Assembly: GCA_015178975.1 (NCBI GenBank)
Contig: WHVD01000021.1
Location: 310,001-374,000 of the forward strand
Reading direction: 5' to 3'
Length of the DNA stretch: 64,000 bases
Origin: Hysterangium stoloniferum
Lineage: Eukaryota > Basidiomycota > Agaricomycetes > Hysterangiales > Hysterangiaceae
Position 1 is the stretch's first letter. Every line of letters begins with the position of its first letter. Positions 1 through 64,000 of this stretch are shown in pieces. Position numbers and translations under genes: made by a program. Below the pieces are notes generated by a model. That model saw nothing but the letters and a program-made list of their open reading frames with translations. It made no database searches and was not told the origin of the DNA.

Positions 1-734
1 TGTTAAGAACTGAAAACTGACTAATGTCAGTGGGCCAACGGGGACTGATCAGAAGGACTTGGCTTCAGCTTATGTGCTGCACCCTCGCAGTTATCTGTTG
101 GGTGTCCAAAAATTTCGGGCGGGAGAAGACTAGTCCTAATGAATACCTCTTGGCAGAACTACTGAGCAGAAATAAAGGATAAGTCGAGTGTCAGGCCAAG
201 GAGTTGGGAACCAAGAGCACGCGTGAAGGCAGATAGTGGAGTACTTAGTATGAGACTACTAGAGGCGTAAGAGTGTATTCTGAGTCGATATTCTGATTGC
301 CTAGTAACTACAACTACAGCGGGTTCATATACAAGTATCAGGAATCTAAAAACACTAACTAGGAGAAGAGCGGAAAGCGCTATTGACAAATAAGCTTGAC
401 TAGGAACAGGAAGGTTATGATTAGTTCGGAGGCCGTACATTAACCGAGAGCAGAATTACGAGAAAAGGAAAAAGTCCGAGAGTTACAAGTATTTTTAGAC
501 ATGTGTGAAACATAGAGTAGAACGGATCATCATAATGAAAAGGGGTGTATCAGAGTTTAACCAGATAGTATGAGTATATTTTGATGGGGGTGTAAACGGA
601 GTTTGATCACTGCGAAGGCATATGTCAGCATCGGGGAACCGACAGCTTCCAATGTGAGGACTTGAGCGATGACTTGAATTGTTGATAGGTGGCGATAACC
701 TCGGGAACCGTCGGGTTGCAACACAGTCGTAACA
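1..734 (-). mobile_element. Solo LTR, family LTR-I (copy 1)
   Basis: Reverse complement of a TGTTACGAC...TTCTTAACA long terminal repeat. On the plus strand it runs from TGTTAAGAAC at base 1 to GTCGTAACA at 734. Three relatives lie at 5216, 20296 and 22137. The left target-site duplication is outside the window; the right flank begins GCAGA. No coding region is attached, so I read it as a solo LTR or the edge of an element lying to the left. Short ORFs in it are chance. Confidence 0.85.
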
Positions 735-1026
735 GCAGATCAACAAGAGATGTGTCCAATAGAGGCACTGATCAACTTAGCAAGAGTGTTGCCAGCTGGA
801 CCTAATGATCCTGGAGAAACAACAAAGGTGATATCACATTGATAGTCAAAATAGTCACACTCAACTGGATAAACACTATTATTAAAGTGTGAGGTTGGGG
901 AACAACGTTTGGCCACTCCTTCCATAGCTCTTCATTTTTCTTGGCACAAAGAGTAGATCTTGAAATAGTACAGCTAGTGAGCAGATGGAAATCCTTAGCT
1001 TACAAGGCTTGCATTAGAGCCTTTGA
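735..1026. other. Unassigned spacer
   Basis: Sequence between the LTR and the tandem array. I see no domain-bearing reading frame and no RNA gene. Confidence 0.5.
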
Positions 1027-1326
1027 ACAGATTACATTGCAACATAACAGATTACATTGCAACATAACAGATTACATTGCAACATAACAGATTACATTGC
1101 AACATAACAGATTACATTGCAACATAACAGATTACATTGCAACATAACAGATTACATTGCAACATAACAGATTACATTGCAACATAACAGATTACATTGC
1201 AACATAACAGATTACATTGCAACATAACAGATTACATTGCAACATAACAGATTACATTGCAACATAACAGATTACATTGCAACATAACAGATTACATTGC
1301 AACATAACAGATTACATTGCAACATA
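1027..1326. repeat. 20-bp tandem repeat, about 15 copies
   Basis: The unit ACAGATTACATTGCAACATA is repeated head to tail about 15 times with no visible substitution. Such homogeneity suggests recent expansion. It is not telomeric (no TTAGGG) and has no spacers, so it is not CRISPR-like. No role can be assigned. Confidence 0.95.
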
Positions 1327-2421
1327 TAGGAAACATTGTGGTTAGGTCAGCATCTGCCTAGGGTTGGGTGGGCAGCATCATCTCACCACAGTTGAAGACA
1401 GATTTTCAGTGGATGAGTGGTGAGTCTTCCCACACATACTCAGTAGAGCTAATGCTTTCCCACTACCCAATCCTGCAGCTTACAAATATCTCTTAGCTAT
1501 ATTCCAGATTAGATGAGGCTAAATTCAAGTCCTGCCATAGATATACAATGACTTTTCCCTTAGTCCTGCAGACAGGATGATCACAGCTAAAAGTAATTTT
1601 TGCTGTTAGCTACATTTAGAGTAGTGTTATTGAAATATAACTTGTCCTTGACATATAATATTCTTATCATGGACACATATTGAATAATATAATGTGTTTT
1701 GGGTATTGAATGTCTTGATGTCACTAGTGCATTTTGCTTGGCTCGCAGATCCAGAGTGTTTATGTGTGCATGTGACTGTGCTTCTATTACAACTAACCAA
1801 TTATAGGTATAACAGCACCAATTTTGGGCAGACAGATACAGAACTATTGATACTGTATAAAGGAGGATAACCCAAAACTTTAAAAACTATTTATTCAATA
1901 AAGTATATATGTACATTCATATTGTTTGCTGTAGAATTAATATTTAATCAAATTCAGTTGAATAGGTATCACTCTGAAGAATGCAAAAATATTAATATTT
2001 ATCCTATATCTGACAAAATTTAGTCAAACAATCATCTGTAGATTATTCTTTTGGAATAAATTGCACAATGGGGATTGGTACCCCAGATAGTTCTGGTTAA
2101 CTCTCTAAACCAACTAAATTTAAATTATATGAAATATATTTGAAAGTTTGCTTGTATACAAGATAATACATCATAACCCAAAGATTAAGTCATAACCCAA
2201 ATAATTTTATGTAACTATGTCATTTGTGTGTATTCTAAAAGGGCATGCATATTTTAAAGATGAAATTTCAGGTAATTAAATATAAACACATAGAATAAGT
2301 TGTCATGGCCAGAAGGAATAGTCTCACTTTAAAAATATGAGGATTATTCAGTAAAATTTTGTATATTCAATAAAGTGTGACCATCCTCCAAAGGTGAAGC
2401 TTGACTGCATGAGTTTTCCCA
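1327..2421. other. AT-rich spacer upstream of kinase relic
   Basis: About 1.1 kb of AT-rich sequence with no convincing ORF, tRNA or repeat. It may hold the old promoter of the FunK1 relic that follows. Confidence 0.4.
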
Positions 2422-3846
2422 TTGCATTCACCCCCTCACACCATGACTGATACCCCTACCAAAGGATCTCCTACCTGTCAGCCACAATACATGAATAAAA
2501 TGAACTACAATGTTTGTAGAGCCACTGATGATGATTTAAATAACTACTATCATGTTGAAGACAAAAACAAATTTCTTTCTCATCTGGTTCCCATTTCAGA
2601 TGAGCTCCTCAGCAAGATACTCCACATCCTTGTATGTAACAAGACTTACCAGGATGGAATGTGGAAAGGCTTTCTGAAGCAGAGTGGAGGGAAGGAAAAT
2701 AGGATGTATGCTCCATTTATTAATGTTGCTAATGCTATTGATAGTGCTGTCAATGCACTTGGTGGAATGGTCCAAGTCAAGGTCCAGGGGCAGTGGCGTG
2801 ATGTCCACAGTAGAGCACCAGACTTGAAGAATCCTACTTCAGCAGCACTACAGCCTGATGCAGTATGTGTCAGCATGGATACTAGTACTAAGGACTTGGA
2901 AAGTCATCTGGATGGATTAGAGTATAAATTAGTGAAAAATCCCTTTTTTATTTAAATTGCTTATACCTAACACTGATATGTAACTGTCGACAGTTGAACA
3001 AGATGGAGAAGGTACTCTATATTCTTGTTGAATTATGCCACATGCCAATCTACTTTCACAGGTCCAACTTGCAAAGGTTTGGTGGCTGCAAGTGTTCACC
3101 ATCATTGAAATGAAAACAACATCAGCCAAGGAAGACATTGAAGAGGCTCTGAAATAGCTGTGTTCTTATACACAGCAACTATTTCATAAACAACTGGATA
3201 GGCAGTTTGCCTTTGGCATTGCTCTTTGCTTCGATCAACTATTTTTATATTTATGTGATCATTCAGGAGTGTTAGGAATGGCAACACCAGTTGATATATG
3301 TACTGTACATCATATAAGTTATTATTGCTTGCAATCTATACCAAGTTGAGCATGATGTGTTTGTACACTCTAAAATGATTTGGCCTCTAAAACTTCACTA
3401 TCTATAAGCTGGAACTTCCTTAAGCTTTATGTTTTTAAAACAACAATTTTTTTAATTTTTTAATTTCAATAAAATCTTAAAGATTGGATGATCAGCAGGA
3501 AATCTTAAATAAAATTTAGTGTTTCAGTTTTTATTTTTTTTCTTGTAGAATCTAAATGTAAATCTTCATAACAATAAACAGGATTTAATCCTTTTTCCAT
3601 TAAAATTTTTATCCTAAAGTTCTCAGCATCTAAAAAAGATAGAAGTCTTTAGAAATCATACACAGGAGCCCAAAACATTGATCCATGTCATTGCCAGTTT
3701 TGCACTCCTTGATGCTCAGAAACAAGGCTGGGATACTAACATGCAAGCCCTACCTTGTGTGTTCCATCCTATCAATACCCATATGGTTCAGAGAAAATTG
3801 GAGAAGATCTTTATAAGGTTCAATGGGTAATTGAAACAGTGGCACC

Positions 3847-3909
3847 AAGAAGTTCTACAGCAGCAACAGGAAGTTCTGCAGCAGTGACAGGAAGTTCTGC
3901 AGCAGCGAC
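3847..3909 (+). repeat. 21-bp triplicated segment in kinase relic
   Basis: Three copies of a 21-bp unit built on GGAAGTTCTGCAGCAG. They would encode a Ser/Ala/Thr-rich low-complexity linker. A local slippage product inside the FunK1 relic. Confidence 0.8.
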
Positions 3910-5215
3910 AAGAAATCATACAAAATGTGAAAGGTTTTTGACCATTTATGTGATCAGTATTATAGCATCAGAGATGATGTGTGGGCAGGAAAGTGTTGTA
4001 TGGGAAGCTGTTCCACTTGATGATTGCCAAAACCCAAGAAAGGTGCTATCCTTTGTATTATCATAGCTATTTATAGTATTGATTTTTCCCCCTTTGGTGA
4101 CAGACCATATATATCCTAAAGCAAGGCTGGGAGTGGTTTGAGGGTCCATCTCTGTCTCTGAAAGGGAAAAGGCCATTTGAGGGAAGCACATGAGCTGTCA
4201 GGTTTAGCTGACAGTTGTATCTACTCATCAGAGTATATCAAAATTGATGGTGAACCAGACACTACCCTGGAATTTATCTGTGGGGGAGTACACAATGAAC
4301 CACAGATAATGTCTGAGCCATCTGGTAGCAGATGCCCTGCTTCCCATTTTGAGATTGAGGATCAAAGGGAGACAAACCTATATCAAAGACTTGTCACCCA
4401 TGAAGATGTCAGGATACATAACACTCAACACTGTGACCAACTGGTTTCACATGCTTTTACTCGCACAGTATTGGAGACCTGGGGGTGGCCACTTGTCTTC
4501 TTTAAAGACAATTTGGAAATGCTCCGAGTAATTCAAGATACTGTAAAAGATGTGTTATGGCTTTTGTGCTGGTCAGCCTTATCACATATTTTATTATTAG
4601 ATCATAAGCAATTTTACATGAAGGGTGTACTCCACTGTGATGTGAGTGCAGGAAAATTCTGATTTGCCCCATCAAAGGTTGCAAGTCCAATATTGATATG
4701 ATGGAAACAATGGGATGCCTGATCAATCTTGATCATAGGAAGCACACTGAGCAAACCTGACACACCATCAATATCCCAGACAAATTTACACAGGGGAAGA
4801 TATAACAATAGACAATGTACGAATGATGCTAAAGAAAAAAAAACATAGTCATTGATGATTCCGACATTCATCTTGTCCTCGAAATATTCCAGCCGAGTAT
4901 TGACCTTCCCTTTCAATATGTCATGGATTGCATGGAGGGGTCCTCTGGTCTTCCCTCAAGCTCAACAAGGTATTCTAACAGTCAATTAGGCTGGAGCATG
5001 CAGGTATGATGGTTTGCTTCTCTTGCTTAATTGTGTGTATTATTATCTTGTACAGGTTGAGGACTGGCCCAACTTTGAGGCATGTGTGCATCAGAAAGGT
5101 CTTAGAATGGTACATCTCCCACCCCCTTTTAGTAGACACAACTTGACCATTGTATAGGCAACTCTCCCATATATGAGCCATGAAGCTCTCCAAGCAGACT
5201 TCAATGAGTTTTATG

Positions 5216-6099
5216 TGTTACGACCGTGTCGTAACCCATGTCGCAACCCGATGGTCTCCGAGAATACTACAGTCTATCGATGTTCCAAGTTATTGATCAA
5301 GTCATCATTTCGGCAACCTTCAGAATACCGACACTGACGTATACCTTCACGGCGATCAAACCTCGTTTACGCCCCTGTCAAAATATACTCTACCATCTGG
5401 TTATGCTTTGATACGTCCCCTTTCATTATGATGATCTGTTTTACTCTATGTTTCACATATGCCCATATATACCTGTAGCCCGTGGACTATTCCCTTTTCT
5501 CGTAATTCCGCTCTCAGCTAAATCTCGGCTTCCGATCTTATCGTAACTTTCCGGTTCCTAGTCAAGCTTATTTGTCAATGCCGTTTTCCGCTCTTCCCTT
5601 AGTTAGTAGTTTCTAGACGCCGATAACCCATATATAAACCCGCTGTAATGTAACTACTAGACAATCAGAATATCGACTTAGATACCCTCTAATTTCTGAC
5701 TCCATTATCTATTCACGACCACCACATTCCGACTCCATCCGATTTACGATTCAACCTACATTTACGACTTCAACCTCTAATCTCCGACTCTCAGTCTCCG
5801 ACTGTCTCAGTCTCCGACTGTCTCAGTCTCCGACTGTCTCAGTCTCCAACTCTCTCAGTCTCTGACTCTCTCAGCCTCCGACTCTTGGTCTCCGACCCCT
5901 CAACCCAACCCTCAACTTATCCTTCGGTTTCCGATCGGTAGTTTACCGAGAGGTTTACTTGACAGGACTAGTTTTCGCCCGCCCGAAATTTAAGGACACC
6001 TGACGGTAACTTGTGAGGGCGCAGCACATAAGCTGAAGCCAAGTCCTTCCGTTCGGTCCCTGTCGGCCAGCTGACATCTGTCAGTTTCTGCTCTTAACA
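5216..6099 (+). mobile_element. Solo LTR, family LTR-I (copy 2), TSD TTATG
   Basis: Starts TGTTACGACCGTGTCG and ends CTCTTAACA. It is flanked by perfect 5-bp target duplications TTATG at 5211-5215 and 6100-6104, so it is a bona fide solo LTR. At 884 bp it is longer than its relatives (723-735 bp), mainly because of a degenerate tandem of a roughly 16-bp GTCTCAGTCTCCGACT unit at about 5785-5900. It interrupts the kinase relic. The conserved module ATAAGCTGAAGCCAAGTCC lies near its 3' end. Confidence 0.95.
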
Positions 6100-7022
6100 T
6101 TATGTTTCAGTTGCTCATTTGAGGAAGAAGCCATGGACACAGGAGGCTGCTCATGATATGGAGTCATTTTTGTGGGTAATCCCTTACCTCACTATAACCT
6201 GTGGAGGGCCAGGTGGTTTCCGTATAAGGAACTCAAAGAATTAGACAACCATGAAGGCAAGGTCATATGAAGGAATGTGCTCATTCATTTTTTTGACTGT
6301 GAGGACTTTGCCACATTGGGCAAGGAGAAATCTCATATTTTTTTCTGTGATCACTGGAGAAGAATTCCTAGAAAGTGAGCTCTTGGTCCATTTCCACCCT
6401 TATTTTGATCCATTGAAGCCTTTGGTGTGGGATTGGCAAAAACTTCTCATGAGGGGCATTTCAATTTCAAGCATTTGAATATGACTTTATTCATGACAAG
6501 GTGCTAGCCCTTCTGAGTAATGCCATCTAATTGTTAATCGGTGATCAACAGGAGCTGGTGGATGAAGACCAAGAGAAATACAACCAGGACAGGGAAGGAG
6601 AGGTCACTCATCGACAAAAACTTCTAGAACACCTCCAAAGCAGCTTTGTGAGTGAGGCATTCAAGCCTGCTGACCTCAATGCCCAAAGTCCCAATCAAAC
6701 CAATAGAGGCTTGAGGCCCATGTCCCCTGATATGGTTCATGTACAACAGCCTCAGGCACCTGATTCTGCATCACTGCATCTTCAATATCCTACTGCTCAG
6801 AAACCAAAAGACAGAAAATCTAGAGACAGCACCCTCTGCCCATCCTGTAATCATGTATTACAACATGCTTTCCTTTTTGTTTTGTTAAAGAAGATGATCG
6901 CACCTTGTAGAATACACCTTATCATAGCTTTTATAGATCCTAATCAACCCTGTGTACAATGCAGATACATGATAAACTGTTCATCACTAAGTCGTGATCA
7001 TCACATGCACATGAAATACTAG

Positions 7023-7199
7023 CTCCAGTTGAAACATATGTTTATGATTGATGCTCATTGACTATGAAATGAGGATTTTAGGACAACGATTCTTAAATTT
7101 GGCCCTTCTTTTGCAAGTGTTTAATGATTGGTATACTTGGAAATATGTACACTCAGGTACATAAACTTCTGACACTAGAGATGGCCACACAACAGGAGT
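7023..7199. other. Spacer before the segmental duplication
   Basis: Short AT-rich stretch between the kinase relic and the start of the inverted duplication copy at about 7200. Nothing recognisable. Confidence 0.4.
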
Positions 7200-10100
7200 T
7201 CAACGGTATAGCCCTTGGGATTTATTGATGTTGAGCAAATACATTATACATAAAACGTGGCTTGGTTCAGCCACTGTCTGAGGCCGCGCCATCCGAACCG
7301 CATACATACATACATCGACGAGGAAGTAATGAACTTTAGTATTAGTGACTTGCTCTGCGGGTGTGGCTGCATAACTGGCCAATCTAGGTAATTCATGGTT
7401 TTAGTATTATATGTAAGTGACTTAAAAGCTATCAATTAGAGTTAATAACAAGACATGGTATTATTCGGAGTAAATCATATCGAAAGAGTAACGAGCATAT
7501 TATTCGAATGCCGCCAGAAAGGTCAACCTCTTCGACCCAGAACAATACTTTGGTGTCACAAGTCCACTAAATAATCTCTAAATATATATATAAACACACA
7601 ACACAAAACTAGAGCAAAAATTATACTCTAAAACCCGAAGGCACGAATATTCATTGAAGTGAACACCACCCTCTGCGAGAAGGCGGGAGAACAACATGTG
7701 TGGACAAGGAAAGGGAAAGGGGGTGATATCACCGCTGGGAGACTGTCAAGGTTGAGTTGGACAGGTGCAGATGTGGTGTGAAGACCGTGCTGTATAGTCT
7801 ACTTTTCCAATCCCACACACCTTACACCTCACAGACCAACTTCGTCCTATCCAGCATCACAATCGTAGCCCCCAAACACCACCCCATCTCCGTGCCCTCC
7901 ACCTGCTTCGCAATCCGCACCTCCCTCTCCCCCCCAAACTCATACCCCACCGTCAGAAGCGCATGCATGAACGTCAAATCGAGACAATATTCCGGTCTTC
8001 CTTCGAGTTCCTCCATCACGTCCACGTTCGAGCCCCAGTGCTCGAGCCAGGATGCCTGGCCTGCGCACGTCTGGCGTGCAAGGGCTGTTATTGTGTCGAT
8101 GGAGAGAGTTTGTGTGGAGGGCGGGAGGAGGGGCGAGATCCGGTCGTAGAAGTAGGAGAGGAGGAGGATGGGTCCGGAGGGGAATGTTGAGAGAAGGGAG
8201 GGTTGGTAGACACCGTTGAAGGAACAGGGTTTCACGTGGCAGATTCTGCGGTGAAGATGGTCAAAGAAGGCAGTGATGAAGGCAAACGCAGAGGAAGGGG
8301 CAAAGGCACAGAGGCGAAAAAGGGAGATAAAAATGGACATACTCATGCTTCGCCATGACAAGCTGCATAACCCTATTGCACGCCTCGAAACTCCCCACAT
8401 CCGCGCCGACAAATGTCACATTCCGCGCCGGCCCTACCCCGTCATCAATCTCCACGCGCCGCTCAGTGCCTTGTGCCAAACACGGATTCGCTACATGTTC
8501 AGATTCCGCCTCCTTCTCGCGCGAATGCAAAAAGTCCAACAGTCGATGCACGCTCTTCCTCGCCTGCATGAGCCCATATCCGAGGTACGAGTGCTGGTAC
8601 AAAACGTACGAGCGGCCGCTGAACTCCAGGCGGTACTTGTGGTCGCCTTCTTCAAATTTGGCACCTGGCTCGGTGAAGGAGGGCTCGAAGACGATCTGGG
8701 TGGATGCGCCGCCGAGTTCGAGGACGGCATAGGTCGTCGAGTCCTTTTTTGAGGCACTCGAGCGAATTGTGTTAAGGAGGTAGTTCGCCGTTATCCATGC
8801 ATAGATGCCTGTAAATGGAAACTTTAGACATGGTGGGGATGATAATCAATAAAAAACGGAACACGACACCTTCATCCTTCCCATCCATAATAACAACCCC
8901 GTTCTCTTTCAAAAGCGGAAACGGATACGCTGACTCCAGCCGTATCTTCACAGCCGCTAAAACCTCAGCACTCTTGCTCGCACCAAGCATCCTCAGCCCC
9001 GCCGTCGCCTTGACAGCCACAGGCGTGCACTTTTTCATCTTCTCAGGCACAGTCTTCATCGCCTCATCCATCAAGACATCTAAGCTTCGCGCAGCCTCCT
9101 CAGGATTATCAGCAAACTTCGAAAGGCCGCTCCCGGGTTTGGTCATTTTGAAGACTTCGTATTCGTACTCTGGATGGGCCCGGCAGTTGTGGAACTTGTA
9201 GATATGGATACGGGACCCTTGGCTGCCTGCGTCAATCATGAGTGCCCATTGGACGAGGGGTGTATCTGGGAAGTGTGGGGTTGTGCAATGGGTGGTTTTG
9301 GAGGGGTCTGGGTCGGTTTGGAAGGTGAGGGGTTTGGTATCGGGTGTTGGGTGAGGGTTGGTCTGCAATTTAGCATCAGGGTTGGATATAGGTTTGGCTG
9401 GTAGTTTGGTATCAGGTCGTGGTGGTCTAGTCAAATCGTCATCTAGATGATGCCCTGTTGGTGACATGAACTCGCCATCAATTGAATACCGTAGGGTGAC
9501 GTGTTCATACACACCTGGTCTATTGTATACAACGTCCAACATCCTCTCCCTCCTCTCCCTCGGCCCAAACACCAACACAAACAGAAACAATAGAATCGCA
9601 CCAACTGCAACCAGTCTCCATCTAAATCGTTTCCTCATTCCTCCTGCTGGTTTTTGTCCCACGTCGACTCCGACGCGTTCGTATGTGTGGTTATGGTTAT
9701 GACTGTTATTCCCTATACGAGGGAGGATGCTCAGTGCATGGGTGTTGTTATTCCTCATGCGGATGGATGGACTTCCACTAGTTGGGAGAGCTGAAGAAAC
9801 GGCTTCGGCTGCACTGTCGTCAGCGCCGGTGCTGGTATCGGTGTTGGTGTTTGCGTTGGTGCTATGTAGCAATCTATCGCTCATACATTTATCTATACAA
9901 GTCTGGATATGACTGACCAGCCGTGCTATTCGAAAGCAGGTGCTTCGGGTCTGGATATTAAGCCCGGTGGATTCTGGTGGATTCGGGGAAACGGATTGGC
10001 GCTCGTACACGTCAATGCGCCGAGTACCCGTTTTGGGTTTACTACATAACTTCTGGTGCTTAGTCGAAGCCATTAACTTCTCCTGGTGTTACAGGAATTT

Positions 10101-11295
10101 ATATAAAACCAAATGTAGAGCTTGTATGAATGGTCCACTACGTCACCACCACGCGGTGCCAGGATCCACGCCAACTCGGGCCTGACTGGGTGTAGTTTCT
10201 TGTCGTTTCATGTCAAATATGGACTCCAGGGTGTGTAGCATCCCGCTGAAGCAGACTCACACGCACTCTCACATCGCAGACCGTTTTTTGATGCATATCG
10301 GCCCCCCACCTTTATTCAAACAAGCAATCATATTTTCCTTACCTACTAGTACCCGTCGAGTCGTCGCTAGCGTTCTGATACCAGTGTTCGACTGGGCAGC
10401 ACAACTAGTGTTATTAACAAATGAAAAATGATAGCACTCGCGATGGAAACCGATATTATGAGTGTAAGGTCTATGACGCTGGGGAATTACCCAAGGAGGA
10501 ATGCTAGTTCAAATGCGCAACTGGAAAATATCGTACGAACCTTGCACGTTGCGATGAAAAAAAATGAATTCTCGAGATCATGAGGCGGGCGTACTCGTAA
10601 TAGGTAAAATACGCACCAGTTACATTACGTAGATTGCTGTCACCCATGCTTGTTGCCCGCTGATCAGTGATGCACATAAATGGCGGAATATACTAGGTGT
10701 ACAGATACTAAATCTACGGACCGTTCTCCAGCTCCAGCTTACCAAGCTCATTGTTTGCGCTCCATAGCCAACTACTTCTTACTTTTGAAAGATATGTCCG
10801 GCTCGTAATAACATATTCAAAATCATTGTTTTGTAGAATTCTCTGGCGCTTCTCATTTGAAGTATATGCATATAGTTCAATTCTGACCTTTGAAATATAT
10901 ACAATTCCCCATGTATTTTAAAAACTTTGAATCTTCTTGGGAGTGTTATATTCCAGGTTTACGCATATTCCGCCATACTGTCGGAATGTCTCAGTGGCAT
11001 GGTACACGTGATTATAGAACGACGAGTCTTATGTCAATTATGTTTTACAGCCATTAATTGTGAAGTTTGCGGTGCGGACCTCGAGTATTAACGGATGAGT
11101 GATATTCGCGTTTGTCTGAGCTCTGTCAAACGCGTAAGGAAAACTAACTACAGTGACTCGACTAATAATCCCATGAACCAGCTGACTAAACTTCCAGTAG
11201 CTTCTAGCGCTCGCAATTTATTCGTTCCTAATATCTTCGACACTTACGAACCGATATGCCATACCTCAGTCGATTCTCACTTTCGTGTCAACTGA
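7200..11295 (-). repeat. Segmental duplication, inverted copy 1
   Basis: Reverse-complement match to about 24272-27960 (copy A), and in part to copy B (52200-55280 and the 44100-45000 side). It contains the intact GDA1 gene, its 3' flank (7200-7821), its 5' flank, and a 600-bp block (10700-11295) matching 24272-24780. The homology stops abruptly at about 11295, just before ACR3. Confidence 0.9.
7822..10073 (-). CDS. GDA1: GDA1/CD39 family nucleoside diphosphatase (intact copy)
   Basis: Guanosine/nucleoside diphosphatase. In fungi the family hydrolyses GDP in the Golgi lumen during nucleotide-sugar antiport. Three exons: 10073-8870, 8808-8343 and 8245-7822. Introns are 61 and 97 nt with GT-AG ends and open phase, giving 697 aa. 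One membrane segment lies at residues 151-170 after 'MRKRFRWR', fitting a type II Golgi protein. The apyrase conserved regions are in order: 'DAGSQGSRIHIYKF' (281-294), 'KATAGLRMLG' (about 355-364), 'GKDEGIYAWITANYL' across intron 1, and 'LELGGASTQIVFEP' in exon 2. The ending 'CSFNGVYQPSLL' is typical. The first Met gives a 145-residue cytosolic tail; Met146 would give about 552 aa, nearer to yeast Gda1, so the start is uncertain. It is the only unbroken copy of three in the window. Confidence 0.92.
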
Positions 11296-11537
11296 GTGAT
11301 TATATTCGTTTATAAGATGGCTTTGAATTTTTCCATGAATCTCAAATTCTGAGGATATTCCGAGGTTGACAAGGTTGACAATTTGAGCCTCGTAGACCAT
11401 CACGTGATTTATGTTTGTTTTCTGAATTACAAACACGCATAATGCAAAAATGTCACACGTGTATCCCAGCTTAGCGACCCCCCTGAAGCCCCAACTACCC
11501 CCCTTCTAACGGATAGTAATATCTCTCCCATTGCAAA
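10074..11537. other. Intergenic region between GDA1 and ACR3
   Basis: Divergent intergenic space. From 10074 to 11295 it belongs to the inverted duplication, and 10700-11295 is the reverse complement of 24272-24780. From about 11296 to 11537 it is unique and should carry the ACR3 promoter. I see no clear TATA box or extra gene. Confidence 0.5.
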
Positions 11538-13212
11538 ATGAGTGCTGAAAGATGCAACGTTGAAGAATTCGCTTCGGGGTTGGCGGTAGAACGCCGAGTT
11601 ATACAAAAAGAAGGCCTTGATGACAAAACCAATTCCAAAGGCGAGTAGAACATAATTTTTACACACATAACTATCATTTCGACGTTTCACCAATTTTTAT
11701 TAGCATTGTTGAAGTCCTTGTCGTTCTTGGACAGATACCTGGCCGTATGGATCTTACTTTCCATGGTCTTAGGCGTCGTTATCGGCAACTTTGCTCCCAA
11801 AGTACAACAGGCTTTCCAAGTCGTGACATTCAACGGTGTCTCGCTGCGTGAGAGTTCGTTCATACGTCGACGATTGTATGCATACTTATTACTTTTCCCG
11901 ACAGCCATCGCGATAGGTCATATCAAGTCATAATCCTTTCCACGGAATCTCACAGATTTTTCCAGGTCTTGTCGTCATGATGTGGCCCGTCCTCACCAAA
12001 GTGCAGGTCTGCCAATTAGCGATATATCCTTGCACATGTTTTCTCACCCTTCTCGTCAGTACGAAATTCTCCCCGCCACCTTCAACTCACGAAAGATTTG
12101 GATTCATATTTGCATCTCGCTTGTACTTAACTGGATTGTTGGCCCTCTTATCATGCTGGGCCTTGCCTGGGCGACTCTGCCAGACCTTCCTGGCTACCGC
12201 ACAGGTGTTATCCTTGTGGGCCTAGCCAGGTTTTTATACTGTTTTCTGTTTAGCTTAGTTCTGATGTTTTGGCAGATGTATTGCAATGGTTATGATTTGG
12301 AATCAGCTCGCAAAGGGGGATATGAACTACTGCGCGAGTGAGTCAACTGTGTCGGTGCGCGACTTCTCTAATTTCTGTCTTAAATCATAGTTCTCGTGTG
12401 CATAAACTCAGTACTTCAAATTGTTCTTTATTCCCCGTACGCTCTCCTTTTCATCAACATCATCGGCGGAGATGGTGACATTCATGTTGGCTACGGCGAT
12501 GTCGCCAAGTCCGTCCTCATCGTAAATTTCTCCTTTACCGTTTCTTTTGGTGTAATTAATTTCCGAACCCTACTCCAGTACTTGGGGATACCTTTACTAC
12601 TCGGAATAGCGACCCGAGCTCTCGTATATTTTATTGCAGGCCCGGCTGGTCTTGCAGCATTCTTGAAATATTTCTCCCCCGTGGCATTGATTGGACTACT
12701 TTACACAATTATAATCATCTTCGCTGAACAAGGCAAACGCATTATCCACAATATCGGTCCTGTGTTCCGGGTGTTTGTCCCCATGATACTTTATTTCGTT
12801 TTCACCTGGACTCTCACATTTTTTGCAATGTGGTGGCTCACTCGACGGTTCCACAAAGACGGCCAACGTGGCATTTTTGGGTATGATACCGCTGTCACAC
12901 AAGCGTTCACCACAGGGAGCAATAATTTTGTATGATGTCCTGGAAAGACACTTGTTCACTTATTAACTGTTTATGTCTTTTGTAAGGAGCTTGCCATTGC
13001 AGTCGCGGTGGGAGTGTACGGCGTTGACTCGGAGCAGGCCTTGGCGGCTACCATTGGGCCTTTGGTTGAGGTGAGCTCCACTTTCTCGCCATGTAGACTT
13101 TTTCTGGACGCTATTCAAGGTTCCTGTTTTACTTTGCCTTTCATGGGCGGCGCTTCAATTGAACCGGAGACTGGCGTGGACTGAGCTTGAGGAGGACGTT
13201 GAAAGGAAATAA
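11538..13212 (+). CDS. ACR3: ACR3-type arsenite efflux transporter
   Basis: Plasma-membrane exporter of arsenite/antimonite (ACR3, bile acid:sodium symporter superfamily). Ten exons splice without a break into 396 aa: 11538-11640, 11704-11847, 11905-11916, 11966-12006, 12060-12229, 12276-12337, 12391-12521, 12579-12929, 12987-13070, 13120-13212. Family markers are 'LDRYLAVWILLSMVLG' near the start, 'MMWPVLTKVQYEILP', 'NWIVGPLIMLGLAW', the Cys-containing 'GLARCIAMVMIWNQLA' that carries the conserved functional cysteine, 'GIPLLLGIATR', 'SPVALIGLLYTIIIIF' and 'TGSNNFELAIAVAVGVYG'. About ten hydrophobic segments fit the family. Intron 1 (11641-11703) begins GCGAGT, so it is a GC-AG intron; reading through it meets a stop. 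Exon 3 is only 12 nt. No arsR/arsC-type neighbour is present. Length and motifs indicate a functional gene. Confidence 0.94.
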
Positions 13213-13810
13213 AAAACGAGTTTCTATGTTTGTGTTAATATGCAGTTGTTGGACTAGTGCGACAAACGCTAGCCTTTGAATTTATTACAATTCTATGGTA
13301 TTAGGAACACCGCGTCAGCCATCCTATTGCATTTACGATCTGCCTTCACAGCGCAGAGCTTCACATTCTCGAGATTGGAGTATCGTCTGGTATTTCCATA
13401 CCAAATAATTCTCCTAAAGTGGGGCGTAAATATATCCCAGAGAGTTCTTAAAATATATATAATTTCCCGAACTTTTTCCAAAAATTGAGAATTCTGGGAA
13501 GATTATATTCTTTCCCAGGCATTCAAGAATTTGACCTGGACATTCATCGCTGAGCCTATCTGCCGGATCCTCAATTGAGATTCATAATACGCATTTTGTT
13601 GCAGAGCACTTGGGGGAAACATTTCTCAAATGAAAAAATACCGACAATCAATGACTAATGAATCCTACAACCCCTTCGTCTAATATTGTCCCAAGTGTAA
13701 GTATTTGACGAATCTAGTGTACAAAATGATCCATCTCGGACATAGATGTTTAAAGAACATTTAAGAGAAGATAAAACACCGAAATCTCAACCGGGATTGT
13801 CCGCATTACC
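13213..13810. other. Convergent intergenic region ACR3/GUT2
   Basis: AT-rich space between the convergent 3' ends of ACR3 and GUT2. AATAAA-like A-rich stretches near 13206-13216 could serve ACR3 polyadenylation. Short ORFs here have no recognisable content. Confidence 0.5.
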
Positions 13811-16673
13811 CTACACACCTCCACCACTCTGTTCAACCGGAATCCTTCCATGCTCTGATTTGGCAACACGGACTTTGGGTGCCGAAAAAAGTTCTTTAAG
13901 ACCTGCACAAATCTGGGAAAGAAAATTAGCAAGACAAAAACATAGAAACTAAAAAACAAAAAAAGATAATATTAAAACCTCACCTCCAAGAACTCGTCAA
14001 GCCCAATCTCACTCAAACCTTCAAACCCAACCTCCGCGAGAACACTCTTCAAATGCTGCGGCCTGGCCTCCTCATACCCAGGCAACTCACTAATAACATC
14101 CTCCAGCTGCCTTCTCCCCAATCTCTTTACCCCAAGTACGAGATCATCCCTCGCACGCTCATTAAACACCAAAGTAATACGCTCCACCTCGCCTCTGCCA
14201 AACTGCGCACGACTATACGCCGTCGTAATCCCCGGCTGTGGCTGCGCTGGGGCCGAATGCAGGAACCACAGCTTATGGTGCAGCCACTCTCCCCACCCAA
14301 GCTTCACGTACACATCCTCAGGCACTCCCCGCAACCCCATGCTCGCGAGGAACTTCACCCCTTTTCGGAGCTCCTGATCTTTTCGCGCGGAGGACCAGTT
14401 GAGTTCGGCGGCCATTATGTCGACCACACGGGGGAGGACTTCACATGCGGAGAGGGAGTTGAGGAAGGCGAGGCGGCAGCGTCGGGCTATGAAGTCGACG
14501 GCAGTTTGGGCGTATTCGTTGCGGACGGCGTACCGGATTTCGGCTTCGATGTCTGCGTGCCGTTATGTGAATTACGTATACGGATGGGGTAGAAACGCGA
14601 GAAATGAATCTCGGTCAAAACGTACATGGGTAGCTAGACACGAGGCGGATTCCGTGCAAAGGCCAAATTTCGCCTGTTGGCTGGGCGAGAGATAGCACCG
14701 TCCATGCTCGATCTCCATAATTATCTGCCAGGTGTTTCGCAACATCGCTTTCCAACCCATACTACACAAAAGAAAGTGTATCAGAATCCACATGCATGAG
14801 AAGAACAAAACACGACATACTCTCTGAATCAACCCAATAAACATATTCTTACTCCAAGCCTCCGTCCCAATGAGCCTCAACGTGTCCGTAACACACCCAC
14901 TCCTCATCTTCCCTTCCAGCCCAAACTCCCTGACGGCTCTATCAACGGTCTCCTCCGCCATAGCCCGGTACGTCGTCCACTTCCCCCCGGCAATAGTCAA
15001 CAACCCACTCGGACTGACATAGATCATATGATTGCGGACCAAACCCTCCGTCGCGGACGCATTAGGATCAGAAACCAACGGGCGCAAGCCACTCCAAGCG
15101 GATAAAACGTCCCCGCGGCGCACTTTGATGTCCGGGGAGAGATAATGGCGGATCTCCTCGAGGATCCAGCGGATATCGTCTTCGCGGGCGCGGGGCTCGA
15201 CTTCGAGAGAGGCTTTTGTGTCTGTTGTGCCTGCGATAGTGTTTCCCTGCCACGGGAGGAAGAATATCACACGACCGTCTGAGGTGGAGGGGTCAAGGAG
15301 GCCCATTGTGCGGGGGGAGTAGTAATTCGGCAATGTTACGTGGACGCCAGAGGAGGGTTGGACGATCGGCCTGTGCTCCGGGTTGTCGAGGGTTAGGAGT
15401 GCGTCGGCGAAGGGGCCGGTGGCGTTAATGACGCCCTAAGGGTGATGCTCAGATGTGGAGGAAATGGGGATAGATAATAGATGTGTATGTGCTTACCTTT
15501 GCCCGGATGTCCCAGATATTTCCTGTGAGTGTGTCGCGGACACTTGCGCCAGTGACCTTTCCGCCGGAATTGGTCTTAAGAAGGGAAGTTACCTCTACAT
15601 GGTTTGCCACGACCGCGCCCTGTTGAACAGCTGTCATTATGAGCGCGATGTTCATCCTGGAGTCGTTATGCTGTCCTGTGAATAATGCAATTAAAAAGTC
15701 ACCCCGATGAATGAATTCTATTGAATATACCATCGTAATAGACCACTGCACCCACGAGACCATCCGTCTTCAACATCGGGAATGCCTCGACCGCTTTACC
15801 CTTACTCATGACATACGAACTCTCCATATTTTCGCCACCAGCGAGGAAATCATACATCTTACATCCTGCCCAATAATAGGGTACTTGCCAATATCTGGTA
15901 AACTAGCGTGTCAGAGGGGTCCCATCACATAATGATATCAAACCCACTTGTAAATGGGCAGCATGATAGGTAGCATACCAGATAGATACGGCGCAGTTTG
16001 GAGGAATATACGTCTTTCATGGAGTGCTTCGCGTACGAGCTTGTATTGCTCGTAGTCAAGTTCGGTGACTGCCTTTTGTAGGTATCGAACGCCTCCATGG
16101 ACGAGCTTGGTTGATTTAGAGGATGTCCCTTGAGGAGAAAGTTAGTTTCGACTGCTGATCATTAAAGGACAAGAGGTTGAATATATAGAGTTGCCCCCGA
16201 CTGATATCGAGGATGATACCCAGCCAGAGAGAATATGCCCCCACCACGTCTACTCCGGAGCCCAAGCCCATGGCACGTCAACATCACAGGAACCACCACT
16301 CACCCGCACTAAAATCATCTCTCTCAACCAAGGCAACCTTGAGCCCCCTACTCGCCGCATCAACTGCAACACCCGCACCCGTCGCCCCGCCTCCAACGAT
16401 CAACAGATCAAACTCATCCTCCACCCCCTCCCCAAGCCCCACACCGGCAACAAGCCCCTCCTCACCCACTAACCTCCCTGTCTGTAGCGCCTTCAACATT
16501 TGCGCTCTCGAAGGCGGTGTCCAGGGCGGCGGTGGACGGCGCGATGCGACTGTTCCATATGAGACGGGATGAGAGGGCGACTTGTAGTGGTTGTAGAGGC
16601 CGAAAGATGTCCCTCCAGCGAGCGGGATGTAGACAATGGGTTTTCTAAGGTAGTGGAATATGCGATTTAACAT
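13811..16673 (-). CDS. GUT2: Mitochondrial FAD-dependent glycerol-3-phosphate dehydrogenase
   Basis: Oxidises glycerol-3-phosphate to dihydroxyacetone phosphate and passes electrons to ubiquinone at the inner mitochondrial membrane (glycerol use and the G3P shuttle). Eight exons give 771 aa: 16673-16304, 16128-15948, 15894-15731, 15675-15497, 15435-14821, 14761-14626, 14552-13984, 13912-13811. All junctions are GT-AG and in phase. The basic, hydrophobic N-terminus looks like a mitochondrial presequence. The FAD dinucleotide motif '[12 protein letters not shown]' is at residues 90-101. Then come '[18 protein letters not shown]', 'AQHNDSR'-like 'YYDGQHNDSR', '[11 protein letters not shown]', '[15 protein letters not shown]', and '[19 protein letters not shown]'. 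The tail '[16 protein letters not shown]' resembles a decayed EF-hand segment. Intron 1 (175 nt) is long for this locus. Single copy in the window and apparently intact. Confidence 0.95.
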
Positions 16674-16978
16674 CGCAATTTGGAGTTGTTATACTTGAAC
16701 TCAAGCTTTTCAGCTGATACCATGATTGTCTCTCTCCACAATCTGGGCGCAAATTTTGAGTCCCGCCGGGGCCTCGCCGGCTTTTCGTCACTCTTTCCGT
16801 CACTACGGTGTCACGTTGGGTCATTATTAACCAACTTTAACTGTTAGTCGCATGAGTGGTTGGCGGAATTTATATAGAATAAGCCTTTACTGAGTATTCT
16901 AAAAAAATTTGGAGCTGAGGCTTTTCCCAGTGTAGGTCTGTGGGGTAATGCAAAGTTAATGAAAGGTATAAGCCAGGT
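16674..16978. other. GUT2 upstream region
   Basis: Upstream region of GUT2 (minus). It ends where duplication copy A begins, at about 16979. No other gene seen. Confidence 0.5.
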
Positions 16979-17056
16979 TGCTTGGCTGCCGTACACAACT
17001 TTTCCTCCCGGCTTCCACCATTGCACCTTCGCAATCAATATCCCACGTACATCGCA

Positions 17057-17176
17057 ATGCCTGGGACTCTCGGTCGCCCCTGTGCTGCTTCTTCATATGC
17101 CAACCCTTCCGATGTTCCTCTCTCTGCCAATTCCCATTCACCCGGCTTAACTGTCGAGGTCGCTGCCGTTGTCACC
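17057..17176 (+). pseudogene. First-exon relic of unrecognised gene (copy A)
   Basis: An open stretch beginning ATG-Pro-Gly-Thr ('MPGTLGRPCAASSYANPSD') is nearly identical to 33823-33945. Here the minisatellite begins directly after 'VEVAAVVT', whereas copy B continues for another 300 nt of open frame. I do not recognise the family. It is a truncated copy. Confidence 0.6.
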
Positions 17177-18380
17177 GTGCGTGTACCGTTTCCTTCTCTC
17201 TTCATCCTCCTCTGATTGGCCTCCTCTCTCTTTCCTCCAGTCTGTGCGTGTACCGTTTCCTTCTCTCTTCATCCTCCTCTGATCGGCCTCCTCTCTCATT
17301 CCTCCAGGATGTGCGTGTACCGTTTCCTTCTCTCTTTGTCCTCCTCTGATCGGCCTCCTCTCTCTTTCCTCCAGCGAGTGCGTGTACCGTTTCCTTCTCT
17401 CTTCGTCCTCCTCTGATCGGCCTCCTCTCTCATTCCTCCAGGATGTGCGTGTACTGTTTCCTTCTCTTCGTCCTCCTCTGATCGGCCTCCTCTCTCTTTC
17501 CTCCAGTTTGTGCGTGTACCGTTTCCTTCTCTCTTCGTCCTCCTCTGATCGGCCTCCTCTCTCTTTCCTCCAGCTCGTGCGTGTACCGTTTCCTTCTCTC
17601 TTCGTCCTCCTCTGATCGGCCTCCTCTCTCATTCCTCCAGGATGTGCGTGTACCGTTTCCTTCTCTCTTCGTCCTCCTCTGATCGGCCTCCTCTCTCTTT
17701 CCTCCAGGACGTGTGTACCGCTTCCTTCTCTTCATCTCCTCTGATCGGCCTCCTCTCTCTTTCCTCCAGTTTGTGCGTGTACCGTTTCCTTCTCTCTTCG
17801 TACTCTTCTGATCAGCCTCCTCCCCCTTTCCTCCAGCTCGTGCGTGTACCGTTTCCTTCTCTCTTCGTCCTCCTCTGATGGGCCTCCTCTCTCTTTCCTC
17901 CAGGACGTGCGTGTACCGTTTCCTTCTCTTCGACCTCCTCTGATCGGCCTCCTCTCTCTTTCCTCCAGCGAGTGCGTGTACCGTTTCCTTCTCTTCGACC
18001 TCCTCTGATCGGCCTCCTCTCTCTTTCCTCCAGCGAGTGCGTGTACCGTTTCCTTCTCTCTTCGTCCTCCTCTGATCGGCCTCCTCTCTCATTCCTCCAG
18101 GATGTGCGTGTACCGTTTCCTTCTCTCTTCGTCCTCCTCTGATCGTCCTCCTCTCTCTTTCCTCCAGGACGTGTGTACCACTTCCTTCTCTTCATCTCCT
18201 CTGATCGGCCTCCTCTCTCTTTTCTCCAGCCTGTGCGTGTACCGTTTCCTTCTCTCTTCGTTCCTCCTCTGATCGGCCTCCTCTCTCTTTCCTCCAGGAG
18301 GTGCGTGTAACCTGTCTTTCTCTCTTCTCCCTCTACTTAGCCTCCTCTCTCTTTCCTCCAGTTGGTGCGCATGTCCTTTC
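17177..18380 (+). repeat. 67-bp minisatellite array, copy A (about 18 units)
   Basis: Pyrimidine-rich units of about 67 bp beginning GTGCGTGTACCG, then CCTCCTCTGATCGGCCTCC, and ending TTTCCTCCAG plus three variable bases. Each unit holds a polypyrimidine tract plus AG, followed within 0-4 nt by GTGCGT, i.e. a 3' splice site next to a 5' splice-site-like motif. The minus strand is open in all frames, which produces long Arg/Glu-rich ORFs that I do not consider genes. The same array is expanded at 34441. Confidence 0.97.
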
Positions 18381-19036
18381 CTTTTCCATCCACCATAACT
18401 CAATCTTATCTTTTCACAGCCATTTCGTGATATATTCGTGATAGGTCTGCTTCCTGCCTATAACAAACACAACACTGCCAATATAAGGTATTGTTTTTTC
18501 TCAGGATTGGGGGCCATTCACTAACAGCAATCCTGAAAATCGCCACCATTATGTGTAACATCCAGCTTGAACTGAGGGTCGTTTCCTTGCAGCATTTTTA
18601 TTTTGCGTTTACATCCGCTGTGAATCAGCTTAATCAGCTTATATCATGGATGTCCCATGCTCCTTTGAAGGGTTTTAAAACTGCACTTCACCAAGCAGAC
18701 TATTGGATACATTCGCATTTTGTATATTTATTCTGTATTTTTAGGAGTATTGGCTAGAAGAGACATGGTGTAGAATACGGTGCAGAGACACGGTGAGCAA
18801 AGAGCGTTAGTATTACTAAGCAGCTATACAGTAGTTACTTTATATATTTACAAAAGAATGCAAGTTTACTAATTATATATATCATATTTCAACATATGGA
18901 TTAAAGACTGACAAAGGTTCAGTGAAGGAATTAAGCATGTGGATACAAGTACAAAGATCCCTAGTAAGTACTCCCATCTCAAAAGCACAGGCAATAGCAG
19001 TGTGAATCGGAGAACCTCCTGGATAACAGATGGACC
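18381..19036. other. Right flank of minisatellite, copy A
   Basis: Matches 41121-41655 in copy B. It starts with an acceptor-like TTTTCACAG and a short open stretch, then decays into stops. A short AT-rich insertion (about 18750-18900) is specific to copy A. Unrecognised. Confidence 0.5.
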
Positions 19037-19581
19037 TGTTAAGAGCCATGTTGGGAACTTATTCCAGAACTATCGGAAAGTCACTGGGAAGTCGGGAACT
19101 AGTGGATAGGGTCAGGATGTGGGCTTCAGCTTATGTGCTGCGCCTCTATGCAAACACTCAAAGTCCTTAATTTCAGAAGTAAGGCTTACGATGGAAGATA
19201 CAGATATTCAGAGTTCTGAAGAGTTCCGAATATCAAGCGTACAGAAAGACGGGAGGAGGAATAAGAAACTAAGTTGATATCAGATCTAAGGTAAAGTACA
19301 AATTCGCAGAAACTAATATAAGTCTACTTGTTATTGTACTACAAACTAAGACCATAATAAGATGGAAACGGAAGTGTTCTTAAAATGGAAATACAATAAG
19401 ACATATTAGGGAGACAATATTCCGAAATGGGAATACAACAAACAGATGAGTGAATACTTGTCAACGGACAAATTACCAAATACGGAACAAGAGAAGAAAT
19501 ACGGATGATACAGTAACTATGATGTTCCGTAGTTAGAGATTGGAAGTTGGATATTGAAACATCCGGGAATGGGTCGTAACA
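19037..19581 (-). mobile_element. Solo LTR, family LTR-III, TSD GGACC
   Basis: On the plus strand it runs TGTTAAGAGCC...GTCGTAACA, flanked by GGACC at 19032-19036 and 19582-19586. Its 545 bp differ from LTR-I and LTR-II except for the termini and the GGCTTCAGCTTATGTGCTGC module. Copy B keeps an empty site at about 41661-41671. Confidence 0.9.
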
Positions 19582-19586
19582 GGACC

Positions 19587-20295
19587 CCACCTTCCTATGT
19601 GAAAGTAAGAGACCATCCCAACAGGCCTTAGTAGGGTTTTATAGTCTCCACAGGACCACAAATGGACTCCTTATTTTAATTGCTTGGGCCCTAGATATTC
19701 TGTCAAGCCATCACCAATTTCCCTCCCAGATTTATTCATCTCCACTTGGCCTTCATGGCGTTTTGGCACTGCCTCAATGGATCAAAGCTTGTATACCACT
19801 TATCAATTGGTTAATCAACTACTGGACTCCGGGTTTCTGGGAAGCCTTCAGGGGGAGGTCGAGGTAAGAGACATAGCGTCCCTAGCTTTTGGGAGATGTG
19901 GGCTACTGGGACAAAATTACTGGCCATTTTGTAGTGTCTGGCAATATACACGAATGGTTCGAAATCTTGGGCGAGGAGCCCAAAGTTACTGTTGACCTTT
20001 ACCTCCCAGACAATGTAGAAACCCTTCAGAGCATAACAATACAAGCTGCAAAACCAATGAGAATGTATTTTTCGAGCTAGGACACTGACAAGATAGTTGC
20101 TCAGTTTTCTTCTGCCTAGACATACCTGTCATATTCGTGAAGGCTACACTGGCAGGTATGGCTTCAGCGTGGGGCCCCATATCCATTATTCATGGAACTT
20201 AGCCACGTCTCAAATCTTCAAAGCGTGGAAAGCATATGTACTGCTTTACATAAAGAAATTTAGGCTCAAGGGTGTCTCTCCACACAAGTTGATGA
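19587..20295 (+). other. Copy A-specific unrecognised coding relic
   Basis: About 640 bp missing from copy B. Open stretches on the plus strand (for example 19684-19995 and 19889-20080) read like pieces of one protein in shifting frames ('GDVGYWDKITGHFVVSGNI'), so this may be an exon relic. I cannot name the family. Confidence 0.35.
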
Positions 20296-21030
20296 TGTTA
20301 AGAACTGAAAACTGACTAATGTCGGTGGCCGACAGGGACCGATCGGAAGGACTCGGCTTCAGCTTATGTGCTGCGCCCTTGCAAATATCCACAGGGTGTC
20401 CTTAAATTTCGGACGGACGAAGACTAATCCTAAGGAGTTTTTTTCGGTGAGATACCGATCGGGACCGAAGGGTAAGTTGAGTGTCGGGCCAGGGGGTCAG
20501 GGCCGGGAGTGGGTGAGCACACGCGAAGGTGGAAGAGGAAATTCTTAGTATGAGGTTGTCACAGATGTATGGGGGGGATTCTAAGTCGATATTCTGATTG
20601 CCTATTATCTATAACTACAGCGAGTTCATATACAAGTAACAGGTGTCTAGGAAATACTAATGGGGAGGAAGGCGGAAATGGTATTAACAATAAGCTTGAC
20701 TTGGAACGGGAGGTTTATGATTAGTTCGGAGGCCAATGATAACCAAGAACGGAATTACGATAAAAGGAAATAGTTCAAGGACTACAAATATAGGTAGGCA
20801 TATGTGAAACATAAGATGGAACGGATCAACATAGTAAAAGGGATGTATCAAAAGTTCAACCAGACAATACGAGATATTTTGACATGGGCGTAAACGGAGT
20901 TTGATCATCGCGAAAACATACGTCAGCTTCGGGGCCGAGGGTTTCCGAAGTGGTGACTCGAAATGTAACTTGAATCGTTGATAAGTGGCAATAACCTCGG
21001 GACCGATAGGGTTGCGACACAGTCATAACA
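20296..21030 (-). mobile_element. Solo LTR, family LTR-I (copy 3), TSD GATGA
   Basis: TGTTAAGAACTG...AGTCATAACA, 735 bp, flanked by GATGA at 20291-20295 and 21031-21035. The unoccupied site survives in copy B, where AGTTGATGATCAGTAA is continuous at about 41761-41776. Confidence 0.95.
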
Positions 21031-21397
21031 GATGATCAGTAAGCAGGGGTTTTTTTTGGAAATGACACTCAAACTTACATGACAATAGTCCTCAGTTGTT
21101 AGAGATACTTAGAAGTGGAAATACCTTGGGATTTGTATGTCTCAAATGCATCTTTATTAATGTCAGTGTCTGAAAAAGTGATTTAAGGACCCCCTAGTCT
21201 TCTTCTTGTTTGAACCCATCTCTCCATGTTGCATTTTTGGCCCCTCGGGCAGACCTATCCTGGATATGCTATTGTGTGCTTCTTATGATGTGGAGCCTAG
21301 TTGTGTGGATGACTCGGACATAGAGTCCAGTTGCATTGATGATGCAGCGTGGCTGGGGACATCATTGCACTTCAATTGGTAAGCATCGATGTTGTCC

Positions 21398-21655
21398 TTA
21401 TTTAATCCAATGAGTGTCTTTTGGAGAGATATGTGGAGGAGTATTCACAGCTGCCGAGGTGCATATGGGAGGAGGATTAAACTTGGATAAATCAGATCCA
21501 TGGAACAATTTTCCGTCACATCTAGCTATATGATTCTGAGATATGAGAACACTGCCAACTTTCTCACAATCCCAGTCCTCCTCTTTCACAGTCTGTTCAC
21601 AGAGAAGAATGTACACAATGCTTTCCTTCCAATGGAGATGGTATTTCAATTTCAA
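21398..21655 (-). pseudogene. Unrecognised conserved ORF relic (copy A)
   Basis: An 85-residue minus-strand frame around 'KESIVYILLCEQTVKEEDW' and 'FHGSDLS'. The same frame is open in copy B (42132-42491, minus) and copy C (60712-61023, plus, as C is inverted). Frame retention in three diverged copies suggests a real ancestral exon. I do not recognise a domain. Confidence 0.45.
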
Positions 21656-21769
21656 TTACCTTTATGCTTATGTACACAACGTGATCTGGACCTTGGTAGA
21701 TCTACCAGAAGGCATCGACAGGTGGCATACGAACACATAGCCGATCAATTTCAGCACTTGCCGCTATAA

Positions 21770-22136
21770 TCAAATTCACTGGACTGCAGATCCGATCAAT
21801 ATAAGAATAAAATAATCAATAGGGCAAAGCTCTGGTGTTTTCTGGGGTATTTAGTAAAGGAAAAGTTCTTGCACTAATATATGAAATAAACTTGGAAATT
21901 TTCAAATAAAATATATTAAATTTGTTGTTATGCATGATCTTGCCTACTCAAACATGTGTCCTGTTGGAGATGCAAAAGTCATTTTGTCCCACTCAACAAC
22001 CTTGTAAGGTTTCAACGAATTTTTTTTTTTCAGTCGTTCCAGATCTCCACATTGCACTATTACTAATACAGTCAACTCCCTTATAACACATACCTGGCAA
22101 AGCCCATACTCTCTAATAAGGCATACAATTCTGGAG
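21770..22136. other. AT-rich duplication segment
   Basis: Non-coding part of copy A matching 42500-42875 in copy B and about 60450-60600 in copy C. Nothing recognisable. Confidence 0.4.
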
Positions 22137-22859
22137 TGTTACGACCGTGTCGTAACCCTTTGCAAACCGATGGCCCCCGATGGAATACCCTCGTTATACG
22201 TCTCCGACAATACAACACCTCGGAAGCCGTCGGACCCCCGACGCTGACGTATGCTCTCCGGTCAATCAAACCCGACTACGCCTTTCTGTCTGGTTATGTT
22301 TTGATATGTCCTTTTCATCATGTTGATCCGTCTCATCTTATGTTCCACATATGTCTAACTATATTTGTAGTCCTCGAACTATTTCCTTTTATCGTAATTT
22401 CCATTCTCGGTTATCATCGGCCTCCGAACTAATCATAAACTTCCTGTTCCTAGTCAAGCTTATTGTTAATGCCGTTTTCCGCCCTCCTCCCCATTAGTAC
22501 TTTCTAGACGCCTGTTACTTGTATATGAACTCGCTGTAATTGTAGTTACTAGGCAATCAGAATAACGACTCAGAATACCCTCATACGTCTGTAGCAGTCT
22601 CACATTAGGAGAATCTCTCTTCCGCCTTCGCGTGCGCTCGCCCACTCTCGGCCCCGACCCCTTGGCCCGACACCTGACTTGTCCTTCGGTTCCGATCGGT
22701 ATCTTGCCGAAAAGTTCTTCTTAGGATTTAGTCTTCGCCTGTCCGAAATTTAAGGACAACCTACGGATATTTGCGAGGGCGCAGCATATAAGCTGAAGCC
22801 AAGTCCTTCCGATCGGTCCCCGTCGGCCACCGACATTAGTCAGTTTCTAGTTCTTAACA
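22137..22859 (+). mobile_element. Solo LTR, family LTR-I (copy 4), TSD TGGAG
   Basis: TGTTACGACCGTG...TTCTTAACA, 723 bp, with TGGAG at 22132-22136 and 22860-22864. Copy B carries the empty site as a single GTGGAGTAACC at about 42874. Confidence 0.95.
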
Positions 22860-22864
22860 TGGAG

Positions 22865-25150
22865 TAACCAAGTTGGTAAATGGGTTTTAATACCTCCCTG
22901 ATAACCCAATACTCATTCATAACACAAGCTTCTGGACCTATCCTGAGGGGTATGTGCTATGAGGCACTAGAAAAGAAAGCTGTGGGGCACACTCAACCTG
23001 GAAGCAATCCGGGATAGTTATGGCTCATTGTAGTCCCAGGTCCTTTTTCATTCTCAGGAACCTGACCTTCAAGCATCAGGCCTGATTATATGACATTATT
23101 TTCCCTTTGTCTCTTTGTTCCTCTGTTAAGTGACATAGCATGTTTTCAGGCAATGGCACTACTCCCTTGCTTAGATCTCTTTCAATAACATTGAGAAGTT
23201 GTTCTTTATTCCTTTTATCGTCGCAATGCTGTCCCACCTCCCATCAACAAGTCATGTAATATAATGTTACATCTCTCTCCTTATCTTACTTTGATGTCTT
23301 GTGTTATGGTATGTGGTTCTGAACTGATTTATTCTCTATGCTCATTATATGTTTTCTTCCAATTCATATGGTCTTTGTCAACCCACTCTCTACCTACTTG
23401 ACTTCAACTGGGACTTGGCATGGATTCAAATTTGGTCTGCAATACCTTTCTATCTCCCATCCCCGTTGTTTAGGTTTATTTCATTCTCCATTTACCACTT
23501 CGACCAGCACAGTCCACAGTATTATTTGTTATCTTCATGGGTCAGCAAGTCTCATTTTTTCAAGTCTCGATTGGCATTAGACATGATTGATTGGATTGAC
23601 TTGTAGTAATCCTGGAATCCACATTTATTTCACTGATCGTGTGGACCCAACAACGGGCAAAAGGCACCAGTTTGGGTTTCCAGTGCAGCCAGAAAATAGC
23701 AAATGGCTATGTCTGGCATTGCGTTGGGTCTCTTCCACCACTAATTCTGCGAGAATGGGACACTTCAGGTAAGAAAACCAATACAACAGAGATAACAAAA
23801 TGTTACTTACTTTTCACTATTAGGATAAACTGCAAGCCGGGGAATCACAGTATGTGACTCTCTATGTAGGTACTAAGTAACTTAGATAGAGTGGTGTAGA
23901 ATATAACCGGTGATATAGCTGGGCTTCCAGTTGAGGTTTCTACCCCTCAACTGGACTAACTATATACTGTACTAAGTGGTCTGTGCACTGGTCTGTAGGA
24001 CTAAATGCTCAGGAACTATCTAATAATAACTATCACATGATGTGAACCAGTTGAATCTATACCAGACACAAAATGAGATATGAGGTCATAGCTAATTGTA
24101 TATACTCATATTCTAACATTCACTAACATCCTCGAGGCCGTGGGAGACCTCCTTTCAACACGTCACAGGCCGTCAGTGCCTTTGGTTACCGGCCACATTC
24201 ACCGATCCGTCATCAAAAAATAACTTACCCCGATTTAATAGGTTCAAAGGCTTCAGTAACCGCTGCGTCTAGTCGACACGAAAGTGAAAATCGACTGAGG
24301 TATGGCATGTCGGTTCGTAAGTGGTCAAGTAGATTCGGAGACAATCAGATGCCGGAGATATTAGGAACGAATAAAAGTGATTAATGGCTGTAAAACATGA
24401 TTGACATAAGACTCGTTCTATAATTACGTGTACCATGCTACTCAGGCATTCCGACAGTATGGCTGAATACGCGTAAACCTGGAATATAACACTTCCCAAG
24501 AGCATTCAAATGTTTAAAAACACACACGGGGTATTCTAAAGGTCAGAATTGAACTATATACATATACTTCAAATGGAAGTGCCAGAAAATTCTACAAAAT
24601 ATAATTTCGTATATGTTAATACGAGCTCACCACAAGTAGACTGGCCGGACATGTCTTTCAAAAGTAAGTAGTAGTTGGCAATGGAGCGCGAACAATGAGC
24701 TCGGTAAGTTGGAGAACAGTCCCTAGGTCTAGTCATAGAGTAGCTGCACACTTAGTATATTCCCCCATTTATGTGCATCACTGATCAGCGGGGGAAAAGC
24801 ATGGGGCGACAGCAATCTACACAATGTAACTGGTGCGTATTTTCCCTATTACGAGTACGTTCGCCTCATGATCTCGAGAATTCTTTTTTTTCCATCGCAA
24901 CGTGCAAGGTTCGTACGGTATTTTCCAGCTGCACATTTATGATATGATTGCTTGTTGAATACAAGCGGCGGGCTGGCATGCATCAAAAAACCGCCTGAGG
25001 TGTGAGAGTGCGTGTGAGTGGGATGCTACACACCCCCTGGAGACCATATTTGACATGAAACGACAAGAAAAAAAAACTACAGTGGTAGCGACGTAGTGCA
25101 CCATTGCCATACAAGCTCTACTTTTGGTGTATATCAATTTCTCGTAACAC
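22865..25150 (+). pseudogene. Unrecognised relics of duplication copy A
   Basis: Contains an open stretch at about 23587-23772 with 'YFTDRVDPTTGKRHQFGFPV', also present in copy B (43770-43958) and copy C (55362-55607, minus). Copy A lacks the gypsy insertion found in C: the site reads CCCACTCTCTACCTACTTG at about 23380. The block 24272-24780 matches inverted copy 1. I cannot assign a family. Confidence 0.4.
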
Positions 25151-27349
25151 CACTTCGACTAAGCACCATAGTAAACCCAAAACGGGTACTCGGCGCATTG
25201 ACGTGTACGAGCGCCAATCCGTTTCCCAATCCACCAGGGTCAATATCCAGACCCGAAGCACCTGCTTTCGAATAGCACGGCTGGTCAGTCATATCCAGAG
25301 TATAAATGAATGTATGAGCGATAGATTGCTACATAGCACCAATGCAAACACCAACCCCGACATCGAGACCAGCACCCGCGCTGACACCAGTGCAGTCGAA
25401 GCCGTTTCTTCAGCCCTCCCAACTAGCGGAAGTTCATCCATCCGCATGAGGATAACAACACCCATGCACTGAGCGTCCTCCCTCGTATACGGGATAACAG
25501 TCATAACCATGACCACACATGCGAACGCGTCGAAGTCGACCTCGGACAAAAACCAGCAGGAGGAATGAGGAAATGATTTAGATGAAGACTGGTTGCAGTT
25601 GGTGCGATTCCGTTGTTTCTGTTTGTGTGGGTGTTTGGGCCGAGGGAGAGGAGGGAAAGGATGTTGGATGTTGTATACAATAGACCAGGTGTGTATGAAC
25701 ACGTCACCTTCGGTATTCAAATGATGGCGAGTTCATGTCACCAACAGGGCATCATCTAGATGACGATCTGACTAGACCACCACGACCTGATACCAAACTA
25801 CCAGCCAAACCTATATCCAACCCTGATGTTAAACTGCAGACCAACCCTCATCCAACACCCGATACCAGACCCCTCTAAAACCACCCATTGCACGACCCCA
25901 CACTTCCCAGATACGCCCCTCGTCCAATGGGCACTCATTACTGACGCAGGCAGCCAAGGGTCCCGTATCCATATCTACAAGTTCCACAACTGCCGTGCCC
26001 ACCCAGAGTACGAATACGAAGTCTTCAAAATGACCAATCCGGGGAGCAGCCTTTCGAAGTTTGCTGTAATCCTGAGGAGGCTGCGCGAAGCCTGGATGTC
26101 TTGATGGATGAGGCGATGAGGACTGTGCCTGAGAGATGAAAAAGTGCACGCCTGTGGCTGTCAAGGCGACGGCGGAGCTGAGGATGCTTGGTGCGAGCAA
26201 GAGTACTGAGGTTTTAGCGGCTGTGAAGATACGGCTGGAGTCAGCGTATCCGTTTCCGCTTTTGAAGGGGGACGGGGTTGTTATTATGGATGGGAAGGAT
26301 GAAGGTGTCGTGTTCCGTTTTTTATTGATTGTCATCCCCGCCATGTCTAAAGTTTCCATTTACAGGCATCTATGCATGGATAACGGCGAACTACCTCCTT
26401 GACACAATTCGCTCGAGTGCCTTAAAACAGGACTCGACGACCTATGCCGTCCTCGAACTCGGCGGCGCATCCACCCAGATCGTCTTCGAGCCCACCTTCA
26501 CCGAGCCAGGTGCCAAATTTGAAGAAGGCGACCATAAGTACCGCCTGGAGTTCAGCGGCCGCTCGTACGTTTTGTACCAGCACTCGTACCTTGGATATGG
26601 GCTCATGCAGACGAGGAAGAGCGTGCATCGACTGTTGGACTTTTTGCATTCGCGCGAGAAGGAGGCGGAATCTGAACATGTGGCGAATCCGTGTTTGGCA
26701 CAGGGCACTGAGCGGCGCGTGGAAATTGATGACGGGGTAGGGCCGCCGCGGAATATGACATTTGTCGGCGCGGATGTGGGGAGTTTCGAGGCGTGCAATA
26801 GGGTTATGCAGCTTGTTATGGCGAAGCATGAGTATGTCCATTTATATCTGCCCTTTTCCCCTCTGTGCCTTTGCCCCTACCTCTGCGTTTGCCTTCATCG
26901 CTGCCTTCTTTGACCATCTTCACCGCAGAATCTGCCACGTGAAACCCTGTTCCTTCAACGGTGTCTACCAACCCTCCCTTCTCTCAACATTCTCCGGACC
27001 CATCCTCCTCCTCTCCTACTTCTACGACCGGATCTCGCCCCTCCTCCCGCTCTCCACACAAACTCTCTCCATAGACACAATAACAGCCCTCGCACGCCAG
27101 ACTTGCGGAGGCCAGGGATCCTGGCTCGAGCACTGGGGCTCGAACGTGGAAGTCATGGAGGAACTCGAAGGAAGACCGGAATATTGTCTCGATTTGACGT
27201 TCATGCATGCGCTTTTGACGGTGGGGTATGAATTTGGGAGGGAGAGGGAGGTGCGGATTGCGAAGCAGGTGTAGGGCACGGAGATGGGGTGGTGTTTGGG
27301 GGCTACGATTGTGATGCTGGATATGACGAAGTTGGTCTGTGAGGTGTAA
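25151..27349 (+). pseudogene. GDA1/CD39 phosphatase pseudogene 2
   Basis: Second copy of the nucleoside diphosphatase with both introns at the same places. The start codon is lost (CACTTCGACT where copy 1 has ATGGCTTCGACT). There are single-base deletions at about 25705, 26063 and 26130, and a GAG to TAG nonsense change near 27272. The first three frameshifts are shared with pseudogene 3. The exon 2 and exon 3 frames are otherwise long and open, and the apyrase 'LELGGASTQIVFEP' region is intact, so decay is recent. Downstream to 27960 matches the 3' flank of copy 1. Confidence 0.92.
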
Positions 27350-28120
27350 GGTGTGTGGGATTGGAAAGTAAACTATACAGCACTGTCTTCACACCACATC
27401 AGTGCCTGTCCAACTCATCCAGTGATGTGACCCCCTTTTCCTCTTTTTGTCCACACATGTTCTCCCGCCTTCTCGCAGAGGTGGTGTTCACTTTAATGAA
27501 TATTCGTGCCTTCAGGTTTTAGAGTATAATTTTTGCTCTAGTTTTGTGTGTTGTGGGTTTATATATATATTTAGAGATTATTTAGTGGAGTTGTGACATA
27601 TCGTTCTGGGTCGAAGAGGTTGACCTTTCTGGCGACATTCGAATAATATGCTCGTTGCTGATTTACTCCGAATAATACCATATATCTTGTTATCAACTCT
27701 AATAGGTAGCTTTCAAGTCACTTACATATAATACTAAACCAACATGAATTACCCAGATTGGCCAGTACGCAGCCACACCCGCGGAGCAAGTCACCAATAA
27801 TACTAAAGTTCATTACTTCCTCGTCGATATGTTTGTATGCGGTTCGGGTGGCGCGGCCTCAGACAGTGGCTGAACCAAGCCACCACGTTTATGTATAATG
27901 TATTCGCTCAACATCAATAAAGAATCCCAAGGGCTATACCGTTGAACTCTCGTTATGTGGCCGTCTCTATTGTAGTTATTTCATGGCAAACTGGTTACCG
28001 TGAAATCTGTTAGTTACGCTGGGCGTGGAGATGCCTCCTCAGCATCATAAAACACAGACCAGCCCTTCCCTCTCTCATTTATCAAACGCTTCAAATACCC
28101 TTCCCTTTCTTTAGTAAGTT

Positions 28121-30250
28121 TTACGCGGTCCACTGAATCCGACCGTAATTCCTGACATCCATCACCCAAACCTTGTCAACTGTCAAGGTGATCATCTCGA
28201 TCAGCGCCTCTATCCCTAAAATATCCGGTGTTGGAACGACGGGCTTAGCATTTCGATCCACACAAATATATGAATACGCGCACAATCCATCGCGACCCGC
28301 TCGTCCCTCTTGCTGGATGTAGTCAATCGGGTTGAACGGTAAACCGTTGTGAATCACGACACGCACACCAGGGACATTGATCCCTTGACCGAATCCTGTC
28401 GTCGCTACCACACCTTACACTTCACCATTAACAAACTGGGACAGAATATGCTTTTTCTTCTCCGCCGTCAAAATGTTATCGAAAAATGGCACTTTGATAA
28501 TTTATTCCATTTCTTGCGTCTTGGATATCGAGCGTGTAGATGCGATGAAAAATCAGAACCGCAGTGATCCTCGCTTGGTCGCACGCCTTCGATGACTCGA
28601 GTAAGCGTGGTCGGATTTTGATATTCTTCCGCACACTGGAGCATCTAATAATTTGAAATGGACGCCAAATGCCAAGTGTCCTTTCAATAATAGAAGTTGT
28701 CGTTGGGGGAATAGAGGCCGATATCAAGACGAATTGTGTCGGAATAAGGAACAGGGGAGCGATAGCTGTGACATTTCGGAAGTGACCTGACGTTGATACT
28801 AAGGTAGGCGTCACTTTAATTCAGCACCTTATGTAATCATATTACTAAGCGCCAAGAGCGGCCAAATTTGCGAATCAAATTTTTGAAAAATTTATTATGA
28901 AGTCAAAAAATGAATTGGAGTCACTATAATGGTACAGGCATATTAATTTGAGCTTGCCATACTTGTGCAAGCATGATTGGAGGTAATGTACAATGGCCAT
29001 GGTATCTTTTCATCTGGGACATCCTTGATTGTCACTGAGGGCTTTTGTTGTGCCTTGGATCCAAGGTTTTTGATGCAAGATTGTGCAGCTTTAGACTTCT
29101 GAGGCATGGTAGTAGAACTGTGCAACCACACATTTGCCACTGCACTGCTTATGTAATGTGGCCTGTGATCAAGTGCACAGCTTACTGCACAAGTACATGT
29201 GTAGCTATACCCTCTTTTTCTTAGGAGAATTTTTATGTAAGTAAGATAAGTACATATATTTGAATTTAATACAGTTTTCTTTCCCAATTTTAGGCCCTTA
29301 AAACAAGGCTGCCCAATATATCACGTGATGATTATGTAAGTGGCCAATACTGACACTTGCGAAATTTTAAAAATCTCAGAATCACATGGAAACGAGTTTT
29401 TAAGCATTCAGAGACTCAAAAAAAAAGTTAAAATTTGTAAGTCCTACTACTTGGCAAGGGTGAATTATTTTTCAAGTTTTAAACCTGAGAACTGGAGGAA
29501 TAGATCCCAACTCCACTTCCCTGGACTTTAATTACAGATTATCTATGTTGTGGAAGCACAGAAAGGAGTGCGAGTAGGTCACTTTTTTGCTTACATAAAC
29601 AGGTGCTGAACTAAAGTGACGCCTACCTTATATATCCTTCAATTACTATGCGTGCCAGTTTCCCCAGTTACACATCCGATTCACATAACACGTGAAATTA
29701 TTGTGATACGAGCGTTGAAGAACATAGGCGCTGAAACGTGTGGGGCCGTGTGTATGATACAAGTGGGGCCGTACGCATGATGTTATGAATGATGTTATGT
29801 ATGATGTGTCGATCCACCTAAGTGGATAAAACTCTATCCACATGTACAATATATATACACATGAGAATTAGCGTAACAAAATACAACTCAATTTTACACT
29901 CGTTCATCTTTAGAAATCAGGGACCACATATGTGTTTCAGTGCTACAAAAACAAGTGACGGGATTGGTGTCTGATTGTTGATGTTCCACTCTTGATAATC
30001 CATCCGATACTTGTTGCAGTTACATTTGAGATCCTCGAGTAATCCACGGAAAGGAACGACCATGATAGTCATAAAGAACCTCAAATGTTACAGCGGGGAG
30101 CATCCAGAGAAGTGATTTCCCCGTTCCAGTTCCACATAAATTTCCTGCATGTAATCGGATAGGTCGCAGTGCCTGAGCTTGCGCCGGCGACGTATTGCAA
30201 TCATTCTTTCCCTACCACTCATATATTTCCCTTGAACAAGCCTAATGGAG
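28121..30250 (-). pseudogene. RecQ-like DEAD-box helicase pseudogene, split by a transposon
   Basis: Minus-strand fragments of a superfamily 2 helicase. 28121-28411 has '[19 protein letters not shown]' and '[10 protein letters not shown]' (helicase motifs V and VI). 28476-28800 has a decayed 'FVLISASIPPTT' (motif III, usually SAT). Beyond the inserted element, about 29940-30110 has 'MVVPFRGLLEDL' and 'NQTPIPSLVFVALKH' (motif Ia/Ib region). Stops and frameshifts occur between and inside the blocks. Basidiomycete genomes carry many RecQ-like relatives, some near telomeres, but nothing here shows telomeric location. Confidence 0.8.
28802..29628. mobile_element. Non-autonomous TIR DNA transposon (827 bp), TA target site
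   Basis: Terminal inverted repeats of 28 bp with one mismatch (28802-28829 and 29601-29628) begin AGGTAGGCGTCACTTTA. They are flanked by TA at 28800-28801 and 29629-29630, pointing to a Tc1/mariner/pogo-type element. A minus ORF (28943-29287) includes a basic 'MPQKSKAAQSCIKNLGSKAQ' stretch that might be a transposase N-terminus relic. It disrupts the helicase relic. Confidence 0.85.
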
Positions 30251-30793
30251 AATTCAGAAACAGATCCTGAAATGTGGGCAGTATTTATAGGTAAGTAATA
30301 TCTTATTAAGTCTATATGAATTTCCATGAACTATTCACATTATTCACAATTATTTTACTTGGGAATTCCAGCCTTTCAAAAGTCCAAGAGTGCTTTTGGT
30401 CATTCCCACACATCCAATAAAGATATATCTTGTATTATTTCCTATTTTCTAATGCATATAATCATATACTAACATATCTCTATGCTGAAGCTGCTCACAG
30501 CCCAAACCAGACCAAAATGTCTGCCCCTGCATCATCAGTGACCAAGTGCACAATTTACCACCAAAAGGGGACGAAAGCAGACCCCAATGGTTCATGCACA
30601 CCTCCCATGCTGTATCCACAAAGATCTACAACCATTTTTACTTTATATTATTAGTCAAAGCGCCATAAAACCATTAAAGACATTACACTAGTATTTCTCC
30701 TCACTGTATAACCCATCTCAAGCCTACTTTTGTCATTCAATATAGCCCATAACAACTACCTAAAAGATACAGATATTTATATGTCAGATTATA
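30251..30793. other. AT-rich spacer
   Basis: Between the helicase relic and the composite LTR. No convincing gene; a 74-residue plus ORF at 30430 has no recognised content. Confidence 0.4.
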
Positions 30794-30798
30794 GCTGT

Positions 30799-32423
30799 TG
30801 TTATGACCAGACAATCCCGCCGGACTCCAGGCACTAACTCGTACACACCCACACCCTATACACACCAAATGTCAGTCTATAGGATTTCCCACCCAGACTC
30901 TGTTTGTCAGACTCGTTTACGTTCAACCTCATTATAACACATATCAGTTACCGGACTTCCCCTGGACTCCATCTCTGTCTATGTCTGTCTTTGTCCCACG
31001 CATCAGTCACTAGACTCCACTCAGAATGCCGTCATTGCTCTAACTGAGCCCCATTCCCGTTTTAGTCAAATGACCTGTCACGATTAGGACTCTGCTCCCA
31101 CTCCATTTCCCGTTATGGGTTATGATTTGTCACGATTCAGACTCCGTGTTAGGATACACACACAGGCCGGGTTTCCGAAAGAAACCCGTGGGATATCCGG
31201 TAGGACTTGGCTTCAGCTTATAGGCTGCGCCCTCGCTAGATTGTGTTGTCCAATTTCAAACAGGCGGATGGGGATCCTGGGGAGTCCGGGCAGGGTTCGT
31301 GGGTCGTAGGTCATAATTCGGAGGTCATGGGTCGTGAGTCGAGATGGTTGAGAGAGATAGATGCGCCGGAGCCCATGGGCTCCGACTAGCGTGAGCGGTC
31401 TGATGAGAGTAGGGTTTTTGAGAGGGAAATGTTATTAGATTACTGGGGGAATCTAAGCTAATTTTCTGACTGGATTGTATGTACAACATCTGCCAGTTTA
31501 TATAGACCATGGAGTGAATGACATACTAATCCAGTAATGATGAAAATGAAACTAACAAAACATAAATGGGAATAGTAAACACCAAATTTGGTGTTAGGAA
31601 CGGAACGGAGCAGAGTCCGAATTGTGACAAAGCATAACCCATAACGGGAAATGGAGCAGGAGCAGAGTCCTAATCGTGACAGGTCATTTGACTAAAATGG
31701 GAACAGGGCTCGATTAGAGTGGTGATGGGATTCTGAGTGGGATCCAGTGACTGATGCGTGGGACAAAGATGGACATAGACAGAGATGGAGTCTGGGGGAA
31801 GTCCAGTGACTGATATGTGTCGTAATGAGGTCAAACGTAACAAGTCTTGACGTAATGGAGTCTGGGCGGGAAATCCTATAAACAGACGATTGGTGCTTGT
31901 AGTGCGTGGGGGTGTATGGGTTAGTGCCCGGAGTCCAGTGGGATTGTCTGGTCGTAACACTCCGCTCCATTCCGTCCTGTTCCTAACACCAAACTTGGTG
32001 TTTACTATTCCCGTTTTATGTTTTGCTCATCTCATTTCATTATTACTGGATTCGGTATGACATTTGCTCCACAGTCTATTTAAACTGGCAGATGTTGTAC
32101 ATACAATCCAGTCAGAAAATTAGCTTAGATTCCCCCCAGTAATCTAATACATTTTCCGCTCTAAACCCTTACTTGAATCACACCGCTCACACTAGTCGGA
32201 GCCCACAGGCTCCGGCACATCTATCTCTCTCACCAATCTCGACTCACCTCTGACCTCTGACCCCTTGACCCATGACCCCACCCAGACTCCCCGGGTTTCC
32301 CGTCCGTCCATCTGAAATTGGACAACACGATCTCGTGAGGGCGCAGCCTATAAGCTGAAGCCAAGTCCTACCAGATATCCTGCGGGTTTCTCTGGAAACC
32401 CACCCTGTGTGTGTATCCTAACA
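30799..32423 (+). mobile_element. Solo LTR, family LTR-II, interrupted by a nested LTR; TSD GCTGT
   Basis: Outer LTR begins TGTTATGACCAGACAATCCC and ends GTATCCTAACA, with GCTGT at 30794-30798 and 32424-32428. Removing the nested copy leaves about 807 bp, matching 46840-47642. The same LTR family flanks the chromovirus at 55769-60000, so this solo LTR derives from that element type. Confidence 0.95.
31147..31959 (-). mobile_element. Nested LTR-II in inverted orientation, TSD CTCCG
   Basis: An 813-bp LTR-II copy, on the plus strand TGTTAGGATACACAC...GTCGTAACA. It is inserted in opposite orientation inside another LTR-II and flanked by CTCCG at 31142-31146 and 31960-31964. Confidence 0.95.
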
Positions 32424-33754
32424 GCTGTGCTGAATGGCATCTCATAGGGCAAGGGGAAGAAACCTTAGCAATCATCATGTCCTTCATCGAAGCTCACACA
32501 TGTTACAGTAGTACATTCTCAATAATTATTGACATTATTGATTTTGCTTAAACACTGCTGATAGCTCACTGTTCCCAATTCTACTCGAAGGAAAGAAAGC
32601 AAAAGCAATGGCCAGTGTATTCCTTAAGTCAGTCCATGTTTATAATACTCACAATTGAACAGGTGCCCTCATGAAAGGTTGTTGGTATCAACCTCACTTC
32701 AGTCAGTAACAGACAGGACAAGAGTTCCTCTGTTGTAGATGGTAGAAGATAGAATGTACAATCTGTTTGACGACTTCTTGTGTAAGAGTTGAGCCAATAT
32801 ATACCTACAGGTGGAACAATAGTATTGCGAGAACAAAGGAATAGAACAATAAAGAATAGAACAATATAAATGGGTGAACAACGGAAAATAAGGTTTCTGA
32901 TGAAGGATCTCGATCGGGATGGAGAAAGCGATCGGAGAGGCAATCTGTGGAGTGATGGCTGTAGGCCAATGTAAGCGTATGTGGTAATGCGACCAGGATT
33001 ACACCTCACCAGCATTTTCTACCAGCGGTGCAAATGAAGGACGGTGATTTTAAGATTATTATGATTATTCGAAGATTATTTTAATATATTTGGCTATAGT
33101 CATTGAAATGACATCATTCAAAGCTGCCGCTTGAGTCTCGCACCCCTTATCGTACATCCAATGCTGACAATCTCGATTCCCTGCAACACCTCACCCCCCC
33201 GTTCCCCACCGAAATTTCTCTTTCGTTTTCGTTTCTGCTGGTACGCAATGTCTCGGAGTATTTGCTTCTACCGTCGTCTTCGTTTCCTTATACAGACAAC
33301 ATCAAGTTTTCAAACTACTGTCACTTGCTATCGCTTACGTTTCGCAGTGAGGTATTTGTTGTTCTTTTCCTTCTCAGTGGTTCAGTGAACCAATTAATCT
33401 GGACTGATTGGCGATAAATATATCTCTATTCCACTGTGTATGTACCATTCGGAACTGTAGATGAAAGGCTCTCTGGCACAGAATATAATATATTTTCAAG
33501 CTGATATGGATCTACTTTTAAACATGTAAAAAGTCTGATATATAACCAGTGCTAATTTGCACTGGTTGCGACATTTTTTCGCAGTAGCACCAGTGCTTTT
33601 TGCATTTTTCAAAAAGACCGGCGCTGAACTATTTTTTTTTTCAAAAGCACTGATAATCAATGCGATAGGACTTTTCACCAGTACGTAAGGACCTATTCTC
33701 AGCATCCGAGGGCTTTCAAATAAGTCCGTTTCCTTACAGTGGGAACCCTTACAC
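32424..33754. other. Unassigned region before copy B
   Basis: About 1.3 kb. Short ORFs (e.g. 32629-33015 minus, 33131-33388 plus) show no recognised motif. AT-rich around 33040-33100. No repeat seen elsewhere in the window. Confidence 0.4.
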
Positions 33755-33822
33755 TGCCGTACACAACTTTTGTTCCCGGCTTCCATCTTCGCAATCGACA
33801 TCCAACGTCCACGTTCATCGCA

Positions 33823-34242
33823 ATGCCTGGGACTCTCGGTCGCCCCTGTGCTGCTTCTTCACATGCCAACCCTTCCGATGTTTCTCTCTCTGCCAATTCC
33901 CATTCACCCGGCTTGGCTGTCGAGGTCGCTGCCGTTGTCACTGCACCTTCAGCTTCACTGGTGGTTGAGCGATCCTCCGGAATTGGACTAGAAGAACCCA
34001 AGTATAGTCCACAACCAAACACCATGGAATATGCCAAGCGATATTGGGCTCAGCACTTGTATTTGGCAGTCAATGACGCGGGGGAAAATTGGGTGAAGTT
34101 GGGAAATATTCAATTACCTACCTCATCAGAAGCATTCCCAGAGGACTTTTTGGGTTTGGTATATGTCGTCCGTTGTATATGTCATGCAGGGTGGGCTTTG
34201 ATGAAGGTATGGAGCAATCTGCCCTGTTGGAACGATCATTGA
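33823..34242 (+). pseudogene. Unrecognised exon relic upstream of minisatellite (copy B)
   Basis: A 139-residue plus frame starting 'MPGTLGRPCAASSHANPSD' and continuing through 'EYAKRYWAQHLYLAVNDAG' and 'FPEDFLGLVYVV'. The first 41 residues match 17057-17176. A TTTTAG and GAGGTAAGT pair at about 34388-34397 could be a splice acceptor and donor, which would put the following array inside an intron. No family recognised and no intact gene could be built. Confidence 0.5.
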
Positions 34243-34440
34243 TGGAAATTATTAAGTTCCATACAAAAGGCCACATAGAACAACCAGGACATATGCTGGG
34301 CCAGTTACAACACTTGATCAATATGGGGAAGGTCTGTCCCACGCATCAGTACTAAAACATTGAAGGTTCTTTGGTCTGATTGCATTTTAGGAGGTAAGTC
34401 ATTGTTCCCTTGATGCTCTAGCACTACGCTGATTGGCCTG

Positions 34441-37400
34441 CGCTCTTTCCTCTAGCGAGTGCGTGTACCCTGTCTTTTTCTCTTCGTCCTCCTCTGATCG
34501 TCCTCTCTCTTTCCTCCAGTTCGTGCGTGTTACGTTTCCTTCTCTCTTCGTCCTCCGCTGATCGTCCTCCTCTCTCTTTCCTCCAGCTCGTGCGTGTACC
34601 GTTTCCTTCTCTCTTCACCCTCCTCTGAGCGGCCTCTTCTCTCTTTTCTCCAGGAGGTGAGTGTACGCTTTCTTTCGCTCTTCGTCCTCCTCTGATCGAC
34701 CTCCTCTCTTTCCTCCAGCGAGTGCGTGTACCGTTTCCTTCTCTCTTCGTCCTCCTCTGATCGGCCTCTTCTCTCTTTCCTCCAGCGAGTGCGTGTACCA
34801 TTTCCTTCTCTCTTCATCCTCCACTGATCGTCCTCCTCTCTCTTTCCTCCAGTCGGTGCGTGTACCGTTTCCTTCTTTCTTCGTCCTCCTCTGATCGTCT
34901 TCCTCTCTCTTTCCTCCAGCGAGTGCGTATACCGTTTCCTTCTCTCTTCGTCCTCCTCTGATCGGCCTCCTCTCTTTCCTCCAGCGAGTGCGTGTACCAT
35001 TTCCTTCTCTCTTCGTCTTCCACTGATCGGCCTCCTCTCTTTCCTCCAGGAGGTGCGTGTACCGTTTCCTTCTCTCTTCGTCCTTCTCTGATCGGCCTCC
35101 TCCCTCTTTCCTCCAGGACGTGCGTGTACCATTTCCTTCTCTCTTCGTCTTCCTCTGATCGTCATCCTCTCTCTTTCCTCCAGCGAGTGCGTGTACCGTT
35201 TCCTTCTCTCTACGTCCTCTGATCGTCCTCCTCTCTCTTTCCTCCAGTTCGTGCGTGTGCCGTTTCCTTCTCTCGTCGTCCTCCTCTGATCGTCCTCCTC
35301 TCTCTTTCCTCCAGCGAGTGCGTGTACCGTTTCCTTCTCTCTTCGTCCTCCTCTGATCGGCCTCCTCTGATCGGCCTCCTCTCACTTTCCTCTAGCCGGT
35401 GCGTGTACCGTTTCCTTCTCTCTTCGTCCTCCTCTGATCGGCCTCCTCTCTTTCCTCCAGCGAGTGCGTGTGCCATTTCCTTCTCTCTTCGTCCTCCTCT
35501 AATCGTCCTCCTCTCTCTTTCCTCCAGCCGGTGCGTGTACCCTTTCCTTCCCTGTTCGTCCTGCTCTGATCGGCCTCCTCTCTCTTTGCTCCAGTTCGTG
35601 CGTGTACCGTTTCATTCTCTCTTCGCCCTCCTCTGATCGTCCTCCTCTCTCTGTCCTCCAGGTCGTGCGTGTACCGTTTACTTCCCTCTTCGTCATCCTC
35701 TGATCCGCCTCTGCTCTCTTTCCTCCAGGACGTGCGTGTACCTTGTCCTTCTCTCTTCGTCCTCGTCTGATCGTCCTCCTCTCTCTTTCCTCCAGGCCGT
35801 GCGTGTACCGTTTCCTTCTCTGTTCGTACTGCCCTGATCGTCCTGCCCTCTCTTTCCTCCAGGAGGTGCGTGTACCGTTTCCTTGTCTCTTCGTCCTCTT
35901 CTCATCGGCCTCCTCTCTCTTTCCTCCAGGAGGTGCGTGTACCCTTCTTTCCCTCTTCGTCCTCCTCTGATCGGCCTCCTCCCTCTTTCCTCCAGGACGT
36001 GCGTGTACCGTTTCCTTCTCTCTTCGTCCTCCTCTGATCGGCCCCTCTCTCTTTCCTCCAGCTCGTGCGTGTACCGTTTCCTTCCCTCTTCTTCCTCCTC
36101 TGATCGGCCTCCTCTGTCTTTCCTCCAGCGAGTGCGTGTACCGTTTCATTCTCTCTTCGTCCTCATCTGATCGGCCTCTGCCTTTCCTCCAGTTCGTGCG
36201 TGTACTGCGTTTCATTCTCTCTTCGTCTTCCTCTTATCGGCCTTCTCTCTCTTTCCTCTAGCTTGTGCGTGTACCGTTTCCTTCCCTCTTCGCCCTCCTC
36301 TCATCGGCCTCTTGTCTCTTTTCTCCAGGAGGTGCGTGTACCCATTCTTTCCCTCTTCGTCCGCCTCTGATCGGCCTCCTCCCTCTTTCCTCCAGGACGT
36401 GCGTGTAACGTTTCCTTCTCTCTTCGTCCTCCTCTGATCGTCCTCGTCTCTCTTTCCTCCAGCCGGTGCGTGTATCGCTTCCTTCTCTCTTCGTCCTCCT
36501 CTGATCGGCCTCGTCTCTCTTTCCTCCAGCCGGTGCGTGTATCGCTTCCTTCTCTCTTCGTCCTCCTCTGATCGGCCTCCTCTCTCTGTCCTCCAGGGGG
36601 TGCGTGTCCCATTTCTTTCCCTGTTCGTCCTCCTCTGATCAGCCTCTTCTCTCTTTCCTGCAGCTCGTGCGTGTACCGTTTCCTTCCCTCTTCGTTCTCC
36701 TGATCGGCCTCTTCTCTCTTTCCTCCAGGAGGTGCGTGTACCCTTCCTTTCCCTCTTCGTCCTCCTCTGAGCGACCTCCTCCCTCTTTCCTCCAGGACGT
36801 GCGTGTACCGTTTACTTCTCTCTTCGTCCTCCTCTGATCGGCCTCCTCTCTTTCCTCCAGCGAGTGCGTGTACCGTTCCCTTCTCTCTTCGTCCTCCTCT
36901 GATCGGCCTCCTCTCTCTTTCCTCCAGTCCGTGCGTGTACCCTTTCTTTCCCTCTTCGTCCTCCTCTGATCAGCCTCCTCTATCTTTCCTCCAGCGAGTG
37001 CGTGTACCAATTCCTTCCCTCTTCGTCCTCCTCTGATCGGCCTCTTCTCTCTTTTCTTCAGGAGGTGCGTGTACCCATTCTTTCCCTCTTCGTCCTCCTC
37101 TGATCGACCTCCTCCCTGTTTCCTCCAGGACGTGCGTGTACCGTGTCCTTCTCTCTTCGTCCACCTCTGATCGTCCACCTCGCTCTTTCCTCCAGCGAGT
37201 GCGTGTACCCTTTCTTTCCCTCTTCGTCCTCCTCTGATCGGCCTCCTCCCTCTTTCCTCCAGGACGTGCGTGTACCGTGTCCTTCTCTCTTCGTCCTCCT
37301 CTGATCGTCCTCCTCTCTCTTTCCTCCAGCGAGTGCGTGTACCCTTTCTTTCCCTCTTTGTCCTCCTCTGATGGGCCTCCTCCCTCTTTCCTCCAGGACG

Positions 37401-40400
37401 TCCGTGTACCGTGTCCTTCTCTCTTTGTCCTCATCTGATCGTCCTCTCTCTTTCCTCCAGCGAGTGCGTGTACCGTTTCCTTCTCTCTTCGTCCTGCACT
37501 GATTGGCCTCCTCTCTTTCCTCCAGCGAGTGCGTGTACTGTTTGCTTTTCTCTATGTCCTCCTCTGATCGGCCTCCTCTCTCTTTCCTCCAGTTCGTGCG
37601 TGTACCGATTCCTTCTCTCTTTGTCCTCCTGTGATCGCCATCCTCTCTCTTTCCTCCAGCTCGTGCGTGTACCGTTTCCTTCTCTCTTCGTCCTCCTCTG
37701 ACCATCCTCCTCTCTCTGTCCTCCAGCTTGTGCGTGTACCGTTTCCTTCTCTCTTCGTCTTCCTCTGATCGGCCTCCTCTCTCTTTCCTCCAGGAGGTGC
37801 GTGTACCGTTTCCTTCTCTCTTCGCCTCCTCTGATCATCCTCTCTCTTTCCTCCAGGAGGTGCGTGTACCGTTTACTTCTCTCTTCGTCCTCCACTGATC
37901 GACCTCATCTCTCTTTCCTCCAGCTCGTGCGTGTACCGTTTCCTTCTCTCTTCGTCCTCCTCTGATGTCCTCCTCTCTCTTTCCTCCAGCTTGTGCGTGT
38001 ACCATTTCCTTCTCTCTTCGTCCTGCTTTGATCGTCCTCCTCTCTCTTTCCTCCAGATCGTGCGTGTACTGTTTCCTTCTCTCTTCGTCCTCTCTGATCG
38101 TCCTCCTCTCTCTTTCCTCCAGGAGGTGCGTGTACCGTTTCTTTCCCTCTTCGTCCAACTCTGATCGGCGTCCTCTCTCTTTCCTCCAGCTCGTACGTGT
38201 ACCGTTTCCTTCTCTCTTTGTCCTCCTCTGATCGGCCTCCTCTCTGTCCTCCAGCTCGTGCGTGTACCGTTTCCTTCTCTCTTCGTCCTCCTCTGATCGT
38301 CCTCCACTCTCTTTCCTCCAGCCGGTGCGTGTACTGTTTACCTTCTCTCTTCGTCCTCCTCTGATCGTCGTCCTCTCTCTTTCCTCCAGTTCGTGCGTGT
38401 ACCGTTTCCTTCTCTCTTCGTCCTCCTCTGATCGGCTTCCCCCCTCTTTCCTCCAGGAAGTGCGTGTACCCTTTCTTTCCCTCTTCGTCCTCCTCTGATC
38501 GGTCTCCTCTCTCTTTCCTCCAGCAAGTGCGTGTACCGTTTCCTTCTCTCTTCGTCCTCCTCTGATCGGCCTCTTCTCTCTTTTCTCCAGGAGGTGCGTG
38601 CACCCCTTCTTTCCCTCTTCGTCCTTCTTTGATCGTCCTCTCTCTTTGCTCCAGCCGGTGCGTGTACTGTTTCCTTCTCTCTTCGTCCTCCTCTGATCGG
38701 CCTCCTCCCTCTTTCCTCCAGCGAGTGCGTGTACCGTTTCCTTCTCTCTTCGTCCTCCTCTGATCGGCCTCTTCTCTCTTTCCTCCAGCGAGTGCGTGTA
38801 CCATTTCCTTCTCTCTTCGTCCTCCACTGATCGGCCTCCTCTCTCTTTCCTCCAGTCGGTGCGTGTACCATTTCCTTCTCTCTTCGTCCTCCACTGATCG
38901 GCCTCCTCTCTCTTTCCTCCAGTCGGTGCGTGTACCGTTTTCTTCTCTCTTCGTCCTCCTCTGATCGTCCTCCTCTGATCGTCCTCCTCTGATCGTCCTC
39001 CTCTGATCGTCCTCCTCTATCTTTCCTCCAGTTCGTGCGTGTACCATTTCCTTCTCTCTTCATCCTCTTCTGATCGACCTTCTCTCTCTTTCCTCCAGAT
39101 CGTGCGTGTACCGTTTCCTTCTCTCTTCGTCCTCCTCTCATCGTCCTCCTCTGTCTTTCCTCCAGGTTGTGCGTGCACGGTTTCCTTCTCTCTTCATCCT
39201 CCTCTGATCGGCCTCCTCTCTCTTTCCTCCAGATCGTGCGTGTACCGTTTCCTTCTCTCTTCATCCTCCTCTGATCGGCCTCCTCCCTCCTTCCTCCAGC
39301 TCGTGCGTGTCCCGTTTCCTTCTCTCTTCGTCCTCCTCTGATCGTCCTCCTCTCTCTCTCCAGGACGTGCGTGTACCGTTTCCTTCTGTCTTTGTCCTCC
39401 TCTGATCGTCCTCCTCTCTCTTTCCTCCAGCGAGTGCGTGTGCCATTTCCTTCTCTCTTCGTCCTCCTCTGATCTGCCTCCTCTCTTTCCTCCAGCCGGT
39501 GTGTGTACCGATTCCTTCTCTCTTCGTCCTCCTCTGATCGTCCTCCTCTCTCCTTCCTCCAGCCCGTGCGTGTATCGTTTCCTCCTCTCTTCATCCTCCT
39601 CTGATCGTCCTTCTCTCTCTTTCCTACAGGAGGTGCGTGTACCGTTTCCTTCTCTCTTCGTCCTCCACTGATCGTCCTCCTCTCTCTGTCCTCCAGCTCG
39701 TGCGTGTACCGTTTCCTTCTCTGTTCGTCCTCCTCTCATCGTCCTCCTCTCTCTTTCCTCCAGGAGGTGCGTGCACCCTTTCTTTCCCTCTTCGTCGTCC
39801 TCTGATCGGTCTCCTCTCTCTTTCCTCCAGGAGGTGCGTGTACCGTTTCCTTCTCTGTTCGTCCTGCCCTGATCGTCCTGCTCTCTCTTTCCTCCAGCGA
39901 GTGCGTGTACCGTTTCCTTCTCTCTTTGTCCTCCTCTGATCGGCCTCTTCTCTCTTTTCTTCAGGCGGTGCGTGTACCCTTTCTTTCCCTCTTCGTCCTC
40001 CTCTGATCGTCCTCCTCCCTCTTTCCTCCAGGACGTGCGTGTACCGTTTCCTTCTCTCTTCGTTCTCCTCTGATCGGCCTCCTCTCTCTTTCCTCCAGCT
40101 CGTGCGTGTACCATTTCCTTCTCTCTTCGTCCTCCTCTGATTGGCTTCCTGCCTCTTTCCTCCAGGACGTGCGTCTGCCGTTTCCCACTCTCTTCGTCCT
40201 CCTCTGATCGGCCTACTCTCTCTTTCCTCCAGTTCGTGCGTGTACCGATTCCTTCTCTCTTCATCCTCTTCTCATCGTTCTCCTCTCTCTTTCCTCCAGC
40301 TCGTGGGTGTACCGTTTCCTTCTCTCTTCGTCCTCCTCTGATCGGCCTCCTCTCTCTTTCCTCCAGCTCGTGCGTACCATTTCCTTCTCTTTTCGTCCCC

Positions 40401-41120
40401 CTCTGATCGTCCTCCTCTCTCTTTCCTCCAGGAGGTGCGTGTACCGTTTCCTTCTCTCTTCGTCCTCCTCTGATCGGCCTCCTCTGTCTTTCCTCCAGCT
40501 CGTGCGTGTACTGCTTCTTTCTTTCTTCGTCCTCCTCCTCTGATCGGCCTCCTCTCTCTTTCCTCCAGTCCGTGCGTGTACCCTTTCTTTCCCTCTTCGT
40601 CCTCTTCTGATCGGCCTCTTCTCTCTTTCCTCCAGTCGGTGCGTGTACCGTTTCCTTCTCTCTTCGTCCTGCTCTGATTGGCCTCCTCTTTCCTCCAGCT
40701 CGTGCGTGTACCGTTTCCTTCTCTCTTCGTCCTCCTCTGATCGTCCTCCTCTCTCTTTCCTCCAGGAGGTGCGTGTACAGTTTCCTTCTCTCTTCGTCCT
40801 CCTCTGATCGTCCTCCTCTCTCTTTCCTCCAGGAGGTGCGTGTACCGTTTCCTTCTCTCTTCGTCCTCCTCCTCTGATCGGCCTCTTCTCTCTTTCCTCC
40901 AGTCCGTGCGTGTACCCTTTCTTTCCCTCTTCGTCCTCTTCTGATCGGCCTCCTCTCTTCCCTCCAGGAGGTGTGTGTACCGTTTCCTTCTCTCTTCGTC
41001 CTCTTATGATCGCCCTCCTCTCTCTCTCCTCCAGGAGGTGCGTGTACTCTGTCTTTCTCTCTTCTTCCTCCTCTAATCAGCCTCCTCTCTCTTTCCTCCA
41101 GTTGGTGCGCGTATCCTTTG
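34441..41120 (+). repeat. 67-bp minisatellite array, copy B (about 100 units)
   Basis: About 6.7 kb of head-to-tail units of about 67 bp, same family as 17177-18380. Units vary in the three bases after CCAG (CGA, GAG, CTC, GAC, TTC, CCG and others) and in GATCGGCC versus GATCGTCC. Small 3-17-bp indels are common, and a 14-bp sub-repeat (CTCCTCTGATCGTC) is multiplied at about 38955-39020. Left and right edges match copy A. Every unit juxtaposes a pyrimidine tract-AG with GTGCGT. Long minus-strand ORFs (up to 649 residues at 39194-41143) are Arg/Glu/Lys repeats. Confidence 0.97.
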
Positions 41121-42131
41121 CTTTTCCATCCACCATAACTCAATCTGATCTTTTCATAGCCACTCCATGATATATTGTTGATGGGTTTGCTTCCCGCCTA
41201 TAACAAATACAACACTGCCAATATAAGGTACTGTTTTTTCTCAGGATTGGAGGCCATTCACTGACAGCATTCCCGAAACTCGTCACCATGATGTGTAACA
41301 TGCAGCTTGAACTGAGGGTCGTTTCCTTCCATTTTTATTTTGCGTTTACATCCGCTGTGACTCAGTTTAATCAGCTTATCTCATGGACGTTCCCCTTTCA
41401 AATGCTGCTTTGGAGGCTTTTAAAGCTGCACTTCAACAAGCGGACTATTGGAGACATCAGCATTTTGTATATTTATTTGTATATTTAGGATGAGAACAGT
41501 ATTGGCTAGAACAGGCATGTGGATCGGAGATGGAAGACTCACAAAGGTTCAGTGAGCGAATTGAGCATGCGGATACAACTACAAAGATCCCTCGTAAGTA
41601 CTCTCATCTTAAAAGCACAGCCAATAGCAGTGCGAATCGGAGAACCTCCTAGATAACAGATAAGCCCCACCGAACGGGCGCGCGCGCCGGTGTAAATCTG
41701 GCGAAGTATGCGTACTGCTTTACATAAAGAAATGTCCGCTTAAGGGTGTCTCTCCACACGAGTTGATGATCAGTAACCAGTGAGGTCTTTTGGACATGAT
41801 ATTAAAACGTACGTGACACTAGTCCTCAGCTGCCAGAGACACTTAGAAGTGGAAATACCTCGGGATTGTATGTCTCACATGCCCCTTTATTAATGTCTGT
41901 GTCTGAAAAAGTGATTTAAGGACTCCCCGAGTCTTCTTCTTGTTTGAACCAATTTCTCCACGTTGCATTTTTGGCCCCTCGGGCGGACCTATCCTGGATG
42001 TGCTACTGTGTGCTTCTTATGATGCGGAGCCTAGTTGCGTGGATGACTCGGACATAGAGCCCAGTTACATCGATGACGCAGCGTGGCCGGGGACGTCATT
42101 GCGCTTCAACTAGTAAGCATCGATGTTGTCC
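41121..42131. other. Right flank of minisatellite and duplication segment, copy B
   Basis: Matches 18381-19036, then 20230-21400 of copy A minus the solo LTRs and about 640 bp. A GC-only palindromic stretch GGGCGCGCGCGCCGG lies at about 41677-41691, at the point where copy A has extra sequence. Otherwise unrecognised. Confidence 0.5.
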
Positions 42132-42491
42132 TTATTTAATCCAATTATTGTCTTTTGAAGAGGTATGTGGAGGAGTATTTACAGCTGCCGAGGTGCATAT
42201 GGGAGGAGGATTAAACTCGGATAAATCAGATCCACGGAACAATTTTCCGTCACGTCTAGCTACATGATTCTGAGATATGAGAACGCTCCCAACTTTCTCA
42301 CATTCCCAGTCCTCCTCTTTCACAGTCTGTTCACAGAGAAGAATGTACACAATGCTTTCCTTCCATGGAAATGGGATTTCAATTTCAATTACCTTTATGC
42401 TTATGTGCACGACACAATCTGGACCTTGGTAGGATCTACCAGAAGGCATTGACGGGTGGCGTATGAACACATAGTGGATCAATTTCAGCAC
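42132..42491 (-). pseudogene. Unrecognised conserved ORF relic (copy B)
   Basis: A 119-residue minus frame, homologous to 21398-21655 (minus) and 60712-61023 (plus), around 'KESIVYILLCEQTVKEEDW'. Function unknown. Confidence 0.45.
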
Positions 42492-44300
42492 TTGCCGCTA
42501 CAATGAAATTCACCGGACTGCAGATCTGATCAATATAAGAATAAAATAATCAAAGGGGCAAAGCTCTTGTGTTTTCTGAAGTATTTAGTAAGAGGACCTG
42601 TAAAGTTCTTGCACTAATATATGAAATAAACTTGGAAATTTTCAAATAAAATATATTAACTTTGTTGTTTTGCATGATCTTGCCTACTCAAACATGTGTC
42701 CTGTTGGAGATGCAAATGTCATTTTGTCCCACTCAACAACCTTGTAAGGTTTCAATGAAAAATATTTTTCAGTCATTCTGGACCTCCACATTGCACCATT
42801 ACTAATACAGTCAACTCCCTTATAACATACGTATACCTGGTAAAGCCCATACTCTCTAATAACGCATACAATTGTGGAGTAACCAAGTTGGTAAGCGGGT
42901 TTTAATACCTCCCTGATAACCCAATACTCCCTTATAACACATACTTCTGGACCTATCCTGAGAGGTACATATGTCCTATGAGGGAGTCGACTGTACCAGA
43001 AAAGATATGTACATGCTGGCCAAACACTTCAACACTGGGGTCTGAGCCAAAAGAACTAGAAAAGAAAGCCGTGGGGCACACTTGACCTGGAAGCAATCTG
43101 GGATACTGTAGTTTATGGCTCATCTATGTAATTCTGTATAGTAGCTTAGTAATGTTAACTGTTCACGTCCACAGTGTACCGATGTATACCCCCCCCTTTG
43201 CATCAACATGGGGTCCTTTTTCAGTCTCAGGAACCTCACCTTCAAGCATCAGCCCTGCTTATATGGCATTATTTTCCCTTTGTCTCTTTGTTCCTCCATT
43301 AAGTGACATATCATGTTCTCAGTGATGGCACTACTCCCTTGCTTAGACCTCTTTCAATAACATTGAGAAGTCTTTTTTTATTCCTTTCATTGTCGCAATG
43401 CTGTTCCATCTCCCATCAATAAGTCACGTAATATAATGTTGCATCTGTCTCTCGTTATTTCACTTTGATGTCTTGTGGTATGGCATGTGATTCTGAACTG
43501 ATTTTTTCTCTATCCTCATTATACATATGTATGCTTTCTTCCAATCACATGGCCTTCGTCAACCCACTCAGCCATCACAATGATGCATGCGTCCAATCTA
43601 TAGGTAATTATTGAAAACTTCATTACTCAAATTATGGTCATCTAAATTTTTTAATTCTACCTACTTGACTTCAACTGGGACTTGGCCCGGATTCAAATTT
43701 GGCCTGTGACACCTTTCTATCTCCCCCATCTTATCAAGTCTCGATTGGCATTAGACATTACTGATCGGATTGACTTGTATTAATCCTGGACTCTACATTT
43801 ATTTCACTGATCATGTGGACCCAACAATGGGCAAAAGGCACCAGTTTGGGTTTCCAGTACAGCCAGAAGAAGATGGCAAATGGTTATGTCTAAGGTACTT
43901 AGCATTGCATTGGGCCTCTCCCATCGCTAATTCTGCAAGAATGGGATGCTTCAGGTAAGAAAACCAATACAACAGAGATAACAAAATGTTACTTACTTTT
44001 CACTAACATCCTCGAGGCCATGGGAGACCTTGGTTACCAGCCACATTCACCAACCCATCATCAAAAAATAACTTACCCTGATTTTATAGGTTCAAAGGCT
44101 TCAGTACCTGCTGCATCTAGTTGACACGAAAGTGAGAATCAACTGAGGTATAGCATGTCAATTTGTAAGTGGTCAAGTAGATTTGGAGACAATCAGATGC
44201 CAGAGATACTGTATTAGGAATGAATAAAAGAGATTAATGGCTGTAAAACACAATAAGACTTGTTCTATAATCATGTGTACCATGCCACTGAGGCATTCCA
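42492..44300 (+). pseudogene. Unrecognised relics of duplication copy B
   Basis: Matches copy A 21770-24430 without the LTR at 22137. It includes the 'YFTDHVDPTMGKRHQFGFPV' frame (43770-43958). At about 43568-43625 it keeps a piece of roughly 55 bp matching the RNase H region of the chromovirus at 59940-59995, a footprint of a deleted insertion. From about 44020 onward nearly all CpG sites of copy A are TpG or CpA. Confidence 0.5.
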
Positions 44301-44306
44301 ACAGTA

Positions 44307-44735
44307 TGTCACAACTGTCACATGTCACATATTGTCACCAACATTCAAAGGTAACTTTCGACAACTCTTCAACCTATTGAATTCGACTCGACAAACCAAA
44401 CACTATTCGACACCATCGAATCTCTTTCGACATGTCTCATTTCAATGTCATGTATGATTTCATTATTAGTTCATAACATAGTCATAACAATACGACGAAA
44501 AGCATAAAAGGGCTACGAAAGGAGCGAGGGAAGTCAGTTGAAATATCTGTATATTAGTGGTATTAGTAATCTATCTTGTCGAAATTTCTTCAACAAATAC
44601 TTCCATGAGTTCTCGCAACTGGTAATAGCCTCTTACTTCATCGACAGGGCGAATATATACTTCGTCGAATGAGGCTTTCGAGTTCGATTAATAGAATTTT
44701 ATTCGACTCTATCGAAGAATAATCGATTTGTGACA
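44307..44735 (+). mobile_element. Solo LTR, family LTR-V (TCGA-rich), TSD CAGTA
   Basis: A 429-bp element with TGTCACAACTG at the left and TTTGTGACA at the right, flanked by CAGTA at 44302-44306 and 44736-44740. Copy A shows the uninterrupted ACAGTATGGCTGAATAC. It is unusually dense in TCGA tetranucleotides. A plus/minus relative lies at 45015. Confidence 0.9.
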
Positions 44736-45014
44736 CAGTATAGCTGAATACGCATAAACCTGGAATATAACACTTCCCAAGAGCATTCAGATGTTTAAAA
44801 ATACATGGGAAATTGTATATATTCTAAAGGTTAGAATTGAACTATATACATATACTTCAAATGGGAAGTGCCAGAAAATTCTACAAAACAATAATTTTGA
44901 ATAGGTTAATACGAGCTCACCACAAGTAGACTGGCTGGACATGTCTTTCAAAAGTAAGTAGTAGTTGGCTATGGAGTGTGAACAATGAGCTTGGCAAGCT
45001 GGAGAACAGTCCAC

Positions 45015-45487
45015 TGTCACGAATTGAATTTTACTTAATAAAGTCGAATAAACAATCAAAGAATATTCAACAATATCGAATAAAGATGCCTCATTCGATG
45101 AAGTATTAATTCGTCCTGTTGATAAAGCATGAGGCAAAGATAGGACACAGAGGCTCACGAATAAATATGTAAGTCGAAGAAAGGCTCGGAAAAAGTTCAA
45201 TGATTATATAATACAGTAAATATATAATATAGTACAGGTTTTCTGACTAACTTCCTTCATTCCTATCATCGCCCTTATATACTATATATCATTTACCTAT
45301 GATGATAATATGATATCAAAGTGAAATCATCAATGATGTCAAACTGAGACAAGTCAAAGATATTCAATATTGTCGAAGATATTGTCGAAGAATAGTTGAG
45401 TCGGAAGTTGAGTCGGAAATTGAGTTGGAAAGTCAAAGAAATATTAAATTGAATATTATCGAAATTTGAGTTTGTACATTCGTGACA
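45015..45487 (-). mobile_element. Solo LTR, family LTR-V-like, TSD TCCAC
   Basis: A 473-bp element, TGTCACGAATTG...CATTCGTGACA, flanked by TCCAC at 45010-45014 and 45488-45492. It shares termini and TCGA richness with 44307-44735. It sits exactly at the truncated left end of the copia 5' LTR. Confidence 0.85.
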
Positions 45488-45744
45488 TCCACAACGTCTG
45501 CATACATTTGTGTATGTGATGTCAAAAGCATTATATATGCTGTAAGTCTGAGTTAGAAAGTTTTTCCTCAGTTCTTGTTTACAACTACGAGACTGAGGTT
45601 AGTAGATCTTTATCAAATAATGCACAATAACTAGGTACTGATACTTCTATTAGTATTATTGTTATAGGTTAGCCATTATAGAACTTAGTTCTTGTTTACA
45701 ACTACGAGACTGAGTATTATTGTTATAGACTTTGTATTACAACA
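45488..45744 (+). repeat. Copia 5' LTR, truncated
   Basis: Lacks roughly the first 60 bases of the 3' LTR and begins at TCCACAACGTCTG. The rest matches 51883-52199, except that the 3' LTR carries an extra tandem copy of a 61-bp unit (about 52060-52180). Confidence 0.9.
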
Positions 45745-45784
45745 GGTTATAGGGCCCCACTAGCACACTCACTGCACATTCAAA

Positions 45785-46627
45785 ATGTCAACTTCCCAAA
45801 ACACAAACTCCACTGAGAAGCCTTCTTCTCATCTCTATGACATCCCATATCTAAATGACACCGGATTGAATTTCCAGTCATGGAAATATCACACTCAAAC
45901 AGTTCTTGAAGTTTGTGGATTGTCAAAAGCCCTTGATGGCACTGAAACAGATCAGACAAAAATCTGGGAGGTTAGAGCCCAGATTGTACTGACCCTGAAA
46001 GATGAATCCTTGAATGGGATCATTGACCTCAAGTCTGCTAAGGAGGTGTGGGAGAAGTTATGTGCCAGATATGAAGGAAAAGGAACTCAAAAAGTGGCTT
46101 ACCTTATTGGTGAGCTATTCCAAAGCAGTCTTGTCGACTCAGAAGCCCTCAAACCACAGATAAATAAAATGTGGGCCACTGCTCGGTCACTTAGAGCTCT
46201 CAGAAATGAAATCAAAGACAACCTTATCGCCATTGCTATCATTCTTTCCCTTCCAACTTCTTATTCAACCCTACAAACCATCTTGATGTCAGTTGAAACT
46301 CAACAAACAGAAGATGTTGTCACCAAAATTCTTGCTGAGGAATCTTACCAAAAAGAATCTGCTACACAAGCTGCATTCTTGGCAAAGTTTCGAACCAATG
46401 GTGGGAAGGCTAAAGATGCATCAGCTTCTGGAAAAGAGAAAAAGAAGAGAAAGGAATACAAGAAATGTGATAACTGTGGAAAGAAGCATCTTGGCGAATG
46501 CCGAAAACCCAAAAATGATTTGAAGGACAATAAAGTTGAGAAGCCAAAAGTTCCCAAAGCCACAGCAAAAATGGCACAAACCCACAGCATCAATAAGCCA
46601 GCTGATCTAATTGTTCATGGCCCTTGA
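45785..46627 (+). pseudogene. Copia gag-like ORF
   Basis: A 280-residue ORF forming the nucleocapsid part of the element. The N-terminus 'LNDTGLNFQSWKYHTQTVLE' and the central helical region fit the copia gag (UBN2-like) fold, and it ends in a Lys-rich segment with a zinc-knuckle-like CDNCGKKHLGEC. It is open, but the following polyprotein frame is out of register and starts with an in-frame TGA, so the element as a whole is dead. Confidence 0.85.
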
Positions 46628-46628
46628 A

Positions 46629-46839
46629 TGATCAGCAAACCATAATATCCAACAAAAATGGATAGTCAACTCTGGAGCATCAGCTACAATGAGTTCATAT
46701 CGTAAATGGTTTGCCACTTACCACAAACTTGAAGAACCTGTAAAGGTTTGGCTGGGTGATAATTGATACATAGTTGCAGTTGGAGAAGGCTCCATCAAAC
46801 TTGAATTATCTGTTGGAAATCAGAAAATCAGTGGTATTG
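46629..46839 (+). pseudogene. Copia protease remnant
   Basis: In the frame of TGG at 46659 the peptide reads 'WIVNSGASATMSSYRKWF'. The copia aspartic protease active site is DSGA; here Asp is Asn (GTCGAC to GTCAAC, a CpG transition). TGA stops at 46629 and 46764 replace likely CGA arginines. The fragment is cut at 46839 by an LTR insertion. Confidence 0.85.
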
Positions 46840-47642
46840 TGTTACGACTGGACAATCCCGCTGGACTCCGGGCACTAACTCGTACGCACCCACACCCTAC
46901 ACGCACCAATTGTCTGTTTATAGGATTTCCCACCCGGACTCCGTTCATCAGACTTGTTACATTTGATCTCATTACAGTCACCGGACTTCCCCCGGACTCC
47001 GTCTCTGTCTATGTCTGTCTTCATCCCACGCATCAGTCACTGGACCCCGCTCAGAATCCCATCACTGCTCTAACTGAGCCCCGTTCCCGTTTTAGTCAAA
47101 TGACCTGTCACAATTAGGACTCCACCCCCACTCTGTTTCCCGTTATGGGTTATGATTTGTCACATTTCGGACTCCGCTCCATTCCGTCCCATTCCTAACA
47201 CCAAACTTGGTGTTTACTATTCCCGTTTTATGTTTTGCTCATTTCGTTTCATTATTACTGGATTCGGTATGACATTCACTCCATGGTCTATTTAAACTGG
47301 CAGATTGTTGTACATACAATCCAGTCAGAAAATTAGCTTAGATTCCCCCCAGTAATCTAATACATTTTCCGCTCTAAACCCTTACTTGTATCACACCACA
47401 CACTAGTCGGAGCCCACAGGCTCCAGCGCATCTATCCCTTTCACCTATCTCGACTCTTGACCCACAACCTCTGACTTACGACCTACGACCCACGAACCCT
47501 GCCCAGACTCCTTGGGATTCCCGTCCGCCTGTCTGAAATTGAGACACGTTCTAGCAAGGGTGCAGCCTATAAGCTGAAGCCAAGTCCTACCAGATATCCC
47601 GCGGGTTTCTCCGGAAACCTGCCCTGTGTGTGTATCCTAACA
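46840..47642 (+). mobile_element. Solo LTR, family LTR-II, TSD TATTG, in copia
   Basis: TGTTACGACTGGACAATCCC...GTATCCTAACA, 803 bp, flanked by TATTG at 46835-46839 and 47643-47647. Inserted in the protease region of the copia element. Confidence 0.95.
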
Positions 47643-49245
47643 TATTGTATAGAAGGTGCTACACGTACCAGATTTGTATGGAAACCTCCTATTGGTCTCT
47701 GGTCTAACCCAAAATGGCCTACAAGTTGCATTTGAACAGGATCAGGTGTGCTGTATATACAATGCAAACAACTCACTTGTTGGAGAAGCCTACCTGGAAG
47801 GCAATATCTAATTCTTCGTGCCAATATAATGCTGCCTGGACAAATCCACATCAGTAGAATCATACCAGGATCTGAAATGGAACCACAAGCACTTACTGCA
47901 ACTACCAAGGAGTCAAAGGGCAATATAAAATTGTGGCATCATCACCTAGGCCACATCAGTGCCAAATTGGTCCTCAAAATGGTTCAAAAGGGAATGGTTA
48001 AAGGAATGTCGATTGTAAAAAACAAAACTGATAACTCACCATGTGAACCGTGTCTCCATAGAAAGCAGACCCACAAACCCATTCCAAAGTCCACTGAAAA
48101 TTGAGAAACAACCATCCTTGCCCACATACATTCAGATATTTGTGGAAAAATGCAGACAAAATCATGTACCGGATATGAATACTTCATCACCTTTATTGAT
48201 GATGCAAGCCAAATGCTTGATCTTGCATTCTTGAAAGAAAAATCTGAAGCATTGCAAAAGTTCTCTGCTTTTGTAGAAAAGGTCGAAGTCAAAACTGGAA
48301 TGTGAGTTACAAAATTAAGGTCAGATAGTGGTGGTGAATACATCTCAAAGGAGTTCGAAACATACCTCACTTCTAAGGGCATCAAGCATGAAAAAACAAA
48401 TGCCTACACACCACAAGAAAATGGAGTCTCCAAAAGGATGAATCGCACTCTTGTAGGAAGTGCAATGTTGATGCTTAAAGGCAAAGTTACCCAATTCTTA
48501 CTGGGCAGATGCCATTAAATATGCTGGACAAATACGCAATGTGGTCCCTACATGAGCCTTATCAAATTCAACTCCATACGAAGCCTGGTCTGGAAACTTA
48601 CCTGATATCAGTCATTTTCAAATCTTCGGTTGCACAGCATATGTGCTAATCCCAGAAAACAGATGGCAGAAACTGGATGGGAAGACCATTAAATGTGTCT
48701 TCATTGGTTATGCAAAGAATAAAAAGGCTTACTGCTGTATTGACCACACCACTGGACAGGTGTATGAAAGTCGCTATGTTATATTTGCTGAAGAAATGGC
48801 CACAATGTCTGAAAGAGTCATTGTTGAAGTAGCCCCAAGCTCAAATAACACAGACCCTGCATGAGCAGTCACCCCAGTCGAATCTATTGAAAACAACAGT
48901 GACATACCAGACCTAATGGAAGTTGAAGATTCGGACGATGAAGAGGGCAATAAACTACATGATAGTTACCTCAATGAGTCAGATGATGATCAAGAGGAAG
49001 ATAACAACTCACATTCTTTGATATCTATGCAGCCCCCAACAGCATCAGAAAGTCCACAATCAACATCCCCATCTGTGATGCACGAAAATCCATGACCGAC
49101 CTGTATCTGAAAAGCTCCAATACATGATGATGACAATTGTTATTTTATCACTTCATATGGATCTAAAAATCAAGAGTCAGTGAGTGAAACACAGGCAAAT
49201 GTGGTATGATCAATTCCCAATGAGCCAGAGACATACAAAGAAGCA
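47643..49245 (+). pseudogene. Copia integrase region remnant
   Basis: Zinc-binding HHCC segment with 'LWHHHLGHISAKLV' and 'CEPCLHRKQT' (about 47930-48075). It is followed by the catalytic core with 'FIDDAS', 'RSDSGGEY' and 'QENGVSKRMN' supplying the Asp-Asp-Glu triad, then an acidic linker. Premature TGA codons are at 48102, 48303, 48553, 48862, 49093, 49108 and 49207, and there is a frameshift at about 48485. Confidence 0.88.
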
Positions 49246-50687
49246 ATGTCTCGACTCGATGCACCCCAGTGGAAAGCTGCATGTGCAGAAGAACTGCTGT
49301 CATTCACCAAGACTGATTTGTATGATGAAGTTGAACATCTGAAGGGTCGTCAAGTTGTTGACTGCAAATGGATATTCAAAATAAAGTGTGGTCTGGAGGG
49401 TGAAATTCTTCGGTACAAAGCCAGGCTTGTTGCAAAGGGATTTACCCAAGTCAAGGGGATCAATTTCAATGAAACATTTGCACCTGTTGCAAAATTCACC
49501 TCAATTTGTACCCTCTTAGCTTTGACAGCTGAACTCAACTTAGAACTGCATCAAATGGATGTCAAAACAGCATTTCTCAATGGCAACCTTGAGGAAGAGA
49601 TATACTGTACATGAACTTACCTCCTGGTTTTTGCAAACCAAATACAGTTTGGAGACTGAAGAAAGACCTGCATGGTCTCAAGCAGGCAAGTCGCAAATGG
49701 TATAAACGACTACGTACCAAATTTGAAGCTTTGGGCTTCACCCGTTATCAATCAGACCATGGAATATTCATCAAATGTGAAGGAAAGATCCTCATAATTG
49801 TTGCTGTATATGTTGACGATCTGCTACTCCTGTCGAATTCCATGGATGCGGTTGAAAGGGTCAAAAAGGACTTAAAATGGAAATTTGAGATGACTGATCT
49901 AGGCGAGGCATGTTGGATCCTTGGAATGGAAATAACTCGGGATTGAAAAGCATACACACTCTCTGTATCTCAGCATCGCTATGTCCTTGATGTTTTTGAA
50001 TGATTTGGAATGTTGGATTGTAAACCAGCCTTAATACCCATTGAGATGAATTTATCATTAATAAAGTTGACAGCACCAGAAGTTAAACCAAAAGCTTACC
50101 AGAGTGCAGTTGGGTCCTTCATGTATGCCATGATTGGGACTCACCCAGATCTTGCTTTTGCAGTAGGGGTGCTTAGCCAGCACTGTGCAAACCCCAGAAA
50201 GGACCACAATAAGGCCATCAAGTGTGTCTTGAGATACCTAAAAGGTTCTTCAAATCTGGAGATCATATACAAAAGGGCTGGAAATACGAAAGTCAGTGGG
50301 TATGTTGATGCAGACTGGGCAACAAACAAATATGACCAATGTTCACTTACTGGTTACGTTTTCTTGCTCACTGGGGGCACCATAAACTGGAGTTCAAAGA
50401 AGCAATCTTCAACTGCTCAATCCAGTACCAAAGCGGAATATATGGCAGCAGCACATGCAGGAAAGGAAGCACTATGGTTTAGAAGCTTTATGCAAGAGAT
50501 AGGTTTTGTTCAAGACTTACCCACCATGCTCTATGTAGACAATCAGTCTGCCATTGCTCTTGCAAAGAATCCAGAGTCCCACAGCTGAATGAAGCACATG
50601 GGTGTACACTACCACTTCATACGTGAACATGTTGAAGCTGGCGAAATTGAAATGTCATATGTTCCTGTTGAAATGAGTAATGGTTGA
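49246..50687 (+). pseudogene. Copia reverse transcriptase / RNase H remnant
   Basis: RT begins 'WKAACAEELLSF', with 'KARLVAKGFTQVKGINF' and 'MDVKTAFLNGNLEEEIY'. A 5-nt insertion at about 49604-49608 then shifts the frame, and it continues 'LPPGFCKPNTVWRLKKDLHG' to the catalytic YVDD box at about 49812. RNase H follows, with 'VSGYVDADWA', 'SSTKAEYMA' and 'YVDNQSAIALAKNP'. TGA stops occur at 49944, 50001, 50586 and 50685. Confidence 0.92.
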
Positions 50688-50692
50688 CCTGG

Positions 50693-51510
50693 TGTTAGGA
50701 TACACACACAGGCCGGGTTTCTGGAGAAACCCGCAGGATATCCGGTAGGACTTGGCTTCAGCTTATAGGCTGCGCCCTCGCTAGATCGTGTTGTCCAATT
50801 TCAAACAGGCAGACGGGAATCCCGGGGAGTCTGGGCAGGGTTCGTGAGTCGTAAGTCGTGGGTCGTAGGTCGTGAGTCGTGAGTCGAGTTGGTTGAGAGA
50901 GATAGAATGTGCCAGAGCCCGTGGGCTCTGACTAGTGCGAGCGGTCTGATGAGAGTAGGGTTTTAGAGAGGAAAATGCTATTAGATTACTGGGGGAATCT
51001 AAGCTAATTTTCTGACTGGATTGTATGTACAACATCTGCCAGTTTATATAGACCATGGAGTGAATGAACATACTAATCCAGTAATAATGAAAACGAAACT
51101 AACAAAACATAAACGGGAATAGTAAACACCAAATTTGGTGTTAGGAACGGGACGGAACAGAGCGGAGTCCAAATCGTGACAAAGCATAACCCATAACGGG
51201 AAACGGAGCGGGAGTGGAGTCCTAATCATGACAGGTCATTTGACTAAAATGGGAATGGGGCTCGATTAGAGCGGTGACAGGATTCTGAGCGGGATCCAGT
51301 GACTGATGCGTGGGACAAAGATGGACATAGACAGAGACGGAGTCCGGGGGAAGTCCGGTGACTGATATGTATCGTACTGAGTCGAACGTAACGAGTCTTG
51401 ATGTAACGGAGTCCGGGCGGGAAATCCTATAAACAGACGATTGGTGCTTGTAGCGTGTGGGGGCATACGGGTTAGTGCCCGGAGTCCGGTGGGATTGTCC
51501 AGTCGTAACA
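50693..51510 (-). mobile_element. Solo LTR, family LTR-II, in copia
   Basis: On the plus strand TGTTAGGATACACACACAGG...AGTCGTAACA, 818 bp. Flanks CCTGG (50688-50692) and CCTGA (51511-51515) agree at 4 of 5 bases, so the target duplication is slightly decayed. It lies after the RNase H region. Confidence 0.9.
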
Positions 51511-51588
51511 CCTGAATATACATATTAATATCTTACTGATGACTAATCATCTCAGTAGTAACTAGTTCTTAATAGAACTACTCTTAAT

Positions 51589-51668
51589 GGCCTGATAGCT
51601 CAGGGGTTAAGAGCACTAGACATGTAGTCCAAACTTAGTGGATGCTGATTCAAATCCAGCTCAGGTCA
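51589..51668 (+). other. tRNA-like segment (SINE head or tRNA pseudogene)
   Basis: The acceptor stem GGCCTGA pairs with TCAGGTC (7 bp, one G-T). The D stem is GCTC/GAGC, the T loop TTCAAAT, and the T stem GCTGA/CCAGC has an A-C mismatch. A box TAGCTCAGGGG and B box GATTCAAATCC match pol III promoters. The anticodon arm CACTA/TAGTG encloses about 17 nt, as if with a short intron, but no loop with U33 gives a clear anticodon. I call it tRNA-derived, not a working tRNA. It sits between RNase H and the copia tail. Confidence 0.6.
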
Positions 51669-51826
51669 ATATTTTCACCCTGCTTATGTAATTCTTACAG
51701 TTCCAGCAATAGATCAAGTCACAGATGCACTCACCAAGGGGTTGGTAAAAGTCAAGCTAGACAAGTTGATCATTGGAATGGGTTTGAAGAAGATTGCGAG
51801 TGTTGTGAATGCACAGTGAGTGAGCA

Positions 51827-52199
51827 TGTTGGAATACAGCATGACACATCTATGTCACATGTGTGTTTTAGTCCACTATGGTCCACAACGTCTGCATACA
51901 TTTGTGTATGCGATGTCAAAAGCATTATATATGCTGTAAGTCTGAGTTAGAAAGTTTTTCCTCAGTTCTTGTTCACAACTACGAGACTGAGGTTAGTAGA
52001 TCTTTATCAAATAATGCACAATAACTAGGTACTGATACTTCTATTAGTATTATTGTTATAGGTTAGCCATTATAGAACTTAGTTCTTACTTACAACTACA
52101 AGACTGAGTATTATTGTTATAGGTTAGCCATTATAGAACTTAGTTCTTACTTACAACTACGAGACTGAGTATTATTGTTATAGACTTCATATTACAACA
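51827..52199 (+). repeat. Copia 3' LTR
   Basis: TGTTGGAATACAGC...ATATTACAACA, 373 bp. It contains two tandem copies of a 61-bp unit (GTTATAGGTTAGCC...GAGTATTATT) where the 5' LTR has one, so the duplication arose after insertion. Confidence 0.9.
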
Positions 52200-52544
52200 T
52201 GCCCGCCTCATGATCTCGAGAATTCCTTTTTTTTCATCGCAACATGCAAGGTTCGTACGGTATTTTCCAGCTGCGCATTTATGAGATGATTGTTTGTTGA
52301 ATACAAGCGGCGGGCCGGCATCCATCAAAAAACGGCCTGCGATGTGAGAGTGCGTGAGTCTGCTTCAGTGGGAGGGATGCTACACACCCCTGGAGTCCAT
52401 ATTTGACATGAAACGACAAGAGACTACACCTCAGGCCCGAGTTGGCGTGGATCCTGGCACCGCGTGGTAGTGACGTAGTGCACCATTGCCATACAAGCTC
52501 TACTTTTGGTTTATAGAAATTTCCCGTAACACCAGGAGAAGTAA

Positions 52545-54735
52545 ATAGCTTCGACTAAGCACCAGAAATTATGTAGTAAACCCAAAACGGGTACTCGGCG
52601 CATTGAGGTGTACGAGCGCCAATCCGTTTCTTGAGTCCACCAGGGTTATTATCCAGACCCTAAGCACCTGCTTTCGAATAGCACGGCTGGTCAGTCATAT
52701 CCAGACTTGTATAAATGAATGTATGAGCGATAGATTGCTACATAGCACCAATGCAATCACCAACCCCGATATCGATACCGGCACCGGCGCTGACACCAGT
52801 GCAGTCGAAGCCGTTTCTTCAGCCCTCCCAACTAGCGGAAGTTCATCCATCCGCATGAGGAATAACAACACCCATGCAATGAGCATCCTCCTCGTATAGG
52901 GAATCACAGTCATAACCATAACCACACATACGGACGCGTCGGAGTCGACGTGGGACAACAACCAGCAGGAGGAATGAGGAAACGATTTAGATGAAGACTG
53001 GTTGCAGTTGGTGCCATTCCGTTGTTTCTGTTTGTGTGGGTGTTTTGGCCGAGGGAGAGGAGGGAGAGGATGTTGGACGTTGTATACAATAGACCAGGTG
53101 TGTATGAACACATCACCTTCGGTATTATGATGGCGAGTTCATGTCACCAACAGGGCATCATCTAGATGACGATCTGACTAGACCACCTGACCTGATACCA
53201 AACTACCAGCCAAACCTATATCCAACCCTGATGCTGAACTGCACACCAACCCTACCCAACACCCGATACCAAACCGACCCAGACCCCTTCAAAACCACTA
53301 ATTGCACGACCCCACACTTCCCAGATACGCCCCTCGTCCAATGGGCATTCATGATTGACGCAGGCCCATATCCATATCTACAAGTTCCACAACTGCCGTG
53401 CCCACCCAGAGTACGAATACGCAGTCTTCAAAATGGCCAATCCGGGGAGCAGCCTTTCGAAGTTTGCTGTAATCCTGAGGAGGCTGCGCGAAGCCTGGAT
53501 GTCTTGATGGATGAGGCGATGAGGACTGTGCCTGAGAGATGAAAAAGTGCACGCCTGTGGCTGTCAAGGCGATGGCGGAGCTGAGGATGCTTGGTGCGAG
53601 CAAGAGTGCTGAGGTTTTAGTGGCTGTGAAGATACGGCTGGAGTCAGCGTATCCGTTTCCGCTTTTGAAGGGGGACGGGGTTGTTATTATGGATGGGAAG
53701 GATGAAGGTGTCGTGTTCCGTTTTTTATTGATTGTCATCCCCGCCATGTCTAAAGTTTCCATTTACAGGCATCTATGCATGGATACCGGCGAACTACCTC
53801 CTTGACACAATTCGCTCGAGTGCCTCAAAAAAGGACTCGACGACCTATGCCGTCCTCGAACTCGGCGGCGCATCCACCCAGATCGTCTTCGAGCCCACCT
53901 TCATCGAGCCAGGTGCCAAATTTGAAGAAGGCGACCATAAGGACCGCCAGGAGTTCAGCGGCCGCTCGTACGTTTTGTACCAGCACTCGTACCTCGGATA
54001 TGGGCTTATGCAGGCGAGGAAGAGTGTGCATCGACTGTTGGACTTTTTGCATTCGCGCGAGAAGGAGGCGGAATCTGAACATGTGGCGAATCTGTGTTTG
54101 GCACGGGGCACTGAGGGGCGCGTGGAAATTGATGACGGGTAGGGCCGCCGCGGAATGTGACATTTGTCGGCGCGGATGTGGAGTTTCGAGGCGTGCAATA
54201 GGGTTATGCAGCTTGTCATGGCGAAGCATGAGTATGTCCATTTATATCTGCCTTTTTCCACACTTTGCCTTTGCCCCTACCTCTGCGTTTGCCTTCATCG
54301 CTGCCTTCCTTGATCATCTTCCACATGAAACCCTGTTCCTTCAACGGTGTCTACCCACCCTCCCTTCTCTCAACATTCCCCTTCGGACCCATCCTCCTCC
54401 TACTTCTACGACCGGATCTCGCCCCTCCTCCCGCCCTCCAAACAAACTCTCTCCATCGATACAATCACAGCCCTCGCACGCCAGACGTGCGCAGGCCAGG
54501 CATCCTGGCTCGAGCACTGGGGCTCGAACGTGGACGTGATGGAGGAACTCGAAGGAAGACCGGAATATTGTCGCGATTTGACGTTCATGCATGCGCTTTT
54601 GACGGTGGGGTATCAGTTTGGGGGGAGAGGGAGGTGCGGATTGCGAAGCAGGAGGTGGAGGGCACGGAGATGGGGTGGTGTTTGGGGGCTACGATTGTGA
54701 TGCTGGATAGGACGAAGTTGGTCTGTGAGGTGTAA
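52545..54735 (+). pseudogene. GDA1/CD39 phosphatase pseudogene 3
   Basis: Third copy. The start codon is changed to ATA (GTAAATAGCTTCG). It shares with pseudogene 2 the one-base deletions near 53121, 53470 and 53537, and adds its own: a deletion removing part of the first apyrase motif (about 53362-53372), frameshifts near 54140 and 54180, and losses in the intron 2/exon 3 region. 'LELGGASTQIVFEP' remains. The 3' flank to about 55280 matches copies 1 and 2. Confidence 0.92.
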
Positions 54736-55768
54736 GGTGTGGGATTGGAAAGTAGACTATGCAGCACTGTCTTCACACTACATCAGTGCCTGTCCAACTC
54801 ACCCTTGACAATCTCCCAGTGATGATGTCACCCCCTGTTCCTTTCCTTGTCCACACATGTTGTTCTCCCGCCTTCTTGCAGAGGGTGGTGTTCACTTGGA
54901 TGAATCTTCGTGCCTTCGGGTTTTAGAGTGTAACTTTTGCTCTAGTTTTGTGTGTTGTGGGTTTATATATACATATATATATTGATTATTTTGTGGACTT
55001 GTGACACCAGAGTATCGTTCTGGGTCGAAGAGGTTGACCTTTCTGGTGACATTCGAATAATATGCTCGTTACTGATTTACTCCAAATAATACCATATATC
55101 TTGGCCACACCCGCGGAGCAAGTCACTGATACTAAGGTTCATTACTTCCTCGTCGATGTATGTATGCGGTTTGGGTGGCGCGGCCTCAGACAGTGGCTGA
55201 ACCAAGCCACTGCGTTTATGTATAATGTATTCGCTCAACATCAATAAAGAATCCCAAGGGCTATACCGTTGAACAGAGACGTGTGTTGGGTGAGACTGAC
55301 CCATTGCGCATAGAGTTGTTGCATTTGGCAAATTGACGTTTATTCAAGTAATATTGACAATTTATGCCGGACATAGCCATTTGCCATTTTCTTCTGGCTG
55401 CACCGGAAAGGAAAACTGGCGCCTTTTACCCGTCGTTGGGTCCACACGATCAGCGAAATAAATGTAGAGTCCAGGATTACTACAAGTCAATCCGATCAAT
55501 GCCAATCGAGACTCGAAAAAATGAGACTTAGCAACCCATGAAGATATCAAATAACACTGTGTGAAAAGAAAATGCGACTGCGCTGGTTGAAGTGGTAAAT
55601 GGAGCATGAAATAAACCTAACAACGGGGATGGGAGATAAGATGGGGGAGGAGATAGATAGAAAGGTGTTGCAGGCCAAATTTGAATCCGTGCCAAGTCCC
55701 AGTCGAAGTCAAGTAAGTATAATTCAAAAATTTAGACGGCCATAAACGGGGTAGATGTGTCTGAATTT

Positions 55769-56580
55769 GATACACACACAGGCCGGGTTTCCGGAGAAAC
55801 CCACGGGATATCCGGTAGGACTTGGCTTCAGCTTATAGGCTGCGCCCTCGCTAGATCGTGTTGTCCAATTTCAGACAGGCGGACGGGAATCCCGGGGAGC
55901 CCGGGCGGGGTTCGTGAGTCGTAAGTCGTAGGTCGTAGGTTGTAGGTCGTGAGTTGAGTTGATTGAGAGAGATAGAAAGCGCCGGAGCCCATGGGCTCCG
56001 ACTAGCGTAAGCAGTCTGATGAGAGTAAGGTTTAGAGAGGAAAACGCTATTAGATTACTGGGGGAATCTAAGCTAATTTTCTGACTGGATTGTATGTACA
56101 ACATCTGCCAGTTTATAAAGACCATGGAGTGAATGAACATACTAATCTGGTAATAATGAAAACCAAACTAACAAAACATAAACGGGAATAGTAAACACCA
56201 AATTTGGTGTTAGGAACGGAACGGAACGGAGCAGAGTCCGAATCGTGACAAAGCATAACCCATAACGGGAAATGGAGCGGGAGCGGAGTCCTAATCGTGA
56301 CAGGTCATTTGACTAAAATGGGAACGTGGCTCGGTTAGAGTGGTGACGGGATTCTGAGCGGGATCCGGTGACTGATGCGTGGGACGAAGATGGATATAGA
56401 CAGAGACGGAGTCCGGGGAAAGTCCGGTGACTGACATGTGTCGTACTGAGGTCGAACGTAACGAGTCTTGACGTAACGGAGTCCGGGCGGGAAATCCTAT
56501 AAACAGACGATTGGTACTTGTAGCGCGTGGGGGTGTACGAGTTAGTGCCCGGAGTCTGGCGGGATTGTCCGGTCATTACA
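55769..56580 (-). mobile_element. 3' LTR of the chromovirus, family LTR-II
   Basis: Same family as the LTRs at 30799, 31147, 46840 and 50693. The outer end has lost about 7 bases (it starts at GATACACACAC). The inner end reads ...GGTCATTACA, i.e. TGTAATGACC on the element strand. A polypurine tract lies directly inside it, so this is the 3' LTR of the minus-oriented element. Confidence 0.88.
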
Positions 56581-56598
56581 GTATCCTCCCTTTATGCC
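56581..56598 (-). other. Polypurine tract of the chromovirus
   Basis: On the minus strand the sequence just inside the LTR reads CATAAAGGGAGGATAC, a plus-strand priming purine tract directly abutting the LTR. This fixes the LTR as the 3' copy and the element orientation as minus. Confidence 0.7.
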
Positions 56599-56730
56599 GA
56601 AGTCCCAAAGAGGCTCTAGACCTAGATAAGGTTCTTGTCGGCTACACGCATGTGTCAAAGGTCATGTCGGTTACACGTATGTGTCAACGAGTCATGTGAT
56701 CTGGAAGGTAAGGTTCAAACACGATGAGCC

Positions 56731-56739
56731 TATATAAAA
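56731..56739 (+). promoter_or_regulatory. TATA box of the antisense gene
   Basis: TATATAAAA 52-60 nt upstream of the ATG at 56791, followed by a pyrimidine-rich leader. It reads away from the 3' LTR and supports independent transcription of the antisense gene. Confidence 0.65.
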
Positions 56740-56790
56740 ATTGAAAAAAATAGAAATTTCTTCTTCTTTATTACCCCCATCTTCGCCAAA

Positions 56791-57793
56791 ATGGGACCAA
56801 AGCCCACGCCACACAGACCAATGCCAACCGCCGGGCCCTCCACGGGCAGTCCATACCGGGCGCCGCTGACCGCTGCCCAAATTTTGGCGCAGCGAGACGA
56901 GCAGTGTCGACAGCGTGAGGAGGCGGAGCGGGAAGCCCGGGAGGTCGAGGAGACCCTGAATAGGGAATACCAGGCAGCCGTGGCTGCGGAGGAAGAGGCT
57001 GCGAGGCAGAAACAGAGAGAGGAGGAGGAGGCTGCGTGGGTGGCCGCAGAGAAGGCCAGGGTAGCGGCGGAAAACGCCCAGGTGGCCGCGGAGAGAGCCG
57101 CAGTGGTGGCAGGTAAGGTAAGTCCAAAACACTTCAAGTCGTCGTTTCTCCTTTACTGACTTGTTCTTTTCAGCGCAAGGCGACAGAGATGGAGTCCGAG
57201 TCCGAGGGGGAGCCAGAGAGCCCCCAAAAAGTAAGCCTCGTGTCCGTGGGACTACCGCGGGAAACTGACCATATCAACAGAAGGCAAGGAAGGCGGCGCC
57301 AGTCCGTCTTCCAACGCGGAACGAGCCACGGTGTTCCGGTTGTAGTGACCGGAACACGGAGTGTAACAGGAAGTCCGGCCGGGGGCCGGGCTGCTATCAA
57401 TGTGCGCACCTCAAGGCGAGGTGCTCGCTTGTGCATGAGCAAGCCACGGGGTCCGGGGCGCGGGACATCAGCGGGACAGACGGGTTTTCCGGGTTGGACG
57501 AGGTCCTCGGGCGGATCGCTGAGGGCATCGAGGCCCAAAACGTGTTGCTCCGGAAGAGCAACAAAGTCCAAGTGATGGTGGGGAAGGAGCTGTCCAGACT
57601 CCGCGAGGAGTTTTGGAAGTTCCTGGCAGAGTATGGTGGCTACATTTATAAGGAGCCGCAAGTCGGAAGTTCCGAGGATGCCGGGTCGGATGAAGAGGGG
57701 GTTGACGCAGAGGTCGCAGAGCTTCCTGGGGAGATAGCTGAGGTGGGAAAACAGGAGGTGGGGAAAAAGGACAGTCCCATAAATGTAGACTGA
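56791..57793 (+). CDS. Coiled-coil protein with Zn2Cys6-type motif, antisense in chromovirus
   Basis: Three exons join in phase: 56791-57117, 57174-57230, 57281-57793. Introns are 56 and 50 nt, with GTAAGT/CAG and GTAAGC/CAG ends and CTGAC branch sites. The 298-aa product has a Pro/Gly-rich start (1-30), a long Glu/Arg/Ala-rich coiled coil (about 35-108), and six cysteines at 146, 149, 156, 166, 169 and 176. The spacing CX2CX6CX9CX2CX6C fits a fungal Zn(II)2Cys6 DNA-binding cluster. A second helical segment (about 215-245) and an acidic tail follow. It is transcribed against the element, between the pol/chromodomain end and the 3' LTR, with its own TATA box. No stop breaks it, unlike most of the surroundings. 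Function is not known; DNA binding is inferred from the cysteine spacing only. Alternatives are a captured host gene or a zinc knuckle with no DNA role. Confidence 0.8.
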
Positions 57794-58001
57794 AAAGTAA
57801 TATAAAATAAAAAGTAATTGAACATAAAAGAAAAGCGTGAAAAAAATCATAAGAATAAAAAGTCAAAGTCAAAGTCCGCAGGATATCCGCTTTTGAGGAC
57901 TTGACAAGACAAGTCAGAACCTGTAAAAGCAAAGAGAGACATAGGGCGACAGGGAATAGTGAAAATGAGTCCAAAGGTAACACGGGGTCCGCAGATTGCA
58001 G
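57794..58001. other. Convergent 3' ends
   Basis: A/T-rich stretch between the antisense gene (plus) and the chromovirus pol (minus). AATAAAA runs near 57808 and 57854 could terminate the plus transcript. Confidence 0.45.
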
Positions 58002-59995
58002 TCAGAGAGACGATAATGGTCCAGGTTTGAGTGGGTAAGCTGTATGAAAGTCAGTAACAATTTCCGTGGCATTACCGAGTTCCGTGGCCAAAATCCATGA
58101 AGTTTCTTCATCGGTGCCCTCGTAACCCGCCCACTTGACCAAGTAAAGCAGTTTACAAGTGCGTCGACACTTGTCAATTTTTGAATCTAAAATCTGTGAG
58201 ATTTCAAACTCGGGTTCTCTGTCAATGATGACAGGAGGAGGCGGAGATTGCACGTGATCTGGGATAGTGTTAGCAGTACAAGGTTCTAGCATAGAAACAT
58301 GAAATACCGGGTATCCGCGCGCATGCTATCCGGAAGCCGTAGGGTCCAAGAAACTGAACCTACTTGTACAATTATTTCAAAGGGACCTAAATATTTTTCA
58401 GCAAGCTTTTTAGATGGACGGGTAGTCCTAAAGAATTGAGCTTTGACATAAACACGGTCACCTATCTTGAAGTTTGGTGGCAGGATCTGGTGTTTGTCCG
58501 CTGAATGTTGGTATTGCTCTTGGGCGGACAATATTGCAGTCTGGAGTTCCTCGTGGAGCTCGTGGAGGTCCGTGGTGAACTCTTGAGTGCGAGCAGAGGC
58601 AAGATTTTGTTCTGGATGTACTGTAATATTTGGATTATATCCTTTATTTGCAAAGAACGGGGAGACGCCAGTAGTGGCCGAGGGTGCATTGTTGTAAGCA
58701 AACTCTGCAAGTGGTAACAAGGATTTCCAATTGTCCTGTTGGTAATTGCAATATACGCGGAGATATTGTTCCAATGTCTGGTTGACGTGTTCGGTTTGTC
58801 CATCGCCTTCCAGGTGATGTCCGGATGTGAAATGTAAGGTCATGTCCAAGGATTTTCCGAGGGATCTAAAGAAGTGAGACACGAACTCTGATCCTCTATC
58901 GGAAGTCACGTGGGACGGAACTCCGTGCTTGGAAAATACGTGGATAATAAAAAGTTCCGCTAACTGCACGGATGTGATTGTGTCATAAGTAGGGATGAAT
59001 ATACCTTGTTTTGAGAATCTGTCAACAACGACTAGAATGGCGGAAAAGCCTTCGGAATCCAGTAGGTGTTCAATGAAATCCATAGAGATAGAATTCCACG
59101 GGTGTTCCGGTACCGGGAGTTGTTTCAAAAGGCCGTATGGCTTGTGTCGCTGAGATTTCGAGTGGGGACAAGTAGTGCAAGATTTACAATAGTGCTTAAC
59201 GAATCCACGGAGTCCGGGCCAAGTATATTCTCTTCTTATTAATGATAGAGTTTTGTTGTACCCGAAATGTCCTGAGAGTGGATGATCGTGTTTGTATTGA
59301 AGGATCCTGGGGCGGAGGCCGTCGGAGTCCGGTACATAGATTCTATCGTCAAGTCTAATGAAACCATGCTGGTCGAGAGACCACCGAGGTTGATCGGGGT
59401 CCATGGGATTGTCAAGGTGAGCTTTAGTGATAGGGTCTAGCGGAATTGCCGATAGAATATCTTGATGTAACTTCTCGATATCCATAATGATAATTCCACA
59501 GACAATGGGATTGACAAGGAAAGTTGCGCGGACCGATGCGGTAAGCTGTTGATTCGTGAAAATAGGTTTCAGGTTGTGCGGATTTACCGTTGCATAGTCG
59601 TTGCTCCCCTCTTTAGGATAGACGTCCCATCGTCTAGTTAAAGCGTCGGGTTTGCCGCCGAGACGGCCAGGTCGAAAACGGATAATCATGTTGAAGGCAG
59701 ATAGATATTCAGACCAGCGGGCCTGCCGGCAGGTCAAAAGTTTTGTAGTAGAAAAGTATTCCAGGTTTTTGTAATCTGTTACAATGTCAATAGGAGCTCC
59801 TGAACCTTCCAAATAGTGTCGCCACGCTTTGAAAGCTGAAAAGATTGCCAGAAGTTCTTTATCATGAACGTCGTAGTTGAGCTCTGCTCCGGTGAAAGTC
59901 CAGGACAGAAAAGCCACGGGGTGGACTTCTCCATTGAAGTTTTCAATAATTACCCATGGATTGGACACATGCGTCATGGTGATGGCTGAGTGAGT
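58002..59995 (-). pseudogene. 5'-truncated Ty3/gypsy chromovirus pol (RNase H, integrase, chromodomain)
   Basis: The minus-strand pol frame (59995 down to 58286) starts inside RNase H ('NYDVHDKELLAIFSAFKAWR', 'VTDYKNLEYF'). It continues through the HHCC zinc region ('HPLSGHFGYNKTLSLIRR', 'CKSCTTCPHSK') and an integrase core with 'SMDFIEHL', 'VTSDRGSEFVS' and 'DGQTEHVNQTLEQ' carrying D, D and E. It ends in a GPY/F-like 'EKYLGPFEIIVQVGSVSW'. A frameshift near 58310 separates it from a chromodomain (58002-58292) with 'FEISQILDSKI', 'LYLVKWAGYEGTDEETSW'. Gag, protease and RT are missing, and the 5' LTR is absent. The element breaks at about 59995 into copy C sequence. Pol has no internal stop until the frameshift, so decay is mild. 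Confidence 0.93.
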
Positions 59996-60711
59996 TGACG
60001 AAGACCATATGATTGGAAGAAAACATATAGTAAGCATAGAGAATAAATCAGTTCAGAATAACGTACCATAACACAAGATATCAAAGTAAGATAACTAGAG
60101 ACAGATGTAACGTTATATTATGTGACTTGTTGGTGGGAGTTGGAACACCATTGCGACAATAAAAGGAAGAAAGACTTCTCAATGTTATTGAGAGAGGTCT
60201 AAGCCAGGGAGTACTGCCGTCGCTTGAAAACATGTCTGTTAATTAACAGAAGAACAAAGAGCCAAAGGGAAAATACAAGCCTAATCCCGTATAAGCAGGG
60301 CTGATGCTTGAAGGTCAGGTTCCTGAGACTGAAAAAGGACCCGGGACTACAACGAGCCATAAAGTATCCCGGATTGCTTCCAGGTCGAGTGTGGCAGAAG
60401 GACTTTTGCATCTCCAGCGGGACACATGGTTGCGTAGGCAAGATCACACAAAACAACAACGTTAATATATTTTATTTGAGTTTTCCAAGTTTATTTCATA
60501 TATCAGTGCAAGAACTTTACATGGCCTCTTTACTAAATACTTCAGAAAACACGAGCTTTGCCCCTTTGATTATTTAATCTTGATCTGCAGTCCGGCGAAT
60601 TTAATTGTAGCGGCAAGCGCTGAAATTGATCGGCTATGTGTTTGTACGGAGGAAATAAGGCCACCCTTCTGGTACATCCAGATCGCGTCGTGCACATACG
60701 CATAAAGGTAA

Positions 60712-61023
60712 TTGAAATCGAAATCCCATTTCCATTGGAAGGAAAGCATTGTGTACATTCTTCTCTGTGAACAGACTGTGAAAGAGGAGGACTGGGAATC
60801 CGAGAAAGTTGGCAGCATTTTCATATCTCAGAATCATATAGCTAGATGTGATGGAAAATTCTTCCATGGATCTGATTTATCCGAGTTTAATCCTCCCATA
60901 TGCACCTCGGTAGCTGTAAATACTCCTCCATATACCTCATTAAAAGACATTAATTGGATTAACATCGATGCTCACCAATTGAAACGCAATGACGTGCCCG
61001 GCCACGCTGCGTCATCGATGTAA
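60712..61023 (+). pseudogene. Unrecognised conserved ORF relic (copy C)
   Basis: A 103-residue plus frame homologous to minus frames at 21398-21655 and 42132-42491 ('KESIVYILLCEQTVKEEDW', then 'FHGSDLSEFNPPICTS'). It is the longest version, extending through 'INIDAHQLKRNDVPGHAASS'. Family unknown. Confidence 0.45.
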
Positions 61024-61090
61024 CTGGACTCTACCGACTCATCCATGCAACTGAGCTCCGCATCATAAGAAGCATGCAATAGCACATCCA

Positions 61091-61860
61091 GGATAGGACC
61101 AGGATAAGCCCCTCAAGCGATAGTGTTATTGGTTTTCGGATATGGTCATAAGGGTGTTGGAACAGGGGGGATTTCAACACTCTCATCACCATATCTGAGT
61201 ACCAGTAGCATTGCCGCTGACTATCCAAGCGGCTGTGGCAAAGTCGACAAGGATGACATTGGTGTTTTTAACGTTGACTTTTTCAAGCAGCTTGTTGCCG
61301 TTTGGTCATCCACCCACGTGGATACCACGCTCCTTCAACGAGTCGAACGACGCCGAGGATCGTTGGCTGGTGTTGGGAGTAATGTAGTCTCCGCCAAACT
61401 GCTCGATACGAATATAGCGAGTGGTGCCGTCAGTATGGAGAATCATAGCAACAAAGTACTCATGCTCCGACTTCCTATCCAATTTGCTTCATCCGCCGTA
61501 ACTCCAGTGCTTTCGTATTGGCAACAATGGGACCGCGCTCTACTGTACTGGCTTAATCACAGATATGCGTACACCAGGACTCAACATCAATAGCGTGGGG
61601 GCACTCTTGAGATGTGACGGTTCGACCATATGAAGAAGGACAGGGATAAAAGGCTTGGTAAAGGATGTTGGTGAGAATGGCGGGCTTTTGACGGCCTCAG
61701 TATCACCAGGTGTGAACCTCTTGTAGTTATGCGATCGATCGATAAAGCCACGATGAGAACTACTTGCCTGCCCAATGACAGTCCAACGTGCATTTGGCGG
61801 ATTAGTTTTCAGTGAAGGCAGAGTGCCCAAAGTAGTTCAGTGAGAATTGAATTTCGTTGG
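61091..61860 (-). other. Unrecognised exon-like fragments
   Basis: Minus-strand open pieces: 61540-61830 (96 residues, 'ARWTVIGQASSSHRGFIDRS') and about 61340-61460 ('AMILHTDGTTRYIRIEQFGG'). They could be exons of one gene, but no domain is recognised and splicing is uncertain. Overlapping plus ORFs are probably shadows. Confidence 0.3.
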
Positions 61861-62750
61861 GGAAAGGGCCGTGTCACCACACCAAGGGAGTCATCAGGAG
61901 ACGTTACGCAAGGTGACACAAACGAGGTCCAAGGAAAAGAACCCCTTCCATATGTAGATGCCTGACTGCTCACTAATGGATCTGCGCTAACTCTGATCGA
62001 TAGGAACGCCTGATCTGGGGTTAGAACAGACTGCTGCCAGGTAAGGATAGGACAATAATCAGGGGTATGACGTTGATTAATGGATGCTTATTGAAGAACG
62101 TTGAAGCAGGCTAATCTTACTCTCCCCTTGGAATGATCGACTACACAGATCAACCAAATGAGCTTCCGGCATTGTATCAGACGCGGAGAAATAGCGACGT
62201 TTCATCAGAGACAATCATTAAAATGGAATGTTTAGAAATACTCTGATAAGGATCATCATCTGTGTAGAAGTTAATTAATTAGGCGGCCTCACTTCGAATA
62301 TCCCTTTTTGGATGTTTGTGCGCATAGTAGTTGGTTCAAAGCTGGGGAAGGAAGCCAGATCGAATCTCTTCTCAGCAAACACGGTTTTTGGTTGTCATAA
62401 GGTGAGGTTTTACCGATTCTCTTCCAAAAATACGCTCACTTATCATTTTATGCTATTTGCCTTTCTAGTATAAGCCTGTTTCCTGTGATGCTCAGCTATT
62501 ACTCCCTTGTCTCTAGTTTCCTCTGACTCCCCAACTAGATTGTACCTCATGATTGGACCCATTTGCTTATGTTGACATGGATCGGATTTTCTCAGTAATT
62601 GTCGAAGAATGATTGAAGGACTTTGATATTTTCGAGTACGTAGCTCACATCTGGGCCGCCTCAAGCATTTATATATCAACACCAGGTATCGGCTCAAAGC
62701 ATATGGAGTTCTTCAGATGACCAAGGTAATTTGTTTTTTGTGTAACAGCT
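61861..62750. other. Unassigned spacer
   Basis: No recognisable gene, repeat or RNA. An 84-residue minus ORF at 62443-62697 carries no known motif. Confidence 0.35.
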
Positions 62751-63880
62751 GGATAATGCTGAAACAAATGTTTCGCTAAAGTGGCTGGTCAATAGTTTTT
62801 GTATCTTTGCTTGCACCGAAATTTGGAAGGCCTAATTCGGACATTTCAGTGACTCAAAGAGCATGGAATCAGCGTTACCGTGGTTGACACCATGTCCTAT
62901 TGAACATTGGATGATACCGTGGGTGACTTGAGCCATTCATATTCTAATTTTGTACCGATAGGACAGCGTTGGCATCAAAATGGCGTGAACACTTGAATGA
63001 TCAAGGCAAGTGTAGGGAGATATATAACGAGGTCGTTCGGATATACAAGATAGGGATTTTTTTTTTTCACAATGCGAAAGCCTTTTCTCAGCCCCCTATT
63101 TAGACAACGGTGCAGGACTCATTATCTGGCAAATGGGGTTGGTTCATTTGCCATTACTTCTCACCGTCATCAGCTTTGACATATCAGCTATGGACGAATA
63201 TAGATATTGGAATGGTGACTCAATGCCTGAACGACGTTGCTCAAAAGATCTTCAAACCATCTGGGTGTGGTGGGCGCAACTTCAATGTGCGCAAAGCCAT
63301 TGGCTTAAGGGATGATGGCGTGTGGTACCAAGACATTTTGGTGGGCTTTATTCCATCATTTGCTATCACCAGATTCATTTATAGTCTATTGTGAAGCAAT
63401 CTGTACATCGCTATACATCTAAATGCATTGACATCCGGCATTCTATTCTTGATCAGTCAAAAAAAAACCTTGTTAAGGTCGAAATTGAGGTGGGCTACTC
63501 ATAACTATTGTGCTGTCAGACTTCATTCCATATAAATGAATATCAGGTCTTGGAGGACCATCCCGAGCTTGAAGTCTTTGATGGTGCCTGGCCTATCCAT
63601 GCTCTCATCCGACAATATCTTAAGAATACATCAGAATGAGCACGAATGGCAGACAGGCGTCGCATCAAGCGACTTGGAACGGATCTTCAGCTGAAGAAGA
63701 CTACGTCAGGTGCCAGCAAAGCTCACAGAAATGCCAAGAACAAAAATAAGGAATTGCATAGAAAAAGGCCCAAGAAATCCAGTACGCCTACCATATTTTC
63801 CTATATACTACTCCTAACATTCCACTCGAGGAACACATGCTCCAATTACCTCAAAGACTGTTACGAAAACCACTGACAAA
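62751..63880 (+). pseudogene. Unrecognised fragmented gene
   Basis: Several plus-strand open fragments in different frames: 63110-63394, then about 63547-63640 after a possible TATCAG acceptor ('DHPELEVFDGAWPIHALIRQ'), continuing after one TGA into a basic segment ('ADRRRIKRLGTDLQLKK'). The order suggests a multi-exon gene in decay, again with TGA where CGA would restore the frame. Family not recognised. The gene may extend past the window. Confidence 0.35.
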
Positions 63881-64000
63881 TCAGGTTCGTTTTATTTACA
63901 AACTGCATTTATTTATTTATATTAATATTATCATTGGTATCATTGTGAAGCGTCCGGTGTTTCCATTTCTATATCACAGAATGTGACAAGTAGCAGCCAC

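Follow-up and report, generated by a model that had tools for sequence, protein, structure and literature searches.

The original paper on brtn, a gene of the Boty retrotransposon, is reportedly that of Zhao et al. 2011. In Boty-like retrotransposons of Botrytis cinerea, brtn is an antisense gene (PMC7264820, PMC8365987, PMC4227169), and the gag-pol of these elements has been described with a chromodomain (PMC4227169). In the parts of these accounts available to us, neither a zinc cluster, introns nor target motifs are described for brtn, and it is compared here by description only. Antisense additional open reading frames (aORF-3R) also occur in the plant elements Grande, RIRE2, Retand and PvRetro13 (PMC7264820, PMC11963269), and although antisense genes at the 3′ end of such retroelements were described years ago, they still lack an assigned function (PMC7264820). 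As far as the available parts of the two plant accounts go, aORF-3Rs resemble the gene analyzed here in position, orientation, conservation in most copies and a suspected nuclear or DNA-binding role, and that of Grande likewise has its own promoter; they differ in belonging to other protein families (TRP28 in Retand), which were unmatched in our Pfam scans, and mention is made of neither intron nor zinc (PMC7264820, PMC11963269).

Two further systems are close in design. VANC, the anti-silencing protein of the Arabidopsis VANDAL elements, removes methylation; it binds a short motif that is particularly frequent in its own family (PMC5735166). As described in the available part of that work, it shares with our locus an element-encoded protein paired with a short motif that is unusually frequent within the family, and the motif types differ between related VANDAL families, as they do here. 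However, VANDALs are DNA transposons, and VANC motifs pile up in tandem repeats, whereas those found here are mostly scattered in coding sequence. A short motif at family-specific density, as in the VANC type, was found in our elements; no sequence relation to VANC emerged from Pfam profile scans run to E 1. HBZ of HTLV-1 is an antisense, spliced nuclear regulator encoded at the 3′ end of its element, and our gene resembles it in these features. By the available description, HBZ differs in being a bZIP protein of a retrovirus with its promoter in the LTR, and as far as tested it shows no homology to our gene product. For LTR retrotransposons of fungi, no antisense gene that is spliced and of zinc-cluster type was seen in the open-licence literature searched. 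The original prediction knew of no spliced Zn2Cys6-type gene in fungal chromoviruses, and this agrees with the searches made; an antisense gene as such is already in print as Boty brtn. What appears to be new here is a putative zinc-cluster, intron-bearing antisense gene together with family-wide, target-like CGG pairs.

The window, the whole 64,000-nucleotide stretch of Hysterangium stoloniferum DNA analyzed, was compared with the genome (111 Mb, 554 contigs searched). As shown in Table 1, the 3′ part of a Ty3/gypsy chromovirus occupies 55769–60052 on the minus strand, LTR first and then pol. A chromodomain ends the integrase, and the integrase and RNase H profiles exceed their cut-offs, as in chromoviruses. 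The pol ends early near 60052 and its reading frame is disrupted near 58300, which makes the window copy a remnant of an element; the outer edge of its LTR is worn. Accordingly, the minus-strand Ty3/gypsy pol with chromodomain predicted beside the gene was recovered, but not as a whole pol. LTR pairs in 14 measured loci were 91–99% identical. CpG transitions in old copies (L033–L046 against L021) amounted to 27% versus 5.5% at other G or C, an excess expected if the host methylates the element; this approximately five-fold faster CpG decay suggests that DNA methylation or a similar process acts on the elements. Two more LTRs of the same family lie in the window, one at 46840–47636 and another, a solo LTR at about 50694–51510, nested within a Copia element whose RT and RNase H lie to the left on the plus strand.

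Table 1. Features of the antisense gene and its host element (positions in the window)
Feature	Position	Strand	Basis or remark
CGG-N5-CCG pairs in LTR, starts 55804, 55884, 55893	55804..55903	.	sequence and enrichment
3′ LTR of minus-strand chromovirus, 812 nt	55769..56580	-	repeat family D1-D3; adjoins gene in 20/20 fetched copies
CGG-N3-CCG pairs in LTR, starts 56359, 56407, 56477	56359..56485	.	sequence and enrichment
Polypurine tract, AAAGGGAGG on minus strand, CCTCCCTTT on plus strand	56585..56593	-	sequence
Upstream box, copy 1, GTCGGCTACACGCATGTGTCAA	56637..56658	+	direct repeat; little variation over 22 copies
Upstream box, copy 2, GTCGGTTACACGTATGTGTCAA	56666..56687	+	direct repeat; GTCGGTTAC and TGTGTCA recur before sister gene
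GTCATGTGA box	56691..56699	+	common to sister gene promoter
TATA box, TATATAA	56731..56737	+	sequence, copy comparison
Exon 1: charged helical, coiled-coil-like region	56791..57117	+	copy comparison; helix judged by eye
Intron 1, phase 0, GTAAGT..TTTCAG	57118..57173	+	GT..AG in 22/22 copies, length 48-56
Exon 2: acidic linker between basic clusters KRK and KKARK	57174..57230	+	57 nt in 22/22 copies
Intron 2, phase 0, GTAAGC..CAACAG	57231..57280	+	GT..CAACAG in 22/22 copies, length 47-52
Exon 3: zinc-cluster-like region, second coiled-coil-like helix, acidic tail, TGA	57281..57793	+	copy comparison
CX2CX6CX9CX2CX6C	57332..57424	+	sole match to six-cysteine pattern in six frames of window
Element chromodomain	58044..58208	-	PF00385, 30.4 bits vs cut-off 25.1
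Truncated pol remnant: RNase H, integrase H2C2 and core, SH3-like	58286..60052	-	profiles
CGG-N3-CCG, rest of window copy	starts 56857, 57380, 57447, 57983, 58331, 59208, 59313, 59323	.	sequence
CGG-N5-CCG, rest of window copy	starts 56929, 57481, 57664, 59099, 59441, 59579, 59647, 59718	.	sequence

The 3′ LTR is separated from the chromodomain end by an intact plus-strand gene of three exons, which encodes 298 aa (56791–57793; ATG at 56791, stop TGA at 57791–57793). The intact three-exon structure with two canonical introns, as originally predicted, was confirmed by the GT..AG borders of all 22 copies compared, 18 of which read without interruption. Exon 1 measured 327 nt except in two copies (306 and 321 nt, one each). 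The exon 3 slice was not divisible by three in 11 of the 22 alignment rows; 9 of these still read through to the stop, reflecting the alignment edge (three checked), and the other 2 are broken copies. A by-eye count found exon 3 free of internal stops in 112 of the best 150 of 1356 genome candidates. With splice sites constant while intron lengths vary, the copy comparison indicates that the gene model is beyond chance, and the transcript is presumably spliced in vivo. An opposite-strand reading was considered as well: in the spliced CDS, one of the minus-strand frames holds even fewer stops (5 versus 9 in the 22 copies). Open frames alone are therefore not decisive; what decides is the codon-position pattern, the third position being the most variable, together with the behavior of the introns.

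The dN/dS between copies, proposed earlier as a check, averaged 0.19 (mean dN 0.055, mean dS 0.291), figures that are descriptive because the 231 pairs from 22 copies share ancestry and are nonindependent. The ratio between two copy groups was 0.175, near the 0.140 of the integrase part of pol. These values indicate that the gene is under purifying selection. Between the same groups, the introns diverged by 19 and 28% but the 210 nt upstream by only 4%. Variability over 22 copies fell to the region minimum of 0.006 at 56671–56700, which is nearly invariant, and the TATA box assigned to the gene in the original prediction was found in place. By this comparison, the gene is preceded by its own conserved region.

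The order LTR, gene, chromodomain was kept in all 20 fetched loci. These loci were selected by the gene itself, and a chromodomain-first search is the fairer test. In that search, the gene adjoined 39 of the best 40 of 1560 candidates, and the 40th chromodomain-region match begins 387 nt from a contig end. The best chromodomain-region matches bear out the expectation that most elements carry the gene at the same place, and chance insertion of an independent host gene was rejected on the same counts (20/20 gene-picked loci, 39/40 best chromodomain-region matches). Judged by its position across loci, the gene is an element-borne module.

Zn2Cys6 domains (Zn_clus, PF00172) are spaced CX2CX6CX5-12CX2CX6-8C, and both the window protein and the protein of a sister family (see below) have this spacing. 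The six cysteines were retained in 29 of 32 readable copies, 14 old ones among them. The window protein, however, scored 10.4 bits against a Zn_clus cut-off of 21. Weak Zn_clus matches were found in 6 of 15 members (best E 0.11), and the profile search gave none for sister exon 3. Pfam scans at E up to 1 returned only weak Zn_clus, AvrD, DUF5539 and WSN matches. A PDB search found no zinc-cluster structure match, just weak talin coiled-coil ones (E 0.23 and 0.71), and in a search of IMG/VR for relatives, 8 stretches fitted a pattern and none was confirmed. Hence the originally proposed Zn2Cys6-type cluster stands by its CX2CX6CX9CX2CX6C spacing but not by family profile, and the HMM check suggested for the cysteine region turned out negative, as no Pfam cut-off was reached. 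Membership in the Zn2Cys6 class is probable from the cysteine spacing, not from a profile score, and the protein would be expected to bind zinc. Zn2Cys6 proteins contact DNA through basic residues between cysteines 2 and 3. This loop reads SDRNTE in the window copy, which is without the usual basic residues, and TARNRA and TKRGRT in the sister family. By eye, KRK and KKARK form a possible bipartite nuclear signal.

The sister chromovirus, with a pol protein 79% identical to that of the main family, has an antisense homologue of the gene in the corresponding position (tblastn E 5.5e-7). Among the matches listed, the gene lay 3′ of pol on the other strand in 7 of 8 with a 1302-aa pol frame. The sister zinc pattern is CX2CX6CX10CX2CX6C, and exon 3 is 34% identical to that of the main family over 138 residues. 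Read from sequence, the sister splice junctions coincide with those of the main family (between GK and RKA and between SPK and R); intron 2 has the donor GTATTT, and an automatic model search requiring a stricter donor found no sister gene model. Upstream, the boxes GTCGGTTAC, TGTGTCA and GTCATGTGA and a TATA box follow in the same order. Homology, place, junctions and promoter boxes together indicate that the gene is older than the split of the two families.

Sister copies L047/L051 and L055 share 97.5% nucleotide identity in pol but just 65% of residues in exon 3, and synonymous sites are saturated between these antisense alleles. Such near-identical bodies with old gene alleles point to cassette exchange. 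In the main family (window gene, L009–L028), exon 1 falls into two types that diverge by 25%, whereas exon 3 differs by 9–13%, and some main-family copies are therefore mosaic. CpG hypermutability was rejected as the cause of the faster gene divergence, as fourfold non-CpG sites differ between groups by 0.255 in the gene versus 0.065 in pol; recombination fits better.

Zn2Cys6 proteins typically recognize CGG pairs as dimers, according to the part available of one account (PMC5559640). In the reference copy, CGGA was the most over-represented tetramer (134 versus 65 by dinucleotide shuffle). When gag and pol were shuffled synonymously with protein and codon use kept, CGG-N3-CCG (11 versus 2.0 expected), CGG-N5-CCG (15 versus 2.5) and CCRYGG (25 versus 5.0) stood out, and neighboring spacings were near expectation. 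Under a stricter shuffle of one copy's gag-pol, in which protein and dinucleotides were kept and thirty patterns were tried, the expectations rose to 4.5 for inverted N3, 6.0 for N5 and 11.0 for CCRYGG, and each observed count was reached in 0 of 400 shuffles. Of the 11 remaining inverted spacings in the range N0 to N12, 10 were reached in at least 139 of 400 shuffles and N7 in 29; the CGGA excess shrank to 103 versus 91. The N3 and N5 peaks occur in all three codon frames. A single copy served both to detect and to test the main-family peaks, so a fair replication has to come from the sister family. Its pol contained 11 CGG-N3-CCG versus 2.9 expected, reached in 0 of 300 shuffles, and the shuffle test found no enrichment of N5 and CCRYGG there. 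Only 2 N3 sites, of 9 and 11, stand in a common aligned column between the families. Direct pairs spaced by N4 are likewise elevated in the two families.

Per 10 kb, N3 and N5 pairs numbered 27.6 and 25.4 in 164.8 kb of family DNA (a masked set, mostly copies of one family) versus 0.27 and 0.09 across the other 111.8 kb fetched. N4 pairs (8.6 versus 0.27) and N7 pairs are also commoner in family DNA because it is CGG-rich. Synonymous non-CpG G or C sites were variable in 0 of 26 cases inside motifs versus 38 of 193 outside (p 0.010), whereas CpG synonymous sites did not differ (23/54 versus 59/124). Compared with matched windows, whole-motif conservation was 0.60 versus 0.65 for N3 and 0.57 versus 0.66 for N5 in one direction, and 0.86 versus 0.81 and 0.88 versus 0.85 in the other; whole motifs are thus not clearly better conserved, and the evidence for selective constraint on the paired sites is modest. 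Small RNA hairpins are disfavored as the cause of the inverted pairs because N4 loops are not enriched. The enrichment lends indirect support to the originally proposed idea that the protein is a regulator of the element.

Family III (L031 and L032; window 1–730 and 5218–6098) is a decayed relative rich in N3 and N5 pairs, some of them within degenerate repeats. Neither the antisense zinc gene nor a zinc motif was found in L031 and L032, so that a second replicate with the gene is not supported by family III. Relatives may drive this family in trans; alternatively, its sites may be independent of the gene. The family III LTRs hold a 16-bp tandem array, GTCGGAGACTGAGAGA; degenerate CGGA/TCCG repeats make up a stretch of the interior. 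Three control families, two gypsy (28% pol identity) and one chromovirus (39%), contained zero CGG pairs, as expected from their CGG-poor composition. The zinc pattern was not found in the 3.3–3.4 kb beyond their pol, although a helicase-like frame in the flank of one makes its 3′ end uncertain.

Taken as a whole, we give roughly an even chance to the reading that the gene encodes a nuclear zinc-cluster regulator recognizing its own chromovirus family, with an anti-silencing or activating effect. Its own promoter beside the 3′ LTR would drive transcription against gag-pol, and the transcript would be spliced. The genomic RNA being the opposite strand, the gene's introns would stay unspliced in it and survive retrotransposition, because the RNA that is copied would be that strand. 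Laboratory antisense-intron reporters follow the same logic. The protein would enter the nucleus and dimerize through its helices, and the predicted zinc-cluster dimer would bind CGG-N3-CCG and CGG-N5-CCG, which its own family holds at high density in LTR, gag, pol and the gene itself. Coating its own family in this way could mark the elements and control their expression or chromatin in trans. The likeliest direction would be anti-silencing or activation, as with VANC, self-repression being the main variant; both DNA binding and the direction of the effect are proposed from sequence features. Against this reading stand the loop lacking the usual basic residues, the profile scores below every cut-off and the site-rich family III copies in which the gene was not found; moreover, two or three site geometries for one protein would need explaining. 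An extended form is more tentative, and we think it rather less likely to be right than wrong: a self-recognition lineage in which an antisense spliced zinc-cluster protein and target pairs, placed by synonymous choice in LTRs and coding sequence, co-evolve and lift silencing from their own family only, with cassettes exchanged as in an arms race.

Self-repression or copy-number control, in which the protein binds LTR and body sites and holds the element inactive much as HTLV-1 HBZ lowers LTR activity, seems improbable to us. Antisense position and spliced design are as in HBZ, which turns off activation according to the available part of its description (PMC3736048). The LTR does hold sites, and a promoter distinct from the 5′ LTR would suit a latency factor; yet a self-repressor would need mainly LTR sites, whereas most lie in gag-pol, and the high copy number speaks against tight self-control. 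We likewise doubt that a recruited host zinc-cluster factor binds the CGG pairs while the antisense protein serves another purpose such as RNA export, particle assembly or integration. Such a factor could come from the 42 PF00172 matches in the genome and would accommodate both family III and the window protein's loop, but the family-specific spacing preference (the main family favors N3, N5 and CCRYGG, the sister only N3) suits element-specific partners better. That the enrichment is functionless, a product of mutational history, codon-pair habits or old tandem duplications with the gene as an ancient captured passenger, is very unlikely: the repeat-borne family III sites, the whole-motif conservation, the shrunken CGGA excess and the composition-matched zeros of the controls would suit it, but the spacing-specific peaks outlast the amino-acid and dinucleotide control in all three codon frames, the N3 sites are mostly nonhomologous between the two families, and the gene is under purifying selection.

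In two related families, a candidate target code accompanies the antisense gene, which makes the old question of function directly testable. If the self-encoded regulator reading is true, coding sequence would have been shaped by synonymous choice for protein binding, and the way in which an antisense gene keeps its introns inside a retroelement would be explained.

Elsewhere in the window, CGGA lies far under expectation at 36000–42000 (12 versus 64). Minus-strand repeat-coded frames with REGNGTRTRWRKERGG-like units occur at 34500–41200 and 17100–18300 and are probably minisatellite. Three apyrase-like gene fragments, at 7825–8845 on the minus strand and at 25832–27271 and 53349–54735 on the plus strand, have in common the reading LELGGASTQ, which we take to be an apyrase-type motif, and represent related copies within one window.
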